Made by a program: the position numbers and the translations under genes
The notes under the pieces: generated by a model
Seen by the model: the letters and a program-made list of their open reading frames with translations, nothing else
Told to the model about the DNA's origin: nothing
Database searches by the model: none
Shown: piece by piece, positions 1 through 64,000 of the stretch
Layout: each line of letters opens with the position of its first letter
Position numbering within the stretch: the first letter of the stretch is position 1
DNA from: Mariprofundaceae bacterium
GTDB taxonomy: Bacteria > Pseudomonadota > Zetaproteobacteria > Mariprofundales > Mariprofundaceae
NCBI GenBank assembly: GCA_021772895.1
Contig: JAJFLC010000001.1
Coordinates: forward strand, 1-64,000
Length of the DNA: 64,000 bases
Reading direction: 5' to 3'

Positions 1-1
1 A

Positions 2-3000
2 TTGACAGCGGTGACGCTGGGAACTGCATCAGCGACAGATCTTGTGGATGGTGTTGTGACTGCAACACCGGATGTAACCGGTCCGTTTGCAGTGGGTGTG
101 CACACGATCACCTGGTCTGCGACGGATGCAGCGGGTAACACGGGCACGGCAGTTCAGACGGTGACGGTGACTGATACAACGGCTCCGGTGGTGACGCCAC
201 CTGCGGCAGTGAGTGCGGAAGCGACGGGTGTTATGACGGTCGTGGCCCTTGGCACAGCCACTGCGACAGATCTTGTAGATGGCACGGTTACGGTGAGCAG
301 TGATGCTCCGGCAGGCGGATTTCCGCTGGGTGTTACGATTGTGACATACACAGCTACAGATACAGCCGGTAACACAGCCACTGCAACACAAAGCGTCACG
401 GTGCAGGATACGACTGCCCCGGTGATCAGCGGTACACCGCTGTTGGATGTGATTGCTGAGGCGACAGGTGCAAATACGCCGCTTGCATTGACAACGCCTG
501 TCGCGACGGATTTGTTTGGTCCTGTATCGGTTACAAACAATGCACCGGCATCTTATCCGTTGGGCACAACGGTTGTGACCTGGACGGCAACCGATACCAA
601 CGGTAATGCATCAACAGCCACGCAAAACGTGGTTGTGCAGGACACCATACCGCCGGTGATTACGGCTCCAGCAGCAGTGACTGCGGAAGCAACCGGTGTT
701 GCGACGACAGTTACGATTGGTACGGCAACTGCGACAGACATCGTGGATGGTACGGTTACGGTGAGTAGTGACGCCCCTGTGGGTGGTTTTTCGCTAGGCG
801 TAACGACAGTGACGTATACAGCAACAGATGCAACAGGCAATACAGGAACAGCGACTCAAACGGTTACTGTGCAGGACACCATACCGCCGGTGATTACGGC
901 ACCTGCAGCAGTGGCGGCAGAAGCAACCGGTGTTGCGACGACAGTTGCGATTGGTATGGCGACTGCAACAGACCTGTTTGGACCGGTGTCGATCACCCAT
1001 AATGCACCCGTGTCTTATCCGCTGGGTACAACGGTTGTGACCTGGACGGCAACGGATACCAACGGCAATGTTTCAACAGCCACGCAAAACGTGGTTGTGC
1101 AGGACACCACACCGCCGGTGATCACCGCACCAGCAGCAGTGACTGCGGAAGCAACCGGTGCTGCGACAACAGTTACGATTGGCACGGCGACCGCGACGGA
1201 TCTGTTCGGGCCAGTATCAATCACCCATAATGCACCCGTGTCTTATCCGTTGGGCACAACGGTTGTGACATGGACAGCGACCGACACCAACGGCAATGCA
1301 TCAACAGCGACTCAAACGGTTACTGTCCAGGATACCACACCGCCGGTCATCACGGCACCTGCAGCAGTGACTGCGAATGTGCTTGATTTGATACCTGTTG
1401 CGGTCGCGATTGGTACGGCGACAGCCACAGATATATTTGCAGTGACGATTACAAGTGATGCGCCTGCGACATTCCCGATTGGTGTGACAACGGTGATTTG
1501 GACCGCAACGGATGCCAGTGGCAACAGCGCAACCGCGATTCAGCTTGTTACGGTGATACTGATAGACAGCGATGGGGATGGTGTTGTTGATATACAGGAT
1601 GCGTTCCCGCTTGATCCGGCAGCATCATTAGATAGCGATGGTGACGGTTTCCCCGATACATGGAATGTGGGCATGACAGCAGCCGATTCAACCACTGTTC
1701 CACCTTTGGTTTTAGATGTTTTCCCGACCGATCCAACGGAGTGGTCTGACCTGGATGGTGATGGCATCGGTGACAACGCCGATCTGGATCGTGACGGTGA
1801 TGGTTTTAACAACGATATTGAGATTCAGGTGGGCACTGACCCGAATGATCCGTTAAGCGTGCCTGCCGACCTTGATGGTGATGGCATCCCCGACCAGCTT
1901 GACCCGGATATTGACGGGGATGGCGTACTCAACGCTGCCGATGCTTTCCCGACTGATCCGACAGAGTGGTCTGATCTGGATGGTGACGGGATTGGTGACA
2001 ACGCCGATCTTGATCGTGATGGCGATGGTTTTAACAATGATATTGAGATTCAGGTGGGTACTGATCCGAACAGTGCATTGAGTGTGCCTGCCGATCTTGA
2101 TGGCGACGGCATCCCCGACCTGCTTGACCCCGATATTGACGGGGATGGCGTACTCAATGGTGCCGATGCTTTCCCGACTGACCCGTATCGTTCATTTGTG
2201 TTGCCAAATCTGAGAATTACCACGCCGCAGACGTTGGTTACGGTTGCGAGCTCTCCTGTGCAGGTTTCAGGCACGCTGGATGATCCGACTGCGATCCTGA
2301 CGATTAATGGCGCTCCGGTATTGCCCAATGCTTCCGGAACATTTCAGGCGGCGGTTACGCTTGTTGATGGCAGCAATATCATTGTGGCGCGTGCAGTGGA
2401 TACGGCGGGCCATGAAGTAACCGATTCGATTAGTGTCTATCTGGATCAGACACCGCCTCATATGACGATTACGACACCAACAGCAGGGCAGGTTGTGCGT
2501 ACGCCGACCATCTCCGTGGGCGGTCTGGTGAACGATATTGTGCGCGGTACAGTCTCTGCATCTCAGGCCAATGTGGTGGTCAATGGCGTGACAGCCACCG
2601 TGAGCAATCGCAGTTATGAGGCCAGAGGTGTTGCGCTTATCCCCGGTGATAATGTGATCACGGTTTCCGGTTCCGATCAGGTGGGCAATACCGGCACAGC
2701 ATCAATTACGGTGCGTTATGAGCCTGTTGTCGGCGCGAAAATAGCGAGTGTTGCCGGGCATGATCAATATGCCAATATCCGTACAGCATTGGCACAGCCG
2801 CTACAGGTTCGTCTTGTGGATGCAGCAGGTCTGCCTGCTGCGCTGAAAGATGTGGTATTCAGGGTGGTGCAGGGTGATGGCAAGATGGGTGCTGCGCCGG
2901 GCACATGCAGTGGTCAGGCGATTGTGGCTAAAACAGACAGTTTCGGTGTGGCTTCAAGCTATTTTATGCTGGGTTCACGGGCAGGCAGTGGTAATCAGCG

Positions 3001-5362
3001 GGTGCGTGCCACGGCCGTGGGTTATGACGGTGAAATCATCTTTACCGCATCTGCCTTGCCAAATCCGGGCAATAAACTGAGCGTTAATTCAGGTAACAAT
3101 CAACGCGGAGCGGCAGGCATGGCGGTTGGATTGCCATTTGTTGCCGTGGTGACCGATGATGGTGGCAATGTGGTGGCCGGTGCTGCGGTTGATTTCAATG
3201 TGGTGGCCGGTGGCGGCACGTTTGATAATGGTACGGCTTTGCACAGTGCTCTTACCGATAGCGATGGCCGTGTGTCGGCCAGGTTTACGTTGGGATTTGA
3301 GCCGGGTTTTGATAATCACCGTGTCACTGCCACGCTTGTAGGCACACCGCATACAGCCGGGTTTACAGCCTCTGCCCTTATAGCAGGTGCTCCGGGAGCA
3401 ACCAGCATTTCAGGTGTGGTACTCGATAATCAGGATAATCCATTGCCAGCGGTCACTGTTCGTGTGGATGGCATACAACGTTCCGCTGTCACTGATCCCT
3501 ATGGTCACTTCACCATCACACAGGTGCCGGTTGGTCCGGTACATCTGATAGCCGATGGCTCGACCACCACGGCAGTGGGTGAGTGGCCGACATTGAGCCA
3601 AAATGTTATCACGGTTGCCGGTGCAGATAATCCACTGCCTGCTCCGATCTATATGATCAAACTCGATACTGCGAATGCGGTGACGGTGGGCGGTGTTGAT
3701 GTGGATTATACACTGGCTGCGGTTCCAGGCTTCAAGCTGAGTGTCAAAGCCGGTTCAGTGACCTTCCCGGATGGTTCGAAGACAGGTCAGTTATCGGTGA
3801 CAGCTGTGAATGCATCGAAAGTACCGATGTCACCACCGAATGGTATGCAGCCGCAGTTGATCGTGACGATTCAACCAACAGGCGCAGTGTTTGATCCGCC
3901 TGCACCGCTGACGTTGCCCAACGTAGATGCCCATGCCCCGGGTGCTGAGGTTGAGATGTACTCTTTTGATCACGATCTTGAAGAGTTTGTCGCCATTGGT
4001 CTGGGTACAGTGAGTGCGGATGGTGCTGTGATCGAGTCGAACCCCGGTGTGGGTGTGGTCAAGGCCGGCTGGCACTGTGGTTCTCAACCTGCGGGGGATG
4101 GTAATACCTGTAGTTGCTCTGTCTGTAAAAAGTGTGCAGGCGATGGGTGTGTGGATATGAATAACGAAATGCAAAGCGACTGTGTTGCTTGCAAAAAAGG
4201 GAACCCCTGGAACCTGAACGCTGGATCAGTAACTCCGACAGCATGTCAGGTATGTGATGGAAAAGGCGGCACACAGGCCGCGCAAAATAATTCGACTTGC
4301 AGAGGGGCAACAGCCAATGGCGCACCGTATACAGGGGTTTGTCAGCAAGGCGTATGTGAATCTCAATACGTTGAAATATACAATGGAGTAAATGTGATGG
4401 CGAATAACGGTAAGGCATTTATTGATGCTGCGCCTGCTATGCCAGCACTTACAGCGCGTCTTGTGGGTGGGGATTTAACAGATTCAGTAATTTGGGGCAT
4501 TGCTCTGGATTACGCTAGAGCTGGTCAAAGTTTAGGAAAGGCAGTTACTTTGACTGGTGATCAAAAATTGGATCTTAGAGCAGTAATTGGCTCGGTAAGA
4601 GGTGGTGATTTAACAGTGCTAGCAACGGTGAATGGAAAAAATAGCACGAAATCGATTAAGATTTATGGCAAAAACCCATCGGAGCCTGATGCTCTAGCAT
4701 ATGTTAATATACAAAAAGGGGGGCATTGGTATGCGCCTGCGATTGCTAGACATGAATCTCGAAGCGCGACACAAGGGCGAACATATATGCAGTTTAATAC
4801 GCTTACTTCAGTGATTTCTCCAGGAGAACCTAATCGATCTTCGGATCAAATTGGTTGGGGCATTATGCAGGCGACGAATCCACCCCCTACACCTGTTCAA
4901 GTTTGGGACTGGAAGACCAATGTGAGGCATGGAATTAATGTTTTGAACTTGAAAAGAAATGGAGATAAAGGTCTTCCTTCAAATGTTCTAGCGAATGGCT
5001 ATACAGCAACGGCTTGGGGAACGAAGCGATGGGTGAATCGTCAAGTCACGCAGCAGATGATGGATGCTCCTAATAAAGAGTTGTTCTTAGAAAATCTTAA
5101 ATGGGGAAAAATTACTTATAAGGCGACGAGAGTTGGGCCAGATATCAATAATTATTTCTCAGTAAGCGAACTTGCAGCTAATTCTCCAAATGTAATTGAT
5201 GCATCAACCATTCTGGCTTTTAATGGAGGAACATCTACAGGAAAATCTCTTATTGGTTGGCAGAGAGCTAGTAAAAAATGGCGAGTTGATAATCCTTCTA
5301 CCAATATAAACAAATACGTGGACAAAATTAGTGATGAAGTAAAGGCAGGAGAATTACCGTGA
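2..5362 (+). CDS. Giant secreted HYR-repeat protein with C-terminal lytic transglycosylase-like domain (5' end outside window)
   Basis: The reading frame is open at the window start, so the signal peptide and N terminus are missing; 1786 residues are visible. In order it holds at least six HYR-type beta-sandwich repeats (to about residue 515), calcium-binding thrombospondin type-3 repeats of the DxDGDG type (520-725), Ig-like/Big domains, a carboxypeptidase-regulatory-like domain (about 1135-1185), a Cys-rich segment (about 1355-1455) and a C-terminal domain. The last 230 residues look like a lysozyme-fold transglycosylase: ARHES near 1584 would supply the catalytic Glu, GWGIMQ lies near 1619, and LAFNGG comes later. 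The stop overlaps the next start by 4 bp (GTGA). I infer a cell-surface or secreted protein whose C terminus cuts peptidoglycan. The enzyme assignment is by motif only and moderate; the repeat architecture is certain. Confidence 0.85.
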   Translation: MTAVTLGTASATDLVDGVVTATPDVTGPFAVGVHTITWSATDAAGNTGTAVQTVTVTDTTAPVVTPPAAVSAEATGVMTVVALGTATATDLVDGTVTVSSDAPAGGFPLGVTIVTYTATDTAGNTATATQSVTVQDTTAPVISGTPLLDVIAEATGANTPLALTTPVATDLFGPVSVTNNAPASYPLGTTVVTWTATDTNGNASTATQNVVVQDTIPPVITAPAAVTAEATGVATTVTIGTATATDIVDGTVTVSSDAPVGGFSLGVTTVTYTATDATGNTGTATQTVTVQDTIPPVITAPAAVAAEATGVATTVAIGMATATDLFGPVSITHNAPVSYPLGTTVVTWTATDTNGNVSTATQNVVVQDTTPPVITAPAAVTAEATGAATTVTIGTATATDLFGPVSITHNAPVSYPLGTTVVTWTATDTNGNASTATQTVTVQDTTPPVITAPAAVTANVLDLIPVAVAIGTATATDIFAVTITSDAPATFPIGVTTVIWTATDASGNSATAIQLVTVILIDSDGDGVVDIQDAFPLDPAASLDSDGDGFPDTWNVGMTAADSTTVPPLVLDVFPTDPTEWSDLDGDGIGDNADLDRDGDGFNNDIEIQVGTDPNDPLSVPADLDGDGIPDQLDPDIDGDGVLNAADAFPTDPTEWSDLDGDGIGDNADLDRDGDGFNNDIEIQVGTDPNSALSVPADLDGDGIPDLLDPDIDGDGVLNGADAFPTDPYRSFVLPNLRITTPQTLVTVASSPVQVSGTLDDPTAILTINGAPVLPNASGTFQAAVTLVDGSNIIVARAVDTAGHEVTDSISVYLDQTPPHMTITTPTAGQVVRTPTISVGGLVNDIVRGTVSASQANVVVNGVTATVSNRSYEARGVALIPGDNVITVSGSDQVGNTGTASITVRYEPVVGAKIASVAGHDQYANIRTALAQPLQVRLVDAAGLPAALKDVVFRVVQGDGKMGAAPGTCSGQAIVAKTDSFGVASSYFMLGSRAGSGNQRVRATAVGYDGEIIFTASALPNPGNKLSVNSGNNQRGAAGMAVGLPFVAVVTDDGGNVVAGAAVDFNVVAGGGTFDNGTALHSALTDSDGRVSARFTLGFEPGFDNHRVTATLVGTPHTAGFTASALIAGAPGATSISGVVLDNQDNPLPAVTVRVDGIQRSAVTDPYGHFTITQVPVGPVHLIADGSTTTAVGEWPTLSQNVITVAGADNPLPAPIYMIKLDTANAVTVGGVDVDYTLAAVPGFKLSVKAGSVTFPDGSKTGQLSVTAVNASKVPMSPPNGMQPQLIVTIQPTGAVFDPPAPLTLPNVDAHAPGAEVEMYSFDHDLEEFVAIGLGTVSADGAVIESNPGVGVVKAGWHCGSQPAGDGNTCSCSVCKKCAGDGCVDMNNEMQSDCVACKKGNPWNLNAGSVTPTACQVCDGKGGTQAAQNNSTCRGATANGAPYTGVCQQGVCESQYVEIYNGVNVMANNGKAFIDAAPAMPALTARLVGGDLTDSVIWGIALDYARAGQSLGKAVTLTGDQKLDLRAVIGSVRGGDLTVLATVNGKNSTKSIKIYGKNPSEPDALAYVNIQKGGHWYAPAIARHESRSATQGRTYMQFNTLTSVISPGEPNRSSDQIGWGIMQATNPPPTPVQVWDWKTNVRHGINVLNLKRNGDKGLPSNVLANGYTATAWGTKRWVNRQVTQQMMDAPNKELFLENLKWGKITYKATRVGPDINNYFSVSELAANSPNVIDASTILAFNGGTSTGKSLIGWQRASKKWRVDNPSTNINKYVDKISDEVKAGELP
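170..1555 (+). repeat. Tandem HYR-domain DNA repeats, period about 228-234 bp
   Basis: Successive copies of a unit that encodes D-T-x-P-P-V-I-T-A-P-A-A-V-T-A-E-A-T-G follow one another at about 640, 872, 1100 and 1328, with more diverged copies upstream. Two unit flavours alternate, one with IVDGTVTVSSDAP and one with LFGPVSITHNAP. Neighbouring copies are nearly identical in nucleotides, which points to recent duplication or gene conversion. Copy number is therefore likely to vary between strains. Confidence 0.9.
1720..2192 (+). repeat. Duplicated thrombospondin type-3 calcium-binding module
   Basis: Two near-identical copies of about 234 bp lie head to tail, each beginning with FPTDPTEWSDLDGDGIGDN and ending with DIDGDGVLN-ADAF. 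Each carries several Asp-rich DxDGDG loops of the kind that bind calcium in thrombospondin type-3 repeats. The module stiffens extracellular stalks when calcium is present, which suits a marine or brackish setting. Confidence 0.85.
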
Positions 5363-6585
5363 ATAAGTCATTGTTGTTGGTAATTAGCTTAATATGTTTC
5401 CCTTTGTTTTCATGGGGAGGGGATGCTTTCGTAGTATCAGGACAGGGTGTAGGTGCTGAAAACCCTACCAATGATTTACGAATTTTTCGGTGGCAGAAAG
5501 ACAAGAAAAACCTAAAACTCGAAGAAAAAATTGAGTTTCCAAGAACTGGCATTGGCGGAATATATGAGTTAGGGATACTTCATGATCAGCGGCTGTTTGC
5601 AGTCATTGGAGGTTGGTCTCCCGAATTAAATAAGGCTCCGTTGACAGTGCTGAAATTTCAAAAAGGAAAAATTATCAAGCAACTTTACATGTTTGACTTA
5701 AATCGCCTGTTTGAATTGTATTTTCATCAAAGTGGGAAAGTTGCTTTACGACTATCTCATCCTTGGGAGTGGCTGCTGATTGATCCAGAAGTTGAAAATG
5801 ATAAGGGTGAAATAATCACTAATAAAGAATTCTATTGGGATGAATTGGTTGGATTGCATGCTTTTTTTCAGTCTCTTGGTGATGTAAATCCGGCTTATCT
5901 GAGTATAGAACCTTCGGGAGAAGCGAAGCATTGGTTTAAAAAAACATCGGCCCAATTTGCGCTTAAAGATAGACTTAATGGTTTTTTCGATAATGCATCT
6001 GGAACAATAGACATCATAAGAAATACGCCATCAATTATGGAAATGACGATGTATGATTATAACTCCGAGAAGGATACGGTTGGTTTGATTATATGGGATA
6101 AGATAAAGGATCTGTGGGTTTATAATTGGATTCCAACGATGCCTCCTGCTTTAGTACTTGCTGTTGGAGAGTTCGTTGTTTTTCAGGAGTTAAAGGGAAT
6201 TGGAAATGATCAAGCTCAAACAGGCAATTTTGTATTTTATAATATAACTAAAAATGACATGTTCAAAGCACAAGTTGGGCAAGATAGTGAGGTGTTTGAT
6301 ATTGATGATGAAGGTTGGATTTTGTATCGAGCTGGCGATACGCTCTATAAAGCACAAATTCAGAAAGATCATTTGAGTGAACCTGTTAAACTTGTAACCG
6401 ACCCTGCTATTACAAGCGTTCATTGGGGTCTATGGGCTGAAGATGATCCTTTAGCGGTAGGTTCCGAAAAAGTCACTTCAGATATGCCTGTTTGGCAATA
6501 TCTGTTAATTGGAATTTTCTTATTAATCGCAGTGATTATGTTTGTTCGTGGCCGCCGAAAACGTTCGGATGGGCAGGGCGATTGA
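5359..6585 (+). CDS. Periplasmic protein with C-terminal membrane anchor; candidate immunity protein for the upstream transglycosylase domain
   Basis: No family is recognised. The 408 residues begin with a clear signal peptide (about residues 1-20, hydrophobic LLLVISLICFPLF) and end with one membrane helix (about 377-396) followed by the basic tail RGRRKR. The bulk would therefore sit in the periplasm with a short cytoplasmic tail. The GTG start overlaps the stop of the giant protein (GTGA), with an AGGAG ribosome site just upstream, so the two are translationally coupled. The body is rich in short beta strands, possibly a propeller. Coupling plus periplasmic topology is what an immunity protein against a peptidoglycan enzyme would need. 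That role is inference; a structural partner is the alternative. Confidence 0.75.
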   Translation: MNKSLLLVISLICFPLFSWGGDAFVVSGQGVGAENPTNDLRIFRWQKDKKNLKLEEKIEFPRTGIGGIYELGILHDQRLFAVIGGWSPELNKAPLTVLKFQKGKIIKQLYMFDLNRLFELYFHQSGKVALRLSHPWEWLLIDPEVENDKGEIITNKEFYWDELVGLHAFFQSLGDVNPAYLSIEPSGEAKHWFKKTSAQFALKDRLNGFFDNASGTIDIIRNTPSIMEMTMYDYNSEKDTVGLIIWDKIKDLWVYNWIPTMPPALVLAVGEFVVFQELKGIGNDQAQTGNFVFYNITKNDMFKAQVGQDSEVFDIDDEGWILYRAGDTLYKAQIQKDHLSEPVKLVTDPAITSVHWGLWAEDDPLAVGSEKVTSDMPVWQYLLIGIFLLIAVIMFVRGRRKRSDGQGD

Positions 6586-8986
6586 TGAATTTTACCCAGA
6601 CAACGACTTGTCCTAAAGTGGTTAGGCTGAATTCGCGTAACAACCAGCGCGGTGCCGCGGGTGTGGCGATAGCCCTTCCATTTGTCACAGTTCGTGTGGA
6701 TGGCATCCAGCGAGTCGGTGTTACTGATCCCTATGGTCACTTCACCATCACCCAGGTTCCGGTTGGGCCTGTGCATCTGATTGCCGATGGTTCAACCACC
6801 ACGGCAGTGGGTGAGTGGCCAACGCTAAGTCAGAACATCATCACGGTTGCCGGAGCAGATAATCCACTGCCAGCCCCGATCTACATGATCAAACTGGATA
6901 TTTCGAATGCGGTGACGGTGGGCGGTGTGGATGTGGATTATACACTGGCTGAAGTCCCCGGTTTCAAACTGAGTGTCAAAGCCGGTTCAGTGACCTTCCC
7001 GGATGGTTCGAAGACAGGTCAGTTATCAGTAACAGCCGTGAATGCTTCAAAAGTACCGATGTCACCACCGAATGGTATGCAGCCGCAGTTGATTGTGACG
7101 ATTCAGCCAACCGGTGCAGTGTTTGATCCACCAGCACCACTGACACTACCGAACGTGGATGCCATGCTCCGGGTGCTGAGGTTGAGATGTACTCTTTTGA
7201 CCACGATTTGGAGGAGTTTGTCGCCATTGGTCTGGGTACAGTGAGTGCGGATGGCTCGGTGATTGAGTCCAATCCCGGCGTGGGTGTGGTCAAGGCCGGC
7301 TGGCACTGTGGTTCTCAGCCTGCGGGGGGTGGCGATGTAGGCGGTGCATGTGTTCCAGAGGGTAGCATCATTAATCATGTGCTGGATACTGTGCCAGCCG
7401 CGATTGGGGGCAACATCACACTCTCAAGAGGCAAGACGGTTGAATTTAGCACGAGCGCTGAAATCAAAGGAAAAACCCCTGAAAGTTGTTCACCAAATAT
7501 TAATTATTCATGGGATTTCCATGATTATAAACTGCCTAGGAGAGGGGCAACGACAACGCATACCTTTAACCGTCCCGGAACTCATAAAATCACGGCGATA
7601 GTGAAGGGAAGCTGTAAATGTCCGGTAGAGTCGCTTCAAACAATAACTGTGACAGTGAGTGAACTTGAAGTTAAGTCTTCAAGTGACCCTGTTAGTAATG
7701 CTGTGGGTTCGTTTGTTGTTGCACCATCGACAACTGTGGCGACGACTGGTGGAAGAAACCTTGGCTGGGATCCTATTATAGTAAAATATCCTGGAACACT
7801 TGGCCCCGGTGAGTCTATTGTCTGGAAAGTTGAGGCGATGCAGAGCAATGATTCAAAGGCTCCTCTGTTCAGAGGCTATGGTGGTGTTGAAGTGTTGCCC
7901 CTAGCGCTTGGTGGTACAGGTGTAACGGGTAGCGGCTCCGGGTATTTTGGTGCTCCATGGAAGAGTGACCTGAGCAATATCGTGACTACGGTTAAATTTT
8001 TGCCGAAACCGCCGCTGCATTTGCCTGCATCTTATACTGGTGGTTTACAAAATGCTTCCGTTGCCGGCACAAAAGGAATAGATAAATATCAGCGCAATCC
8101 ACAGCTTGCCTATAAGATTTCAGCAACGATTTTGCCTACAGTCAAACCGCTTGTATCGATAATTGTTCGGATGGATGAGAAAGATATGATCCGACAAGAG
8201 TATATTACACATCTTGCATCGGCACCTGCCTCTGCGAACGATGTGAAGGTTCCAACGCGTGCACAGATTGTGAGCTGGGCATCATTGGGTGGCATTGAGT
8301 GGGGCAGTAATGGTGTTGGATACCCTTATCCCTATCAATATGTTGTGAATGATGGAATGCAACACATGTGGACCTTTTATAAATCGGAATTTGAAGGTAT
8401 TCCCAAGGTTGTGCCTTTGAGTGATCCTTATGCTGGGATAAGAGATCCGAATGGCCCCAATCCTCCGCCATTCCCTGGGTCAATCACACTTGAGGCAAAT
8501 CAGACCGCAAGGGTGACCAGTGCCTATCGTAACCCTGAACGGAATGAGTTTTTCTCCACAGCCTCAGCAAGCAGGCATATGTTAGGCCGTGCGTTGGATG
8601 TCAGTGTGAATAATATTGGCGGTTATGGAACACAGTCACGCGGCGCTGCTTTTTATAAAGCATGGGAAACGATTCATCGCTTAACCCCTTTACCAGCGGG
8701 GGGATATAACCCAATACGAATTACAGGAACACCGGGAACACCGGGGACTCCAGGCACATCGACAAGTGTACCATGGGCAGACAGGTGGGCGCTGGAAACG
8801 GGAAATGCTAAAGATATATTAGTTAATAATTCGGGGTGGGTGACGCAGGTGTATAATAAGGTCACAAAACAATATGATGATACGTTCTATGCGGAAGACA
8901 TTAATCAAGATGGTGTTCTTGATGGTTACGAAGCTACAGGCCATTTGCATATACAGGATAATCCAAACCAAGGAGGTCATCTATGA
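6585..8986 (+). pseudogene. Orphan C-terminal cassette: partial copy of the giant gene joined to an M15/VanY-like peptidase domain, frameshifted
   Basis: The cassette starts with an ATG overlapping the previous stop (TGATG), gives about 190 residues copied from the giant protein, then loses frame. At about 7161-7165 it has GATGCCATG where the parent (near 3930) has GATGCCCATG: one C is missing. The restored frame from 7187 runs 599 residues to 8986. It continues the parental sequence to GWHCGSQPAG, then diverges into a PKD-like domain and a C-terminal domain with SRHMLGRALDV (about residues 460-470) and HLH (about 586-588), the His/Asp/His zinc-ligand pattern of M15/VanY-like DD-peptidases. 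No signal peptide is present in either piece. It is best read as a silent donor cassette that could replace the active C terminus by recombination. Confidence 0.8.
6708..7330 (+). repeat. Recombination-length duplication of 3457-4096 (pre-C-terminal segment)
   Basis: This segment repeats the region before the variable C terminus of the giant gene at very high nucleotide identity, including 59 identical bases at 3737-3795 and 6969-7027. Similarity stops abruptly after the codons for GWHCGSQPAG in both copies. A short further match upstream (NNQRGAAG, about 6637-6690 against 3092-3145) is fused directly to it, so the copy lacks about 315 bp present in the parent. Confidence 0.9.
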
Positions 8987-9873
8987 AGACAAGGTACTCA
9001 GCTGTTCTTTTGGTTTTGCTTTCGATAGCTGGATTTTCTATTGCTCATGCTGGGCCTGCTGAAGAATGGCTCAAAAAAACGCAGCAATCAGAAGGTGATG
9101 AACCTCATACAATAAGTGAAATTGAAGAGTTTTTAAAAATTGCCGATCCTATCGTTAAGGAGGGATCAGATAATCCTGTTTTTTGGTATGTATTAGGTAT
9201 TTATAGCAAACGGCAGTTTGGTGATTATTATAAGAAAGCTAAACACCTTGGGACATATTCACCAGCTAACCCTGAGTCACAAGCTTTAGTAAAAAAATAT
9301 TCATTTTACTATCGTAATGCAATAGATGCCGATGATAACCCTGATGCGCCTGTACACTTAGGTGCTGATGAGTTGATCTCTATAACAAATACTACATTGA
9401 TGGATTCAGATGTTGTTGAGCGTAGCTATAAAAAACAGTTGGAGCTTGCTCAAGCAGGCAAGGCCGATGTTGAGAATGAGAACTATGAGTATACGACTTA
9501 CGAGTTTCTTCTTGAAAGTTATTCGGATCAGAAGAATCCCGAAAAATATATCGAAACGATAAATGAAATGATTGAACGATTTCCAAACACTTCCCGGATG
9601 GAAGAGCTGCTTGAATATAAGCGTCAAGCCGAGGTCGCGATAGAGAAGCGAGACCGTGAAGCAGCAGGTATCACAGACCAGCAGGATGTTTATGCCGTAC
9701 CGGAACCCAAGGCGGTTGTAAAAGAGATAGCTGTGGTGAAGAAGGTTCCACAGGTTGAGCAATCCACAACGCCGACGGTTGAAAAGAATGGTTTGAATCT
9801 CTGGCTGCTGATCGGTGGCGGTATTGTGTTGCTTGGCGTGATCGTGCTGCTGATGCGCCGGAAGAAGAATTAG
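8983..9873 (+). CDS. Periplasmic alpha-helical repeat protein with C-terminal membrane anchor; candidate immunity protein for the M15-type cassette
   Basis: The 296-residue product starts with a signal peptide (about residues 1-23, LLVLLSIAGFSIAHA) and ends with one membrane helix (about 268-288) and the basic tail RRKKN. The middle is helical and TPR-like in spacing, then a Pro/Val-rich linker. The ATG overlaps the orphan cassette stop by 4 bp (ATGA), and GGAGG lies just upstream, so this pair repeats the layout of the first toxin-like/membrane pair although the two membrane proteins are unrelated in sequence. No family is recognised. The immunity role is inferred from position and topology. 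Since the cassette upstream is frameshifted, retention of an intact gene here would make sense if it still protects against sibling cells. Confidence 0.75.
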   Translation: MKTRYSAVLLVLLSIAGFSIAHAGPAEEWLKKTQQSEGDEPHTISEIEEFLKIADPIVKEGSDNPVFWYVLGIYSKRQFGDYYKKAKHLGTYSPANPESQALVKKYSFYYRNAIDADDNPDAPVHLGADELISITNTTLMDSDVVERSYKKQLELAQAGKADVENENYEYTTYEFLLESYSDQKNPEKYIETINEMIERFPNTSRMEELLEYKRQAEVAIEKRDREAAGITDQQDVYAVPEPKAVVKEIAVVKKVPQVEQSTTPTVEKNGLNLWLLIGGGIVLLGVIVLLMRRKKN

Positions 9874-9901
9874 GAATGTCAGAGGAACAGGAGGGTATGA
9901 G

Positions 9902-12900
9902 ATGGGAATGCTGAATCGAGGGGCTGTTTCACTGGTTGCTTTACTGTTTTCAGTTGTGAGTGCAGAGGCTGCTGTGCCCTCTGTGACGCTGAATGAGGAT
10001 TGCACCGTTCATGTTTTGAATCGGAATATTCAGGTACAGAAGAATGGTGATTGGGCGATGCCGAATGTACCGAGCACGATGGGTAAGATTCGAGCCCGTG
10101 CTACATGTACTCAGAATGGCGTGATACATCATGGCCAGACAGATTATTTCACTGTGGTTGCAGATGCTTCAATCGATGTTGGCGCGATCACGTTTTTGAA
10201 TCCTGAACTGGTTCCCAAATCGATTGCTTATCAGAGCAGTTCATTTCTTCTCACCTCAGGCCCAAATACCACCTTGAATTTACAGGTCACTGCGAAATAT
10301 GCAGATACAACAAGCAAAGATATCACAACCGATCCGGGTATGAACTACCTTAGCAGTAACCCTGCGATTGCAAGCGTGGACCCTTACGGTCTGGTAACAG
10401 CGATTGCCAATGGCAATGCGGTGATCACAGCGAGGAAGGATGGACGCGTGGCACTGGCTTCTATCCGTGTCAGTTTTTTTGGTGCTGATACGGATGGCGA
10501 TGGTATTCCTGATGAAGCAGAGATACTGCTTGGCCTGAACCCGAACGATCCGATTGATGCAGTTGAAGATCAGGATGCGGATGGTTTGACAGCACTTGAG
10601 GAATATAATCTTGGCACGGACATTTTTAATGCAGACAGTGATGGTGATGGTATTAAGGATGGCGTTGAAGTATCCGGTTCCAACGGTTTTGTAACCAACC
10701 CTCTGTTGAAAGATACGGATGGTGATGGCTTGTCAGACAGTCTTGAGATTCAGGTGGGTTCGGACCCAACCAATGGCGCAAGCACCAACCTTACCGCAGC
10801 ACTCTCCGGTATCACGGTTACACCGACCAATGCAACGATTGTATTCAATACGATTGATGGAGAAGCGAGCAGACAGTTGACTGTGACTGGTCAGTTGATT
10901 GATGGCAGTACGATTGACCTGACCGCTACGGCCCGTGGCACGAGCTATGCGACGAGTGATTTGAATGTTGCCAGTTTTGGTGTGACAAGTGGTCTAGTAT
11001 TTGCCGGCCAGACAGGCACTGCGACAATCACTGTTACCAACGGAACACATCAGGCCATGGCTTATGTGCTGACCAAGGCGTTTACGCCGCATGTTGTCTC
11101 TTTTCTAGCACTTCCTGGAGTGACCAAAGGCACTGCAAGCAAAAATAATTACGCTTACCTTGCTTCAGGAACTTCAGGTGTTTCTGTCATTGATATATCG
11201 AATAAGGTTGTCCCAACGCTGGTGAATGTGGTCGATACGTATGGCGATGCCAGTGATGTTTTGATTGATGGCAATTATCTTTATGTTGCAAATGGTGCGA
11301 ATGGTTTAAAAGTATATGATGTAGCTAATCCACCTGCTCTTCCTCTTGTCGCTTCGCTAACAGTTCCGGGCTATTCGCATGATTTGGCTATTTCTAATGG
11401 ATATCTACTCATTGCAGCTGGTTTAGAGGGATTGCAGGTTATTGATGCCCGTGTCCCTTCTCAACCATCTGTTGTGGGTTTATTGGCTGGTGTTGGGAAT
11501 GTGGTGGCTGTTGATGCTCAGGGTAATAAAGTGGTGGTTGGCGTTGATGCATTTGTTGCATCTGTTGATGTAACAAATCCTGCGAACCCAATCATCATGT
11601 CTCGCGTTAATGTTGGTGAAGTGGAAGATGTTAAGCTTTCAGGGAACCACGCTCATGTTGCAGTTGGAACGATGGGTTATGTTTCGGTTGATGTCTCTTC
11701 ACCGTCCAGCTTAGTGCTGGGCGCAGGCGTTTATCTTGAAAATACGCTTGGCCTGGCTGTCGCTGGAAATCATGTGTTTGTATCAGGTGGTCGCAGTAGT
11801 ACCTATGCATGGTACAACTTCGGTCTGCCATATATAAATATTACCGATCCTCAGACACCGGTATTTCAGGGAACGATTGGTAACCAGCCTGTAGCTAAAT
11901 ATTTTAACCCTGTAAAAGGTTCTTCAGTTTCAGGCTCTTTTTTATTCGTACCGTCAGGCAGATTAAATTTTCCGGTGAAAGGGTTGACAATATTTCAATA
12001 TGCGCCTTTGCGTGATGTGGCAAATCAACTGCCATCGGTGACTTTAACCAGTCCAACACAGGGGGCACCTCTTGCCTCAGGAGGCAATGTAACGTTGAAG
12101 GCGGCTGCATTGGATGATGTGGAAATTGTCTCCGTTTCATTTTATGTGAATGGCACATTTATGGGGGCTGTTGCATCTCAACCTTATGAGATGACTTACC
12201 AGATACCCGTTACCTATACAGGTGGCATAACACTAAGTGCGGTGGCGCAGGATATTGGTGGTAATGAATCACGGGTCGATATGCCGTTTCAGGTAGTATC
12301 GAACACCGCTCCAACAATTGGATTGATTGAACCTTTGCTGCCAGCTTCTTTTGCCGAAGGATCAACCCTTCGTATCGCCGCATCGGCTGCTGATCAGGAA
12401 GGGATCTCTCAAGTGGACTTTCTTGTGAATGGTATGGTTGTTGGAAGCGATACAACTGCGCCGTATTTGTATGACTATCAAATCCCATACAACTATTCTG
12501 TAGGGGGAAATATTCAGGTTTCCGCACGTGTGGTCGATACTGTTGGCGTTACGGTATTGACCTTACCTGTCAGCGTGAATATCACAGCAAACTCATTCCC
12601 GACAGCATGGATTTCATCTGTATCCAGGGTAAAATGGGCGACTGACCTGATGATTAAGATTGAAGTGAGTGCTTTGGGAAGGGGGGTGAGAGTCCGGCCG
12701 AGAGTCGAATTATATGTCAATGGGTTGTTAGTAGGTACAAATACATACTCTGGCTTTTACCCATTTCCTTTTTATTATACTCCATTAGTATCCGGGCCAA
12801 TTTCTGTATATGCACGTGTTTATAACCAGCTCGGAAACTTTACAGATTCGCCAGTGCAGGTTTATAATGTAGTTTCGCCACCTACACCTACAGACACATC

Positions 12901-15900
12901 GCTTTCTTCGATTGATTTATCCAGGCAAAGTCAAGATGATATCCGCTTAAGTCATGGTTCTGTTATCGCTGCAGAGAGTAGAATTATTCTTCATGCTTTT
13001 TCTAATCTTGCCACAACCATTGAGTTTTATGAAAATGGGCAACTTATTGGTTCAAGCCAGCCAGTGAATGGGAATGCTTCATTTGCTTACAGTCCAACAA
13101 CTCCTGGGGTTGTGAGTTTTACGGCACGAGGTGTTTCTCTGAGTGGTCAGGCCCAAATCTCTACACCCATCACATTGAATGTGACTCCGAATCAGCCAGC
13201 CACTATTTCAATTGCATCACCTTTAAATGGCACTTCTATTGTGGAAGGTACAACTTCAATCACGCTTCAGGCATTAGCCACAGATGATTATTTTATTCGT
13301 CCAGTTTGGGATCGCGTTAAGTTCTATGTGAATGGGCTGAGGGTGTATTCACCTATTACGAAATCAGGCACAAGTTATTCAATAAACTATGCTGTACCAG
13401 CTACTGCTGTTATAGGCCAAACCATGACGATCACTGCCTCTGTATTAGAGAAGTTTCAGGGTGTGTATAGAACTATAACCTCTTCTCCAGCTGTTTTGAC
13501 TGTGGCGCCTGATCCTATGACATCGGTTTCAGGGCGTGTGGTTGACCGAGATGGAGTGGCTGTGAGTGGTGCTTTGGTTACAAACAGTTCTAATTCACAG
13601 ATTACAAAATCAGCAACTGATGGGAGCTTTTTGTTAACAGGTTTACTCACAGGAAAAGGTGAAATTTCTCTTAAAGCAAAAAGCCTGGTTGGTGGTTATC
13701 TATTAGAAGGTAACTCTGCAGCCATATCCCCTGTTTCAAATGGTGTCATCAATTCAGGCGACATCACGCTTGACAGGCTATCAGTTGAAAGTGAAAAGCT
13801 GCATGGTTTTAAAGCTATATATTCTCATAAATCGTTATCCTTTCCTACGTTGGATATTTATGGAAATCTCCATGTGATAAGCCTTAATAAGACCGCTACG
13901 CGTGGCGAAGTGGTTTACAGTATGTCATCACCACTTGGTCAAACTTTGATTTCAGAGACAGTTCTTGGATTCTGGTCAGGTGATTTATCAAGGTCTCTGG
14001 CAGATTCTGTCAGCCTGCAATTCGATCAAAGGGGCAAGCTGAATATCGTATGGGATCAAATAGTATGGAATCCAGTTAAACGGGGGTTTGACTCTGAAAT
14101 TTGGTATACAGTTATTGACCCGTCGTTACACCCTCGGGATGGAACGCCTGCTGTACCTGCAAACATTACTGTTTTGACTCCAATGATGGTTTCATCTAAT
14201 GATGGCCTTAAAAGTATAAGTCCGTCTTTGGCTCTTGATTCATCGGGATATGCAAATATTGTCTGGTTGGATGATATTGTAGAGCCTCTATTGGGTGGTG
14301 TGGGAAGCATACGTTTTATTAAACTGAATGGTTTGAACGGGCTGCCCATCATTTCGGAACGTGCATTGAATTCAGTGCTTGGGAATCACTATGATTCGCT
14401 TAAAACGGTTATGGATCAACAGGAAAAAATCCATCTGGTTTGGCAAGAAAGTTCTCAAACCAAATATTCGATGATCAATGCTATTGATGGTGCGGTTATG
14501 ATTGCACCGTCAATAATTAGAAACGCGCAATCCAAAATCCGATCTCGTTTGGCTTTTGGGTCAGGTCAACTCCATATTATTCAATTATGGTCCAGGGGAG
14601 GAGAATATATCCGGATCAATCCATCATTGGCAACGCAGGATGGCTCCGGAGTTGCGTTAGGCCAACTGGAAACTTTTTCGGAAGCTTTATTATCAGGTAA
14701 TCTTAATTGGCATTCAAATGGAAATATTTTTGTTGATAGCAGTGGTATGTCACACATTGTTTGGAAAATGGATAGTGACACGTTTGTCTATCAGCAATGG
14801 AACGTTGATGGGGTGAAAACATGGGACTACCCTAAAAATTTAGGGCGTTCTCCTTATATATTGGCAGGGCAGAGTGTTGATGGAGGCATGTATCTTTTAT
14901 ATGATGCCTTTTTGAATAGATTAACGGCAATATGGGGAGTGCTGGAAAGTCCTCATACATGGGGATGGCAGGCAGGATCTTTCGGCATCCGCACGCGTTC
15001 TTTTCAATTTGCTGCCAATGCATCCATTCGTGGGAATGTTGTTCATCAGAATGGCAGCCCCGCTTTTGGCTCCCGGGTTGTGGTTGGCTCAGGGTTTGAT
15101 TCCAGTGTAACGTCCTCTAATGCCCTGGGAGTTTACTCGACCCAAAATGTTTCATTATTTTTTGGATCAGACGCTCATGTTTCAGCAACGAATCGTAATA
15201 ACGCAGCCAGTTTTTTAGGGGATAAAAATTTACTTCTTTTACCAGGCGATAACATGATTGTGCCTGACATCATTTTGGCTAATACGCCTCCTGTTAAATA
15301 TGAAACAAATTTGGGATATCGAACCAGCATCAATAGTCTTGATAAAAGCATCCCCATTCATTTGCCTGAAGGGTTTAGCTTTCCTTTCTTTGGCAAAGAA
15401 TATCATCATCTATATTTGAGTTCGAATGGGCGAATACATTTTGGATATAGTGATTCGAGGAGATCAAATGGCCTGAGTGATTTTCTTCTTCAGCCACAGA
15501 TTGCACCGTGGATGACTGATGTTGGAATTGAATATAATTATGGATATATCTATATTAATGACAGCATACCTGGAGAGATTGTCATTAGCTGGAATGGCGT
15601 GCCTAACTATCGCAGTTCGAATAAAGATAATAATTCTTTTCAAATAATACTGCGTGAAACGGGTGAAATACAACTGGGTTATAGTCTTATGGATAACTGG
15701 TATGAAGCTGCATCGACAGGGTTATCTGCTGGCCCAAGCGCCCCGGCAACTATTTTGGCAACAGACCTTAGCCAGGCTAATCTCATTGGAGGAAACCAGC
15801 AGGTTGTTTATGAAACGTTTGCCCGGAATACTTTTGATATTCGATATTCAATGCTGAACTTTATACCCAATGTAGAAGGCGGGTATGATATGAAACGTAC

Positions 15901-15937
15901 ACCGATGGACAGGATTCCCTTATTGCCTAATGACTGA
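9902..15937 (+). CDS. 2011-residue secreted protein with Ca-binding repeats, LVIVD propeller, Ig-like domains and a nidogen-like C terminus
   Basis: AGGAGGG at 9889-9895 sets the start, and a signal peptide ends near AEAA (residue 24). In order: a Big_2-like domain (about 90-195), thrombospondin type-3 repeats with DTDGDG (198-300), a second Ig-like domain, an LVIVD-type beta-propeller (about 396-690), several bacterial Ig domains with the VxFYVNG pattern (700-1200), a carboxypeptidase-regulatory-like domain (1208-1290), a second propeller with a repeated NIVW/HIVW motif (about 1310-1700), another regulatory-like domain, and a C-terminal nidogen-like sheet domain (about 1800-1960). No enzyme active site or sorting signal is recognised. 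It probably forms an extracellular adhesive or scaffold structure and follows the toxin-like cluster by 28 bp, so it may be cotranscribed. Confidence 0.85.
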   Translation: MGMLNRGAVSLVALLFSVVSAEAAVPSVTLNEDCTVHVLNRNIQVQKNGDWAMPNVPSTMGKIRARATCTQNGVIHHGQTDYFTVVADASIDVGAITFLNPELVPKSIAYQSSSFLLTSGPNTTLNLQVTAKYADTTSKDITTDPGMNYLSSNPAIASVDPYGLVTAIANGNAVITARKDGRVALASIRVSFFGADTDGDGIPDEAEILLGLNPNDPIDAVEDQDADGLTALEEYNLGTDIFNADSDGDGIKDGVEVSGSNGFVTNPLLKDTDGDGLSDSLEIQVGSDPTNGASTNLTAALSGITVTPTNATIVFNTIDGEASRQLTVTGQLIDGSTIDLTATARGTSYATSDLNVASFGVTSGLVFAGQTGTATITVTNGTHQAMAYVLTKAFTPHVVSFLALPGVTKGTASKNNYAYLASGTSGVSVIDISNKVVPTLVNVVDTYGDASDVLIDGNYLYVANGANGLKVYDVANPPALPLVASLTVPGYSHDLAISNGYLLIAAGLEGLQVIDARVPSQPSVVGLLAGVGNVVAVDAQGNKVVVGVDAFVASVDVTNPANPIIMSRVNVGEVEDVKLSGNHAHVAVGTMGYVSVDVSSPSSLVLGAGVYLENTLGLAVAGNHVFVSGGRSSTYAWYNFGLPYINITDPQTPVFQGTIGNQPVAKYFNPVKGSSVSGSFLFVPSGRLNFPVKGLTIFQYAPLRDVANQLPSVTLTSPTQGAPLASGGNVTLKAAALDDVEIVSVSFYVNGTFMGAVASQPYEMTYQIPVTYTGGITLSAVAQDIGGNESRVDMPFQVVSNTAPTIGLIEPLLPASFAEGSTLRIAASAADQEGISQVDFLVNGMVVGSDTTAPYLYDYQIPYNYSVGGNIQVSARVVDTVGVTVLTLPVSVNITANSFPTAWISSVSRVKWATDLMIKIEVSALGRGVRVRPRVELYVNGLLVGTNTYSGFYPFPFYYTPLVSGPISVYARVYNQLGNFTDSPVQVYNVVSPPTPTDTSLSSIDLSRQSQDDIRLSHGSVIAAESRIILHAFSNLATTIEFYENGQLIGSSQPVNGNASFAYSPTTPGVVSFTARGVSLSGQAQISTPITLNVTPNQPATISIASPLNGTSIVEGTTSITLQALATDDYFIRPVWDRVKFYVNGLRVYSPITKSGTSYSINYAVPATAVIGQTMTITASVLEKFQGVYRTITSSPAVLTVAPDPMTSVSGRVVDRDGVAVSGALVTNSSNSQITKSATDGSFLLTGLLTGKGEISLKAKSLVGGYLLEGNSAAISPVSNGVINSGDITLDRLSVESEKLHGFKAIYSHKSLSFPTLDIYGNLHVISLNKTATRGEVVYSMSSPLGQTLISETVLGFWSGDLSRSLADSVSLQFDQRGKLNIVWDQIVWNPVKRGFDSEIWYTVIDPSLHPRDGTPAVPANITVLTPMMVSSNDGLKSISPSLALDSSGYANIVWLDDIVEPLLGGVGSIRFIKLNGLNGLPIISERALNSVLGNHYDSLKTVMDQQEKIHLVWQESSQTKYSMINAIDGAVMIAPSIIRNAQSKIRSRLAFGSGQLHIIQLWSRGGEYIRINPSLATQDGSGVALGQLETFSEALLSGNLNWHSNGNIFVDSSGMSHIVWKMDSDTFVYQQWNVDGVKTWDYPKNLGRSPYILAGQSVDGGMYLLYDAFLNRLTAIWGVLESPHTWGWQAGSFGIRTRSFQFAANASIRGNVVHQNGSPAFGSRVVVGSGFDSSVTSSNALGVYSTQNVSLFFGSDAHVSATNRNNAASFLGDKNLLLLPGDNMIVPDIILANTPPVKYETNLGYRTSINSLDKSIPIHLPEGFSFPFFGKEYHHLYLSSNGRIHFGYSDSRRSNGLSDFLLQPQIAPWMTDVGIEYNYGYIYINDSIPGEIVISWNGVPNYRSSNKDNNSFQIILRETGEIQLGYSLMDNWYEAASTGLSAGPSAPATILATDLSQANLIGGNQQVVYETFARNTFDIRYSMLNFIPNVEGGYDMKRTPMDRIPLLPND

Positions 15938-16087
15938 GTTCAAAGGCTGATTACGTTTTTATTAATGAACGGTGTTGCATGGTTTGTTGTGAACAGAGTT
16001 GAAAATGGTAGAGGACACGAACCTATAAATATCTCGACTTAGGTGGACAGTTTATACTGTTATACACTAATTTAGGAGTCGAGAGCC

Positions 16088-16324
16088 ATGAATCGCAAAG
16101 CACAACATGATATTGAATTGGAGTTCATCAAACCAGGACGCCCAATGCAGAATGTTTTTATCGAACGTTCAATCGCACCTATCGCTAAGGCGTTCTACGA
16201 CATGCATGTATTCCAAACATTAAGTGAGGTTCGGGAGGTCACTAATTTAGAGGAGATAATTCGAACTGCTTTTAATCCTTATGCCACATCCATGGCCCTG
16301 ATGTTTTCAAGCCTCAGGAAGTGA
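16088..16324 (+). pseudogene. Remnant of an IS3-family transposase (orfB C-terminal part)
   Basis: The reading frame contains ELEFIKPGRPMQNVFIER and DMHVFQTLSEVREVT, the familiar region around the catalytic Glu of IS3-family OrfB proteins. The start lacks the first two catalytic Asp residues and the rest is disrupted by small changes after VREVT. It lies immediately outside the left end of the Tn7-like element and transcribes toward it. The preceding bases 15938-16087 show no other gene. Confidence 0.75.
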
Positions 16325-16340
16325 ACCAGGGGAAACCTAC

Positions 16341-16440
16341 TGTGCCGTTACATTAATTGATGAGACTAAGAAACCCATACAAATAAACAAGCCCTGAAAT
16401 ATCTCATTATTTCACACCAATAAATAATGAGATATTAGTT
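16341..16440 (+). repeat. Left end of Tn7-like element with TnsB-type binding sites
   Basis: The terminal repeat occupies 16341-16365. Further in, AATATCTCATTATTT at 16398-16412 and its exact reverse complement at 16422-16436 form an inverted pair around a 9-base spacer. The same 15-mer occurs at 40310-40324 in the right end, and a 13/15 match at 40265-40279. Multiple spaced copies at each end are what Tn7-family TnsB proteins bind. The inverted pair could also act as a transcript hairpin or operator for the tnsA promoter. Confidence 0.8.
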
Positions 16441-16483
16441 CAATTTGTTGCAAAATTGAAAGTTATCCGCTATATATTGTTCT

Positions 16484-17128
16484 ATGGGCAACCCTGTAAG
16501 AAAGATTCCTCATCGGACTCGTGGTGTTCGGGGCTATTTTTTTAGCTTGAAAAATGATCGTAGAGTCGATTATGAGTCGTTGAATGAACAGAGCTTGATG
16601 AAAGTTTTGGAGACAACCCCTGATATTGTTTCGTACTGTGAACAGCCACTTCGATTAGATTTTAGGTGGAAGGGCCGGATGTATCCATACACTCCAGATG
16701 TTTTGTCCACAGATATAGCTAGCTGTTCCACTCTTTATGAAGTTAAGCCTGAAGAAGTTTTGAAGAATGATGATGGTAGACTCGCTGCAAAGTTTGATGC
16801 TGCAAGAGAGTATTGTCTGGAGCGAGGGTGGATATTTAAGGTTGTGACGGAAGCTGTGCGTAAAAGCCCTGAGTATCATCGGGCAGATTTATTGTGGCCA
16901 CATTTAATGAACCCAAATATTGATGAAAACTATGCAGAGACAATTTTTCGAAGGGTAAGTGATGCTGGCGGAGTAAGACTTGCCGATGTTGTTGAAAAAA
17001 TTAACTGGGCGGACCCCAGTTATTGCGCGCTTCTTCATTTAATTGGTAAGGGCCGACTGATTGAAAGCTCATTCGGGGTTTTTGATTCAAATACAGATAT
17101 TAGGGCGTTCACTGGTCATGGCGGATAA
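16484..17128 (+). CDS. tnsA: TnsA-like endonuclease of heteromeric transposase
   Basis: TnsA makes the 5' cuts at the ends of Tn7-family elements, which together with TnsB allows cut-and-paste movement. The 214-residue protein has the restriction-endonuclease-type core: an N-terminal Glu region (YESLNEQSL), YTPD with Asp72, and YEVK with Glu86 and Lys88. The sequence resembles the catalytic domain of Tn7 TnsA but is shorter (Tn7 TnsA is about 273 residues), chiefly in the C-terminal TnsC-contacting part. The first gene inside the left end, it overlaps tnsB by 11 bp. All visible catalytic residues are intact, so the enzyme is probably active. Confidence 0.9.
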   Translation: MGNPVRKIPHRTRGVRGYFFSLKNDRRVDYESLNEQSLMKVLETTPDIVSYCEQPLRLDFRWKGRMYPYTPDVLSTDIASCSTLYEVKPEEVLKNDDGRLAAKFDAAREYCLERGWIFKVVTEAVRKSPEYHRADLLWPHLMNPNIDENYAETIFRRVSDAGGVRLADVVEKINWADPSYCALLHLIGKGRLIESSFGVFDSNTDIRAFTGHGG

Positions 17129-18968
17129 AAAATCACCCTGGCTAAAAATGGGAATGAGTCTTTGGATTCATGAAACAAAGTTTAAAGTAATTGACTGCAG
17201 TAACCCCAGAAACTCTATTTTAGAGACTGAAGCGGGTAATCGTTCATCTCATGATGTTGTAGCGCTGTTTTCATCTGGACATGTCAAATTAACAGATACC
17301 AAGCATGACGACACTTCGCGTATTGCTGAACTGTCAGTTTCAAGTGATGAGTTGGAACGAGCGAATGCTATCGCCAAAGATTTTGATAATTTACCTCATG
17401 AGTACGGCAAGCTTGGCCTCGCTATGGCTGATTTGGAGGCAAAGTATAAAGCGAGTCGCCCCACACTTGCTCGCTGGAAGAGAGATTATCTGGCTGAAGG
17501 TGTGCCCGGGCTGTTTCGGCAATTTGGAAAAAAAGGTGGTCCAGGAAAAAAACGTTTAAACCTAACAACTGAAGCAATGATTCAGGCCGATATTAAAAAG
17601 CTTTATCTTGTCCGAACACCCAAAAGTATGGATGAAACAATTCGCCTTATCCGTAGCCATTTTGCAGCAGAGAATATGAGTCCTCCAAGCGTTGGTACTA
17701 TCCGCAACCGAATAAGAGCGTTGTCGGAGAATGAAGTGCTAAAAGCACAAAAGGGAAGTTCTGTTGCGAGAGATCAATTGCATGTTTCACAAGATGAGCA
17801 CAGGGCATTTCGACCACTGCAAGAAGTACAAATCGATCATACCCCTATTGATCTTCAACTTTTATCAAGTGAGCTGCGACAACTAATTGGTAAGGCTCAA
17901 GTTACGCTTATTCAGGATGTGTATACCAGAGTTATTCTTGGGTTATATATTGGATTAGAGCATCCATCGTTCCTTAGCGTCGCTAATGCGCTACGTGAGG
18001 CGATCTTTACAAAAGAGGATGTGCTTGCGCAGTTTGATTTAAGTGAAGATGCATGGCCGACATATGGTTTGATGGAAATGCTGCACAGTGATAATGCTGT
18101 TGAATTTGATGGGCGACAAATGGATCACTTCTGTGCAGTGAACCGTGTAGAAAAACAATTCCGTCCGATTGGTCATAAAGAGTATGGTGGGCATGTAGAG
18201 AGCAGCATAAAAGCTGTTGTTAAACATGTTCACTCATTGCCTGGAACCACATTCTCTAATATTCGTGAGCGTGGTGATTATGGTTCGGAGCGCAATGCTC
18301 AAATCGATTTACAAGAATTAAGAAGAATTGTTTATCGCTGGGTAGTGAATACCTACAATCGAAAAGAGCGTGATGAGCTGGGTGGATTGTCTCCACTGCA
18401 AATGTGGCAAAAGGCAATAGATGAGGGTTGGAGTCCAAGGATGCCAGTTAGTTATGATGACTTTCGGTATTCCCTGTTACCCTATGAAGAGAGGCGTATT
18501 TCTCGTCATGGTATCAGTCTTCTTGGTTTTAAATATAGTGCGCCATGCTTGAGGCATTGGCGAGCCAGAGAGAAGGCACGAGAGAGAAAAAAATATCGTG
18601 TTTATTATGATCCGCTTGATATGCGCCGGGCAGACTTTGTTCATCCGGACGGTAGTGGAGTCAGTAAGATTTCATTGATAAGTCTTACCAGTGAGAGCCC
18701 AATTTCCCTTGAAGAGTTGAAAGCCGCGAAAAAGAAGTCTGCTCGTTACCCCAAAGCAACACCAGATTTACATCTCTCTTATCAGGATGAAAAAGCTGTT
18801 CTTCAGGAAGCGGCCAAGAAGAATAAAAAAGCACGTAAAATGCTTGAGCAAAGAGCTGATTCGAAATCGCGTGCTCAGGCTGATGATCTTCATGAAGGGG
18901 AAGGGTTTGGTTCCGGGATTGATTATTCACGCTTGCCTGACTGGGCGAATACAGTTGATGAATCATGA
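17118..18968 (+). CDS. tnsB: TnsB-like DDE transposase
   Basis: TnsB binds the repeated sites at the ends and performs 3' cleavage and strand transfer. The 616-residue protein (from ATG at 17118) has N-terminal helix-turn-helix segments (about 95-215), a retroviral-integrase core with Asp240 (VQIDHTPI), Asp325 (HSDNAVEFD) and Glu361 (GGHVESSIK), and a basic C-terminal tail of the Mu/TnsB type. An upstream in-frame ATG at 17061 would lengthen the overlap with tnsA to 68 bp; 17118 is preferred because it gives a normal short overlap. The stop overlaps the tnsC start (ATGA). The DDE triad is complete. Confidence 0.9.
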   Translation: MADKKSPWLKMGMSLWIHETKFKVIDCSNPRNSILETEAGNRSSHDVVALFSSGHVKLTDTKHDDTSRIAELSVSSDELERANAIAKDFDNLPHEYGKLGLAMADLEAKYKASRPTLARWKRDYLAEGVPGLFRQFGKKGGPGKKRLNLTTEAMIQADIKKLYLVRTPKSMDETIRLIRSHFAAENMSPPSVGTIRNRIRALSENEVLKAQKGSSVARDQLHVSQDEHRAFRPLQEVQIDHTPIDLQLLSSELRQLIGKAQVTLIQDVYTRVILGLYIGLEHPSFLSVANALREAIFTKEDVLAQFDLSEDAWPTYGLMEMLHSDNAVEFDGRQMDHFCAVNRVEKQFRPIGHKEYGGHVESSIKAVVKHVHSLPGTTFSNIRERGDYGSERNAQIDLQELRRIVYRWVVNTYNRKERDELGGLSPLQMWQKAIDEGWSPRMPVSYDDFRYSLLPYEERRISRHGISLLGFKYSAPCLRHWRAREKARERKKYRVYYDPLDMRRADFVHPDGSGVSKISLISLTSESPISLEELKAAKKKSARYPKATPDLHLSYQDEKAVLQEAAKKNKKARKMLEQRADSKSRAQADDLHEGEGFGSGIDYSRLPDWANTVDES

Positions 18969-19771
18969 TTGATTATGATGGTCTGCTGCGAATACAACAG
19001 GTTCAGGAAGAGAGGTGGCAGCCTCATCCATACGCAGTCAGAGTATTGGAAGAGCTAGAGCTTGTGTATCTGCAACCGAAAATTTCAGGGGCACCTATAG
19101 GCCGCTCTATCATCGGATGTTCTGGTGCAGGCAAGACGACAGTTCTTAAGCATTTTGTTGAAGGGCACCGGCAAGATAATGGTTCATGCCCTCCTCTTTT
19201 TATCAACACCCCTCCAGGACCAAACCTGAATTCTTTGCTAACCATGATTCTTGAAGAGGTGAATGATTTCAAACCGGGTGCAAGAACCGCATCAGAAAAA
19301 CTGAATCGAACGCTTCGTATTTTGGGTGAAATTAAGCCACCGATGATTATTTTTGATGAAGCCCAAAATTTGGCAGAAGGCACGGACAAACAATCACGAA
19401 ATTGTGTTAATGCTATTAAAACGATTAGTAATAACTTGGGAATTTCAACCATTATGGCAGGAACCGGCGCTTTGATTCCAGTGATTAATTATGACGATCA
19501 GTATGTACGACGTTGGCGACCGGTTAAGTTGGAGGTTTATCCAGAATGTCAGGAATTTGTTGATTTAGTTAATGCTCTGGTCGTTAATATACCTCTGAAG
19601 AAGCAGGAAGGCTTTCTTGCCCCTACTGCCTATCAAAAACTCCATAAATACAGTCAAGGTGTAATTGGGCTGCTTAAAGAGGTGTTGATTAATGCCACTG
19701 CTGAAGCCATCCGAGATGGGTCTGAGCGCCTGACTATTAAACACATTCGGCCAATCATGGATATTGATTGA
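18965..19771 (+). CDS. tnsC: TnsC/TniB-like AAA+ transposition regulator
   Basis: TnsC is the ATP-dependent matchmaker that connects the TnsAB transposase to the target-selecting protein. This version is short, 268 residues against about 555 in Tn7, and closer in size to TniB. Walker A is GCSGAGKTT (51-59) and Walker B is MIIFDEAQ with Asp131-Glu132. A sensor-like stretch IMAGTGA follows. It is translationally coupled to tnsB (4-bp overlap) and lies 9 bp before tniQ. The missing N- and C-terminal extensions suggest simpler contacts with TnsA and TniQ than in Tn7. Confidence 0.9.
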   Translation: MIDYDGLLRIQQVQEERWQPHPYAVRVLEELELVYLQPKISGAPIGRSIIGCSGAGKTTVLKHFVEGHRQDNGSCPPLFINTPPGPNLNSLLTMILEEVNDFKPGARTASEKLNRTLRILGEIKPPMIIFDEAQNLAEGTDKQSRNCVNAIKTISNNLGISTIMAGTGALIPVINYDDQYVRRWRPVKLEVYPECQEFVDLVNALVVNIPLKKQEGFLAPTAYQKLHKYSQGVIGLLKEVLINATAEAIRDGSERLTIKHIRPIMDID

Positions 19772-19780
19772 TGTAGCCCC

Positions 19781-20818
19781 ATGACTTTGGCTGTTCATCT
19801 TGCACCGTTACCAGACGAACTGTTGAGTTCCTGGGTGCACCGCACATGCCATGCTAACGCCACCTCACTATACTCTTTGCTTTGGCATCATGGTTTAAAG
19901 TGCTATGCACAAGTCGATTTGGATCAATGTAAAAATAGAAAGCTGTTACTTTGGTTGGCCAGAGAATTAAAACACCCAGAAGGTATTTGTGGTGTGCGAG
20001 ATATGAGTCTCCTACCTGTTTTAGAAATGGAAAAAGGGTTTCCGCATCGGAGCTGGATTCGTGGTATCGACAGGCGCGCCTTTAAATGGAGGTCCTTTCG
20101 ATATTGTCCCGTATGTTTGTCAGAAGATGAGCAACCCTGTTTTCGACGCTATTGGCGATTAGATTGGTATGAAATTTGTCACCATCACCAAGTTCAAATG
20201 TTCAATGCATGCACTTCTTGCGAGGCCCCTCTAATATTGCATCGTGTACGATGGCACAAGTCGCACCTTGCTCGTTGTTATTCGTGTGATGCTGATTTGA
20301 GATACGCGCCAAACAGAGTTGTTGCGCTTGATCAAAGCTCGATGAAAGCGATAGATGATCTTTTCTTTCTGATGGACCATCGAGACAAGAGAAAATATGC
20401 AGCGATTCATTTTCTTGAGGCCTTTCTGGACCAATGGAGGCGAGTTCAGGGGGTGGATGAACCGGTTGAAGCGCTTGAGACTATAGGGGTACATATTGAT
20501 GTTGGGTTTGCCTATTCTTCCCCAGCAATGTTTTTGGCCACAGCAGCACACGAACTATGGCAGTTGGATAAAAAGTTGTTAGGGAAATTCATTTCAAATC
20601 ATCGACGCTGGTTCAATTTGGCAGTTCGTGATTTTCAATGTCCTGCTGTAATGCATCCATATTACAAGTCATTAAAGTGGTCATATGATTTAAATGCTGA
20701 AATCATCAACCAAGCAGCCAATGAGATAAGCAAGACGGGCCGGGAGCCTACTCCTGCAAGAATCGCCAGAAAAATCGGATGCCATGTAAGTCGGGTTGAA
20801 AATTTTTTAAATGGATAA
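19781..20818 (+). CDS. tniQ: TniQ/TnsD-family target-selection protein
   Basis: TniQ-family proteins (TnsD in Tn7) recognise the attachment sequence and recruit TnsC. The 345-residue protein opens with the TniQ signature PLPDELLSSWVHR, followed by zinc-finger cysteine pairs (YCPVC near 107, HHH, CTSC near 146, CYSC near 165), and ends with a helix-turn-helix-like PTPARIARKIG. It is shorter than Tn7 TnsD (about 508 residues), so its DNA-reading C terminus is reduced. It ends the tnsABC-tniQ operon, and 20819-20942 before the convergent next gene holds nothing recognisable. Only one tniQ gene is present in the element. Confidence 0.88.
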   Translation: MTLAVHLAPLPDELLSSWVHRTCHANATSLYSLLWHHGLKCYAQVDLDQCKNRKLLLWLARELKHPEGICGVRDMSLLPVLEMEKGFPHRSWIRGIDRRAFKWRSFRYCPVCLSEDEQPCFRRYWRLDWYEICHHHQVQMFNACTSCEAPLILHRVRWHKSHLARCYSCDADLRYAPNRVVALDQSSMKAIDDLFFLMDHRDKRKYAAIHFLEAFLDQWRRVQGVDEPVEALETIGVHIDVGFAYSSPAMFLATAAHELWQLDKKLLGKFISNHRRWFNLAVRDFQCPAVMHPYYKSLKWSYDLNAEIINQAANEISKTGREPTPARIARKIGCHVSRVENFLNG

Positions 20819-20942
20819 ATAACCTTTCAATATTAAAGAGTTGGGTATGTTGGCATTTTTCATGTTAAATATTGGCTGAGTCCAAAGGCCCCCGCAATCT
20901 ACAATATGATCCTAAAAGCGGACATTCGGTATTTTTACACCT

Positions 20943-21902
20943 TCACGAAGGAACAATAAGAACAGCTTTATCTTTTGCTATGCCAATAGTGGCTGTAGCT
21001 CCAGCGTTGAAAGATAAATAATCCTGTTCAACACCATCGCTGAAAATTATTCCATTCTCAGCCATCTTTGAGGTGATTGTGATAGAGAACCCTGAAGAAA
21101 TTAGACCGTAAATTAGATTTGTCTGTGTGGCCTTGCTCGGAAAAGGCTCCCTAACTGAGTACACAAGATTATCAGAATCCCATGGCAGCCTTCCACCATT
21201 GGCAGGCATGACAACCTTTCCACCAAGAGCTTCCACTACTCCTACAGCACCAGCATAAACTGAGCGCAACCAGCCAGTTGAACCAGCACCCGTCGAGATA
21301 ATAATCCCACTGGACGAGTGCTCTTCATTTTTGTCGCCAACGGCGATCTGATAGTGAGCTGAAACGTGTGATTTGGCACCAATGAATAGGTCATTGAATC
21401 CAAGAAGACGCTGGTCATCCTGTAAGCGGGCCTCTGCCATTGTCACATGCCGGAACAAGGCATCTCGCCCACATACTTTATGAACAGCCTCGCCAAAACT
21501 ATCGACAGTATAGGGCAGTAGCACACCATCTATGCTCTCTGGGTCTGGATTTACAGCAATCATCGGCTGACCACTCAGATATTTTGCAGTGTTGACGACC
21601 AAACCATCTTGTCCAACAGCTACCACAATATCTGTTTCGTTAAATGCGTAACTGGGAAGAAAATCCCGATCAATCACATGGCTATTCAGTCCTTTTGGAA
21701 TCAGGGCTCGTATCCTATCGAGTATGCGGTGATATCTATCATGAGCAGCTTGAATAGGTGAAAAGTCCTGACCTGCAGATTCTAGATAAAAGCGTGCCTG
21801 AGCAGCCGTGGTGAATCGCACGATAAGCTCTTCGAGAAGCGTTTTTCGTATGACCACCACGGCCTTTTCGTAATTTGTCTCGGTCGTCGGATAATTAGTC
21901 AT
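20943..21902 (-). CDS. NAD-kinase-like protein
   Basis: The 319-residue protein has the two signature regions of the NAD kinase/diacylglycerol kinase fold. The first is VVAVGQDG at 93-100, where bacterial NAD kinases have GGDG. The second is STGAGSTGW at 203-211, equivalent to STPTGSTAY. The Gly-to-Gln change in the first motif means substrate and activity are uncertain. It is the last gene of a three-gene operon (Nudix, SPFH, this) and overlaps the SPFH stop by 8 bp. Housekeeping NAD kinase would not normally be carried in transposon cargo, so a role in a NAD(P)-linked stress or defence function is inferred. Confidence 0.75.
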   Translation of the reverse strand: MTNYPTTETNYEKAVVVIRKTLLEELIVRFTTAAQARFYLESAGQDFSPIQAAHDRYHRILDRIRALIPKGLNSHVIDRDFLPSYAFNETDIVVAVGQDGLVVNTAKYLSGQPMIAVNPDPESIDGVLLPYTVDSFGEAVHKVCGRDALFRHVTMAEARLQDDQRLLGFNDLFIGAKSHVSAHYQIAVGDKNEEHSSSGIIISTGAGSTGWLRSVYAGAVGVVEALGGKVVMPANGGRLPWDSDNLVYSVREPFPSKATQTNLIYGLISSGFSITITSKMAENGIIFSDGVEQDYLSFNAGATATIGIAKDKAVLIVPS

Positions 21903-22788
21903 CTGACTTTATTTTATCCTGCTTGCCAACCCATGAGACCAGTTGACTCAACATGTCGGCACTCAAGTTCAAAGTACCAATATCCCCTGCATTTGCAGCC
22001 CACTCTTTTAAAGCCAGACCAACCAATGCTTGAGGAGGCATACTGCTATATGGATTTAACTTCATTTCATCAGCTTTTGCCTCTGCTTCAGCCAGCGTCA
22101 GGCTATTTTGCGCCTGCGTAGTGACCAGCTCCTTACGCTGAGCCTCTATTTCAATATCAGTGCTCATTTCACTCTCTTTCAATTTACGCTCCTCCTCCAG
22201 CGCATTAGCTCGACGATCATAAATCGCCATATCAGCTCGTTTTTGAAGCTTCTCTCGATAATTTGCTTCCAGAGCTTTGCGCATTTCTGGAGTGGCGCTA
22301 ACAGTGGTGAAGTGAAGCGTTTCAATGATAACACCCAGCCTTTTTATGTCGGCATCTTCGTTCATATTCTGAAGAACAGCGGAAGCCAAGGTTTTTACCT
22401 GTGTTAATGCGTTCTCCAAAGACAAAGCACTGACACCATTTCGTGTATACCCCTGTACTGTGTTGGTAATACGCTGGGTTAAAGCATCCGGATCTTCGCT
22501 TTTATAGCGGTCATTGTCTGAATCTATAGTGAAATCCAGAAACTGTGCAGCTTGCTCCGGGTCAGTTAGTCGGTAGGTCAGTTGCCCCTGAATGGTGACT
22601 TCCTGAAAGTTCGCAGTTGCTTCTTTAAAAATAAAAGGGGCGTTCCGACTGGTGACAGGAACTTTGGCCAATGAAGTGTTAAACGGTGTATACCATAAGG
22701 ATTTGCCAACGCCGTATGATTTGGCTGCTCCATCACGGTAGCCGATAAGAAAATAATTGGGTTCACCTTTATAATATCTAATCAACAT
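21895..22788 (-). CDS. SPFH/Band-7 domain protein
   Basis: The 297 residues begin directly with a band-7/SPFH beta domain (about 1-180) and continue with an Ala/Glu/Lys-rich coiled coil (about 185-245), as in stomatin/flotillin-like scaffolds. No N-terminal membrane helix is evident, so membrane contact would have to come from oligomerisation or a short hydrophobic patch. SPFH proteins assemble into rings or membrane platforms. It sits between a Nudix regulator gene (12 bp upstream, with a strong AGGAGG-type site) and the NAD-kinase-like gene. A role as scaffold for the NAD-related partner is inferred from gene order only. Confidence 0.8.
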   Translation of the reverse strand: MLIRYYKGEPNYFLIGYRDGAAKSYGVGKSLWYTPFNTSLAKVPVTSRNAPFIFKEATANFQEVTIQGQLTYRLTDPEQAAQFLDFTIDSDNDRYKSEDPDALTQRITNTVQGYTRNGVSALSLENALTQVKTLASAVLQNMNEDADIKRLGVIIETLHFTTVSATPEMRKALEANYREKLQKRADMAIYDRRANALEEERKLKESEMSTDIEIEAQRKELVTTQAQNSLTLAEAEAKADEMKLNPYSSMPPQALVGLALKEWAANAGDIGTLNLSADMLSQLVSWVGKQDKIKSDD

Positions 22789-22800
22789 GATTCACCTCCT

Positions 22801-23466
22801 TTATTTGATGATTTCTACTTTTCCTGGTTCTTTCACCCGGTACAGCTTGGCTGGGCGATGGGCTCCAGAAGATTGCATCTCTCCAGTCTCTTCAATTCGT
22901 TCGAGTGCTAACACCCACTTTCTGAAATTTCGTTTATCCACCTCAGCCTGAAGAATAGTTTCATACACATCTTGTAATGCACTCAAAGTGAATTGCTCCG
23001 GCATGAATTGAAATGCGATGGTGGAATAGTCCAGCTTGGCAGATAAACGTTGGCGTGCTGTCTCAACAATGGTCTGGTGATCGAAAGCTAAATTCGGAAT
23101 TTCATCCATTGCGAACCAGCCCACAGCTTCGGCATCTGTTGCAGCCCTGACTTCTATTTTATCCGAAGCAATTAAAGCGAAGTAGGCCACTGTGATGACT
23201 CGTTCACGGGGATCTCTATCTGGGTTCCCGTAAGTGAAAAGCTGTTCGAGATAAACATCCGTAACTCCTGTTTCCTCTTCAAGCTCTCTTTTTGCTGCGA
23301 TCTCAAGTGCTTCATTCAAATGCACGAACCCACCTGGCAGCGCCCAGCTTCCTTTAAATGGTTCACAGCGTCTCTTGATCAACAGCAGTTTCAACTGTTG
23401 GTCCCTTAGGGTGAAAATCACGATGTCCGTGGTTACCGCAGGATGTGGATATTCATATGTATACAT
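22801..23466 (-). CDS. NrtR-like Nudix transcriptional regulator or ADP-ribose hydrolase
   Basis: An intact Nudix box (GX5EX7REUXEEXGU) spans about residues 46-68 from the ATG at 23466. The C-terminal third (RKWVLALERIEETG and KLYRVKEPGKVEI) is the winged-helix part typical of NrtR, a repressor of NAD metabolism genes that senses ADP-ribose. A GTG at 23472 is also in frame, but AGAGG at 23474-23478 is correctly spaced only for the ATG. Two palindromes lie over its promoter, which suggests autoregulation. Unlike many NrtR proteins the Nudix catalytic residues are all present, so it may also hydrolyse. Confidence 0.8.
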   Translation of the reverse strand: MYTYEYPHPAVTTDIVIFTLRDQQLKLLLIKRRCEPFKGSWALPGGFVHLNEALEIAAKRELEEETGVTDVYLEQLFTYGNPDRDPRERVITVAYFALIASDKIEVRAATDAEAVGWFAMDEIPNLAFDHQTIVETARQRLSAKLDYSTIAFQFMPEQFTLSALQDVYETILQAEVDKRNFRKWVLALERIEETGEMQSSGAHRPAKLYRVKEPGKVEIIK

Positions 23467-23499
23467 GGACACCTCTATTATTCTGTATAATCACGTATG

Positions 23500-23545
23500 G
23501 TGTAATTTATACACGAACAATAGTGTGTGAATTACACTATGTCAA
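23500..23545 (-). promoter_or_regulatory. Promoter with two NrtR-type operator palindromes
   Basis: On the minus strand TTGACA (23540-23545) and TATTGT (23517-23522) are separated by exactly 17 bp. The palindrome GTGTAATTTATACAC (23500-23514) covers the expected transcription start. A second, GTGTGTGAATTACAC (23523-23537), fills the spacer between -35 and -10. Both share the form GTGTr-N5-TACAC. This is a strong layout for repression by the Nudix/winged-helix protein encoded just downstream. Confidence 0.75.
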
Positions 23546-24300
23546 ATGTTGACGCTGTAACGAACAATGTACTGTCCTTCCTTATGTGTCTTGGACTATG
23601 AAAATATCCCTAACCATCCCTAACACTGAATACAAGCCCTTTGTATAAAAGGTGTTATGGACAGAGTTGAGATCACTGCTGATGCTTGCTTGGGTAATAT
23701 GTAGGCTGCAAGAACTACACAAGGTTATGCAGCATAAATATGTGTAGTTATTTTATGTTGGCGCAACTTGTGAGTCCAAGGCTTATAAAAACAATGTTTT
23801 AATTTGAAAGTACACCATAAAAAAGGGGATGTACTAATAAACAGCTAATTACTATTGTTCTTATGGAACTTTTCATAAGTTCCCTTCCTGTGGCCCTGAC
23901 TTTCCCAAACCAAGTCAAGGCCGTTTGTTTTTCTACTTGAGCGTATTGCTTTATGCAAAGCCAGTTGAATGATTTCTTCAATTCAGCTGTTCAAGTGCTC
24001 TCTGAAGCCTTTCAATCTCTAATCTTGCAGTAGAGAGTTCTGTTTTAAACTCGATTGATATTTAACTAACCTTTTCCGACCGTTCGAGACCACAGTTTGG
24101 GCAATACATAGCACCTCATTACAAGATTGTAATATTACGCCGCGCAATATTACGCCGCGTGATGTTGCGCATTGGCTTATGACAGAGAAATGCAGATGTT
24201 GTTGAAATGGAATTACACAGGGTCGGACAAGCGCCGCTTTCCGATTCTGGCAAAGCTTACGTTGAAGCAAGTCGTTCGCTTTTTAAAGTCAAGATAGTCT
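23546..24300. other. Cargo spacer with no intact gene
   Basis: About 750 bp carry no convincing gene on either strand. A minus-strand stretch near 23985-24060 translates to a helical fragment ending ELSTARLEIERLQRALEQLN, probably the tail of a decayed gene. A hairpin with arms GGAACTT/AAGTTCC lies at 23865-23883. AATATTACGCCGCG occurs twice in tandem (24131-24144 and 24146-24159). The region abuts the IS3 element and looks like debris from earlier insertions. Confidence 0.5.
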
Positions 24301-25128
24301 TTAAGCAGCTAACGCCAACTTTTGAGCTGGAGTTATGCCGCCGATAGCCATATTAGGTCGGTCATTATTGTACGTCCATAACCATTTGGTTGCGTAGTAT
24401 TGAACTTGCTCAATGCTCTTGAAGATATATTGGCTCAACCAGTCATATCGAACGGTACGATTATAGCGTTCAACATAAGCATTTTGTTGTGGGTTTCCAG
24501 GCTGGATAAAGTCGAGTTTAATATCATTCTTTTTAGCCCAGTCTTTGAGCAATTGACTGATATATTCAGGCCCGTTATCACTGCGTATCCGCTTGGGTTT
24601 ACCTCGCCATTCAATCACCCGATCGAGCGCACGGATTATACGTATTGCAGGTAGTGAAAAGTCAGCCTCAATGGTTAATCCTTCACGGTTAAAGTCATCA
24701 ATGACATTGAACAAACGGAAGCTTCGACCATCACCAAGTTGGTCATGCATGAAATCCATCGACCAGCATTCATTGATCGCATCAGGCACCATCAGAGCAT
24801 CCGGTTTATCACGTTTCAAACGCTTTTTCGGTCTGATGCGCAAATTGAGTTCAAGCTCCCTATAGATGCGGTAAACACGTTTATGGTTCCATCGAAAACC
24901 TTTCACATTACGCAGGTACAAAAAGGATAGTCCGAAGCCCCAATTGATCTGGTTTTGCGTGAGACGAATCAACCAATCAGCAATAATTTCATTCTCAGGC
25001 TGTAACTTGGATTGATATCGATAACAGGCCTCACTTATAACAAAGGCACTGCAAGCAAGACGAATGCTTGCACAGGTTGTCGTAACGGCCTTCTGCACCA
25101 TTTTTCGACGTTCAGAAGGCTTTACCAC
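24301..25128 (-). CDS. IS3-family transposase OrfB (DDE integrase core)
   Basis: The 275 residues contain an HTH_21-like N-terminal part and a complete DDE core: Asp125 (WSMDFMHD), Asp184 (RSDNGPEY) and Glu220 ([11 protein letters not shown]), with the expected D-35-E spacing. It is expressed as an OrfAB fusion by -1 frameshifting in this family. The start at 25128 overlaps orfA by 7 bp. The reading frame is full length, so the element may still be, or recently have been, active. Confidence 0.92.
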
Positions 25129-25388
25129 TTTTTTGCCATGGCTTCCTGAACGATTTCATACTTGAGACGTTCTTCAGCATACATTCGCTTCAAACGACTA
25201 TTCTCAGCTTCAAGTTCTTTCATCCGGGCCATCATTGATGCATCCATGCCACCATATTTACTGCGCCATTTATAGAATGATGCCGAACTCATACCATGTT
25301 CTCGACAAAGTTCAGGGACTGGAACTCCGGCCTCTGCTTGCTTCAGAATCGCCATGATTTGGCTGTCTGAATAGCGTGATTTCTTCAT
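25122..25388 (-). CDS. IS3-family OrfA (helix-turn-helix)
   Basis: The 88-residue protein has the typical OrfA layout: a helix-turn-helix ([16 protein letters not shown]...[10 protein letters not shown]) followed by a leucine-zipper coiled coil ([21 protein letters not shown]). It binds the IS ends and is joined to OrfB through frameshifting. The sequence [12 protein letters not shown] is characteristic of the IS407/IS51-like OrfA proteins. Full length, no disruption. Confidence 0.92.
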
Positions 25389-25562
25389 GTAGAATCTCCT
25401 TTTTTTATCTTAATAGAAAATTCTACTTTTAACTCCTGTCATTTTTCGGGGGATTAGCCTAATGCGTGCAATGAATGCATATCTTTTATGGAAAGGTTGT
25501 AGTGGTTCAATAATTGCACAGGATTAGAAAAGGGTAATATTTTACAATTAGGAGATTACCCC

Positions 25563-25637
25563 ATGAGTGACAGGAAACGAACTACATATACCCAAGAATT
25601 CAAACGGGAAGCATATATTAAGAGTCAGCAGCTGTAG
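25563..25637 (+). pseudogene. 5' fragment of a second IS3-type orfA
   Basis: After a GGAGATTACCCC leader an ATG opens a 24-codon frame (MSDRKRTTYTQEFKREAYIK...), the start of an IS3-type OrfA, which ends abruptly against the 3' end of the cysteine desulfurase gene. It is the remnant of another insertion or deletion event beside the defence locus. The bases 25456-25562 before it hold no gene. Confidence 0.6.
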
Positions 25638-25638
25638 C

Positions 25639-26811
25639 CTACACTAAGCTCATCATAACATTAATCTCATTTGAAATTTGAACCGCAGCCTCTAACACTT
25701 CTTTCTCTGTAGTAAAGCGCCCAAAGGCAATTCTTAGCGAGCTTTCTATTTGTTTGCCCGTGAGTCCTATTGCTTTAAGAACATATGAATCTCTTATTTC
25801 ACCCGAATTACAAGCTGAGCCGGTTGATACGGCAATTCTTGGTTGCAATCGCATAATGAGAGCCTTTACATCAACTCCATGAAATTGAACATTTAAATTC
25901 CCAGGATGACGCTTTTTAAAATCACCATTAATCTGAAAGCTAACTTTCAAATTCATAAGCTCGTGCAAGAAGGTATCTCTTAATTTCAACAGCCTAGATA
26001 TTTCACTATCTTTATTTTCCATCACCAAACAAACAGCTTTCGCTATGGAAGCCGTTAAGGCAGGTGATAATGTGCCTGACCTAAATCCATTTTGTTGCCC
26101 ACCTCCATGTATAATGGGGGATGGCTTTATCCTTACATCTTGACTGATATAGAGAGCACCTATTCCTTTTGGAGCATAAATTTTATGCCCCGACAAACTC
26201 AACAGGTCAATATTATTATGAATAACATCTATATCTAAATATGCCGCTTGGGCTGCATCAACATGAAAAATGGTGTTGTGCTTTTTGCATAGTCTACCAA
26301 TATCTATTAAAGGCTGACATGTACCTATTTCATTGTTAACAGCCATAATAGAAACAAGTAAAGTGTTTCTATCTATTTCTTCTTCTAAAGTTTTAAGGCT
26401 AATTATCCCAGATTTATGTACAGGTATGACTGCAATTTCAAATCCAAACAAATCACGTAGGTGATATGCTGCGTTTAAGACACATTTGTGTTCAATAGCC
26501 GAAACAATAATCTTATTCTTAGGATCTTTTTTTAACTTTGCAGCTATTGCAGTACCAATGATTGCTAAATTATTGGCCTCACTTGCTCCAGATGTAAAAA
26601 TGATTTCATCTGGTAAAGCATTAATAAATGATGCTACATCCGCCTTTGCCACCTCAATAATTTCTTCTGCATCCCATCCCCACGCATGTTCAGAAGCATG
26701 AGGATTACCATAGATATATGAGTTAACATGTTGAAATATATCAGATATTTCAGGATCACATGGTGTAGATGAATTGTAGTCTAAATATATTCTTAAATCA
26801 TTACTTAGCAT
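25639..26811 (-). CDS. sspA: Cysteine desulfurase (SspA/DndA-like)
   Basis: A PLP-dependent class V aminotransferase of 390 residues that strips sulfur from cysteine. Lys210 in SGHK binds PLP, His108 lies in IEHKC, and the persulfide Cys334 sits in the loop SACNSG. The length and motifs fit IscS/DndA/SspA equally. The assignment as SspA comes from context: it is divergent from sspB-sspC-sspD homologues across a 124-bp gap, the arrangement described for ssp loci. It would pass sulfur to the SspD Fe-S protein for DNA backbone phosphorothioation. The 3' end abuts an IS3 fragment but the gene is complete. Confidence 0.85.
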   Translation of the reverse strand: MLSNDLRIYLDYNSSTPCDPEISDIFQHVNSYIYGNPHASEHAWGWDAEEIIEVAKADVASFINALPDEIIFTSGASEANNLAIIGTAIAAKLKKDPKNKIIVSAIEHKCVLNAAYHLRDLFGFEIAVIPVHKSGIISLKTLEEEIDRNTLLVSIMAVNNEIGTCQPLIDIGRLCKKHNTIFHVDAAQAAYLDIDVIHNNIDLLSLSGHKIYAPKGIGALYISQDVRIKPSPIIHGGGQQNGFRSGTLSPALTASIAKAVCLVMENKDSEISRLLKLRDTFLHELMNLKVSFQINGDFKKRHPGNLNVQFHGVDVKALIMRLQPRIAVSTGSACNSGEIRDSYVLKAIGLTGKQIESSLRIAFGRFTTEKEVLEAAVQISNEINVMMSLV

Positions 26812-26935
26812 ATTTCACTCAAGTTCTTATTATTTGAAACCTTACTTTTTGGAAGAGCTAACCAAGAGATTGACATTCTTTATAACTGTAAGCAATCTTT
26901 AGCTTGGTTCAATGTTCCAAAGAAAGGAAAAAGTA

Positions 26936-27871
26936 ATGCGAAATAATTCATACGAACAAGATTTCATCAAGCCTGTTTTTTCGGGGCATGAGACCTTCCC
27001 TTTAAGATATGGATGGCTAAAAAAAACATATGATGTCGTCTCTGAAGCTGAGCGTAACATGCTGGATGCAAAGGATGTTTTCAACTGTCCCGAGTCCGTA
27101 TCTTCATTCGGCGTCGGTAAAAATATGGTTTCATCTATGCGTCACTGGGCCGTTCACACTGGCATCCTAGAAGCCAACAAGATTACTACGCAAGCACATG
27201 AAGTCTTATCTGATGATGGACTTGACCCATGGATGGAAAACCCAACTACGCTGTGGATGTTGCATTGGAAGCTAGCTCGTCAACCTAACTTGGTCACATA
27301 TCATTGGTTCTTTAATTATTACAATGGTGGGATGTTTGACAGAAAATTCATCAATGATGAAGTTGATGAACTTTGTACAAATAAGGAGTGGCGTAAACCT
27401 TCATCCATCACCTTAAAAAGAGACGTCGAATGTTTCGTTCGCATGTATGCAGGGAAAGACCTAACTTCCCGCTGCTATGGTGACGAGTCAATTGAGTCCC
27501 CATTGTCCGAACTATCTTTAATCAAGCCTATGAACAAACAAGGTTTCTTTATCCCTAACCGAGGCCCTAAAGCAACCCTTAGCATAGGAATGTTTATGCT
27601 TGCCCTAGTTACTTTTTGGGAAGAATACTCAGCATCTGGCTCCTCATTGTCATTGGAGTCCATGCTTTATGACCCAACGTCACCTGGAAGAATATTTTTA
27701 TTAGATGAGACTGGGATTTTAGAAAAAGTTTATGCCCTTCCTACTTTTTTTGCTGGAAAAATTGATTGGTCTGAAACAGCTGGGATGCGCCAGTTTACCA
27801 TTGCATCAAACTCCAACTTATCTGAAATTAAAAACATCGCATCAAACTTAATGAGAACAGAGTACAATTAA
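26936..27871 (+). CDS. sspB: DUF4007 family protein, SspB-like
   Basis: The 311-residue protein begins near FSGHETFPLRYGWLKK, the hallmark of DUF4007 proteins found beside PAPS-reductase-like DNA sulfur modification genes; SspB of the single-strand phosphorothioation system is reported to act on DNA as a nickase. ATG at 26936 is preferred to 26912 because AAAGGA lies just upstream of it. The stop shares one base with the sspC start. A TTGACA at 26870-26875 could be its -35 but the -10 is weak. Function is from family and context; I see no classical nuclease motif by eye. Confidence 0.75.
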   Translation: MRNNSYEQDFIKPVFSGHETFPLRYGWLKKTYDVVSEAERNMLDAKDVFNCPESVSSFGVGKNMVSSMRHWAVHTGILEANKITTQAHEVLSDDGLDPWMENPTTLWMLHWKLARQPNLVTYHWFFNYYNGGMFDRKFINDEVDELCTNKEWRKPSSITLKRDVECFVRMYAGKDLTSRCYGDESIESPLSELSLIKPMNKQGFFIPNRGPKATLSIGMFMLALVTFWEEYSASGSSLSLESMLYDPTSPGRIFLLDETGILEKVYALPTFFAGKIDWSETAGMRQFTIASNSNLSEIKNIASNLMRTEYN

Positions 27872-30800
27872 TGAAATCTGATAAAAAGATACACATTGGC
27901 CAAGGGTTTAAAAGATCAATTAACCTTCTAGAAGACCAATCAAACAAATCTATTCTTGAAAGTTATATTTGCCCTGCTTCATTAGAGCAAGTGCTATTTT
28001 CCATGGTTCAGCATATTCAAATGGGGCAAGCATCTTTTACTTGGACCGGGCCATATGGAGCAGGCAAGTCTAGCCTAGCTTTATTTACATCAGCCCTAGC
28101 TTCAGGGGAACTTAGCTTACATAAAGTAACATCAAATAAGCTTTCAAAACACAAAGAAGAAATCACCAGTTTTTTCAATTCTCATTTTACACGTCAGATT
28201 TTACCAATAATTGGCCGATTAGAAAACCCTATAAAAACTTTCTCTAAAGCCTTAAATATTGAAAATGACGTAGATACTATCTTTGCAAAACTAACAGCCG
28301 TAGCCAATGAAAACGATGGATTAATTATCTTTGTTGATGAGATGGGTAAGTTCTTAGAGCAGGCCTCTGCAGAAAGTGATGTTGACGTTTATTTCTTTCA
28401 ACAGCTAGCTGAGCTTGCAAACCGAAGTAAGGGTAAAATTATTTTAGTCGGCATATTGCATCAATCATTTGCTGAGTATTCAAGAAACTTACCCAAATCT
28501 TCACGCGATGAATGGATTAAAATTCAAGGCCGTTTCGTTGACCTTTCAGTAAATGCTGCTGGCGAAGAACAGATTGAGTTAATTTCTCGGGCAATTGTTT
28601 CTAAAGATAAACCTAAAGAAATTTCTAAATCAGTCCGTGAAATTTCTAAGTTAATTGTAAAAAATCGACCCGCGAACCTAAATCACTTAGAACAATCTCT
28701 AAATAAATGTTGGCCATTGCACCCAATTGTCGCAGCCCTTTTGGGTCCGGTATCTCGCAAAAGATTCGGGCAAAATCAACGAAGCATATTTTCCTTCTTA
28801 AGTTCTGCAGAACCTTTTGGATTCCAAGATTTCCTTAAAACCACTGAATATTCGAAGGGCATATGCTACACACCATCTATGTATTGGGATTACCTTCAAG
28901 CCAATTTAGAAAGTGCTATTATAGCATCCCCCTCTTCAAAAATGTGGGCTATGGCTATAGATGCTTTAAACAAATGTGCTGTTAGTAGTGATCATGATTC
29001 TTCAATACGTGTATTAAAAACACTCGCTGTCGTTGACCTTTTTAAAGGTATTTCCGGGTTATCTGTGACTATAAACGCTCTAAAATCAGTATTCCCAGAA
29101 GAAAACATTGATGATATTTTGAACCAGCTGCAAGGTTTATCCCTCATCCGCTTTAATAAATATTCTGAAAGTTTTTCTTTATATGAGGGGAGTGACTTTG
29201 ATATTGATGATGCTGTAAATGAAGCTTACAAACATATTACTGATATAGATTTCCAAAAACTACATCAAATAGCCTCTTTTCTGCCTGCCGTTGCTAAACG
29301 GCATTATCATTCAACAGGTGCCTTACGCTGGATGGACATTAGGCTTGCACCAGTTTCTACGATAAAATCTTTATCAGACAATAATGACACTCATTCTTTT
29401 GGAACATTCTCAATGATTATACCAAAAAATGAGACTGAATATACAAAAGCTTACAAACTTATTACGAACCCAAGGTTAACACCCAGCTCAAAACCTAAAA
29501 TATTCAGTTTAGCTTCTGAGTTCGGAAAGTTATTTGAGTTCTCTCGTGAGTTGCTAGCCCTAGAATGGCTTCAAAAGAACTCCTCTGAGTTAAGTGGTGA
29601 TAGAATAGCAAGAAAAGAAGTCGAAAACAGGTGCTCCTTAGTTTCTTCATTGCTAGGGCAGGCTTTAGAACACGCGGTTCATAAAGAAGTATGGTACCAA
29701 AATTCTACGCCTCTTGGGACGCTTACAGGCCTTCAAATGTCATCTCTGTGTTCAGATTTAGCTGACAGTATTTTTCATAAGTCTCCAATATTAAGAACTG
29801 AAATGCTAAACCGAAGTAACCCATCTGGAAGTGCAAACGGTGCATTAAATGCTCTGCTAAAAAGAATGGTACTCCACAAAGGTGAAGAAAGGCTTGGTAT
29901 TGAAGGTTACCCTGCAGAAGGAAGCCTCTTTAAAATAATGCTTGAAGGTACGGGGTTATATTCCAAGGTAACGGATGAATGGCAATACATCTGCCCTGAA
30001 GGAGATTCCTTCAAACTTTCTGAACTATGGGACTTTACAGATGAACTTTTAATTTCCTACCAACAAAATTTCAGTTTAAAGGCTTTATATAAAAAATGGA
30101 GCCTACCACCCTTCGGTATAAAAAGTGGGTTACATGCATTCCTAGTAACAAGTTATTTATTAACTAAAAGAGGACATGTTGCAGTATATCTAAATGACAC
30201 ATATATCCCTGAGGTAGATGATTTATTTATTGACTACCTCGTAAAAAATACAGTCGATATTTCTTTAAGATATGTAAGTGATGATCAAGATAAAAAGATA
30301 ATTCTTTCAAAAATAACTAAGGGATTATCGACAAACAAGTCTCTTAATTTAAACTTGCATGAAAACTCATCTCCTCTAGAAGTATCTCGTGAATTAGTCA
30401 AATTAGTAGATGATCTAAACCCATGGGTATTAAGGACTAGATCATTGTCCCCGAAAACCGCTAAGCTTCGTGAATTAGTTAAGACTGCCCATGACCCTAA
30501 TAAACTAATTTTTGATGATTTAGCATCATTATACAATTTATATGAACAGCCTAGCCTAGGCATTAATGATCTGTCCTTATCTTTAGCTGAGCTTAGTGAT
30601 GCATACCCTAATTTGCTTAAGAGGATAGGGCAGCTAATAATGAGTGAACTTCAGGTAGGCGTAGTTTCCGATGCTACGATCCAAAGGCTCAGGGAAAGGG
30701 CAGAGAATGTTCGTCATGCAAGTGGGGATTTTAGAATTGATGCATTAGCAGCTCGATTATCTACATTCACCCAAACTCAAACGGACATATCAGGGATTGC

Positions 30801-31173
30801 TAGCTTAGCCGCAAATAAACCCATACATGATTGGATTGACCTAGATCTTGATAGAGCTTGTTTAGAGATTGCTGTTTTATGCGAAGGGTTTAAAAAAGCC
30901 GAGCTTTACGCGCGGATAAAAGGCAAGAGGCCAAATAGGCATGCAATCACTTTTACATCGGGCCTGTCAGGTAGTGATAATGTGTATCAACTATCATTTG
31001 ATGTCTTAGAGGACAATAAATCTTGTATTGAAGAGATCAAAACAAAGCTGCTATCTTTACTTGAAAGCGAAGTTGATGATCCATTATTAGCCTTGACAGC
31101 AATCACTGAACTGAGTGTCGACTATATAGAGAAGATTGAATCTCAAAGATCCGTACATGGGATATCTTTATGA
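27871..31173 (+). CDS. sspC: Large P-loop ATPase, SspC-like
   Basis: The 1100-residue protein carries an N-terminal P-loop ATPase: Walker A GPYGAGKSS at 60-68 and Walker B LIIFVDE at 151-157. A sensor-like ILVGILHQ follows. The rest, about 700 residues, is helical and shows no recognised catalytic motif. It lies between SspB- and SspD-like genes, with 1-bp and 4-bp overlaps, so the three are translationally coupled. In the ssp system SspC is the ATPase component needed for modification. Length and order fit; sequence-level assignment is by position and Walker motifs rather than detailed similarity. Confidence 0.75.
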   Translation: MKSDKKIHIGQGFKRSINLLEDQSNKSILESYICPASLEQVLFSMVQHIQMGQASFTWTGPYGAGKSSLALFTSALASGELSLHKVTSNKLSKHKEEITSFFNSHFTRQILPIIGRLENPIKTFSKALNIENDVDTIFAKLTAVANENDGLIIFVDEMGKFLEQASAESDVDVYFFQQLAELANRSKGKIILVGILHQSFAEYSRNLPKSSRDEWIKIQGRFVDLSVNAAGEEQIELISRAIVSKDKPKEISKSVREISKLIVKNRPANLNHLEQSLNKCWPLHPIVAALLGPVSRKRFGQNQRSIFSFLSSAEPFGFQDFLKTTEYSKGICYTPSMYWDYLQANLESAIIASPSSKMWAMAIDALNKCAVSSDHDSSIRVLKTLAVVDLFKGISGLSVTINALKSVFPEENIDDILNQLQGLSLIRFNKYSESFSLYEGSDFDIDDAVNEAYKHITDIDFQKLHQIASFLPAVAKRHYHSTGALRWMDIRLAPVSTIKSLSDNNDTHSFGTFSMIIPKNETEYTKAYKLITNPRLTPSSKPKIFSLASEFGKLFEFSRELLALEWLQKNSSELSGDRIARKEVENRCSLVSSLLGQALEHAVHKEVWYQNSTPLGTLTGLQMSSLCSDLADSIFHKSPILRTEMLNRSNPSGSANGALNALLKRMVLHKGEERLGIEGYPAEGSLFKIMLEGTGLYSKVTDEWQYICPEGDSFKLSELWDFTDELLISYQQNFSLKALYKKWSLPPFGIKSGLHAFLVTSYLLTKRGHVAVYLNDTYIPEVDDLFIDYLVKNTVDISLRYVSDDQDKKIILSKITKGLSTNKSLNLNLHENSSPLEVSRELVKLVDDLNPWVLRTRSLSPKTAKLRELVKTAHDPNKLIFDDLASLYNLYEQPSLGINDLSLSLAELSDAYPNLLKRIGQLIMSELQVGVVSDATIQRLRERAENVRHASGDFRIDALAARLSTFTQTQTDISGIASLAANKPIHDWIDLDLDRACLEIAVLCEGFKKAELYARIKGKRPNRHAITFTSGLSGSDNVYQLSFDVLEDNKSCIEEIKTKLLSLLESEVDDPLLALTAITELSVDYIEKIESQRSVHGISL

Positions 31174-32006
31174 TGAATAATAAAGAGAAACATGTTCTTG
31201 GTATATCAGGTGGTAAGGATAGCGCTGCTTTAGCGGTCTTCATGCGCGACAACTACCCTGAACTAGATATAGAGTATTTTTTTACTGACACAGGTAAAGA
31301 GCTTCCCGAAGTATATGAATATTTAAGTAGGCTTGAAGGCTACCTAGGCAAGCCTGTTCTTCGAATAAACCCTAACCGTGACTTCGATTTTTGGCTCATG
31401 CACCATAATAATTATTTACCATCTCCAAGAGCACGATGGTGCACTATAAAAATGAAGCTTAAGCCCTTTGAAGATTGGGTTAAACCATTTCTAGCTGATG
31501 GTTATAGTGTTTATTCTTATGTAGCAATTAGATCAGATGAAGAGTTTCGTGAAGGGTATCAATCTAATGATGAAAATTTACGAATAAAACTCCCTTTTGC
31601 AGAAAATGGCATTGATAAACAAGCAGTAATTAATATTTTAGAGCACTCTGGGCTGGGAATGCCTGAATACTATAAATGGCGATCACGTAGTGGATGTACT
31701 TTTTGCTTTTTCCAACGCAAGATAGAATGGGTGCATTTAATGAAAGAGCATCCTGAAGCGTTCGAAGAAGCTAAAGCATACGAAAAGAAAGCTACTGAAC
31801 ACGGCTCTCCATTCACATGGTCGGAAAGAGAATCATTAGACGAACTCTCTCGGCCTGAACGTGTGGCGCAAATTAAATCTGACTATGAGAAACGGCTGGA
31901 ACGCGCTAAAAGTAAAAGAATAGCTAACCCATTACGAACACATGAAGAAATTGATTTAGATGAGCTCTACGGTAAATCTAAAGTATGCCTAGCATGCCAT
32001 AAGTGA
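31170..32006 (+). CDS. sspD: PAPS-reductase-like ATP pyrophosphatase, SspD/DndC-like
   Basis: The 278-residue protein has the PP-loop SGGKDS (13-18) that activates substrate with ATP, and cysteines placed to hold an Fe-S cluster: Cys91 (RWCTIK), Cys176 and Cys179 (GCTFC), plus a C-terminal CLAC pair (273, 276). This is the layout of DndC/SspD, which mobilise sulfur for DNA phosphorothioation. It overlaps sspC by 4 bp (ATGA) and ends 3 bp from the convergent kinase gene. The pairing with a cysteine desulfurase in the same cluster supports sulfur chemistry on DNA rather than sulfate assimilation. Confidence 0.85.
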   Translation: MMNNKEKHVLGISGGKDSAALAVFMRDNYPELDIEYFFTDTGKELPEVYEYLSRLEGYLGKPVLRINPNRDFDFWLMHHNNYLPSPRARWCTIKMKLKPFEDWVKPFLADGYSVYSYVAIRSDEEFREGYQSNDENLRIKLPFAENGIDKQAVINILEHSGLGMPEYYKWRSRSGCTFCFFQRKIEWVHLMKEHPEAFEEAKAYEKKATEHGSPFTWSERESLDELSRPERVAQIKSDYEKRLERAKSKRIANPLRTHEEIDLDELYGKSKVCLACHK

Positions 32007-32009
32007 ATA

Positions 32010-32894
32010 TTACGACTCTATTGCCGCTATTAAGTCATCACGAAAGCCTTGAGCGTCTGCATAGCGATTTTTGGGATTCTGTTGAAGAGCCTTAACAAGA
32101 ACCTTGTAAACTTCTTTTTTCCCTCGCCAATCTTTTTCTAACGGAATGCCCGAAGGGTGAAGCCTTGTTGTCACAAACCAAAAAAATGATGCTAGCTGAA
32201 ACACATCAGATGTTTTACCTATCTTGGCAAACCTACCCTTTACCCCAATTGACCTGTTCATGGCTTCGGGTGACATCCAAAATCGCGGACCAATATTCTC
32301 ATTTTCATTTGTAAGGTCAGGCTGCGACTTGTTAATAATCGAATTAAGACCCAAGTCACTAATTACCCACCTGTTCCCAACACAAAGTATATTCTGAGGC
32401 TTAATGTCTCGATGAATAATATCTTGATTATGTAGTGTACTTAGAGCCTCAACTAACCCTCTGAATTGAGCATGATAAATATTTGAATCTATTTTAATGG
32501 ATTTCCTTACGAACTTCATCAAATTCCCGTTGTCAGAAAGCTCCATAATCAAGTAAGAAAGGTTTTTCTCATACACCCTCTTCCGCTGGTTACGTATTGA
32601 CTTAATACGTCCTGAGCATAAATATGAAATGATGTGTGGGTGACCACACCCTTCTAAAGCAAAGCACTCTCTTTTAAACCTGGTCTTGTTCTTGGCGCTG
32701 TCATGAAGAAGAAATTTAATTGCATATTCATCGCCAGTAGCCTGATTGATGCACTTGTGCACAACCGCATTCCCACCACAATCTAGCCGATCCTCAATGG
32801 AAAATATTGAGCCTTGATTCTCAACTCTACTTGGTACTTTATAGATTTTATGCTTTTCATATTGAAGGAAAAGCTCAATCATTTTTTTAGCCAC
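32010..32894 (-). CDS. Hanks-type Ser/Thr protein kinase
   Basis: A compact 294-residue eukaryotic-like kinase without membrane segment or sensor domain. Visible motifs: Gly-rich loop LDCGGNAVV (38-45, lacking the usual first glycine), YAIK with Lys60, catalytic loop HRDIKPQN (161-168), DLG (180-182, usual DFG) and a SPE activation-segment end. All essential catalytic residues are there, so it should be active. It is the last gene of the five-gene minus-strand operon and overlaps the DUF262 gene by 16 bp. Kinases do occur in phage-defence loci, and the tight coupling suggests it phosphorylates a partner encoded here; the target is unknown. Confidence 0.85.
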   Translation of the reverse strand: MAKKMIELFLQYEKHKIYKVPSRVENQGSIFSIEDRLDCGGNAVVHKCINQATGDEYAIKFLLHDSAKNKTRFKRECFALEGCGHPHIISYLCSGRIKSIRNQRKRVYEKNLSYLIMELSDNGNLMKFVRKSIKIDSNIYHAQFRGLVEALSTLHNQDIIHRDIKPQNILCVGNRWVISDLGLNSIINKSQPDLTNENENIGPRFWMSPEAMNRSIGVKGRFAKIGKTSDVFQLASFFWFVTTRLHPSGIPLEKDWRGKKEVYKVLVKALQQNPKNRYADAQGFRDDLIAAIES

Positions 32895-34159
32895 GTATAG
32901 TTATCTTCACTACCTTCTAGACAATCTTGATGACAGATCTTTACTTGACTAAGGAAAACACGGCCTTTTGGGCAACAGTATACATCTTTAAACTGAGTAG
33001 CTTCATTATTGCAAATAACGCAATCATCTATCGATGGCGGGCACATTCCGCTATCCCAGCAATCTATTAGCTCCTTGAACAATGATAGTCGTTTTTGAGT
33101 ATCAAGATCAGGATCATATAATCCAAGAAGTATAAGTCTTAGAAACTCTGCTCTCCACGCTCTACTTGACGATGAATTTGAATCTCCTAAGCATTTTACT
33201 GCGTACTCCCCATACTTTCCAGGCGCATTAGGCTCAATATTTTCATCCAAGATCGTCAAATCTTTTACTAAATCTGTTAACCTTTCTGGGTTCAATACTA
33301 GTTTTTTATTTAATAAATCGCCTGTAATTGTTTCATTATGCAAGTCATTAATTGCTGAAAACAGTGCGTAGAAATCTGCTTTTTGCTTAAATCTAGTGGC
33401 CCTTATTGCAAACTCACTTTCATTAAAAATTAACTCAATATCATTCAGAATGGCAAGAAATTTTTGTTCAACTTTAGATGCATCCTCTTTGCCCCATTCA
33501 GCATACTCGGTATAAAAACTATCAAGACTTTCTTTTTTGTCTTGTATTCCATTTATGAGAATAGCTAATAGTTCTGAAGTAAACTCTACATCCCCTAGTC
33601 GCTTCCTACTCGCTGGAGTAAAAACTTTTGCATTATCCATGTAGTCATTTAATGAAAGTTTCTCACATAGATCCAGAAATACTCCTGGGAAGTCCGCACG
33701 ACGCAACTCTTGTTTATTCAACGCTATTGTGTACCTATTTACTCTACCATACATCTCCCTAAGCTCTGTTTCATTATAATTGGAAACCTCATTAAAATCC
33801 AACTGATAACCCAAAATATCAATTTGTTGATCTTTACTAAGCTCCTTAAACGTTTTACCTTGACCCTCCCCTTGATATGGTTTTGTCAACGCAAAATCGT
33901 TGGCTAAAAAAGAAAGTATCGCCCCTATTCTTTGCTGCCCATCAATCACAATCCTGTATGTGATTTCCCCTTTTATTGTTTGAGCTATGAAAAATTTGGG
34001 CATAGGCAAGTCTCTTAGTATCGAATCAATCAATAGAATCTTCGCCTGCTCACTCCACACGGCTCTTCTTTGAAAGTCCGGCTGAATCTCCAGCCTCCCT
34101 GCTTTTTGCCAATCTCTTACATCCGAGACTGGATGTTGCGTAGAATTCCATTTACCCAT
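32879..34159 (-). CDS. DUF262 (ParB-like/SspE-N-type) protein with C-terminal Cys cluster
   Basis: The 426-residue protein has the DUF262 hallmarks: QPDFQRRAVW (26-35) and the NTPase-like motif DGQQR (73-77). DUF262 forms the N-terminal NTP-using sensor half of SspE and GmrSD. The expected C-terminal DUF1524/HNH nuclease is absent. Instead the tail carries about seven cysteines (CVIC, YCC, ICHQDC) that could bind zinc. It overlaps the PLD gene by 8 bp and the kinase by 16 bp. I infer a phosphorothioate- or nucleotide-sensing subunit whose nuclease is supplied in trans, most likely by the neighbouring PLD protein. Confidence 0.8.
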   Translation of the reverse strand: MGKWNSTQHPVSDVRDWQKAGRLEIQPDFQRRAVWSEQAKILLIDSILRDLPMPKFFIAQTIKGEITYRIVIDGQQRIGAILSFLANDFALTKPYQGEGQGKTFKELSKDQQIDILGYQLDFNEVSNYNETELREMYGRVNRYTIALNKQELRRADFPGVFLDLCEKLSLNDYMDNAKVFTPASRKRLGDVEFTSELLAILINGIQDKKESLDSFYTEYAEWGKEDASKVEQKFLAILNDIELIFNESEFAIRATRFKQKADFYALFSAINDLHNETITGDLLNKKLVLNPERLTDLVKDLTILDENIEPNAPGKYGEYAVKCLGDSNSSSSRAWRAEFLRLILLGLYDPDLDTQKRLSLFKELIDCWDSGMCPPSIDDCVICNNEATQFKDVYCCPKGRVFLSQVKICHQDCLEGSEDNYTWLKK

Positions 34160-35099
34160 TGAGTATTCCCTTGCAGACCAATTTTATTTTTTGTGAATAG
34201 TTTGGTTGTGAAATTTCTATCTCACCTTGCAAAAATACCTGACAGTAAGCTAATAAATTTTGAACCAGCGACTTTACATCTTTTCGGTACGGAGAAGGGT
34301 CATCTTTTAGATCTTCATGCAACAGCTTTGTAAGTTTTCCAAAGTATAGCTCTTGATTATTTTGGCCTTCTAGTTTTGAGATAAGCCATTGAACACACCT
34401 GCTCATAAGTAGCTTATTACTTACCTCACTCTCTTTGATATCAAATGATTCAATTCCTATAAGGTGATGGTCATGAAGTTTTTCATTTCCATTTGGGGTT
34501 CGAGAGCTTGGGTTATACCAGAACAAATCATGAACCCAGATGCCTTCATCATGAGGCAAAGTTCCCACGGGCCATTGGTTCAAATGAATAGAGGGTTCTT
34601 TTTTAATGATACAGTCTTCCATTTTTTGAAGAATTTCATTATTCAGCTCATTAGAAGATTTCTCAATATTTGATATAAAACGTAAATTTTCTTCATTAGC
34701 AGGCACACTAGAACATGCCTCTAAATTTCCTGACCCATATATTTTTAGTCCATTACTCGTAAGGTTTGCGCTCCCTACATAAATCTCATTATCATCTATT
34801 GAATATATTTTAGCATGCAATGAATGCAAACAAGATACCTTCCAACCTCGCTGCATAGCTGTTGATAAAGCAGATATTTGAGTTGCCCCATTAATGATAT
34901 CAGAAGGCTGCAGCTTGCAGACTAAATGCACATGCACCTCTGGTGAGATGTGCTTCTCAAGCCAATCCACAGCTGTTTGTGTAATATACGCTGAAATGAA
35001 CACAATCTTTTTTTCACAACCTGCTATTGATTGCTCTAGCACCTCTCTAAGCTGCTCCCCATCAATTAGTAAGTAGTCAATTGAGGAAACCTTAAGCAT
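34152..35099 (-). CDS. Phospholipase D-like nuclease-family protein
   Basis: The 315-residue protein carries one HKD motif: LHAKIYSIDDNEIYVGSANLT, with His95, Lys97, an Asp at 102-103 and GSxN at 109-112. Proteins with a single HKD usually dimerise to form an active site; the class includes Nuc, the BfiI nuclease domain and the DISARM protein DrmC. The C-terminal half (about 150-315) is of unknown type. Overlaps of 8 bp with both neighbours show tight operon packing. It is the best candidate for the DNA-cutting subunit of this operon. Confidence 0.85.
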   Translation of the reverse strand: MLKVSSIDYLLIDGEQLREVLEQSIAGCEKKIVFISAYITQTAVDWLEKHISPEVHVHLVCKLQPSDIINGATQISALSTAMQRGWKVSCLHSLHAKIYSIDDNEIYVGSANLTSNGLKIYGSGNLEACSSVPANEENLRFISNIEKSSNELNNEILQKMEDCIIKKEPSIHLNQWPVGTLPHDEGIWVHDLFWYNPSSRTPNGNEKLHDHHLIGIESFDIKESEVSNKLLMSRCVQWLISKLEGQNNQELYFGKLTKLLHEDLKDDPSPYRKDVKSLVQNLLAYCQVFLQGEIEISQPNYSQKIKLVCKGILNG

Positions 35100-36849
35100 T
35101 TTTCTTTAAAGCTTTTAAAAAGTCTTGTAGGTGCCCACCCCAACGAGAGCGAATTTTCTCAAGCTCATCTTCATAACTATACAGCTCTTCTTCTGTTCTC
35201 GTATAAGCCATCATCATCAAATCTATTGCATCAGTTAATGCAGGGTCATCCTTTGACAAGGGTTCATATAACTCTGTATAAAACGGATGCTTTTTATTTA
35301 TAATAACGACAGGAGTGCTTCCTCGTGTTTCTATACTAAAAAACTGTTCCCCAGGCCAAAGGCCAAATTCGATATCTATTTTTAAGCCTGTTTTTTCTTC
35401 CGCAATCTTTGCAAGCTCCTCCTTAGAGAGGCCCGTTGCATCTAATTCTAGCTTGTCCAACCACTCCTGAGTCATTTCCTCTTCTGTTTTACTTGCGCCT
35501 TCGATTTGAGCCTTTGTATTTTCATTGGAACCCGCTAGCACCTCATTCGCAACCTTCGTTGACTTAGGCGTTGGGTTACTACCACCTCTATTTCCTTTAG
35601 CTCTATTTTTTATTATATCCATAATTGTTTTATGATTACTAGCAAAAGCCTTACTCAATTGATGCCTAAGATTAAGCTTTAAGTCGTCTTTAAACTCATC
35701 TTCCCAATGCTCGCCATGATCTTCTTTAAACACTTTTTCATCTAACTTCTTAATTCCTCTTACAGATTGTTTGTTATTTGTGACACCAAACAGGTCATCT
35801 AAAATAGGGTTAAATCTAATTTCACAGCCCCACCACCTCTGTACTTCCTCAAGAGCGTTAAAAAAACCAAAATCACCGAAATCAATTTCTCTACATGCAC
35901 GAACAAAGGATATGCCTGTATTATGCGCATAATGCTTTTGCCCGATACCACCTGTTCCACCTTCGTTACTTTGGATTTCAGGCAAGGCAATAGAGAACCT
36001 CATTTCCACAACAGATGTATCACCATTGTCATTATAAGGAACATCAAGCTTAACAATACCGTGGGATATGTTAGTGGCGTCATTCCCATGACCTGGCACA
36101 TTGTTTGGTGTCAATAAATAGGTGGGGTCATTGGCTTTTAATAAATGAACCGCGCGGTCTTTACCTACAGCAACAAGTTTAACATTTACTCGATGTCCAT
36201 AAGAGTTGTCATTATCAAGAAAGTGTCTATAAATTCGGCATAAAGCCTTTTCCATATTTCTATATAGTGTTGTTGACCGTGATATGTCTAATCTATCACA
36301 CTTATCCCAAAGTACTAACGTCCCAGAATCGGCATTATATTTGCCCTCAATCTGCTCAAGTATAGTCACTGGAAGTTCACATTCTACTACCGGGTTGGCG
36401 TTCTGGCTTTTATGTTCTTTTGTTTCATCAACATCTAGGTATGTCTTGAAACAATTGCCATCTTGCCAAGAAAAAACCTCCACTCGACGGCATTGACTTA
36501 CAGATGCGTTTGGCAACCCTATACCAAAACGCCCCATTCCTTTTCTGGTAGTCATCCTAGTACCAACGCCAAATTGTAACGATAGCTGTAGGGTTTCAAT
36601 ATCCATCCCATCCCCATCGTCATATACAGCAACTTGAGTAATCTTTGTAACTTTTCGATTAACCCCTTGAATTACTTCTTCAAAAGTTAGCACTTGAATA
36701 TTTTCTGCGCCTGCTTCAATCGAATTATCAATAAGTTCTGCCAACGCTGAAGCTGTACTTTTATAACCTGCGTCTCGAAATGTTTCTAGAGCCGTGGCTG
36801 CTGGAATTAAAGGGGTATCATATTCCATTGTTTTTGCTATTTCAGTCAT
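35092..36849 (-). CDS. GHKL-family ATPase (HATPase_c_3, MutL/Hsp90/MORC-like)
   Basis: The 585-residue protein (ATG at 36849, GGGGAG at correct distance; an upstream TTG at 36864 is less likely) has the Bergerat-fold ATP-binding motifs: AELIDNS with Glu38 and Asn42, DDGDGMD (about 77-83) and GMGRFGIGLPNAS (about 104-116). The rest is unlike MutL or histidine kinases. Proteins of this class act as ATP-driven DNA clamps and occur in several phage-defence loci. It begins 2 bp after the helicase stop and overlaps the PLD gene by 8 bp. It probably gates or loads the nuclease. Confidence 0.85.
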   Translation of the reverse strand: MTEIAKTMEYDTPLIPAATALETFRDAGYKSTASALAELIDNSIEAGAENIQVLTFEEVIQGVNRKVTKITQVAVYDDGDGMDIETLQLSLQFGVGTRMTTRKGMGRFGIGLPNASVSQCRRVEVFSWQDGNCFKTYLDVDETKEHKSQNANPVVECELPVTILEQIEGKYNADSGTLVLWDKCDRLDISRSTTLYRNMEKALCRIYRHFLDNDNSYGHRVNVKLVAVGKDRAVHLLKANDPTYLLTPNNVPGHGNDATNISHGIVKLDVPYNDNGDTSVVEMRFSIALPEIQSNEGGTGGIGQKHYAHNTGISFVRACREIDFGDFGFFNALEEVQRWWGCEIRFNPILDDLFGVTNNKQSVRGIKKLDEKVFKEDHGEHWEDEFKDDLKLNLRHQLSKAFASNHKTIMDIIKNRAKGNRGGSNPTPKSTKVANEVLAGSNENTKAQIEGASKTEEEMTQEWLDKLELDATGLSKEELAKIAEEKTGLKIDIEFGLWPGEQFFSIETRGSTPVVIINKKHPFYTELYEPLSKDDPALTDAIDLMMMAYTRTEEELYSYEDELEKIRSRWGGHLQDFLKALKKNA

Positions 36850-36851
36850 AG

Positions 36852-38489
36852 TCAATCTCCCCAATAGTTATCGAAAAATTTAAAAGCCTTACCCTCTGAT
36901 GGATACCCTACTAAATTATCTTCTAGGTCAACTAAGGTACAATCAGGAGTCCCACTCATTTTAGGCCCTCGAATTCCTCGGCCAATCATTTGTGAATATA
37001 GCACTAACGACCCTGTTGGACGGGTAATCACAACAGCACTCGTATTTGGAGCATCAAAGCCTGTAGTAAGCACCCCATAATTAACAAGGACGTTAACCCG
37101 ACCAGCCTTATACTCTTTGACATATTCAACCCTGTCATGAGACGGCGTACTCCCATCTACACATCTGGAAGATATGCCTCTAATCATAAGTAGTTCAGAT
37201 AATAAATGCGCATGGTTTACAGAGCATGCAAAAACAATCGTTTGGCAGCCTTTTTCGCACAAATCAGCCACTTCCTTAATAATAAGCACATTTCTTTGTT
37301 CATCTTTTGATAAGGCAATAAGAACTCTATTAGGAAGCCCTAGAAATTCACCAACAGAAGCCCTCTCGGCAGCTGTTAAATCAATTGTAATATTAGTAGA
37401 AACTTGCTTTCGCGTAATTTTTGATAGATATTCATTTGCTTGTAAAAACCCAATAGGGTCTTCTATTTCCTTATAGTTCGCATCAGTCAAACTAATTTTT
37501 ATTCCGCCGTAAAACGATACTAATTCATCAATTTGTTCTAGATTAGTCCGCCCAGGAGTAGCCGTCAGCCCAATCAGCTTCGTTTTGTCTAAATCACATA
37601 AAAACTCAATCGTTGCTTTATATGTAGGAGCAATACTTTTATGAGCCTCATCTACAACTATTAACCGGACTCTTTTACGGATAGCTGTGATAAGCTTAAA
37701 CTCTTCATTTTTTGGAGTTGTTCTTAAAGAGTGAAGCTTTTGTAAACTTGCAATGATTAAGCCACCTTCTTCACTAAGCTCTGTAATTTTATGAGAACCC
37801 CACATTCGGTTCAGGTTTATTGGTCGATCTCCTCTGATTTTCCACATTTTCTCAAATGTTTCCTCAGCCTGAGTACAAAGTTCTTCTGAGTCAGTAAGCC
37901 AAATCATAAACCCTGCTGAATCACTTTGAGTACGCCAATAATCGACTAGCCCCTCAATAGTGGTCCTTGTTTTACCTGCACCTGTTGGCATATGTAACAA
38001 AACACGCTGCGATGGAGATAACAGCAAACGAACCAACTGATCTTTTACGCGTTTTTGGTATGCATATAGCGGGAAGTCAGCTAGTAAGTTATCTGAACTA
38101 GGCATATTCTCACGAATAGGTGGAAGATATCCATCATTTAAACTAAATAAAGCTAGCCAGTTCATTGTAATAACGTTACTACGCTTCCATGGTGCATTAT
38201 TAAGCTTCAAAAGACCTTCTTTAGTTAAATCTTGCTGATGACTATTTTCACCAAACAATAAGAATAAAAGGCTGTCTCGATCAGCTGAATGTAGTAATGC
38301 CCCTCTAATATCCTTATTTGCAAGAATCTGACTGCCAAACTTTGACAACAAAATATCAGCCATTTGACGTTCAGTAACCCTGCCACCTAAAGTTGATACA
38401 ATTGCCGTTAAACGCTCTTCTCCAACAAGTTCAGTAAGCTTTGCCGCCCCGCACTTTCTCAACGACCTCTTTAGCTCAAGTAATTTCAT
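36852..38489 (-). CDS. SF2 DEAH-type helicase (ResIII/DEAD family)
   Basis: The 545-residue protein has an N-terminal domain of about 140 residues, then a complete superfamily 2 core: Walker A MPTGAGKT (167-174), VVDEAH (278-283), LTATPGR, a helicase C domain and motif VI QMIGRGIRG. It resembles the translocase subunit of restriction systems and the helicases of DISARM- or Ssp-linked loci. It is the first gene of the five-gene minus-strand operon. Its promoter would lie in or before the 63-bp gap after tnsE; no obvious promoter is seen there, so read-through from tnsE is possible. Confidence 0.88.
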   Translation of the reverse strand: MKLLELKRSLRKCGAAKLTELVGEERLTAIVSTLGGRVTERQMADILLSKFGSQILANKDIRGALLHSADRDSLLFLLFGENSHQQDLTKEGLLKLNNAPWKRSNVITMNWLALFSLNDGYLPPIRENMPSSDNLLADFPLYAYQKRVKDQLVRLLLSPSQRVLLHMPTGAGKTRTTIEGLVDYWRTQSDSAGFMIWLTDSEELCTQAEETFEKMWKIRGDRPINLNRMWGSHKITELSEEGGLIIASLQKLHSLRTTPKNEEFKLITAIRKRVRLIVVDEAHKSIAPTYKATIEFLCDLDKTKLIGLTATPGRTNLEQIDELVSFYGGIKISLTDANYKEIEDPIGFLQANEYLSKITRKQVSTNITIDLTAAERASVGEFLGLPNRVLIALSKDEQRNVLIIKEVADLCEKGCQTIVFACSVNHAHLLSELLMIRGISSRCVDGSTPSHDRVEYVKEYKAGRVNVLVNYGVLTTGFDAPNTSAVVITRPTGSLVLYSQMIGRGIRGPKMSGTPDCTLVDLEDNLVGYPSEGKAFKFFDNYWGD

Positions 38490-38552
38490 GTATTGATTCC
38501 CATTCCCGATATCTTGTAATAACGTAGACAGAATGTCTTGGCATGTCTAGTT

Positions 38553-40226
38553 TTAGACTGATGATACACTTGCAAGATAAGCTCCCCATTTATCACTAGT
38601 TTTGCATAAGTGATGCAAGCGCTTAATCTTTATGTCTTTTGATTTAAAGTGTTTGCTATCCCAATGCCCGTTATTTTCAATCATTTTTTCTACCCACTTA
38701 GCAGGATCCGTCGCCTTACCTATATCAGTCAATATGAGTGTTGATAAAGAGAATTTATTGTCCTTTACGTCTCTTCCAACCTCTAGAAAATAGAAATTTA
38801 TCCCTTTGAACGTAATACAAGCCAAACACCAAGCCCTATCCCGGTCATCATTCATTTTCAGAAACCACCGTGAGCCACAATCCTTTGGCTTAACCAAAGT
38901 GGTTCCGGGTTTCAACCAGTGTAGAGAGGCTTCATCTCCAAGTAAGGTTTTGGTGTGATTGAGCGCTTTCACAAAGCACTCAAGGCCGTTCCATCGAAGG
39001 GAGACTTCTATGTCTTTAGTGCCGACACCAAGAGGCGGAGAATCTGTCGAAGAGCCTTGAGATGAAGCACGATCAGTTAGATGCCCATGCCTTTTCTCTG
39101 GCAGATCGCGTCCAGTGGTTTTAGTTGGTGTTGAGATATTTGAACTGACCGTTGGAGCTTCTTTCTTTTGGGTAAATTCAGGGGTGATCATGATGTTATC
39201 GAGATCTGATAAAGAGGTTGATTGGATATGAATGTATTTCTTTGGTCTTGATGTGTGCGAAGAGGGGGTGTCTAAGATGAGCTCTTCAGAAGGTGACTCA
39301 TCGGACGGCAATTCAGAGGTGTCAGTGAATTCCTCTCCTTTATGTTTGTTTTTGTATCTTGGCTCCCCCTCCCGTTTGCGTTCAATATAGTTTGGATGCG
39401 TTGGCACAATTGTTTTGAATGGAACTGAATATCCACGGACATCTAAAATTTCCTGAAGCCAAAAATATGAATCACCCTTTTTGCCTGTAGCCTGAATAGA
39501 TACAGGTTCATCAAAGGGCCACGTCAAATCAATGGCAGTTCCTTCTTCAGATGCTTTGGGCAGGTGGGAGGCTATTGATTGCCAACAGTTGTAGAGGCTT
39601 GGTTTGGAGGCGATAAGGGATAAGAGAGGAATGTCTCCTATTTGAGGGCGGTCTGTAAGCGTGATACTTAGTATGTCATTGTGTAGGGAATGTTCTTTGA
39701 CGAGTTCATACCAGCCATCGTACATAATGATGGTGCGGGCCATTTCTGGTGAACGAACAAACATTTTACGAAGCATCTCTAAGACCGGTAGCCAGTATTC
39801 AAAACCCTTTTCGTCAATCCAGTGAAATATTTTTGTATGGGACAATAGAGGGTCTGTCTGAAAAGCCTCGGATAGTGTTTTGTTGTCCAGCCGAATTTGT
39901 GCATCTTTCAAGGTGAGGGTTTCAATGCGTTGGTTGGGAGATAGTTCAATCCAAATGTTTTTGCCGCTTGGGTATCCATTGGATACATGAGGTGATTTTG
40001 TGAAAGTTCTGCCTGGAGTGAGTCGAGGCAGCGAAAGCCAGTCCATTTCAAGAAGGTGAATCTTTTTGTCTGTGCTCGACATGTTGCGGAATACAGCTCT
40101 GGTCGAGGGGTCTCTACCGCCTTTTGATACTTTCAGCCCATACACGAGTTCCAAACGTACCTTATCGTTATCGGAAAAAGGCCATGATTGTTTGGATACT
40201 CGGATGACCGAACTTTTAGGAATCAA
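38553..40226 (-). CDS. tnsE: TnsE-like transposition protein
   Basis: The 557-residue length matches Tn7 TnsE (538). The C-terminal part matches it in pattern: a basic patch with R-x-W-C-L-A, then FKGINFYFLEVGR, KFSLSTLIL and a helical stretch with WVEKMIENNGHW. Tn7 TnsE has a corresponding FVLLEVDAS, LSTKVL and WRNDFEKI series. A long Ser/Thr/Pro-rich linker (about 285-400) separates the halves. TnsE directs Tn7 into replicating DNA on plasmids by contacting the sliding clamp. Here the gene is not with tnsABC-tniQ but alone at the other end, reading inward, with a TTG start. Similarity is from memory of the family, hence moderate confidence. Confidence 0.7.
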   Translation of the reverse strand: MIPKSSVIRVSKQSWPFSDNDKVRLELVYGLKVSKGGRDPSTRAVFRNMSSTDKKIHLLEMDWLSLPRLTPGRTFTKSPHVSNGYPSGKNIWIELSPNQRIETLTLKDAQIRLDNKTLSEAFQTDPLLSHTKIFHWIDEKGFEYWLPVLEMLRKMFVRSPEMARTIIMYDGWYELVKEHSLHNDILSITLTDRPQIGDIPLLSLIASKPSLYNCWQSIASHLPKASEEGTAIDLTWPFDEPVSIQATGKKGDSYFWLQEILDVRGYSVPFKTIVPTHPNYIERKREGEPRYKNKHKGEEFTDTSELPSDESPSEELILDTPSSHTSRPKKYIHIQSTSLSDLDNIMITPEFTQKKEAPTVSSNISTPTKTTGRDLPEKRHGHLTDRASSQGSSTDSPPLGVGTKDIEVSLRWNGLECFVKALNHTKTLLGDEASLHWLKPGTTLVKPKDCGSRWFLKMNDDRDRAWCLACITFKGINFYFLEVGRDVKDNKFSLSTLILTDIGKATDPAKWVEKMIENNGHWDSKHFKSKDIKIKRLHHLCKTSDKWGAYLASVSSV

Positions 40227-40264
40227 TAGGCTTTAATTAGTCATATTAAAACAAAGGGTTAGAA

Positions 40265-40338
40265 AGTATCTCATTATCTATTGATCCCAGTTTTATCATT
40301 AACTAGTAGAATATCTCATTATTTAGTGTAACAGCACA
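40265..40338 (-). repeat. Right end of Tn7-like element
   Basis: The exact 15-mer AATATCTCATTATTT lies at 40310-40324 and a 13/15 match at 40265-40279, 45 bp apart. The end itself (40324-40338, reverse complement TGTGCTGTTACACTA) matches the left terminal repeat. The next base outside is 6 bp before the nrdJb stop codon as read on the minus strand, so insertion occurred just downstream of nrdJb. Confidence 0.85.
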
Positions 40339-40344
40339 GTAAGC

Positions 40345-40983
40345 TTAGCCACATTTTGAGTCGCCGCATTCGAGGCAGCAGTTGCAGTTATCCAAGCGCA
40401 CAACAGCCATGGCACCACATTTATCACATAGATTGCCTTTGGCCATGGCATCGCTGCCCAACTTTTCTTTGGCTTCCTGACGCTTGGCTTCCAGTTCGGC
40501 AGTGTTGAGCTGGCCTTCCATCATGCCGATGGAGACAAGATGCTGTTGAATGACTTCACCGATCTCGGCAACAATCGATGGCATGTATTTACCGCCGCGT
40601 TTGTAATAACCGCCGCGAGGGTCAAATACGGCTTTCATCTCTTCAACAAGAAAGGTGACATCACCACCTTTGCGGAAGATGGCAGAGATGACGCGGGTAA
40701 GTGCGACGATCCACATGAAATGCTCCATGTTTTTTGAGTTGATAAACACTTCGAACGGGCGGCGATGTTCATCGGAGTTGCCTTCATTGACCACCACATC
40801 GTTGATGGTGATATACATGGCATGTTCGGAGTGCGGTGTTTTGATTTTGTAGGTGGTGCCTTCAAGAATATCATCGCGCTCAAGCAGAGGTGCAATGTGC
40901 GCTACATTATTCTCTTTTTCATTTGCATTTTCCGGTTTGGCGACTTCATAACCGGTGATTTTTTTCTCAATTTTAATGCTCAT
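40345..40983 (-). CDS. nrdJb: Class II ribonucleotide reductase small companion, NrdJb-like
   Basis: The 212-residue protein corresponds to the C-terminal part of vitamin-B12-dependent ribonucleotide reductases that is encoded separately in some bacteria (NrdJb in Pseudomonas). The C terminus has CDKCGAMAVVRLDNCNCCLECG, a zinc-binding and redox-active Cys cluster thought to re-reduce the active site. The N-terminal part carries the conserved HAMYITINDVV and PFEVFINSKN segments. GGAGGACA lies before the ATG. It is downstream of nrdJa with a 54-codon frame between. The Tn7-like element ends 6 bp past its stop codon, leaving it intact but probably without its native terminator. Confidence 0.88.
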   Translation of the reverse strand: MSIKIEKKITGYEVAKPENANEKENNVAHIAPLLERDDILEGTTYKIKTPHSEHAMYITINDVVVNEGNSDEHRRPFEVFINSKNMEHFMWIVALTRVISAIFRKGGDVTFLVEEMKAVFDPRGGYYKRGGKYMPSIVAEIGEVIQQHLVSIGMMEGQLNTAELEAKRQEAKEKLGSDAMAKGNLCDKCGAMAVVRLDNCNCCLECGDSKCG

Positions 40984-41178
40984 CGTTGTCCTCCACGAAC
41001 GGCTAGCAGTGACGCCAGCTGTTTGTGTAAATTATGTTGCAGCGCATTTGGCCGGTGTGACCCCGGGCGCTGCCTCCGGTGGATGTGGGTGTTTGCAACT
41101 TTTGGTGAGCGTCCGCTTGGTAGCGATGCCACCACCCACAGATTAATGGGCGGAAAGTGAAGATCCGGCCAGTGAATT

Positions 41179-41343
41179 TTAGCCTTCACTGTTGCCGATC
41201 TCTTTGCGCCCCTGTTTTTCGTTGATGCTCTGACTCTTTTCAGACGTTTTCAGCGGACGGGCATAGTCTGTGTTGCCGTAAGCTGCGTATGGTTTATAGT
41301 CGTTAAAGTAATCAAAAATTAATTTTTCTACATTTGTTTTCAT
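41179..41343 (-). CDS. Small 54-residue protein between nrdJa and nrdJb
   Basis: The ATG at 41343 overlaps the nrdJa stop as TAATG, so translation is likely coupled. The frame reads MKTNVEKLIFDYFNDYKPYA and continues to a polar C terminus (KEIGNSEG). The Asp/Tyr-rich start looks like a folded helix; the rest is hydrophilic. I do not recognise a family. It could be a small accessory subunit of the split reductase or a displaced piece of its C terminus. The following 195 bp (40984-41178) up to nrdJb contain only the nrdJb ribosome site and no recognised riboswitch. Confidence 0.5.
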   Translation of the reverse strand: MKTNVEKLIFDYFNDYKPYAAYGNTDYARPLKTSEKSQSINEKQGRKEIGNSEG

Positions 41344-43550
41344 TAGAACTTCCCGTAATAACCCTCTTTTAATGCATCAAAAAGATTGGCTGCAGAGTGC
41401 AATTCGCCATCATATTCAATCTCTTCATTGCCCTTTACCTCGACAATAGAACCATCATCGAGTGTAAATTTGTACGTGGTATTGGCCAGATCTTCCTCTT
41501 TCACCAGAACGCCCTGGAATGCTTCAGGATTAAAACGGAAGGTGGTGCAACCTTTCAAACCCTTCTCGTAGGCGTAAAGGTAGATATCCTTGAAATCTTC
41601 ATATGGGAAATCAGTGGGCACGTTGGCAGTTTTGGAGATGGATGAATCCACCCATTTTTGGGCCGCCGCCTGAATATCAACGTGTTGTTTGGGTGTGACT
41701 TCATCGGCTGAGATGAAATAAGCTGGCAGGCTGGTTGCTTCATCTTCAGGGTCGTTTCCAAAAGAGGGCATCGCATCTTTATTGATCTCTTCGCGGTAGG
41801 AGAGCAGTTCATAAGAAAACACATCCACCTTCTCTTTACTCTTTTTGCCTTCGCGGATGACATTGCGTGCATAGTGATGAGCAAATGAAGGTTCGATACC
41901 GTTGGAGGCATTATTGGCCAGTGATAATGAAATGGTGCCGGTTGGTGCGATGGATGAGTGGTGTGTGAAACGACAGCCGATCTCTTCGAGCTCTTTCAAC
42001 ATTTTTACATCTTCGATATTGCCGGTTTTGGCAAATTGACGCATGTAACGTGAATATTTTGCCCAAAGAATTTTGCCTTTGAGTGTGTCACCAACCTTGA
42101 TGCCATCCTCAGCCAGCTTGGGTTGCTTGGCTATCATTTCAGGCGTGATTTTGAAATTCTGCCCCATGATCGGCGCGGCACCCTTCTCTTTGGCCAGATT
42201 AATACCGGTCTGAAAACCTGTGCGTGCCATTTCATAAGCAATTTTATCGGTGAATTCGAGTGATTCAGGCGAACCATATGGTGTTTTCAACATGGTGAGA
42301 GCACTTCCCAAGCCGAGGAAACCCATGCCATGACGGCGTTTGGATTCAATCTCATCACGCTGTTTTTCGAGCGGCAAGCCGTTGATTTCAACCACGTTGT
42401 CCAGCATGCGAGTGAAGATGGAGACTACCTGGCGATAGGCATCCCAATCGAAACGTGCATTTTCGGTGAATGGATTACGCACAAACTTGGTCAGGTTTAC
42501 TGAACCGAGAAGACAGGCGCCATAGGGCGGAAGCGGCTGTTCACCACATGGATTGGTCGCGCGTACATCTTCACAGAACCAGTTGTTGTTCATCTCGTTG
42601 ACTTCATCGATCAGGATGAAGCCCGGCTCGGCATAATCGTAGGTGGAGGACATAATCACATCCCACAAACGTTGTGCTTTGATGGTTTTATAGATCTTGC
42701 AGGCAATTTCTCCTTTGTCATTGCGGATGCTTTTGCCAGTGAAGTGTGACATTTGACGCCATACAATTTTTTCTTCACTGCTCTCTGCTTCTTCAGCGGT
42801 GGCTGGAAAAATAAGATCCCAATCAGCATCGGTTTTCACTGCTTCCATGAAATCTTTAGTGATCAGGCAGGAGAGGTTGAACTGACGCAGGCGCCCGTCT
42901 TCGCGTTTGGCACGAATGAAATCCATGGCATCGGGATGAGAGATGTCAAACGTGCCCATTTGTGCGCCGCGACGGCCTCCGGCGGAAGATACGGTAAAAC
43001 ACATCTTATCAAAGATATCCATGAATGAGAGCGGACCTGAGGTATAGGCACCGGCACCGGAGACATAGGCACCTTTGGGTCGCAGTGTCGAGAATTCATA
43101 ACCGATGCCGCAACCTGCTTTCAGGGTCAGGCCAGCTTCACGAACCATGGAGAGAATGCCATCCATTGAATCGGGCACAGCCCCGGATACGGTACAATTG
43201 ATGGTGGAGGTGGCTGGCTTGTGCGCTTCTGCACCTGCATTGGACATGATGCGTCCGGCTGGAATCGCACCTTGTTGTAGCGCCCAGGTGAAACGGTTGA
43301 ACCAGAAGCCCTGTTTGTCTTCGTCCTCAACCGATGCCAATGCCTTGGCAACACGTTCATAGGTGGCCTCGATATCGGCATCAACAGCATGGCCGTCTTT
43401 GTCTTTCAGGCGATACTTTTTATCCCAGATATCTTCAGAGGCGGGCTGTAGCGCAACCTCGTTTTGCAACTCGAATGGTTGCTCGAAACCAACAGAAACC
43501 TCTTTGTTTTCTTCCAACGCAGTGTTGGTGGCGGTGGTGCTTGCGCTCAT
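41343..43550 (-). CDS. nrdJa: Adenosylcobalamin-dependent (class II) ribonucleotide reductase, catalytic subunit
   Basis: The 735-residue enzyme makes deoxyribonucleotides with or without oxygen, using coenzyme B12 for radical chemistry. Conserved pieces include GRIMSNAG, STINCTVSG with a catalytic Cys, GCGIGY, ATNPCGEQPLPPYGACLLGSVNL around the second active-site Cys, and GLPLEKQRDEIESKRRHGMGFLG. The C-terminal Cys-rich tail is missing and supplied by nrdJb. Transcription is divergent from ubiE. Two NrdR-type boxes lie upstream at 43614-43661. The start ATG at 43550 follows GGGAGAAT. No other ribonucleotide reductase is in the window. Confidence 0.93.
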   Translation of the reverse strand: MSASTTATNTALEENKEVSVGFEQPFELQNEVALQPASEDIWDKKYRLKDKDGHAVDADIEATYERVAKALASVEDEDKQGFWFNRFTWALQQGAIPAGRIMSNAGAEAHKPATSTINCTVSGAVPDSMDGILSMVREAGLTLKAGCGIGYEFSTLRPKGAYVSGAGAYTSGPLSFMDIFDKMCFTVSSAGGRRGAQMGTFDISHPDAMDFIRAKREDGRLRQFNLSCLITKDFMEAVKTDADWDLIFPATAEEAESSEEKIVWRQMSHFTGKSIRNDKGEIACKIYKTIKAQRLWDVIMSSTYDYAEPGFILIDEVNEMNNNWFCEDVRATNPCGEQPLPPYGACLLGSVNLTKFVRNPFTENARFDWDAYRQVVSIFTRMLDNVVEINGLPLEKQRDEIESKRRHGMGFLGLGSALTMLKTPYGSPESLEFTDKIAYEMARTGFQTGINLAKEKGAAPIMGQNFKITPEMIAKQPKLAEDGIKVGDTLKGKILWAKYSRYMRQFAKTGNIEDVKMLKELEEIGCRFTHHSSIAPTGTISLSLANNASNGIEPSFAHHYARNVIREGKKSKEKVDVFSYELLSYREEINKDAMPSFGNDPEDEATSLPAYFISADEVTPKQHVDIQAAAQKWVDSSISKTANVPTDFPYEDFKDIYLYAYEKGLKGCTTFRFNPEAFQGVLVKEEDLANTTYKFTLDDGSIVEVKGNEEIEYDGELHSAANLFDALKEGYYGKF

Positions 43551-43613
43551 ACTGATTCTCCCTCCAGCTGGGGCAATATTATGATGTTTGTAGTTTATGG
43601 GTGGTGAGTGTAG

Positions 43614-43661
43614 GTACTATATCTAGTGTGTCAAGCAATCCATTATCACTATTCATAGTGT
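43614..43661 (-). promoter_or_regulatory. Pair of NrdR boxes upstream of nrdJa
   Basis: GTACTATATCTAGTGT (43614-43629) and TCACTATTCATAGTGT (43646-43661) both fit the NrdR consensus acaCwATATATwGtgt, with centres 32 bp apart, about three helical turns, the usual geometry. They lie 64-111 bp before the nrdJa start. NrdR is the ATP/dATP-sensing repressor of ribonucleotide reductase genes. Confidence 0.75.
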
Positions 43662-43768
43662 TTATTGATCCACTATTCATCCACTGCTTTTCCACAGCTT
43701 ATCCACCGAAAACATCTGCTTTACAGGATCGAAAAAGAGCTTGTATGCACAATTCGTGGAGCTTGCAG

Positions 43769-44539
43769 ATGCTCTTTGATACGCTTGCCCACATGAACTC
43801 CCAGACACATTTTGGATATGAAAGCGTCGATGTAAGCGAAAAAGCTGATAAGGTGATGGGTGTTTTCTCATCGGTCGCCAATAAGTACGACATTATGAAT
43901 GATGCCATGAGCGCGGGCATGCATAGATTATGGAAGCGGCGGATGTTTTCAGTTGCGGCAGTGAAGCCGGGATCAACGGTGCTGGATGTGGCAGCAGGTT
44001 CTGGAGACATCTCGATTGGGTTCATGAAAAAAATGAAACGCGAAGGCCGCGTTATTCTGACTGATCTGAATGGCTCCATGCTGGCTGAGGGTGCGCGCCG
44101 TGTGCTGGATGAAGGGCTGCTTCCGGGTAAGGCCGATTGTATTCAATCTGACGGCACAAAACTGGCTTTTGCGGACAATTCCTTTGATGTGGTGTCTATC
44201 GCATTTGGTCTTCGTAATTTTGTTGATATTGAAGCGGGTCTTGCGGAGTTTTATCGGGTGCTTAAACCGGGGGGGCAATTTATCTGTCTGGAGTTCTCCA
44301 GACCTGTATTGCCACTGCTGGATGTGGCTTATGATGCTTATTCTTTTAATGTGATTCCGGCGATGGGCGAGTGGATCACCGGAGATCGGGATTCTTATCA
44401 ATATCTGGTGGAGTCGATCCGTCGTTTCCCGGATCAGAAGCGTTTTGCCAAGCTGATTGACTGGGCCGGTTTTGAGCTGGTGAAACATGAAAATATGACC
44501 GGAGGTATTGTAGCGCTACACCGGGGATACAAGTGTTAG
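43769..44539 (+). CDS. ubiE: Ubiquinone/menaquinone C-methyltransferase
   Basis: UbiE adds the C-methyl group to the quinone ring using S-adenosylmethionine. The protein shows THFGYESV, VFSSVANKYDIMNDAMSAGMHRLWKR, the SAM-binding DVAAGSGD, FGLRNF, YRVLKPGG and the C-terminal GGIVALHRGYK, all typical. ATG at 43769 has GGAG 7 bp upstream and gives 256 residues; ATG at 43793 (248 residues) is also possible. The frame opens further upstream but without a sensible start. It heads the ubiE-ubiJ-ubiB group and is divergent from nrdJa. Confidence 0.93.
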   Translation: MLFDTLAHMNSQTHFGYESVDVSEKADKVMGVFSSVANKYDIMNDAMSAGMHRLWKRRMFSVAAVKPGSTVLDVAAGSGDISIGFMKKMKREGRVILTDLNGSMLAEGARRVLDEGLLPGKADCIQSDGTKLAFADNSFDVVSIAFGLRNFVDIEAGLAEFYRVLKPGGQFICLEFSRPVLPLLDVAYDAYSFNVIPAMGEWITGDRDSYQYLVESIRRFPDQKRFAKLIDWAGFELVKHENMTGGIVALHRGYKC

Positions 44540-44699
44540 GTATGCTTGTAAGCCGTTTGCCGCCCACCTTGAACACCATGCGAAGAACGCGGTTTTCACA
44601 TGACTTATGGCACGTTGCACAGTGGCTCTTCCGTAGGCGGGTGGAGTGTTTGAGTTTCGAAGTTTCCATATATATAGATTGTGATCAGGGTTTGAGCGC

Positions 44700-44834
44700 A
44701 TGAACAAGTTTTTCTTCGCCCCATCCATGGCAGGGCAGCGGATAAATGATAGTGTGCCCGTGAGTGCATCCAAAACCGCATGTTTCGATGTGCGTTCAAG
44801 GTTAGGTCGTGATGCCGTTGGCCGGAGGAAATAA
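44700..44834 (+). CDS. Possible 44-residue leader or small protein before ubiJ
   Basis: In the 296-bp gap between ubiE and ubiJ one frame starts with ATG at 44700 (AGGG about 9 bp upstream) and ends at TAA 44832-44834, one base before the ubiJ TTG start and across its ribosome site. The predicted product is polar with a short FFF segment and a basic end (RSRLGRDAVGRRK). No family is recognised. The rest of the gap (44540-44699) shows nothing I can name. It may be chance. Confidence 0.25.
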   Translation: MNKFFFAPSMAGQRINDSVPVSASKTACFDVRSRLGRDAVGRRK

Positions 44835-44835
44835 A

Positions 44836-45507
44836 TTGTCAGTAATGTTTTTGCCGTTAAGACTGATTCCTGTTCCTGTCCAGTGTGTGGTGCTATCGAC
44901 TGTGCTGGCGCTCTTTTTTTCGCGTGACCAATCACTTGCTTCTGCGCTGGATGGTTTGAATGGTAAGGTGTTTCGTATCTATGTTCGTGATACTGGAGCA
45001 ATCATTTTTCTTGGCTTTAAAAGTGGTAAACCATGGGTGCATCCAAATCATGACGGTAATGTGGATGTGAAGATTGATGCCACGACAGCGGCTTTTGCAC
45101 GACTCTGTTTTGCACATGAAGACCCGGACGAACTGGTTTTTGAGCAGGTTTTGAAACTTTCCGGAGACTCTGAGGCGATGCTGCGTTTCAAAAAATTACT
45201 GGCTCAGGCTGATCTGGATTGGGAACACGAACTTAGAAATGCCTTTGGGGATTTTTTTGGACGGCGGGTGGCAAGCGCGGCACATGCGTTAGTGGCTGCC
45301 GAGAAGAAAGTGGCAGAAGGCACGCACAAATTGCTGGAAGAAAAAATACAGCAAATAGAAATTCCCAATGCGGAACGTACTCAGGATTGGCAGGCAGGTG
45401 TTGAGGATTTGCATCGCAAGATTAGTCGGGTAAAAGCGCGTGTGACCCGTTTGGAACATCGAACTGAGTCTGAACTCAAGCCTGAATCTGATGCTGAGAA
45501 TGGATAG
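44836..45507 (+). CDS. ubiJ: Ubiquinone biosynthesis accessory factor UbiJ (SCP2 domain)
   Basis: UbiJ binds lipid intermediates of ubiquinone synthesis through an SCP2-like domain and is part of the soluble Ubi complex with UbiK. The 223-residue protein has an N-terminal hydrophobic SCP2 fold (to about 120) and a C-terminal coiled coil rich in Glu/Lys/Arg, the UbiJ layout. GGAGG at 44824-44828 is correctly spaced for TTG at 44836, so TTG is chosen over the ATG at 44845. Its position between ubiE and ubiB is the standard order in proteobacteria. Confidence 0.88.
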   Translation: MSVMFLPLRLIPVPVQCVVLSTVLALFFSRDQSLASALDGLNGKVFRIYVRDTGAIIFLGFKSGKPWVHPNHDGNVDVKIDATTAAFARLCFAHEDPDELVFEQVLKLSGDSEAMLRFKKLLAQADLDWEHELRNAFGDFFGRRVASAAHALVAAEKKVAEGTHKLLEEKIQQIEIPNAERTQDWQAGVEDLHRKISRVKARVTRLEHRTESELKPESDAENG

Positions 45508-45513
45508 CAGTTC

Positions 45514-47115
45514 ATGAAACTCCCCTATGGGTTCCGGCGTAGTCTAAGGTTATTGGCGATTGGCCATATTTTGGCTACGCATGGTATGGCAGCATTGGCT
45601 GTTCGCTTGCGTTTGTTCAGACCCTATGCATGGATGGTGCGTCTGTTTACCGGCGATGAACTGCCTAAAGATCTTGGTGTTCAAATCAGACGGGTATTGG
45701 AGCGGCTTGGGCCAACTTTTATTAAGTTTGGGCAAATGCTTTCCACCCGTGTTGACCTGTTGCCGATGGAGGTGGCACTTGAGTTAAAGAAATTGCAAGA
45801 TGATGTGCCACCTGAAAAAATTGGAGTGATTGAGTCTGTATTAAGCAGAGCCTACAAAAAACCGTTAACGGGCGAAGACGGTATGTTTGCTGAGTTTGAC
45901 AAGGAGCCTGTGGCTGCTGCATCCATTGCTCAGGTGCATTTTGCAAAACTACATGATGGCGGACATGTTGCGGTGAAGGTGCGTCGTCCGCGTATTCAAA
46001 AAACCATTGAAGCAGACCTCTCTATTTTGCGTCTGTTGGCCGATCTGTTTGATCGATATTTTCCCGAGTACGAGCGCCTGAAGGCACCGCGTGTGGTGAA
46101 TGAATTTGCGACAACGATTATGGGCGAACTGAACCTTCGTTCTGAAGCAGCGCATGCCAGCCGATTTGGAGATAATCTGTCAAAAGTGGATGGGGTGGGT
46201 GTGCCGAAGGTGATGTGGGATTTTACCACCACTGAGGTGTTGGTGACCGAGCGTATCTATGGTATTCCAATTGATGAGCGTGATCAATTGGCCGCTGCCG
46301 GACATGATCTGATGAAGTTGTGTGAGCGGACTGCGGCACTTTTTTTTCATATGGCATTTGTGGATGGTTATTTCCATGCAGACCTGCATCCGGGCAATAT
46401 TTTTGTGGCTGGAAATGGCGATATTATATTGGTTGATTTTGGCATTGTGGGCAGGCTTGATCTGCGTAGTCGCTGTTACATTGCTGATATGCTGTTGGCA
46501 TTTCTCAAACAGGATTACAAACGTGCGGCGGAAGTACATTTAGAAGCGGGTTACGTGCCATCGGATACGAACCTGTCAGCATTTGAAGATGCGATGCGAG
46601 AGATTGCTGAACCCATTTTTAATCGTCCGCTAAGGGATATTTCACTGGCTGAACTACTTTTTTATCTGTTTGCTGTGACGGAACGTTTCAAGATGGAGAC
46701 GCAGCCGGAACTGTTGCTGTTGCAAAAAACCATGGTGGTGATTGAAGGTGTGGCGCGAGAGCTTGAACCGGAAGTTAATGTCTGGGCGTTGGCCAAGCCA
46801 CTGGTTGGTAAATGGGTGGCTGAACATCTTGGTCCTAAGGCCCGAATTGAACAGGCGGGGAAAGATTTGAAAGCAGGTGCTGATGCGTGGTTGCATTTGC
46901 CGGGTGAGATTAAAAAGATGCTGGCTGAACAGCATGGGCAAACCATGATGCGGGAATCGGATCGGTCGGTCTGGTTGCCATGGGTCGGCATGTTGCTGTT
47001 GCTCGGTGGCGGTGTTTTGGCAGGCCTTGGCTGGAATGGTTTTGAACTGGATAGTATATGGGTAGTCACAGTTTCAGCGGTACTGATTGGTTCGGTGTTG
47101 CTGCTGCGGCGTTAA
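45514..47115 (+). CDS. ubiB: UbiB, ABC1/ADCK-family atypical kinase for ubiquinone synthesis
   Basis: UbiB is a membrane-anchored kinase-like ATPase required for early hydroxylation steps of ubiquinone synthesis, probably by mobilising hydrophobic precursors. The 533 residues contain the family KxGQ motif in FIKFGQMLSTR, the Ala-rich loop AAASIAQVH, HADLHPGNI and VDFGIVGR, and two C-terminal membrane helices (about 485-505 and 512-530). It begins 6 bp after ubiJ. Length is as expected (E. coli 546). Confidence 0.95.
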   Translation: MKLPYGFRRSLRLLAIGHILATHGMAALAVRLRLFRPYAWMVRLFTGDELPKDLGVQIRRVLERLGPTFIKFGQMLSTRVDLLPMEVALELKKLQDDVPPEKIGVIESVLSRAYKKPLTGEDGMFAEFDKEPVAAASIAQVHFAKLHDGGHVAVKVRRPRIQKTIEADLSILRLLADLFDRYFPEYERLKAPRVVNEFATTIMGELNLRSEAAHASRFGDNLSKVDGVGVPKVMWDFTTTEVLVTERIYGIPIDERDQLAAAGHDLMKLCERTAALFFHMAFVDGYFHADLHPGNIFVAGNGDIILVDFGIVGRLDLRSRCYIADMLLAFLKQDYKRAAEVHLEAGYVPSDTNLSAFEDAMREIAEPIFNRPLRDISLAELLFYLFAVTERFKMETQPELLLLQKTMVVIEGVARELEPEVNVWALAKPLVGKWVAEHLGPKARIEQAGKDLKAGADAWLHLPGEIKKMLAEQHGQTMMRESDRSVWLPWVGMLLLLGGGVLAGLGWNGFELDSIWVVTVSAVLIGSVLLLRR

Positions 47116-47230
47116 GTTGTGTTGATAAATGTTCATGAGAAATTGCATTAGATTTGATTTAACTGTGGCAGGAATTAGTCTGCCGCGAGTTTAATAGTTG
47201 TTATTTGATCATCAAAGGGGTATATATTCT

Positions 47231-48400
47231 ATGAGTCGTGATTTTGTATTTACCAGTGAGTCCGTTTCCGAAGGGCATCCGGATAAGGTGGCAGATCGTA
47301 TCTCTGATGGTGTTCTTGATGCAATCCTGGAGCAGGATAAGTATGCACGTGTGGCATGCGAGACGCTGGTGACGACGGGTCTTGCTCTGATCGCTGGCGA
47401 GATCACAACCTCTGCCGTGGTTGATTATCAGGATATTGTACGCGGTGCGATTAAAGAGATCGGTTACAACTCTTCCGCGATGGGTTTTGACTGGGAGTCA
47501 TGTTCGGTGCTGGTTTCACTGGATAAACAGTCTGTAGATATCGCCGCTGGCGTCAATGAAGGTGAGGGCATTGATCTGGATCAGGGGGCGGGTGACCAGG
47601 GTCTCATGTTTGGTTATGCATCGAATGAAACGGATGTATTGATGCCGACGCCGATTCATCTCTCCCACCTGCTGGTTGCGAAGCAGGCTGAAGTCCGCAA
47701 AAGCGGCGCACTGAACTTTCTGCGTCCAGACGCAAAATCACAGGTAACTGTGCGTTATGAAAATTTCAAGCCGGTTGCTATTGATGCAGTGGTTCTCTCC
47801 ACTCAGCACGGTCCGGATGTTGAACATAAAGAGCTCACTGAAGCGATTATGGATGAAGTGATCAGTCCGGTGCTGGGTTCTACGGGACTGTTGCATGCCG
47901 ATACCGAATACCATATCAACCCTACAGGGCGCTTTGTGATTGGCGGGCCGGTAGGCGACTGCGGCGTGACCGGGCGTAAAATTATTGTCGATACTTATGG
48001 TGGTTTCGGCCATCACGGTGGCGGGGCATTTTCAGGTAAAGACCCGACCAAAGTGGATCGTTCAGCATGTTATATGATGCGTTATGTTGCCAAAAATGTT
48101 GTGGCTGCCGGTCTGGCAGATCGCTGTGAAGTGCAGGTGGCTTATGCGATTGGCGTGGCGCATCCGCTTTCTGTCATGGTCAATACATTTGGTACGGGCA
48201 AAATTGACGAGGGTAAACTTGCTGAGATTGTGCGAGACGTATTTGACCTGCGTCCGAAAGGCATTGTGCAGGAGCTTGATTTGCTGCGCCCGATCTATGC
48301 CAGGACGGCAGCATATGGTCACTTCGGTCGTGAGCTTCCTGAGTTTACCTGGGAGCGTACAGATAAAGCAGCAGCCCTTAAAGCCGCCGCAGGGATTTAA
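47231..48400 (+). CDS. metK: S-adenosylmethionine synthetase
   Basis: MetK makes SAM from methionine and ATP. The 389-residue protein has the signatures [26 protein letters not shown] and [16 protein letters not shown]. The frame opens at 47198, but the true start is ATG 47231 ([19 protein letters not shown]), 10 bp after a GGGG site. No SAM riboswitch is visible in the 115-bp leader, though a small hairpin (GGCAG/CTGCC, 47167-47184) is there. With ahcY just downstream it forms the activated-methyl cycle pair. Confidence 0.96.
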
Positions 48401-48435
48401 GGCGGCCGCTAAGGTCGAGCCCATGGATGGGCGAG

Positions 48436-48490
48436 CAAAATCGGCATTGCTGATTTTGTAAGGAAAACAAAACAGCGTTTTTGTTTTTTG
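48436..48490 (+). terminator. Hairpins after metK, the second terminator-like
   Basis: A 10-bp stem with a 3-base loop spans 48436-48458 (arms CAAAATCGGC and GCTGATTTTG, one G-U pair). It is followed at 48464-48489 by AAAACAAAAC/GTTTTTGTTTT ending in a T run, which fits a rho-independent terminator. They separate metK from the riboswitch-controlled ahcY. Confidence 0.55.
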
Positions 48491-48529
48491 TGGTTGAAAA
48501 GCTCAGGACGAGCTATTCAACATCTACAA

Positions 48530-48590
48530 TCCCCTGACTGAGGAGCACTGCAGTGGGTCACATTCGACCTGCCAGGCTCAGTCGCTAATA
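48530..48590 (+). promoter_or_regulatory. S-adenosylhomocysteine (SAH) riboswitch
   Basis: The conserved core CTGAGGAGCACTGCA (48537-48551) and CCAGGCTCAG (48572-48581) are separated as in known SAH riboswitches. The closing P1 stem is a perfect GACTGAG (48536-48542) with CTCAGTC (48577-48583). It lies about 55 bp before ahcY. SAH binding turns on expression of the hydrolase that removes SAH. Confidence 0.9.
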
Positions 48591-48645
48591 ATGTGTTTAA
48601 CTGTGCTCATATTTTTATAAGACGTATAAATATAGGAGTATGAGA

Positions 48646-50061
48646 ATGCCTAATTCTGAACAATTTACTGATTACAAAGTTGCAGATATGTCTGCTGAAA
48701 CCATTGCGTGGGGCCGCAAAGAGCTGAGCATTGCCGAAACCGAAATGCCCGGTCTGATGGTAACACGTGAAAAATATGCGGCCTCACAGCCTTTGAAAGG
48801 CGCACGTATTGCAGGTTCGCTGCATATGACAATTCAGACGGGTGTGTTGATTGAAACACTGACAGCACTGGGTGCGGAAGTTCGCTGGGCATCATGCAAT
48901 ATCTTTTCTACGCAGGATCATGCGGCAGCAGCGATTGCCGCAGAAAATATTCCGGTTTTTGCTTATAAAGGTGAAACGCTGGAAGAGTATTGGGAATATT
49001 GCCATAACATCATGGAATGGCATGACGGCGGCACGCCAAACATGATTCTTGATGATGGTGGTGATGCTACAACGCTGCTGGTTTTGGGTGCCAAAGCTGA
49101 AAAGGATGCCTCTGTACTGGATAATCCCGGCTCCGAAGAAGAAGAGTATCTTTTTGCATCAATCAAAAAACGCCTGGCAAGTCAGCCGGGTTATTATACA
49201 ACACGCCGTGATGCGATTCAGGGTGTGACCGAAGAGACAACGACAGGTGTACACCGTCTGTATCAGATGTTTGAGCGTGGCGAATTGCCGTTCCCTGCGA
49301 TCAACGTGAACGACTCGGTGACCAAATCCAAGTTCGACAATCTTTATGGTTGCCGCGAGTCATTGCTTGACGGTATCAAACGCGCTACCGATGTGATGAT
49401 TGCCGGCAAGATCTGTGTTGTGCTTGGTTATGGTGATGTGGGTAAAGGCTGTGCTCAGGCATTTCGCGGTATGGGTGCAACCGTTTGGGTGACCGAAATT
49501 GATCCGATCTGCGCGTTGCAGGCTGCGATGGAAGGCTACCGTGTGGTCAACATGGACGATGCCTGCTCACAGGGCGATATCTTTGTCACCACTACAGGTA
49601 ACTATCACGTGATTACGCATGATCACATGATTGCCATGAAAGATCAGTCCATCGTTTGTAATATCGGCCACTTTGATAATGAAATCGATGTTGCAAGCAT
49701 GAAGCAATATGAGTGGGATAATGTGAAGCCACAGGTGGATCAGATCATCTTCCCGAACGGCAACCGTATCACGCTGCTGGCTGAAGGGCGTCTGGTAAAT
49801 CTGGGTTGCGGAACCGGCCATCCGAGTTTCGTGATGTCCAACTCCTTTACCAACCAGACACTGGCACAGATTGAGCTGTTCACGCAAAGCGGCGAATATA
49901 AAAATGAAGTGTATACGCTGCCGAAGAAGTTGGACGAAGAAGTGGCGCGCCTGCACATGGCTAAGGTGGGTGTGAACCTGACACCGCTATCGAAGGAGCA
50001 GGCGGATTATATTGGCGTGCCCGTTGAAGGCCCTTACAAGCCAGATCATTACCGTTATTAA
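48646..50061 (+). CDS. ahcY: S-adenosylhomocysteine hydrolase
   Basis: AhcY reversibly cleaves SAH to adenosine and homocysteine, clearing the inhibitor left by methyltransferases. The 471-residue enzyme shows the NAD-binding [18 protein letters not shown] near the N terminus, and the conserved C-terminal PDHYRY. ATG at 48646 is preferred over 48640 because AGGAG (48634-48638) is 7 bp from it. The SAH riboswitch sits directly upstream. A small secreted-protein gene follows immediately. Confidence 0.96.
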
Positions 50062-50062
50062 A

Positions 50063-50350
50063 TTGTGCGGTTGGCAAAAAATATTGCTGGTGGTGGCGTG
50101 TGTGCTGCCACTGGCATTTTTTCCGGGTGATGGGCTTGCGGACGATGGACTTGCTGTTGATGCGCAGTTTGATAAAACAGGCGACGGGATTGTCGATGCT
50201 TCCGATTGGAAATTGATGAAGCAGGATGATCGGGCTGCTTATGCCAGAGCTTCGGTTGCAGCATTGGGTGAAAACCCGGAGATTCAGCTGCCGGGTGGTA
50301 AAACCCGTGCGGAAATTTATCTGGACGGATTGAACGCGGTTTACGAGTAA
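50063..50350 (+). CDS. Small exported EF-hand-like protein
   Basis: A frame following the ahcY stop by 1 bp encodes about 95 residues if the TTG at 50063 is used; no good ribosome site is seen, so the start is uncertain. A signal-peptide-like segment (KILLVVACVLPLAFFPG) is followed by one EF-hand/dockerin-like loop, DKTGDGIVDASDW, with Asp at the calcium positions. The rest is short and polar. No family is recognised. Position suggests cotranscription with ahcY, though a functional link is not evident. The next 123 bp (50351-50473) hold no gene. Confidence 0.55.
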   Translation: MCGWQKILLVVACVLPLAFFPGDGLADDGLAVDAQFDKTGDGIVDASDWKLMKQDDRAAYARASVAALGENPEIQLPGGKTRAEIYLDGLNAVYE

Positions 50351-50473
50351 AATCGAGTTGTTTTTATGGTCTTATTTTACTGCCTTATCAGGCCTTGCAA
50401 TTTGATTGAGTGGCTGTTAGAAATCGCCACCGAAAAAAGAGGGTTATTCCATTGTTGAAGCTGGGCCAGGAAC

Positions 50474-50884
50474 GTGTCTGATTATCAGCAGAAACAACCT
50501 TCCGTTTTATGGGAAAAGCAGTTTTTTGGCGTGGCTCGAACTCAGTTTTTTTCAGCGGTGCTTGCATCGGTTTTTTTGTGGTTCTGGCAGGGTGAAGTCA
50601 TCGCGATTTCGGTTTTGTCAGGAGGTATTCTGGTAGGCTTGAACAGTGTTCTTCTTGCCAGAAGTGTGATGGACTCATCTCAGGTGAAGAGAGTAGATGG
50701 CCGAGGTATGTTGTATCGTTCAGCGGCTGTTCGTTTTGTTCTCTTGATTGCCGCGCTGGTCTGCGCGAATTGGGTGGGGCTTCATCTTCTTGCTGTCGCA
50801 GCAGGAATGTTTATGGCTTATGCTGGTGGTTATGTTTATATCGTGAGGGTTGCTTCGCGGGCTGCTGGTAAAGCATCGGATTGA
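50474..50884 (+). CDS. atpI: ATP synthase subunit I
   Basis: AtpI is a small membrane protein that helps assemble the c-ring. The 136 residues hold four membrane helices in two pairs and a GGILVGLNS stretch typical of the AtpI family. GTG start with AGGA upstream. It is the first gene of a complete nine-gene atp operon (I-B-E-F-H-A-G-D-C) in the same order as in gammaproteobacteria. Confidence 0.8.
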   Translation: MSDYQQKQPSVLWEKQFFGVARTQFFSAVLASVFLWFWQGEVIAISVLSGGILVGLNSVLLARSVMDSSQVKRVDGRGMLYRSAAVRFVLLIAALVCANWVGLHLLAVAAGMFMAYAGGYVYIVRVASRAAGKASD

Positions 50885-50921
50885 GATTGCAGGATTATTA
50901 AATTGAGCAGGGGTGTTTGAA

Positions 50922-51809
50922 TTGGCTGATCAGAGCGGCAGCGACGGAATAGCGAGTCATCTACAGTATTGGACGTACGTGGTGGATGAAAGCAACCCAT
51001 TCATGCAAATTCATGTAGATACTATGATTCTTACTGTAACCATCGCAACATTGATGGTTGGTTTTGGTGTTTGGCTAAAAGGTAAGATTGTTGAGGGTGC
51101 GCCGGAAGGTGTGCAGAATTTCATGGAGACGATTGTTGGTTTTATCAATGACACCGTGAATGATAATTTCCCGGTTCACAATCCAATGATTGCACCGCTG
51201 GCCTTCACGATTTTTATATTTATTCTTCTTTGTAATACGCTTGATATTTTGCCTGCATATCTGATTGGTTATACTGCGTCATTGATATCTGCGATTGGTA
51301 GTGGGCATGAGTTTGTCTGGGGTGGGCATATGCCTTCTTTCCATATGCGTCCAGTTCCAACCAATGATTTAAATTTGCCGGCAGCTATGGGTGTGAGTGT
51401 TTTTCTTCTGGTTCTATATTATGAATTTAAACTCAAGCCTGTGCATTTCTGTAAAGAGTTGCTGCTTCAACCGTTTGCAAGCCTGTTGTTGGATGCTAGG
51501 AACCCAATCGTTAAGTTTCTCGGTGTCCTTATTATTCCGGTTAATCTCATTTTGAAACTGGTTGAAGAAATTGCGAAGCCACTTTCACTCTCTTTCCGTT
51601 TGTTTGGTAACATGTTTGCAGGCGAAGTGATCTTTTTATTGATTGCTTCTTTGTTGCTGGGCGGTGGTGTTGTGGCAACAACTGCCGGATTCTTTGTGGG
51701 ACTGGGCTGGTCATTTTTCCACCTGTTTATTGGTCTGCTACAGGCGTTTATTTTTATGATTCTGACGGTGGTGTACTTGTCACTTGCACATCAACCGGCT
51801 GAACATTAA
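50922..51809 (+). CDS. atpB: F0F1 ATP synthase subunit a
   Basis: Subunit a forms the proton channel half-sites against the c-ring. The roughly 295-residue protein has the conserved LSFRLFGNMFAGE with the essential Arg, preceded by LVEEIAKPLS, and six or so membrane helices. The TTG at 50922 has AGGGG 8 bp upstream and is preferred to the GTG at 50913. Between helices 2 and 3 it carries an extra His/Met loop (HEFVWGGHMPSFHMRP) as in other gammaproteobacterial-type subunits. Confidence 0.93.
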   Translation: MADQSGSDGIASHLQYWTYVVDESNPFMQIHVDTMILTVTIATLMVGFGVWLKGKIVEGAPEGVQNFMETIVGFINDTVNDNFPVHNPMIAPLAFTIFIFILLCNTLDILPAYLIGYTASLISAIGSGHEFVWGGHMPSFHMRPVPTNDLNLPAAMGVSVFLLVLYYEFKLKPVHFCKELLLQPFASLLLDARNPIVKFLGVLIIPVNLILKLVEEIAKPLSLSFRLFGNMFAGEVIFLLIASLLLGGGVVATTAGFFVGLGWSFFHLFIGLLQAFIFMILTVVYLSLAHQPAEH

Positions 51810-51842
51810 GTTTTATTTTAATAGTGTATAGGAGTTAGAAAG

Positions 51843-52100
51843 ATGGATGAAGCAACAATGATTATTACTGCCGCAACGGCGATTTCTGTAGGTGTGATTC
51901 TGGCCGCCGCTGGCCTGGGTTCAGCTATCGGTTGGGGCCTTATTTGCTCAAAGACCCTGGAAGGTATCGCACGTCAGCCTGAAATGCGTCCGCAGTTGAT
52001 GTTCAACATGTTCATTTTTGCTGGTTTGATGGAATCTTTCCCGTTTATCATCATGGCATTTGCATTGTGGTTCCTGTTTGCCAACCCATTTATTGGCTAA
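51843..52100 (+). CDS. atpE: F0F1 ATP synthase subunit c
   Basis: This 85-residue hairpin protein forms the rotating c-ring. Helix 1 has GLGSAIGWG, the polar loop is ARQPE, and helix 2 carries the ion-binding Glu in GLMESFPF. The residues expected for sodium binding (Gln in helix 1, Tyr after the ES pair) are absent, so proton use is expected. GGAGTT precedes the ATG. Confidence 0.95.
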   Translation: MDEATMIITAATAISVGVILAAAGLGSAIGWGLICSKTLEGIARQPEMRPQLMFNMFIFAGLMESFPFIIMAFALWFLFANPFIG

Positions 52101-52143
52101 GGAAAAACGTGTTATTAAATTTGACAGGAAGTGAGGCTTACTC

Positions 52144-52626
52144 ATGAGTATTGACCTAACATTTATCGGCCAGATTTTGGTCTTCCTGACCATGGTGGTC
52201 TTGCTTTGGAAGAACCTTTATGGTCCTTTGAATGATGCAATGGAAGCGCGTACAAAGAAGATCGCAGAGGGGCTTGCGGCGGCGGATGCCGGTAAAGAAG
52301 CAAAGTCCAGGGCTGAGGCTGAAATTGATGTGCAGCTTAAAGAGGCGCGTGCCAAGGCTCAGGAAATTGTTGCCGCGGCCGAAAAACGTGCTGCAGAATT
52401 GAGTGAAGAGGCTGTGACCAAGGCGCGTGTAAGTGCTCAGCAAATCGCTGAGTCCGCTCGTGGTGAGGTTGAGGCTGAGGTGAATCGTGCTCGTCAGTCA
52501 TTGAGACAGGAAGTTGCTGCGATCGCCATGCTGGCAGCTGAGAACGTGATTGGTGAAGAGCTTGATGCAAAACGTCATGCGAAGCTGATTGATGGTGTTG
52601 TCAGCGAAGGTTTCGGTCGCGCATGA
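52144..52626 (+). CDS. atpF: F0F1 ATP synthase subunit b
   Basis: Subunit b is the peripheral stalk. The 160 residues begin with a membrane helix (about 4-25) followed by a long Ala/Glu/Lys-rich coiled coil. The stop overlaps atpH by 4 bp. It is the normal partner of the atpH-encoded delta subunit, unlike the second b-type gene at 62066. Confidence 0.93.
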   Translation: MSIDLTFIGQILVFLTMVVLLWKNLYGPLNDAMEARTKKIAEGLAAADAGKEAKSRAEAEIDVQLKEARAKAQEIVAAAEKRAAELSEEAVTKARVSAQQIAESARGEVEAEVNRARQSLRQEVAAIAMLAAENVIGEELDAKRHAKLIDGVVSEGFGRA

Positions 52627-53144
52627 GCTCACTTGCTGTATCACGCCGTTATGCCAGAGCACTGTTTGAGCTCTCTCAGGAGGGTTTGGATATAGCTTCC
52701 GGGCTTGCAGTGCTGGCAGAAGCTTCTGTCGTAAAAGATGTGCAGCAGCTTTTGGAGCTTCCTAATCTTTCGGCTGAAAAGAAAATTGAAGTGTTGAAAA
52801 AGGCTGTTGGTTCTATTTCAGATGAGCTTGTTCGATTGGCGACGCTTCTTTGCGAACGTGGAAAAGCATCGCTATTGCCAGAGATTAATGAAATTTTTGT
52901 AGAAATGGTTCGTGAGTCTGAAGCGCGTGTTGTGGCAACTGTTGTTGTTGCGATGGAGCCGGATGCAGCAACCAGGAAGAAGATTGAAGCTGCTGTTGCT
53001 GATGTTGCCGGCAAAAAAGTGCAGCTGGAAATTGTTGAAGATAAGCAGGTGATGGGCGGAATGATTGTCAATATTGGCGACCGTCAGATTGATTGTTCAT
53101 TGCGTGGTAAACTTGAAGGTTTGCGCAAAGCAATTGCCGCTTAA
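52623..53144 (+). CDS. atpH: F0F1 ATP synthase subunit delta
   Basis: The delta subunit joins the stalk to the F1 head. The 173-residue protein has the family start VSRRYARALFE and the C-terminal GGMIVNIGDRQIDCSLRGKL. ATGA overlap with atpF shows translational coupling. Normal length and no irregularity. Confidence 0.93.
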   Translation: MSSLAVSRRYARALFELSQEGLDIASGLAVLAEASVVKDVQQLLELPNLSAEKKIEVLKKAVGSISDELVRLATLLCERGKASLLPEINEIFVEMVRESEARVVATVVVAMEPDAATRKKIEAAVADVAGKKVQLEIVEDKQVMGGMIVNIGDRQIDCSLRGKLEGLRKAIAA

Positions 53145-53181
53145 CTATAGATTATTGATTGGTCACTAGAGGATAAAAGAT

Positions 53182-54723
53182 ATGAAACTCGATACCGCAG
53201 AAATCAGTTCCATCATTAAGGAGCAGATCAAAGGATTTGAAGCAGGTGCTGCAGATGCAAACGTAGGCCGCTTGATCTCTGTTGGTGATGGCGTTGCCCG
53301 GATCCATGGTCTTTCTGGAGCAATGGCTGGCGAAATGCTGGAATTCCCTGGTGGAACATCCGGCATGGTGCTGAATCTGGAAGAAGGTTCTGTAGGTGCT
53401 GTGATTTTCGGTGAATTCACACACCTTCGTGAAGGCGATCAGATTAAATGTACAGGCCGTATCTTTGAAGTCCCAACAGGCCCTGGCCTGAAAGGCCGTG
53501 TGGTCAATGCATTGGGTCAGCCTATCGATGGTAAGGGCGCACTTGATGTGGCTGAAAACAGTCCTGTTGAGAAAATTGCACCGGGCGTGATTGAGCGTAA
53601 ATCTGTTGATCAGCCGTTACAGACTGGTATTAAAGCCATTGATTCTATGGTTCCTGTGGGTCGTGGTCAGCGTGAGCTTATTATTGGTGACCGTCAGACT
53701 GGTAAAACTGCAATTGCGATCGATACCATCATTAATCAGAAAGAGAGTGGCGTAACCTGTGTTTATGTTGCTGTAGGCCAGAAGGCATCCACTGTAGCGA
53801 CAGTGGTTCGCACCTTGAAAGAGCACGGCGCTCTTGAAAACACGATTATCGTATCCGCATCAGCATCTGAATCTGCTGCATTGCAATACATCGCCCCTTA
53901 TACCGGTTGCACGATGGGTGAATACTTCCGTGACCGTGGTGAAGATGCACTGATCGTATATGATGATTTGACGAAACAGGCCTGGGCTTATCGTCAGGTG
54001 TCATTGATTCTTCGTCGTCCTCCAGGCCGTGAAGCATACCCAGGTGATGTCTTCTATCTGCATTCTCGCCTGCTGGAACGCGCATCTCGCGTCGATGAAA
54101 CGTATGTTGAAAAGTTCACAAAGGGTGAAGTGAAGGGCCAAACCGGATCTTTGACCTCTCTGCCAATCATTGAAACTCAGGAAGGCGATGTTTCTGCATT
54201 CATTCCGACCAACGTTATTTCGATTACGGATGGCCAGATATTCCTGGAAACATCATTGTTCAATGCAGGGCAGCGTCCTGCGATTAATGCGGGTCTTTCT
54301 GTATCACGTGTGGGTGGTGCGGCGCAGACTAAAGCGATGAAAAAAGTCGGCGGTGGTCTTCGTCTTGATCTTGCGCAGTATCGTGAGTTAGCTGCATTTG
54401 CTCAGTTTGCATCCGATCTTGATGAAGCAACACGTAAGCAGATCGAACGTGGTAAACGTGGTGTTGAAATCCTGAAACAGGATGAAAATAGTCCACAGTC
54501 TGTTGCTGAGATGACTACTGTTCTGTTTGCTTTGAACAATGGCGATCTGGACGATATCGAAGTGAAGAAGATTCGTGACTTTGAAAAAGGTTTGCTGGCT
54601 CATCTGGCTTCTGCGGAAGCGGGTTTGATGAATGGTTTGAATGCGAAACCTGCATTGACTGACGAAGTGGTTGAAGGCTTGAAGAAAGCAATTGCTGGCT
54701 TCAAGGCAACCGGAACCTACTAA
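53182..54723 (+). CDS. atpA: F0F1 ATP synthase subunit alpha
   Basis: The 513-residue non-catalytic nucleotide-binding subunit shows Walker [14 protein letters not shown], the [21 protein letters not shown] block and the DELSEED-equivalent region of the alpha family. Length is standard. It forms the hexamer with AtpD. An AGGAT site lies before the ATG. Confidence 0.97.
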
Positions 54724-54734
54724 GGAGTCCTGCT

Positions 54735-55589
54735 GTGGCATCTGCTAAGGAAATTAAAGGCCAGATCAAGGCCATTCAGAATACAAGCAAAATCACCAAA
54801 GCGATGGAGATGGTTGCTGCATCCAAGATGCGCAAAGCTCAGGATCGTGTGGTTGCTGCCCGTTCGTATGCTGAAGGTGTGAAGCAGGTTGTTGCCAACT
54901 TGATGCAGGCACATCCTGAATATCAACATCCGTTTGTGACTGAGCGTGAAAACGTGAAAAAGATGGGTGCGCTTGTTGTTACAACCGATAAAGGTCTTTG
55001 TGGCGGTTTGAATACAAACACCTTGAAAAAGGCTATTGGCATCCTTAAATCACAAGAAGTTGAAACAGAAGTTTATACCATTGGTCGTCGTGCAGGCGCG
55101 TTTCTGAAACGTTTTACTGATATTGCGGCTTCAGTTGAGAATGTTCCGGATTCGCCTGAAATTTCAGATATTCTGGGTGTGGTTGGCGTTGCGATGGAAC
55201 GTTATCTGAGTGGTGAAGTGGATGAGGTTCATCTGGTTTACAGTGAGTTTGAAAACACAATGACTCAGACACCTGTTTCGATACGCCTGCTTCCATGTTC
55301 GATTCCTGAGAATGCGACACATACTGGCTATTGGGATTATCTCTATGAGCCGGATAGTAAAGAAGTTATGGATGGCTTGCTTCGTCGTTATGTCGAATCG
55401 CTTGTGTTCCATAGTGTATTAGAAAACAAAGCGTGTGAGCAGTCTGCCCGTATGGTGGCGATGAAGGCTGCGACTGATAATGCTAAGGATATCGTTAAAG
55501 ATCTTAGCATTACGTATAACAAGGCACGTCAGGCAGCGATTACACAGGAGCTGGCAGAGATTTGTGCTGGTGCCGCAGCTGCCGGTTAA
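54735..55589 (+). CDS. atpG: F0F1 ATP synthase subunit gamma
   Basis: Gamma is the central rotor shaft. The 284-residue product begins with KEIKGQIKAIQNTSKITKAM and ends with the helical ARQAAITQELAEI that fits into the F1 core. GTG start, with AGGAG at the atpA stop. Normal length, no oddities. Confidence 0.96.
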   Translation: MASAKEIKGQIKAIQNTSKITKAMEMVAASKMRKAQDRVVAARSYAEGVKQVVANLMQAHPEYQHPFVTERENVKKMGALVVTTDKGLCGGLNTNTLKKAIGILKSQEVETEVYTIGRRAGAFLKRFTDIAASVENVPDSPEISDILGVVGVAMERYLSGEVDEVHLVYSEFENTMTQTPVSIRLLPCSIPENATHTGYWDYLYEPDSKEVMDGLLRRYVESLVFHSVLENKACEQSARMVAMKAATDNAKDIVKDLSITYNKARQAAITQELAEICAGAAAAG

Positions 55590-55604
55590 TAGTTTTATTT
55601 TTAG

Positions 55605-57007
<1,403 letters not shown>

Positions 57008-57008
<1 letters not shown>

Positions 57009-57427
57009 TGGCAACTTCTACAGTCAAAGTTTTGGTCGCTACAGCTGAACGCGAGGTTTATCGTGGTGAAGCAGAAATGCTGGTTGCTCCCGGTGTGGCG
57101 GGTGATCTTGGAATTTTGCCAAAACATGCACCACTGCTTTGTGCCCTGACTGCGGGTGAACTTAGAATCACTGTTGGCGCTGAAGAAGTGGATGAAGTGT
57201 TTGTTTCCGGTGGCTTCATGGAAGTTCAGCCGGATATGATCACGGTGTTGGCAGATTCTGCAGAGCGGGCTACTGATATTGATGAGGCCGCAGCACTGGC
57301 TGCTGAGCGTAAGGCTGAAGAAGTGCTCGCAGGCAAGCAGGATGATGTTGATTATGCTGTTGCTGAAGCGGAACTCTCTATGACAGCCGCTCGATTGGCC
57401 TGGTTGCGTAAAAAGAAAAAGCACTAA
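57008..57427 (+). CDS. atpC: F0F1 ATP synthase subunit epsilon
   Basis: Epsilon couples rotor to F1 and inhibits hydrolysis. The 139-residue protein has the N-terminal beta barrel (GVAGDLGILPKHAPLL) and a C-terminal helical pair ending in Lys-rich KKKKH. It is the last gene of the operon and is followed by a strong terminator. Confidence 0.95.
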
Positions 57428-57451
57428 AGCTTTTGCTTTAATTCTTTGCAA

Positions 57452-57476
57452 GGGTCGCACGTTGTGCGACCCTTTT
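57452..57476 (+). terminator. Rho-independent terminator of the atp operon
   Basis: GGGTCGCAC (57452-57460) and GTGCGACCC (57464-57472) form a perfect 9-bp GC-rich stem with a 3-base loop, followed by TTTT. It lies 25 bp after atpC and before glmU. Confidence 0.9.
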
Positions 57477-57511
57477 GCGTATTAGTTTCTGTGTTTACAG
57501 TTGGAGGGTAT

Positions 57512-58909
57512 ATGGCTCAACAGATGCATTATTCCGATCTTCAAGTATGTGTACTTGCTGCTGGTAAGGGCAAACGTATGCGTTCATCCAAACCCAAAGT
57601 TCTTCATCCTGTTTTGGGCCGAGCAATGATTGATTATTTATTACATACCGTTGAAATGCTGCGACCTAAAGGCCTTGCTGTTGTAACAGGACATGCATCA
57701 GAAATGGTGCAGGCGCATGTTGGCCAACCTCAGAACCTTGAATGGGTAATTCAGGATAAACAGTTGGGAACCGGGCATGCAGTCAAGCAGTGTGAGAATG
57801 TCATTCGTGATGTGCGTGATGTATTGATTGTATGTGGTGATACGCCGCTTTTAAGACATGAGACCCTGGCAGAACTTGTGGATGAACATCGGAAACGTGA
57901 TGCCATTGTTACGGTTTTGACTGCTGAACCAAAAAGTTCGACTGGATATGGCCGGGTTGTACGTGATAAAGAGGGTAAGGTTTCTTCAATCATTGAAGAG
58001 AAAGATGCGGATGAGGCTCAGCGTAATATTCGTGAAGTAAGCAGTGGAATTTATTGTGTACGCCATGATGTGTTGTTTGATCTGTTGCATAAAATTGGTA
58101 ACCGTAATGCTCAGGGCGAATATTATTTGCCGGATATCGTGCCGCTTGCACTACAGGATGGAAAATCTGTTGAAACGGTGCAAATGAAAGATGCTTATGA
58201 GATGTTGGGTGTAAACAATCGTGTTCAGCTGGCAGAGGTCGAAGCACTGATGCAGGAACGAATCATTTATGACTGGCAGATGGCTGGTGTCACCATTGAA
58301 AAGCCTGAAAGTGTGCGCATTGAAGCGGGTGTGAATATTGGTGTTGATACCGTGATTCAGGCGGGTTGTTATTTGCTTGGTTCAACCCGTATTGGAGATG
58401 CATGCAGGGTAGGCCCGAATGCTGTTTTGGTTGATGCATGGCTGGATGATTGTGTGAATGTATTTGCCTTTAGCCATATCCACAGTGCAAATGTTGGTTC
58501 GGAAGCAAAAATCGGCCCATTTGCGCGGCTTCGTCCCGGTGCAGAACTGGATGAAGAGGTTCACATTGGCAATTTTGTTGAAGTTAAAAAGTCGATTGTG
58601 AATCGTGGCAGTAAAATCAGTCATCTGAGTTATATCGGAGATTCTGAAATTGGCAGTGATTGTAATGTTGGAGCAGGAACGATTACCTGTAATTACGATG
58701 GTGCCAACAAACATAAAACAGTGATTGGTGATGATGTATTTGTGGGTTCTGATACAAAATTGATAGCGCCGGTTGAGGTTGGTTCAGGTGCAACGATTGG
58801 TGCGGGAAGTATTGTTACAAAGCGGGTTAAGGAGGGTGGTTTAACCCTTTCTGCACGTCCCGAGCAGCGCCATGTTGCAGATTGGCAACGGCCTAAAAAG
58901 AAAGAATAA
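57512..58909 (+). CDS. glmU: Bifunctional N-acetylglucosamine-1-phosphate uridyltransferase/acetyltransferase
   Basis: GlmU makes UDP-GlcNAc for cell wall and LPS. The 465-residue protein has the N-terminal pyrophosphorylase motif LAAGKGKRMRSSKPKVLH and a C-terminal left-handed beta-helix with hexapeptide repeats (VGAGTITCNYDG). ATG at 57512 (GGAGGG upstream) is chosen although the frame opens earlier. The stop shares one base with the glmS start, so the two wall-precursor enzymes are coupled. Confidence 0.96.
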   Translation: MAQQMHYSDLQVCVLAAGKGKRMRSSKPKVLHPVLGRAMIDYLLHTVEMLRPKGLAVVTGHASEMVQAHVGQPQNLEWVIQDKQLGTGHAVKQCENVIRDVRDVLIVCGDTPLLRHETLAELVDEHRKRDAIVTVLTAEPKSSTGYGRVVRDKEGKVSSIIEEKDADEAQRNIREVSSGIYCVRHDVLFDLLHKIGNRNAQGEYYLPDIVPLALQDGKSVETVQMKDAYEMLGVNNRVQLAEVEALMQERIIYDWQMAGVTIEKPESVRIEAGVNIGVDTVIQAGCYLLGSTRIGDACRVGPNAVLVDAWLDDCVNVFAFSHIHSANVGSEAKIGPFARLRPGAELDEEVHIGNFVEVKKSIVNRGSKISHLSYIGDSEIGSDCNVGAGTITCNYDGANKHKTVIGDDVFVGSDTKLIAPVEVGSGATIGAGSIVTKRVKEGGLTLSARPEQRHVADWQRPKKKE

Positions 58910-60738
58910 TGTGTGGTATTATTGGTGTGCTGTCTAATCAGGCAGTACAGGAACATTTATTGCGTGCGCTTAAAAATATGGAGTATCGGGGTTATGACAG
59001 TGCCGGTATCTGCATTGTCGAAGGTGAGCGTTTTCATTGTAAAAAACAAAAAGGAAAACTCAACAACCTGACTCAGTTGTTGGAAACATCACCTTTAACC
59101 GGGCTTGTGGGCATTGGGCATACACGTTGGGCGACCCATGGTGAGCCGACTGAGGTGAATGCGCATCCTCATTGCAGTGATCGTATTGCAGTGGTTCATA
59201 ATGGCATTATTGAAAATTACAAAATATTAAAAGATGAGTTGACTGAGGCCGGGGCGACATTTATGTCGCAGACAGACAGTGAGGTGATTCCCTGGTTGGT
59301 AGAATCACTATTGTCTCAGTGTGATAAACCTGAACTGGCATGGTTAAAAGTGCTGTCGAAACTTCATGGCGCTTATGCCATTGCGGCGTTGGATCGCATA
59401 CAGCCAGATAGAATCTGGTTTGCAAGAAAGGGAAGTCCGTTACTTTTGGCTCGAAATGAACACGCAATGTTTGTTGCATCCGATGCGTTGGCGGTTGCAG
59501 GTAATGCAGAAGAGGTACTTTACCTTGAAGAGGGTGAATGGGGCCATGTTACGCTTGATGGTGTGATGGTTTATGATGCAAATGGTCATGCTGTAAAAAC
59601 ACAATGGCAGCCGATGCCAGATTCTGTTGCAGAAGCGGAAAAAGGTGCTTTTGAACATTATATGCTCAAGGAGATTCATGAGCAGCCAGAGGTGATAGCC
59701 AAGATTATCGCCGCTTATGCAAAAGATGATGCCATTAAGTTTTCCGATGCTGAATTCATCAGCAATACACCCTTACCACAGCGCATTGTCATGGTTGCGT
59801 GTGGCACCTCTTACCATGCGGCGTTGACTGCACGATACTGGCTGGAGCGCTACCTTCAGATTTCAGTTGAAGTCGATGTTGCATCGGAATACCGCTACCG
59901 TGATCCAGTGATTGGCCCTGATACATGGTTGATTACGCTATCTCAATCAGGCGAAACAGCAGATACATTGGAAGCACTCCGTTTATTTAAACGAAAGACC
60001 CCGAACAACAAGGCATTGGCAATATGTAATGTACCACACTCATCGCTTGTGCGTGAGTCAGATGGATTGATTGAGTTACATGCCGGGCCGGAAATTGGCG
60101 TTGCATCAACCAAGGCGTTTACGGCGCAATTGACTGTGCTGGCACTGTTTTCACTCAAGCTTTCGCTACGGGCAAATGCGATGAGTGGTGATGATGCGAA
60201 GGGTCATCTGCATGCACTGCATCAGATTGTAGGACATATGATTTCACTGTTATCTGATGCCAAACATCTGGATGAACAGCTGACACCATTGTTTGAGGGT
60301 GTATATGGTTCGCTTTATCTCGGGCGGGGGCCATGTTATCCGCTTGCTTTGGAGGGAGCCTTAAAGTTGAAAGAGATTTCATACCTGCATGCTGAGGGTT
60401 ATGCCGCAGGTGAAATGAAACATGGGCCGATTGCGTTGATAGATAGCAATCTTCCAGTCATTGTGCTCGCGCTCAAGCAGTATCATCTGGAAAAGGTGAT
60501 TTCCAATCTGCATGAAGTGCAGGCACGTGGTGCAAAAGTTATATTGCTGACCGATATGGCCGATTCGGATATGCCGGATGATGTGGATGCAGTTGTTTCG
60601 ATTCCGACTGGAGATTACTTTACAGCACCGCTGTTGGCTGCCATTCCGCTACAACTTTTGGCCTATTATGTTGCTTGTTCGAAGGACACAGATGTGGATC
60701 AACCACGCAATCTTGCCAAGTCCGTGACAGTAGAATAA
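58909..60738 (+). CDS. glmS: Glucosamine-fructose-6-phosphate aminotransferase
   Basis: GlmS feeds glucosamine-6-phosphate into UDP-GlcNAc synthesis. The 609-residue enzyme has the N-terminal Cys nucleophile (CGIIGVLSN), the glutaminase signature HTRWATHGEP, two SIS domains (CGTSYHAAL, SQSGETADT) and the C terminus DVDQPRNLAKSVTVE. The DNA for that last stretch is the classical Tn7 attachment target, conserved here but with no Tn7-type end in the 95 bp downstream. Confidence 0.97.
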   Translation: MCGIIGVLSNQAVQEHLLRALKNMEYRGYDSAGICIVEGERFHCKKQKGKLNNLTQLLETSPLTGLVGIGHTRWATHGEPTEVNAHPHCSDRIAVVHNGIIENYKILKDELTEAGATFMSQTDSEVIPWLVESLLSQCDKPELAWLKVLSKLHGAYAIAALDRIQPDRIWFARKGSPLLLARNEHAMFVASDALAVAGNAEEVLYLEEGEWGHVTLDGVMVYDANGHAVKTQWQPMPDSVAEAEKGAFEHYMLKEIHEQPEVIAKIIAAYAKDDAIKFSDAEFISNTPLPQRIVMVACGTSYHAALTARYWLERYLQISVEVDVASEYRYRDPVIGPDTWLITLSQSGETADTLEALRLFKRKTPNNKALAICNVPHSSLVRESDGLIELHAGPEIGVASTKAFTAQLTVLALFSLKLSLRANAMSGDDAKGHLHALHQIVGHMISLLSDAKHLDEQLTPLFEGVYGSLYLGRGPCYPLALEGALKLKEISYLHAEGYAAGEMKHGPIALIDSNLPVIVLALKQYHLEKVISNLHEVQARGAKVILLTDMADSDMPDDVDAVVSIPTGDYFTAPLLAAIPLQLLAYYVACSKDTDVDQPRNLAKSVTVE

Positions 60739-60796
60739 CGCTGTAGAAAAACTAACACCGTACCTTTTTTAGGCACTTCATCATCATTCTCTGGAA

Positions 60797-60826
60797 GTCT
60801 GCACCTGTGGATGAATGAACTATAAT
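60797..60826 (+). promoter_or_regulatory. Probable promoter of the second F0 operon
   Basis: A perfect -10 hexamer TATAAT lies at 60821-60826, 18 bp before the first start codon. The -35 position (about 60797-60803, gtctgca) is weak. The preceding T-rich stretch after glmS (CTTTTTTAGG) could help end glmS transcription. Confidence 0.5.
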
Positions 60827-60843
60827 CATAACAGGTGATTGTT

Positions 60844-61077
60844 ATGACACATCTGAAGTCACAGGAAAGCTCTGCAGTCCACCAGTGGGCTGTTCGTATT
60901 GGGGTTGAAATTGTCGCCTCGACAGTGATCGGTCTGGGAATAGGCTATATGCTGGATAAATGGCTGGATACACGACCGCTGTTTCTTTTGTTATTTTTTC
61001 TTTTTGGAGCTGTGGCTGGTTTCCTTAATCTTTATCGTGTGATGCAGCTGGATCATCAGAAAAACAAGCGTGAATGA
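60844..61077 (+). CDS. AtpI/AtpZ-like ATP synthase assembly protein of the second F0 set
   Basis: The 77-residue protein has two membrane helices (about 16-36 and 46-65) with GLGIGYMLDKWLDTRPLFLLLFFLFGAVAG-type AtpI/AtpZ pattern between them. It differs from the atpI at 50474. ATG at 60844 with AGGTGA just upstream is chosen over the GTG at 60835. It overlaps the next start by 4 bp (ATGA) and is the first gene of the F1-less F0 operon. Confidence 0.8.
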   Translation: MTHLKSQESSAVHQWAVRIGVEIVASTVIGLGIGYMLDKWLDTRPLFLLLFFLFGAVAGFLNLYRVMQLDHQKNKRE

Positions 61078-61817
61078 CGATGGGAGAAGCACGATTTGAA
61101 CCACTCTCCCATTTTGAGGTCAGGCCTATACTTGAGCTAACGCTTTTTGGTATGGATATCTCCATTTCTAATTCAGTGTTATGGATATGGCTTTCGGTAT
61201 TTTCAGCATTGTTGTTTCTACTGTTTGCGAGCCGTAGAGGACTGTTTATTCCAGATAGGATGCAGGTGCTGCTGGAGATGCTTTATCTGCTCATTCGAAA
61301 CATGGTTGAAAAAAACATTGGAAAAGAAGGCATGGCCTATTTTCCGCTTTTGTTCACGTTGTTTGTATTTGTCCTGTTTTGTAATCTGATGGGGCTTGTT
61401 CCCGGCGGGTTTGCACCAACCTCGCAGATTATTGTGACCGGGTCTTTGGCGGTGACAGTGTTTATTTTTACAATAATCCTGAGGGTTGTCCGCCATAAAT
61501 GGGGTTTCTTCAGAGCTTTTGCACCGGAGGGTCTGCCGCCGATTTTGCTGTTACTTATGATCCCTGTGGAAATTATTTCCTTCATTGCCAGACCGATATC
61601 GTTAGCAGTACGTTTGTTTGCCAATATGACTGCCGGGCACACTGTGCTTGCTGTTATTGCGTTTTTCGGACTGGTTTCACCCTGGTTTGTAGCGTGGGCA
61701 CCCTTAGGTTTTTCGATTGTTTTCACCGCGATGGAAATTTTTATTGCTATAATACAAGCATACATCTTTACGATTCTGTCCTGTGTTTATATTGATGATG
61801 CATTGGCATATGAGTGA
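61074..61817 (+). CDS. Second ATP synthase subunit a, alphaproteobacterial type
   Basis: The 247-residue protein has the key Arg in ISLAVRLFANMTAGH and the mitochondrial/alpha-like N-terminal block SHFEVRPI and F-GMDISISNS. The GHTVLAVIA segment and length are those of alphaproteobacterial/mitochondrial subunit a, clearly unlike the subunit a at 50922 (LSFRLFGNMFAGE). It is coupled to the AtpI-like gene. With only c and one b-type gene after it, its F1 partner must come from elsewhere. Confidence 0.88.
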   Translation: MTMGEARFEPLSHFEVRPILELTLFGMDISISNSVLWIWLSVFSALLFLLFASRRGLFIPDRMQVLLEMLYLLIRNMVEKNIGKEGMAYFPLLFTLFVFVLFCNLMGLVPGGFAPTSQIIVTGSLAVTVFIFTIILRVVRHKWGFFRAFAPEGLPPILLLLMIPVEIISFIARPISLAVRLFANMTAGHTVLAVIAFFGLVSPWFVAWAPLGFSIVFTAMEIFIAIIQAYIFTILSCVYIDDALAYE

Positions 61818-61833
61818 GGTCGCTGGAGGTATT

Positions 61834-62061
61834 ATGGATTCAACAACATGGATTCCGGTTGGGATGGGGTTGGCTGCAGTGGGAATGATGGGTTCGGGAC
61901 TCGGGATAGGATATATTTTTGGCAAGATGATCGAAGCGGTTGCCAGACAACCCGAAGCTGAGCCGATTTTGGCCAAATATGCCTGGATAGGCTTCGCACT
62001 GGTGGAGACTATTGCACTTTATGCATTGGTTATTGCGTTTATCATTATGGGGCAGGGTTAA
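61834..62061 (+). CDS. Second ATP synthase subunit c
   Basis: The 75-residue hairpin has GSGLGIGYIFG in helix 1, the loop ARQPEAEP and the ion-binding Glu in ALVETIALYALVIAF. Start at ATG 61834 is set by GGAGGT immediately upstream; an upstream ATG in frame would add an implausible hydrophobic tail. The ET...Y pattern in helix 2 resembles sodium-type rings, but helix 1 lacks the Gln ligand, so proton use is more likely. It is unlike the c subunit at 51843. Confidence 0.9.
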   Translation: MDSTTWIPVGMGLAAVGMMGSGLGIGYIFGKMIEAVARQPEAEPILAKYAWIGFALVETIALYALVIAFIIMGQG

Positions 62062-62065
62062 ACTT

Positions 62066-62602
62066 TTGTCTCCAGTTTATGCGGCAGAAATCAAAGGTCT
62101 GCCACAATTTGACGTGACGCATTTCACCTCTGAGGTGTTTTGGACAGTGATCTCATTTCTTTTCCTTCTTTTTATTCTTCAGCGGTTTGTTTTACCAAGG
62201 ATCTATCGTGTGCTTGATCAAAGAGTTAGCAAAATTAGAGATGAGTTGTCTGAGGCAGAATTAATACGTGAAGAGAGTGTAATTGTATTGGAAACATACC
62301 AGTCTGAATTGAGAGGACTGGAGAATGAGGCGCAAAAAATATTGGAGGAGGCCCGTAGTAAGGCGGTCTGTTTTCATGATGATGCAATAAAAAAAATAGA
62401 AGCTGAACTGAAGCAGAAAAAATTACTTTTTAGAGGTGAAATGGAATTTGCCAAAGAACAGGCATTGGAAGAGGTGAGATCCCTTTCAGTTGAAATTGCT
62501 ATGGATGTCACAGAAAAATTGATGATAAACACACTGAATCAAAGTGATATAGAAAAAGAAGTTGAAAGCGCAATTAAGGAATTAAATGATCGCAAAAACT
62601 GA
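62066..62602 (+). CDS. Second ATP synthase b/b'-type subunit
   Basis: The 178-residue protein reads GLPQFDVTHFTSEVFWTVISFLFLLFI near its start, the signature of alphaproteobacterial b' subunits, then a long Glu/Lys-rich coiled coil. TTG at 62066 with AGGG 9 bp upstream fits; an ATG at 62012 would overlap the c gene by 50 bp. Alphaproteobacteria and chloroplasts have two different b-type subunits; here only this one follows. Confidence 0.8.
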   Translation: MSPVYAAEIKGLPQFDVTHFTSEVFWTVISFLFLLFILQRFVLPRIYRVLDQRVSKIRDELSEAELIREESVIVLETYQSELRGLENEAQKILEEARSKAVCFHDDAIKKIEAELKQKKLLFRGEMEFAKEQALEEVRSLSVEIAMDVTEKLMINTLNQSDIEKEVESAIKELNDRKN

Positions 62603-62644
62603 GCTTTTTGACATGTGAAGTTCAAATCTTTACGCTAACGAGGC

Positions 62645-63532
62645 GTGAGAATCAATGGAAAAACAAAGCTGTTTGGAATTATAGGCAATCCAATCGAACA
62701 TTCACTTTCGCCAGTGTTTCAGTCCCGCTTTTTAAAGCAAAGTGGCGTGGATGCAGTGTATGTTCCGTTCTGCGTGAAGGAGGATGATATTGAGTCCGCA
62801 ATTCGGGGGCTATGGGCATTAAATATTCAGGGCTTTAATGTGACAGTGCCTCATAAGGAGAGTGTCATTCCGTATGTTGAACTGGATGATAGCGCCAGAT
62901 TGATTGGAGCGGTGAATACTGTGACGCGCAGTGAATCCGGCTGGCAAGCAACCAATACCGATTGGATCGGCTTTGCAGCGGCGATGGATGCTGTTGGTGT
63001 TGATTCGAATGCGGGAAATGTTCTGATGTTTGGTGCTGGTGGAACTGCCAAAGCAGTTGTTCATGCTTTATCCCAACGGAAAGTTTCCAGACTGTATATT
63101 TGTAATCGTAGCCAGGATCGGGCTGAAGCGCTTGCGACAGATGCAAGAGCGCACTATCCTCATATGGATTGTGAAGTGGTTGAATGGAGAGCTGATGATG
63201 TTGAGGCGGCCAGTTTGAAATCAGGTGTGATTATTAATACAACCTCGATTGGTTTGAAAGGTGAGAGTGATTTCCCTTTTGTCTTGCCTGGTAAAGGTGC
63301 CGCGATTGATGCTGTATATCGCCCGGATGGAAATACTGTGTTTTGTAACACAGCACGGGCCAGTGGAAGGGTGAGTATTGATGGCCTGCCAATGTTGGTT
63401 GCCCAGGGAGCTGCATCATTTTCAACATGGCATGATGTGGACAGTCCGGATTACCTAGAGATATTGCGATGGACTGAAACACAGATTAATCGTTCGCCGG
63501 TGAGTTTGCCGGGTTGGGAGAGTGCCGCATGA
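62645..63532 (+). CDS. aroE: Shikimate dehydrogenase
   Basis: AroE reduces 3-dehydroshikimate in aromatic amino acid synthesis. The 295-residue protein shows GNPIEHSLSP, NVTVPHK with the catalytic Lys, NTDWIGF with the catalytic Asp, and the NADP Rossmann loop GAGGTAKAV. GTG start at 62645; the GAGG just before it is close, so the exact start is tentative. The stop overlaps the pilB start by 4 bp (ATGA). Confidence 0.93.
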   Translation: MRINGKTKLFGIIGNPIEHSLSPVFQSRFLKQSGVDAVYVPFCVKEDDIESAIRGLWALNIQGFNVTVPHKESVIPYVELDDSARLIGAVNTVTRSESGWQATNTDWIGFAAAMDAVGVDSNAGNVLMFGAGGTAKAVVHALSQRKVSRLYICNRSQDRAEALATDARAHYPHMDCEVVEWRADDVEAASLKSGVIINTTSIGLKGESDFPFVLPGKGAAIDAVYRPDGNTVFCNTARASGRVSIDGLPMLVAQGAASFSTWHDVDSPDYLEILRWTETQINRSPVSLPGWESAA

Positions 63533-64000
63533 AGCAGACACGTCTTGGGGATATTTTGCTGAGAAAGCAGGTTATTACCAAAGAGCAATTGGAAAATGTT
63601 CAGCGCGAAATGAAGTTGAATGGCGATACGCTAACGGCACAGCTGGTTAAACAGAATATTTTCACAGAAATTGACCTTGCAAAATTTATTGGGAAATCTT
63701 TTGGGCGACCGGTCATTGATCTGGATAAGGTTGAGATTGATCCGGAGATCACCAAGCTGTCGGTAGATGTCATGCGTAAAAATATGGCCATACCCATCCA
63801 GAGAAAAGGCAATGTGATTACACTTGCCGTGGCTGACCCTTATGACATCAACAGCCTGGATGAAATTGCCTTTATCAGTGGCAGTCAGGTTGATGTGGTC
63901 ATTGTTCCAGAGAGTCAGCTGCTTGTGAAGTTCGATGAAATGAGCGGATCCGCTCATGAGCTCGAAGATGTTATGGGTGAGCTTGGTGCCAATGATATGG
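63529..64000 (+). CDS. pilB: Type IV pilus assembly ATPase PilB, N-terminal part (cut by window end)
   Basis: Only about 157 residues are visible. They form the GspE/PilB N-terminal domain: LGDILLRKQVITKEQLENV, GRPVIDLD and VITLAVADPYDINSLDEI. This domain precedes the hexameric ATPase core that powers pilus extension. aroE-pilB overlap suggests cotranscription. The assignment to PilB rather than GspE rests on the N-terminal domain only. Confidence 0.8.
   Translation, partial: MKQTRLGDILLRKQVITKEQLENVQREMKLNGDTLTAQLVKQNIFTEIDLAKFIGKSFGRPVIDLDKVEIDPEITKLSVDVMRKNMAIPIQRKGNVITLAVADPYDINSLDEIAFISGSQVDVVIVPESQLLVKFDEMSGSAHELEDVMGELGANDM

What the first reader, a model, noticed from the sequence alone, without database searches (positions are those of the whole stretch)
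25639..38489. Ssp-type phosphorothioation genes convergent with a five-gene helicase/GHKL/PLD/DUF262/kinase operon
SspA/B/C/D-like genes provide single-strand DNA sulfur modification. Facing them, ending 3 bp away, is a tightly overlapped operon of SF2 helicase, GHKL ATPase, PLD nuclease, DUF262 protein and Ser/Thr kinase. The known partners of SspABCD are SspE and a three-protein SspFGH module whose domain make-up I cannot recall with certainty; part of this operon may be that module. The added DUF262 and kinase genes make a combination I do not recognise and suggest a regulated, multi-subunit effector.
Basis: partly seen in the sequence, partly recalled or inferred. Interest (0 to 1): 0.82.

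Follow-up and report, generated by a model that had tools for sequence, protein, structure and literature searches.

The report
Likely third restriction partner of SspABCD
A jumping DNA element carries genes that tag the host's DNA with sulfur, next to a helicase, a MORC-type ATPase and a nuclease that recur beside those tagging genes across many bacterial phyla, so this looks like a common anti-virus cutting machine for sulfur-tagged bacteria that none of the papers or databases searched describes.

Summary
In detail: SspA/B/C/D (25639-32006) converge, 3 bp apart, on a tightly overlapped five-gene operon (32010-38489). The operon is two separable modules, both linked to phosphorothioate (PT) genes.

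Module 1 is a triad: RadD/SauUSI-like SF2 helicase, paraMORC-type GHKL ATPase, PLD nuclease. It is not SspE, SspFGH or PbeABCD. In 80 homologous genome loci from at least eight phyla, 67 carry at least two of SspB/C/D. In the reverse test, 9 of 17 SspB-positive Pseudomonadota loci carry the triad (7 of 15 without the window and its relative), against 3 with SspFGH and 1 with SspE. The nuclease slot is swapped without overlap: PLD in 50 loci, a D...QVK nuclease in 8, an HNH protein in 9.

Module 2 is a DUF262-kinase pair. It is rare, but its only close relatives (five plasmid records) all lie at Ssp loci: alone with SspABCD, or directly after SspFGH.

All of it is cargo of a Tn7-like transposon (about 16341-40338).

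Best reading: a third, apparently undescribed restriction partner of SspABCD, plus a regulatory add-on. No phage defence has been shown. Whether PT protects from it or licenses it is unknown. Novelty is judged against open-access papers and PADLOC 2023 only.

The parts
16341..40338 (.). Tn7-like transposon that carries everything below; terminal inverted repeats TGTGCCGTTACATTAATTGATGAGA / TGTGCTGTTACACTAAATAATGAGA
   Evidence: end-to-end alignment score 48 against a maximum of 39 in 500 shuffles; ATATCTCATTATT repeats at 16399(+), 16423(-), 40311(+); no 5-bp target duplication found
16484..17128 (+). TnsA-like endonuclease
   Evidence: NF033179, E 6e-14, below the curated cut-off
17061..18968 (+). 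TnsB-like DDE transposase
   Evidence: integrase matches below cut-off; 33% identical to TnsB of L074
18965..19771 (+). TnsC-like ATPase
   Evidence: position in the tns operon and homology to the L074 TnsC
19781..20818 (+). TniQ/TnsD-like target selector
   Evidence: 31% to the L074 TniQ; sequence
38553..40226 (-). TnsE-like protein at the far end of the element
   Evidence: TnsE_C, E 8e-5, below cut-off
25639..26811 (-). SspA cysteine desulfurase; catalytic GSAC loop present
   Evidence: PDLC02759 E 1.2e-128; sequence
26912..27871 (+). SspB (DUF4007)
   Evidence: E 3.8e-92; PF13182 E 5e-74
27871..31173 (+). SspC ATPase, Walker A conserved
   Evidence: E 0
31170..32006 (+). SspD, PAPS-reductase-like sulfur inserter
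   Evidence: E 1.6e-134
36852..38489 (-). Triad gene 1: SF2 helicase/translocase, RadD-like core, about 120-residue helical N-terminal domain
   Evidence: (RadD 1.7e-46, SauUSI 1.3e-24); model pLDDT 86.9; Foldseek best RadD 6e-17
35092..36864 (-). Triad gene 2: GHKL ATPase of paraMORC type; E43, N47, DxGxGM and GxxGxG motifs intact
   Evidence: HATPase_c_3; (nearest solved structures MORC2/3/4)
34152..35099 (-). Triad gene 3: single-HKD PLD nuclease; H95-x-K97, GS110xN112, N125xE127 conserved; helical C-terminal domain
   Evidence: model pLDDT 90.3; Foldseek best SauUSI
32879..34159 (-). Dyad gene 1: DUF262 protein with DGQQR motif and a cysteine-rich, probably degenerate C-terminus
   Evidence: GmrSD_N; 43-48% identical to dyad partners in L138, L139, L141
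32010..32894 (-). Dyad gene 2: Ser/Thr kinase with HRDxKxxN intact
   Evidence: Pkinase 1.8e-31; 37-42% identical to dyad kinases

Best explanation
The locus is a transposon-borne phosphorothioate (PT) defence island. SspABCD puts PT marks into host DNA (known family function). The helicase-GHKL-PLD triad is a restriction module paired with that mark: a RadD/SauUSI-like SF2 motor moves on DNA, a MORC-like GHKL ATPase acts as an ATP-gated clamp or switch, and an interchangeable nuclease (here an HKD/PLD enzyme) cuts or nicks invading DNA. Most likely PT on host DNA withholds the attack, as for SspFGH and DndFGH; licensing by PT, as for SspE, is the main alternative. The DUF262-kinase pair is a separate PT-linked add-on that has joined different restriction modules. 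I propose that its DUF262 protein senses PT or nucleotides through the DGQQR site and that the kinase tunes the effector by phosphorylation. Shown here: gene content, intact catalytic motifs, recurrence, nuclease swapping, modular exchange. Inferred: the complex, its polarity, its anti-phage action, and the role of the dyad.
For: (1) Forward census with a GHKL alignment: of 80 genome loci, 67 carry at least two of SspB/C/D and 4 carry one; 78 carry the helicase. Hosts include Pseudomonadota, Cyanobacteriota, Chloroflexota, Actinomycetota, Bacillota, Bacteroidota, Planctomycetota and Gemmatimonadota (record titles). (2) Reverse census from SspB in two Pseudomonadota samples: triad in 9 of 17 (7 of 15 without the window and its relative), SspFGH in 3, SspE in 1 (together with the triad), none in 5. 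(3) Nuclease slot exclusive: PLD 50, D...QVK (Cap4-like N-terminus) 8, HTH-HNH 9, two at once 0, none of the three 13. (4) Catalytic motifs conserved: HKD residues in 56 PLD proteins, GHKL motifs in 88, SF2 motifs in 75. (5) PLD and helicase both resemble SauUSI, a single-chain PLD-helicase restriction enzyme; the GHKL is closest to MORC, a group long linked to restriction-modification systems (PMC2292703). (6) Dyad: in 72,556 plasmid records the five best hits for the kinase and for the DUF262 protein are the same five records; the four whose neighbourhood was read (the fifth is a second strain of the same Sphingopyxis) all have ssp genes: two Asticcacaulis with SspABCD alone, Sphingopyxis and Pseudanabaena with DUF262 right after SspF-G-H.
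Against: No phage or biochemical data exist. Triad and SspBCD trees do not correlate (GHKL against SspB/C/D Spearman 0.04-0.12, Mantel p above 0.1, while HEL-GHKL is 0.87 and SspB-SspC 0.90), so there is no evidence of tight co-evolution with the modification genes, although high divergence may blur this. Four related Chloroflexi loci carry helicase and GHKL with no ssp genes in the DNA held (L030, L035, L039, L065). 13 of 80 loci show none of the three nuclease families. The kinase occurs in none of the other loci of the census, so the five-gene set as such is seen only here.
Confidence: 0.72

Rival explanations
1. The triad is PT-licensed rather than PT-blocked: PT marks in host DNA switch on the ATPase/nuclease, which then attacks DNA without marks, as proposed for SspE. 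The dyad's DUF262 protein could be the PT sensor.
For: SspE (DUF262, DGQQR) is stimulated by PT (PMC13251355); the dyad DUF262 keeps DGQQR; the triad coexists with SspE in 6 of 80 loci and in G011.
Against: The triad itself has no DUF262 domain and usually occurs without one; no sulfur-binding domain was recognised in it.
Confidence: 0.22
2. The triad is an independent anti-phage or type IV-like restriction system that merely sits in the same defence islands and does not use PT.
For: No tree correlation with SspB/C/D; four Chloroflexi loci without ssp; SauUSI, the closest structure, is a stand-alone enzyme.
Against: 67 of 80 loci with SspBCD and 9 of 17 in reverse are more than general defence-island clustering would be expected to give; direct adjacency is usual; SspE or SspFGH in the same loci is rare (10 of 80).
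Confidence: 0.15
3. The five genes form one obligatory complex in which DUF262 and the kinase are core effector subunits.
For: Overlapping genes in one operon.
Against: The kinase is in none of the 92 other GHKL loci examined; the dyad occurs without the triad in L138, L139, L210/L140 and L141.
Confidence: 0.06
4. The operon is a decayed or silent island without function in this host.
For: IS3 copy in the cargo; the C-terminal zinc/HNH-like part of the DUF262 protein looks degenerate beside L015.
Against: All genes are open, overlapping and keep their catalytic motifs.
Confidence: 0.05

Closest known systems
SspABCD-SspFGH (PMC8092258)
   Same: Uses SspABCD; three-gene partner with ATPase/translocase character; the dyad sits directly behind it in L210 and L212.
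   Different: SspF/G/H are unrelated proteins; no PADLOC SspF/G/H hit on any of the five genes.
SspABCD-SspE (PMC9646914, PMC13251355)
   Same: Uses SspABCD; SspE starts with DUF262 and DGQQR.
   Different: SspE is one protein of about 750 residues with an HNH-type C-terminus; the window has none and none was found in the host genome.
PbeABCD with DndCDEA (PMC6459918, PMC10853773)
   Same: PLD and SF2 helicase serve a PT system; similarly weak co-evolution with the modification genes (rho 0.107 in PMC6459918).
   Different: PbeA fuses PLD and helicase and works with a CxC ABC ATPase and a DndE-like protein; here PLD and helicase are split, the ATPase is GHKL, and no PbeB-D hit appears.
MORC/paraMORC restriction-modification operons (PMC2292703)
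   Same: GHKL ATPase next to an SF2 helicase and a nuclease, in a few instances with an HKD domain.
   Different: Those operons pair with DNA methylases; the paper's text does not mention PAPS reductase, Dnd or DNA sulfur modification.
SauUSI type IV restriction enzyme (PDB 7clg)
   Same: Best structural match for the PLD protein and a high match for the helicase.
   Different: Single chain, no GHKL partner; acts on methylated DNA (own knowledge).
Tn7-like elements with defence cargo (PMC8649781)
   Same: Element layout and defence cargo.
   Different: That survey lists DND and BREX cargo but its text has no Ssp.

Membership tests
SspABCD modification module | All four genes, intact | tested here: met
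   PADLOC hits; conserved residues
SspABCD modification module | Makes PT in DNA (5'-CPSCA-3' in studied cases) | not testable with these tools
   needs LC-MS/MS
SspFGH | SspF, SspG and FtsK-like SspH proteins | tested here: not met
   none of the five proteins hits these models, although the models find true SspF/G/H in L091, L210 and L212; own-genome SspF search empty but its control set was silent
SspE | About 750-residue DUF262 protein with HNH-type C-terminus | tested here: not met
   no SspE in the host genome
PbeABCD | PLD-helicase fusion, CxC ABC ATPase, DndE-like PbeD | tested here: not met
   only a helicase-domain hit to PbeA (1.3e-18), no PbeB-D
DISARM | DrmA, DrmB, DrmC and a methylase | tested here: not met
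   only weak DrmC hits to the PLD domain (5e-7); no DrmA/DrmB among the ten proteins scanned
MORC/paraMORC restriction modules | GHKL motifs with closest affinity to MORC | tested here: met
MORC/paraMORC restriction modules | SF2 helicase and nuclease in the operon | tested here: met
MORC/paraMORC restriction modules | DNA methylase partner | tested here: not met
   PT genes instead
PLD (HKD) nucleases | HxK, GSxN motif | tested here: met
   H95, K97, S110, N112 invariant
Tn7-like transposon | TnsA/B/C/TniQ, inverted ends with repeated binding sites | tested here: met
Tn7-like transposon | 5-bp target duplication | tested here: not met
   CCTAC on the left, GTAAG on the right; the left flank holds insertion-sequence debris, so the claim 'intact single insertion' is lowered, not the layout

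The most novel reading that the evidence does not exclude
The helicase-MORC-nuclease triad is an undescribed restriction arm of single-strand PT systems and perhaps the commonest one: a MORC-type clamp reads PT status and drives exchangeable nucleases, and a DUF262-kinase pair moves between PT effectors (SspFGH, the triad, or none) as a shared phospho-regulator or PT sensor. It would explain many of the sspBCD loci previously called orphans.
Probability: 0.45. Interest if true: 0.85.

Novelty: new variant of a known kind. Interest (0 to 1): 0.72.

Why it matters
The SspFGH authors found that 2,211 of 2,678 sspBCD loci had neither SspE nor SspFGH and asked whether more restriction counterparts exist (PMC8092258). 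A triad present in 9 of 17 sampled SspB loci is a concrete, testable answer. It would tie MORC-type ATPases, best known as chromatin compactors in animals and plants, to a DNA backbone mark in bacteria, and it gives a three-gene cassette ready for phage tests. The dyad suggests protein phosphorylation as a shared control layer of PT defence.

Tried and rejected
Operon as SspFGH or SspE: rejected by PADLOC models. Operon as Pbe or DISARM: only single-domain hits. Five genes as one system: rejected by the census and by dyads without the triad. Looking for the dyad elsewhere: no close relative in viral contigs (best 34%) or in 399 phylum genomes. DUF262 neighbours in L015, L033, L046, L085 and L088 are only 21-28% identical, so they were not counted as dyads. 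One search failed on a wrong coordinate. The suspicion that the triad co-evolves with SspBCD was tested and not supported. Literature searches for the triad or dyad with Ssp/PT found no description; subscription papers and preprints are not in that library.
Full report
WHAT IS THERE. PADLOC assigns SspA, SspB, SspC and SspD at E-values from 4e-92 to 0. Pfam assigns a protein kinase, GmrSD_N (DUF262), PLDc_2, HATPase_c_3 and an SF2 helicase to the convergent genes. The five minus-strand genes overlap by 8-16 bp, and the two convergent ends are 3 bp apart. The host genome (2.45 Mb, 24 contigs) has one copy of the GHKL gene and no SspE. A search for SspF was empty too, but its control set was silent.

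WHERE IT SITS. The block is cargo of a Tn7-like element. TnsA, TnsB, TnsC and TniQ lie at 16484-20818 and a TnsE-like gene at 38553-40226. Matching ends lie at 16341 and 40338, with repeats ATATCTCATTATT (alignment score 48 against at most 39 in 500 shuffles). The right end is 6 bp past the stop codon of the C-terminal NrdJ-like gene 40345-40983, which is conserved in relatives that have other DNA downstream. No 5-bp duplication is seen; the left flank holds insertion-sequence debris. L074, a marine Rhodospirillaceae MAG, carries sspBCD, a DndB-like gene and the triad next to another tnsABC-tniQ set (TnsB 33% identical), so the transposon link is not unique.

THE TRIAD. A search of plasmids with the GHKL protein found helicase-GHKL-PLD beside Ssp genes in Pannonibacter, Mesorhizobium, Roseobacter, Hymenobacter, Treponema and Trichormus, and beside a DndB-like gene with SspC/D-like genes in Geminocystis. 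A genome-wide scan with an alignment of ten GHKL proteins gave 80 loci. 78 hold the helicase, 67 hold at least two of SspB/C/D, 4 hold one and 9 hold none. Of the nine, L017, L033, L052 and L092 are cut by contig ends, L091 lies next to SspFGH, and L030, L035, L039 and L065 are related Chloroflexi loci with sugar-metabolism neighbours. SspE was found in 6 of the 80, SspFGH in 4 and neither in 70 (two query sequences per family, so divergent SspE could be missed).

REVERSE TEST. Starting from SspB (DUF4007) in 399 phylum genomes and 385 genomes of one class, there are 17 loci. The triad is in 9 (7 of 15 without the window and its relative G011), SspFGH in 3, SspE in 1 together with the triad, none of these in 5. 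The sample is small but not chosen through the triad.

A SWAPPABLE NUCLEASE. Of the 80 loci, 50 carry the PLD protein, 8 carry in the same slot a protein with a D...QVK motif and a weak match to the endonuclease effector model PDLC00735 (Cap4-like, my reading), and 9 cyanobacterial loci carry an HTH-HNH protein immediately upstream of the helicase. No locus has two of these; 13 have none of them. Exclusive replacement of one nuclease fold by another next to a constant helicase and ATPase is what a restriction complex would show. The HKD residues of the PLD protein are invariant in 39 aligned proteins, and the ATPase and helicase motifs are conserved in 88 and 75. The GHKL profile finds MORC2/3/4 first among solved structures. 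The helicase profile finds RadD and SauUSI. The PLD model (pLDDT 90.3) is closest to SauUSI, and the helicase model (pLDDT 86.9) to RadD, with SauUSI also high. The triad thus resembles a split SauUSI with a MORC-type ATPase added (inference).

MODULARITY. Among 33 loci with all proteins full length, helicase and GHKL distances correlate at 0.87 and PLD at 0.55-0.57 with both, and SspB/C/D among themselves at 0.80-0.90, but GHKL against SspB/C/D only at 0.04-0.12 (Mantel p 0.11-0.31). In G011, of the same family as the host, helicase and GHKL are 51-54% identical to the window while SspB and SspC are 27-28%. The triad seems to have been re-paired with different SspBCD modules. This argues against dependence on one SspB specificity and leaves open that it is only loosely tied to PT.

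THE DYAD. The kinase matched nothing at E <= 1e-25 in 399 phylum genomes. In plasmids, the five records with the best kinase hits are the five with the best DUF262 hits (44-50% identity, next best about 33%). In two Asticcacaulis plasmids the pair converges on SspABCD with no triad in the DNA read. In Pseudanabaena it follows SspF-G-H. In Sphingopyxis the DUF262 gene follows SspH and the kinase lies beside SspD, 38 kb apart with mobile elements next to each half. PADLOC confirms SspG/H there and SspF/G/H in Pseudanabaena. The pair is therefore an add-on of PT systems in general and not part of the triad. SspE's DUF262 domain uses the same DGQQR motif for PT-stimulated GTP hydrolysis (PMC13251355); a sensor role for the dyad's DUF262 protein is a guess from that.

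LITERATURE. The SspFGH paper reports 2,211 of 2,678 sspBCD loci without SspE or SspFGH and asks for further partners. The paraMORC paper describes GHKL-helicase-nuclease operons in methylation systems. Later PT papers mention SspE, SspFGH, DndFGH, DndI and PbeABCD. None of the searches found the triad or dyad with Ssp. Subscription journals and preprints were not searchable, so a prior description cannot be ruled out.

VERDICT. Observation confirmed; interpretation partly supported. The most likely reading is a new type of PT-linked restriction module plus a PT-linked regulatory pair. The association is solid; the mechanism is inferred.

Noticed in passing
window 16341-40338: Tn7-like element with TnsABC-TniQ at one end and a TnsE-like gene at the other, inserted directly behind an NrdJ C-terminal-like gene; no target duplication.
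   Followed up: partly
window 20943-23472: Three minus-strand cargo genes resembling NAD kinase, an SPFH/band-7 protein and an NrtR-type Nudix regulator: a possible NAD-linked set of its own.
   Followed up: no
window 24301-25388: IS3-family element inside the transposon cargo.
   Followed up: no
L030, L035, L039, L065: Chloroflexi loci where helicase and GHKL lie beside sugar-metabolism genes (apparently a rhamnose isomerase and an aldolase) and no ssp genes were found.
   Followed up: partly
L040, L048, L059, L060, L063, L073, L077, L078, L082: Cyanobacterial loci with an HTH-HNH protein overlapping or just upstream of a shortened helicase, in place of the PLD gene.
   Followed up: partly
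L074:1-17949: Second Tn7-like element with sspBCD, a DndB-like gene and the triad in a marine Rhodospirillaceae MAG.
   Followed up: partly
L042, L050, L061, L091, L002: The triad with the D...QVK nuclease sits beside SspFGH: two restriction modules at one PT locus.
   Followed up: partly
L105:13304-14185 (G011): Unassigned 293-residue protein between SspA and the helicase, no PADLOC hit.
   Followed up: no
G183, G252, G506, G724, G739 (L219, L225, L232, L233, L239 and neighbours): SspBCD loci with neither triad, SspE nor SspFGH; four have a weakly matching helicase nearby and may hold yet another partner.
   Followed up: no
window 2-5362 and 9902-15937: Very long repeat-rich proteins, apparently surface-type, next to the element.
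   Followed up: no
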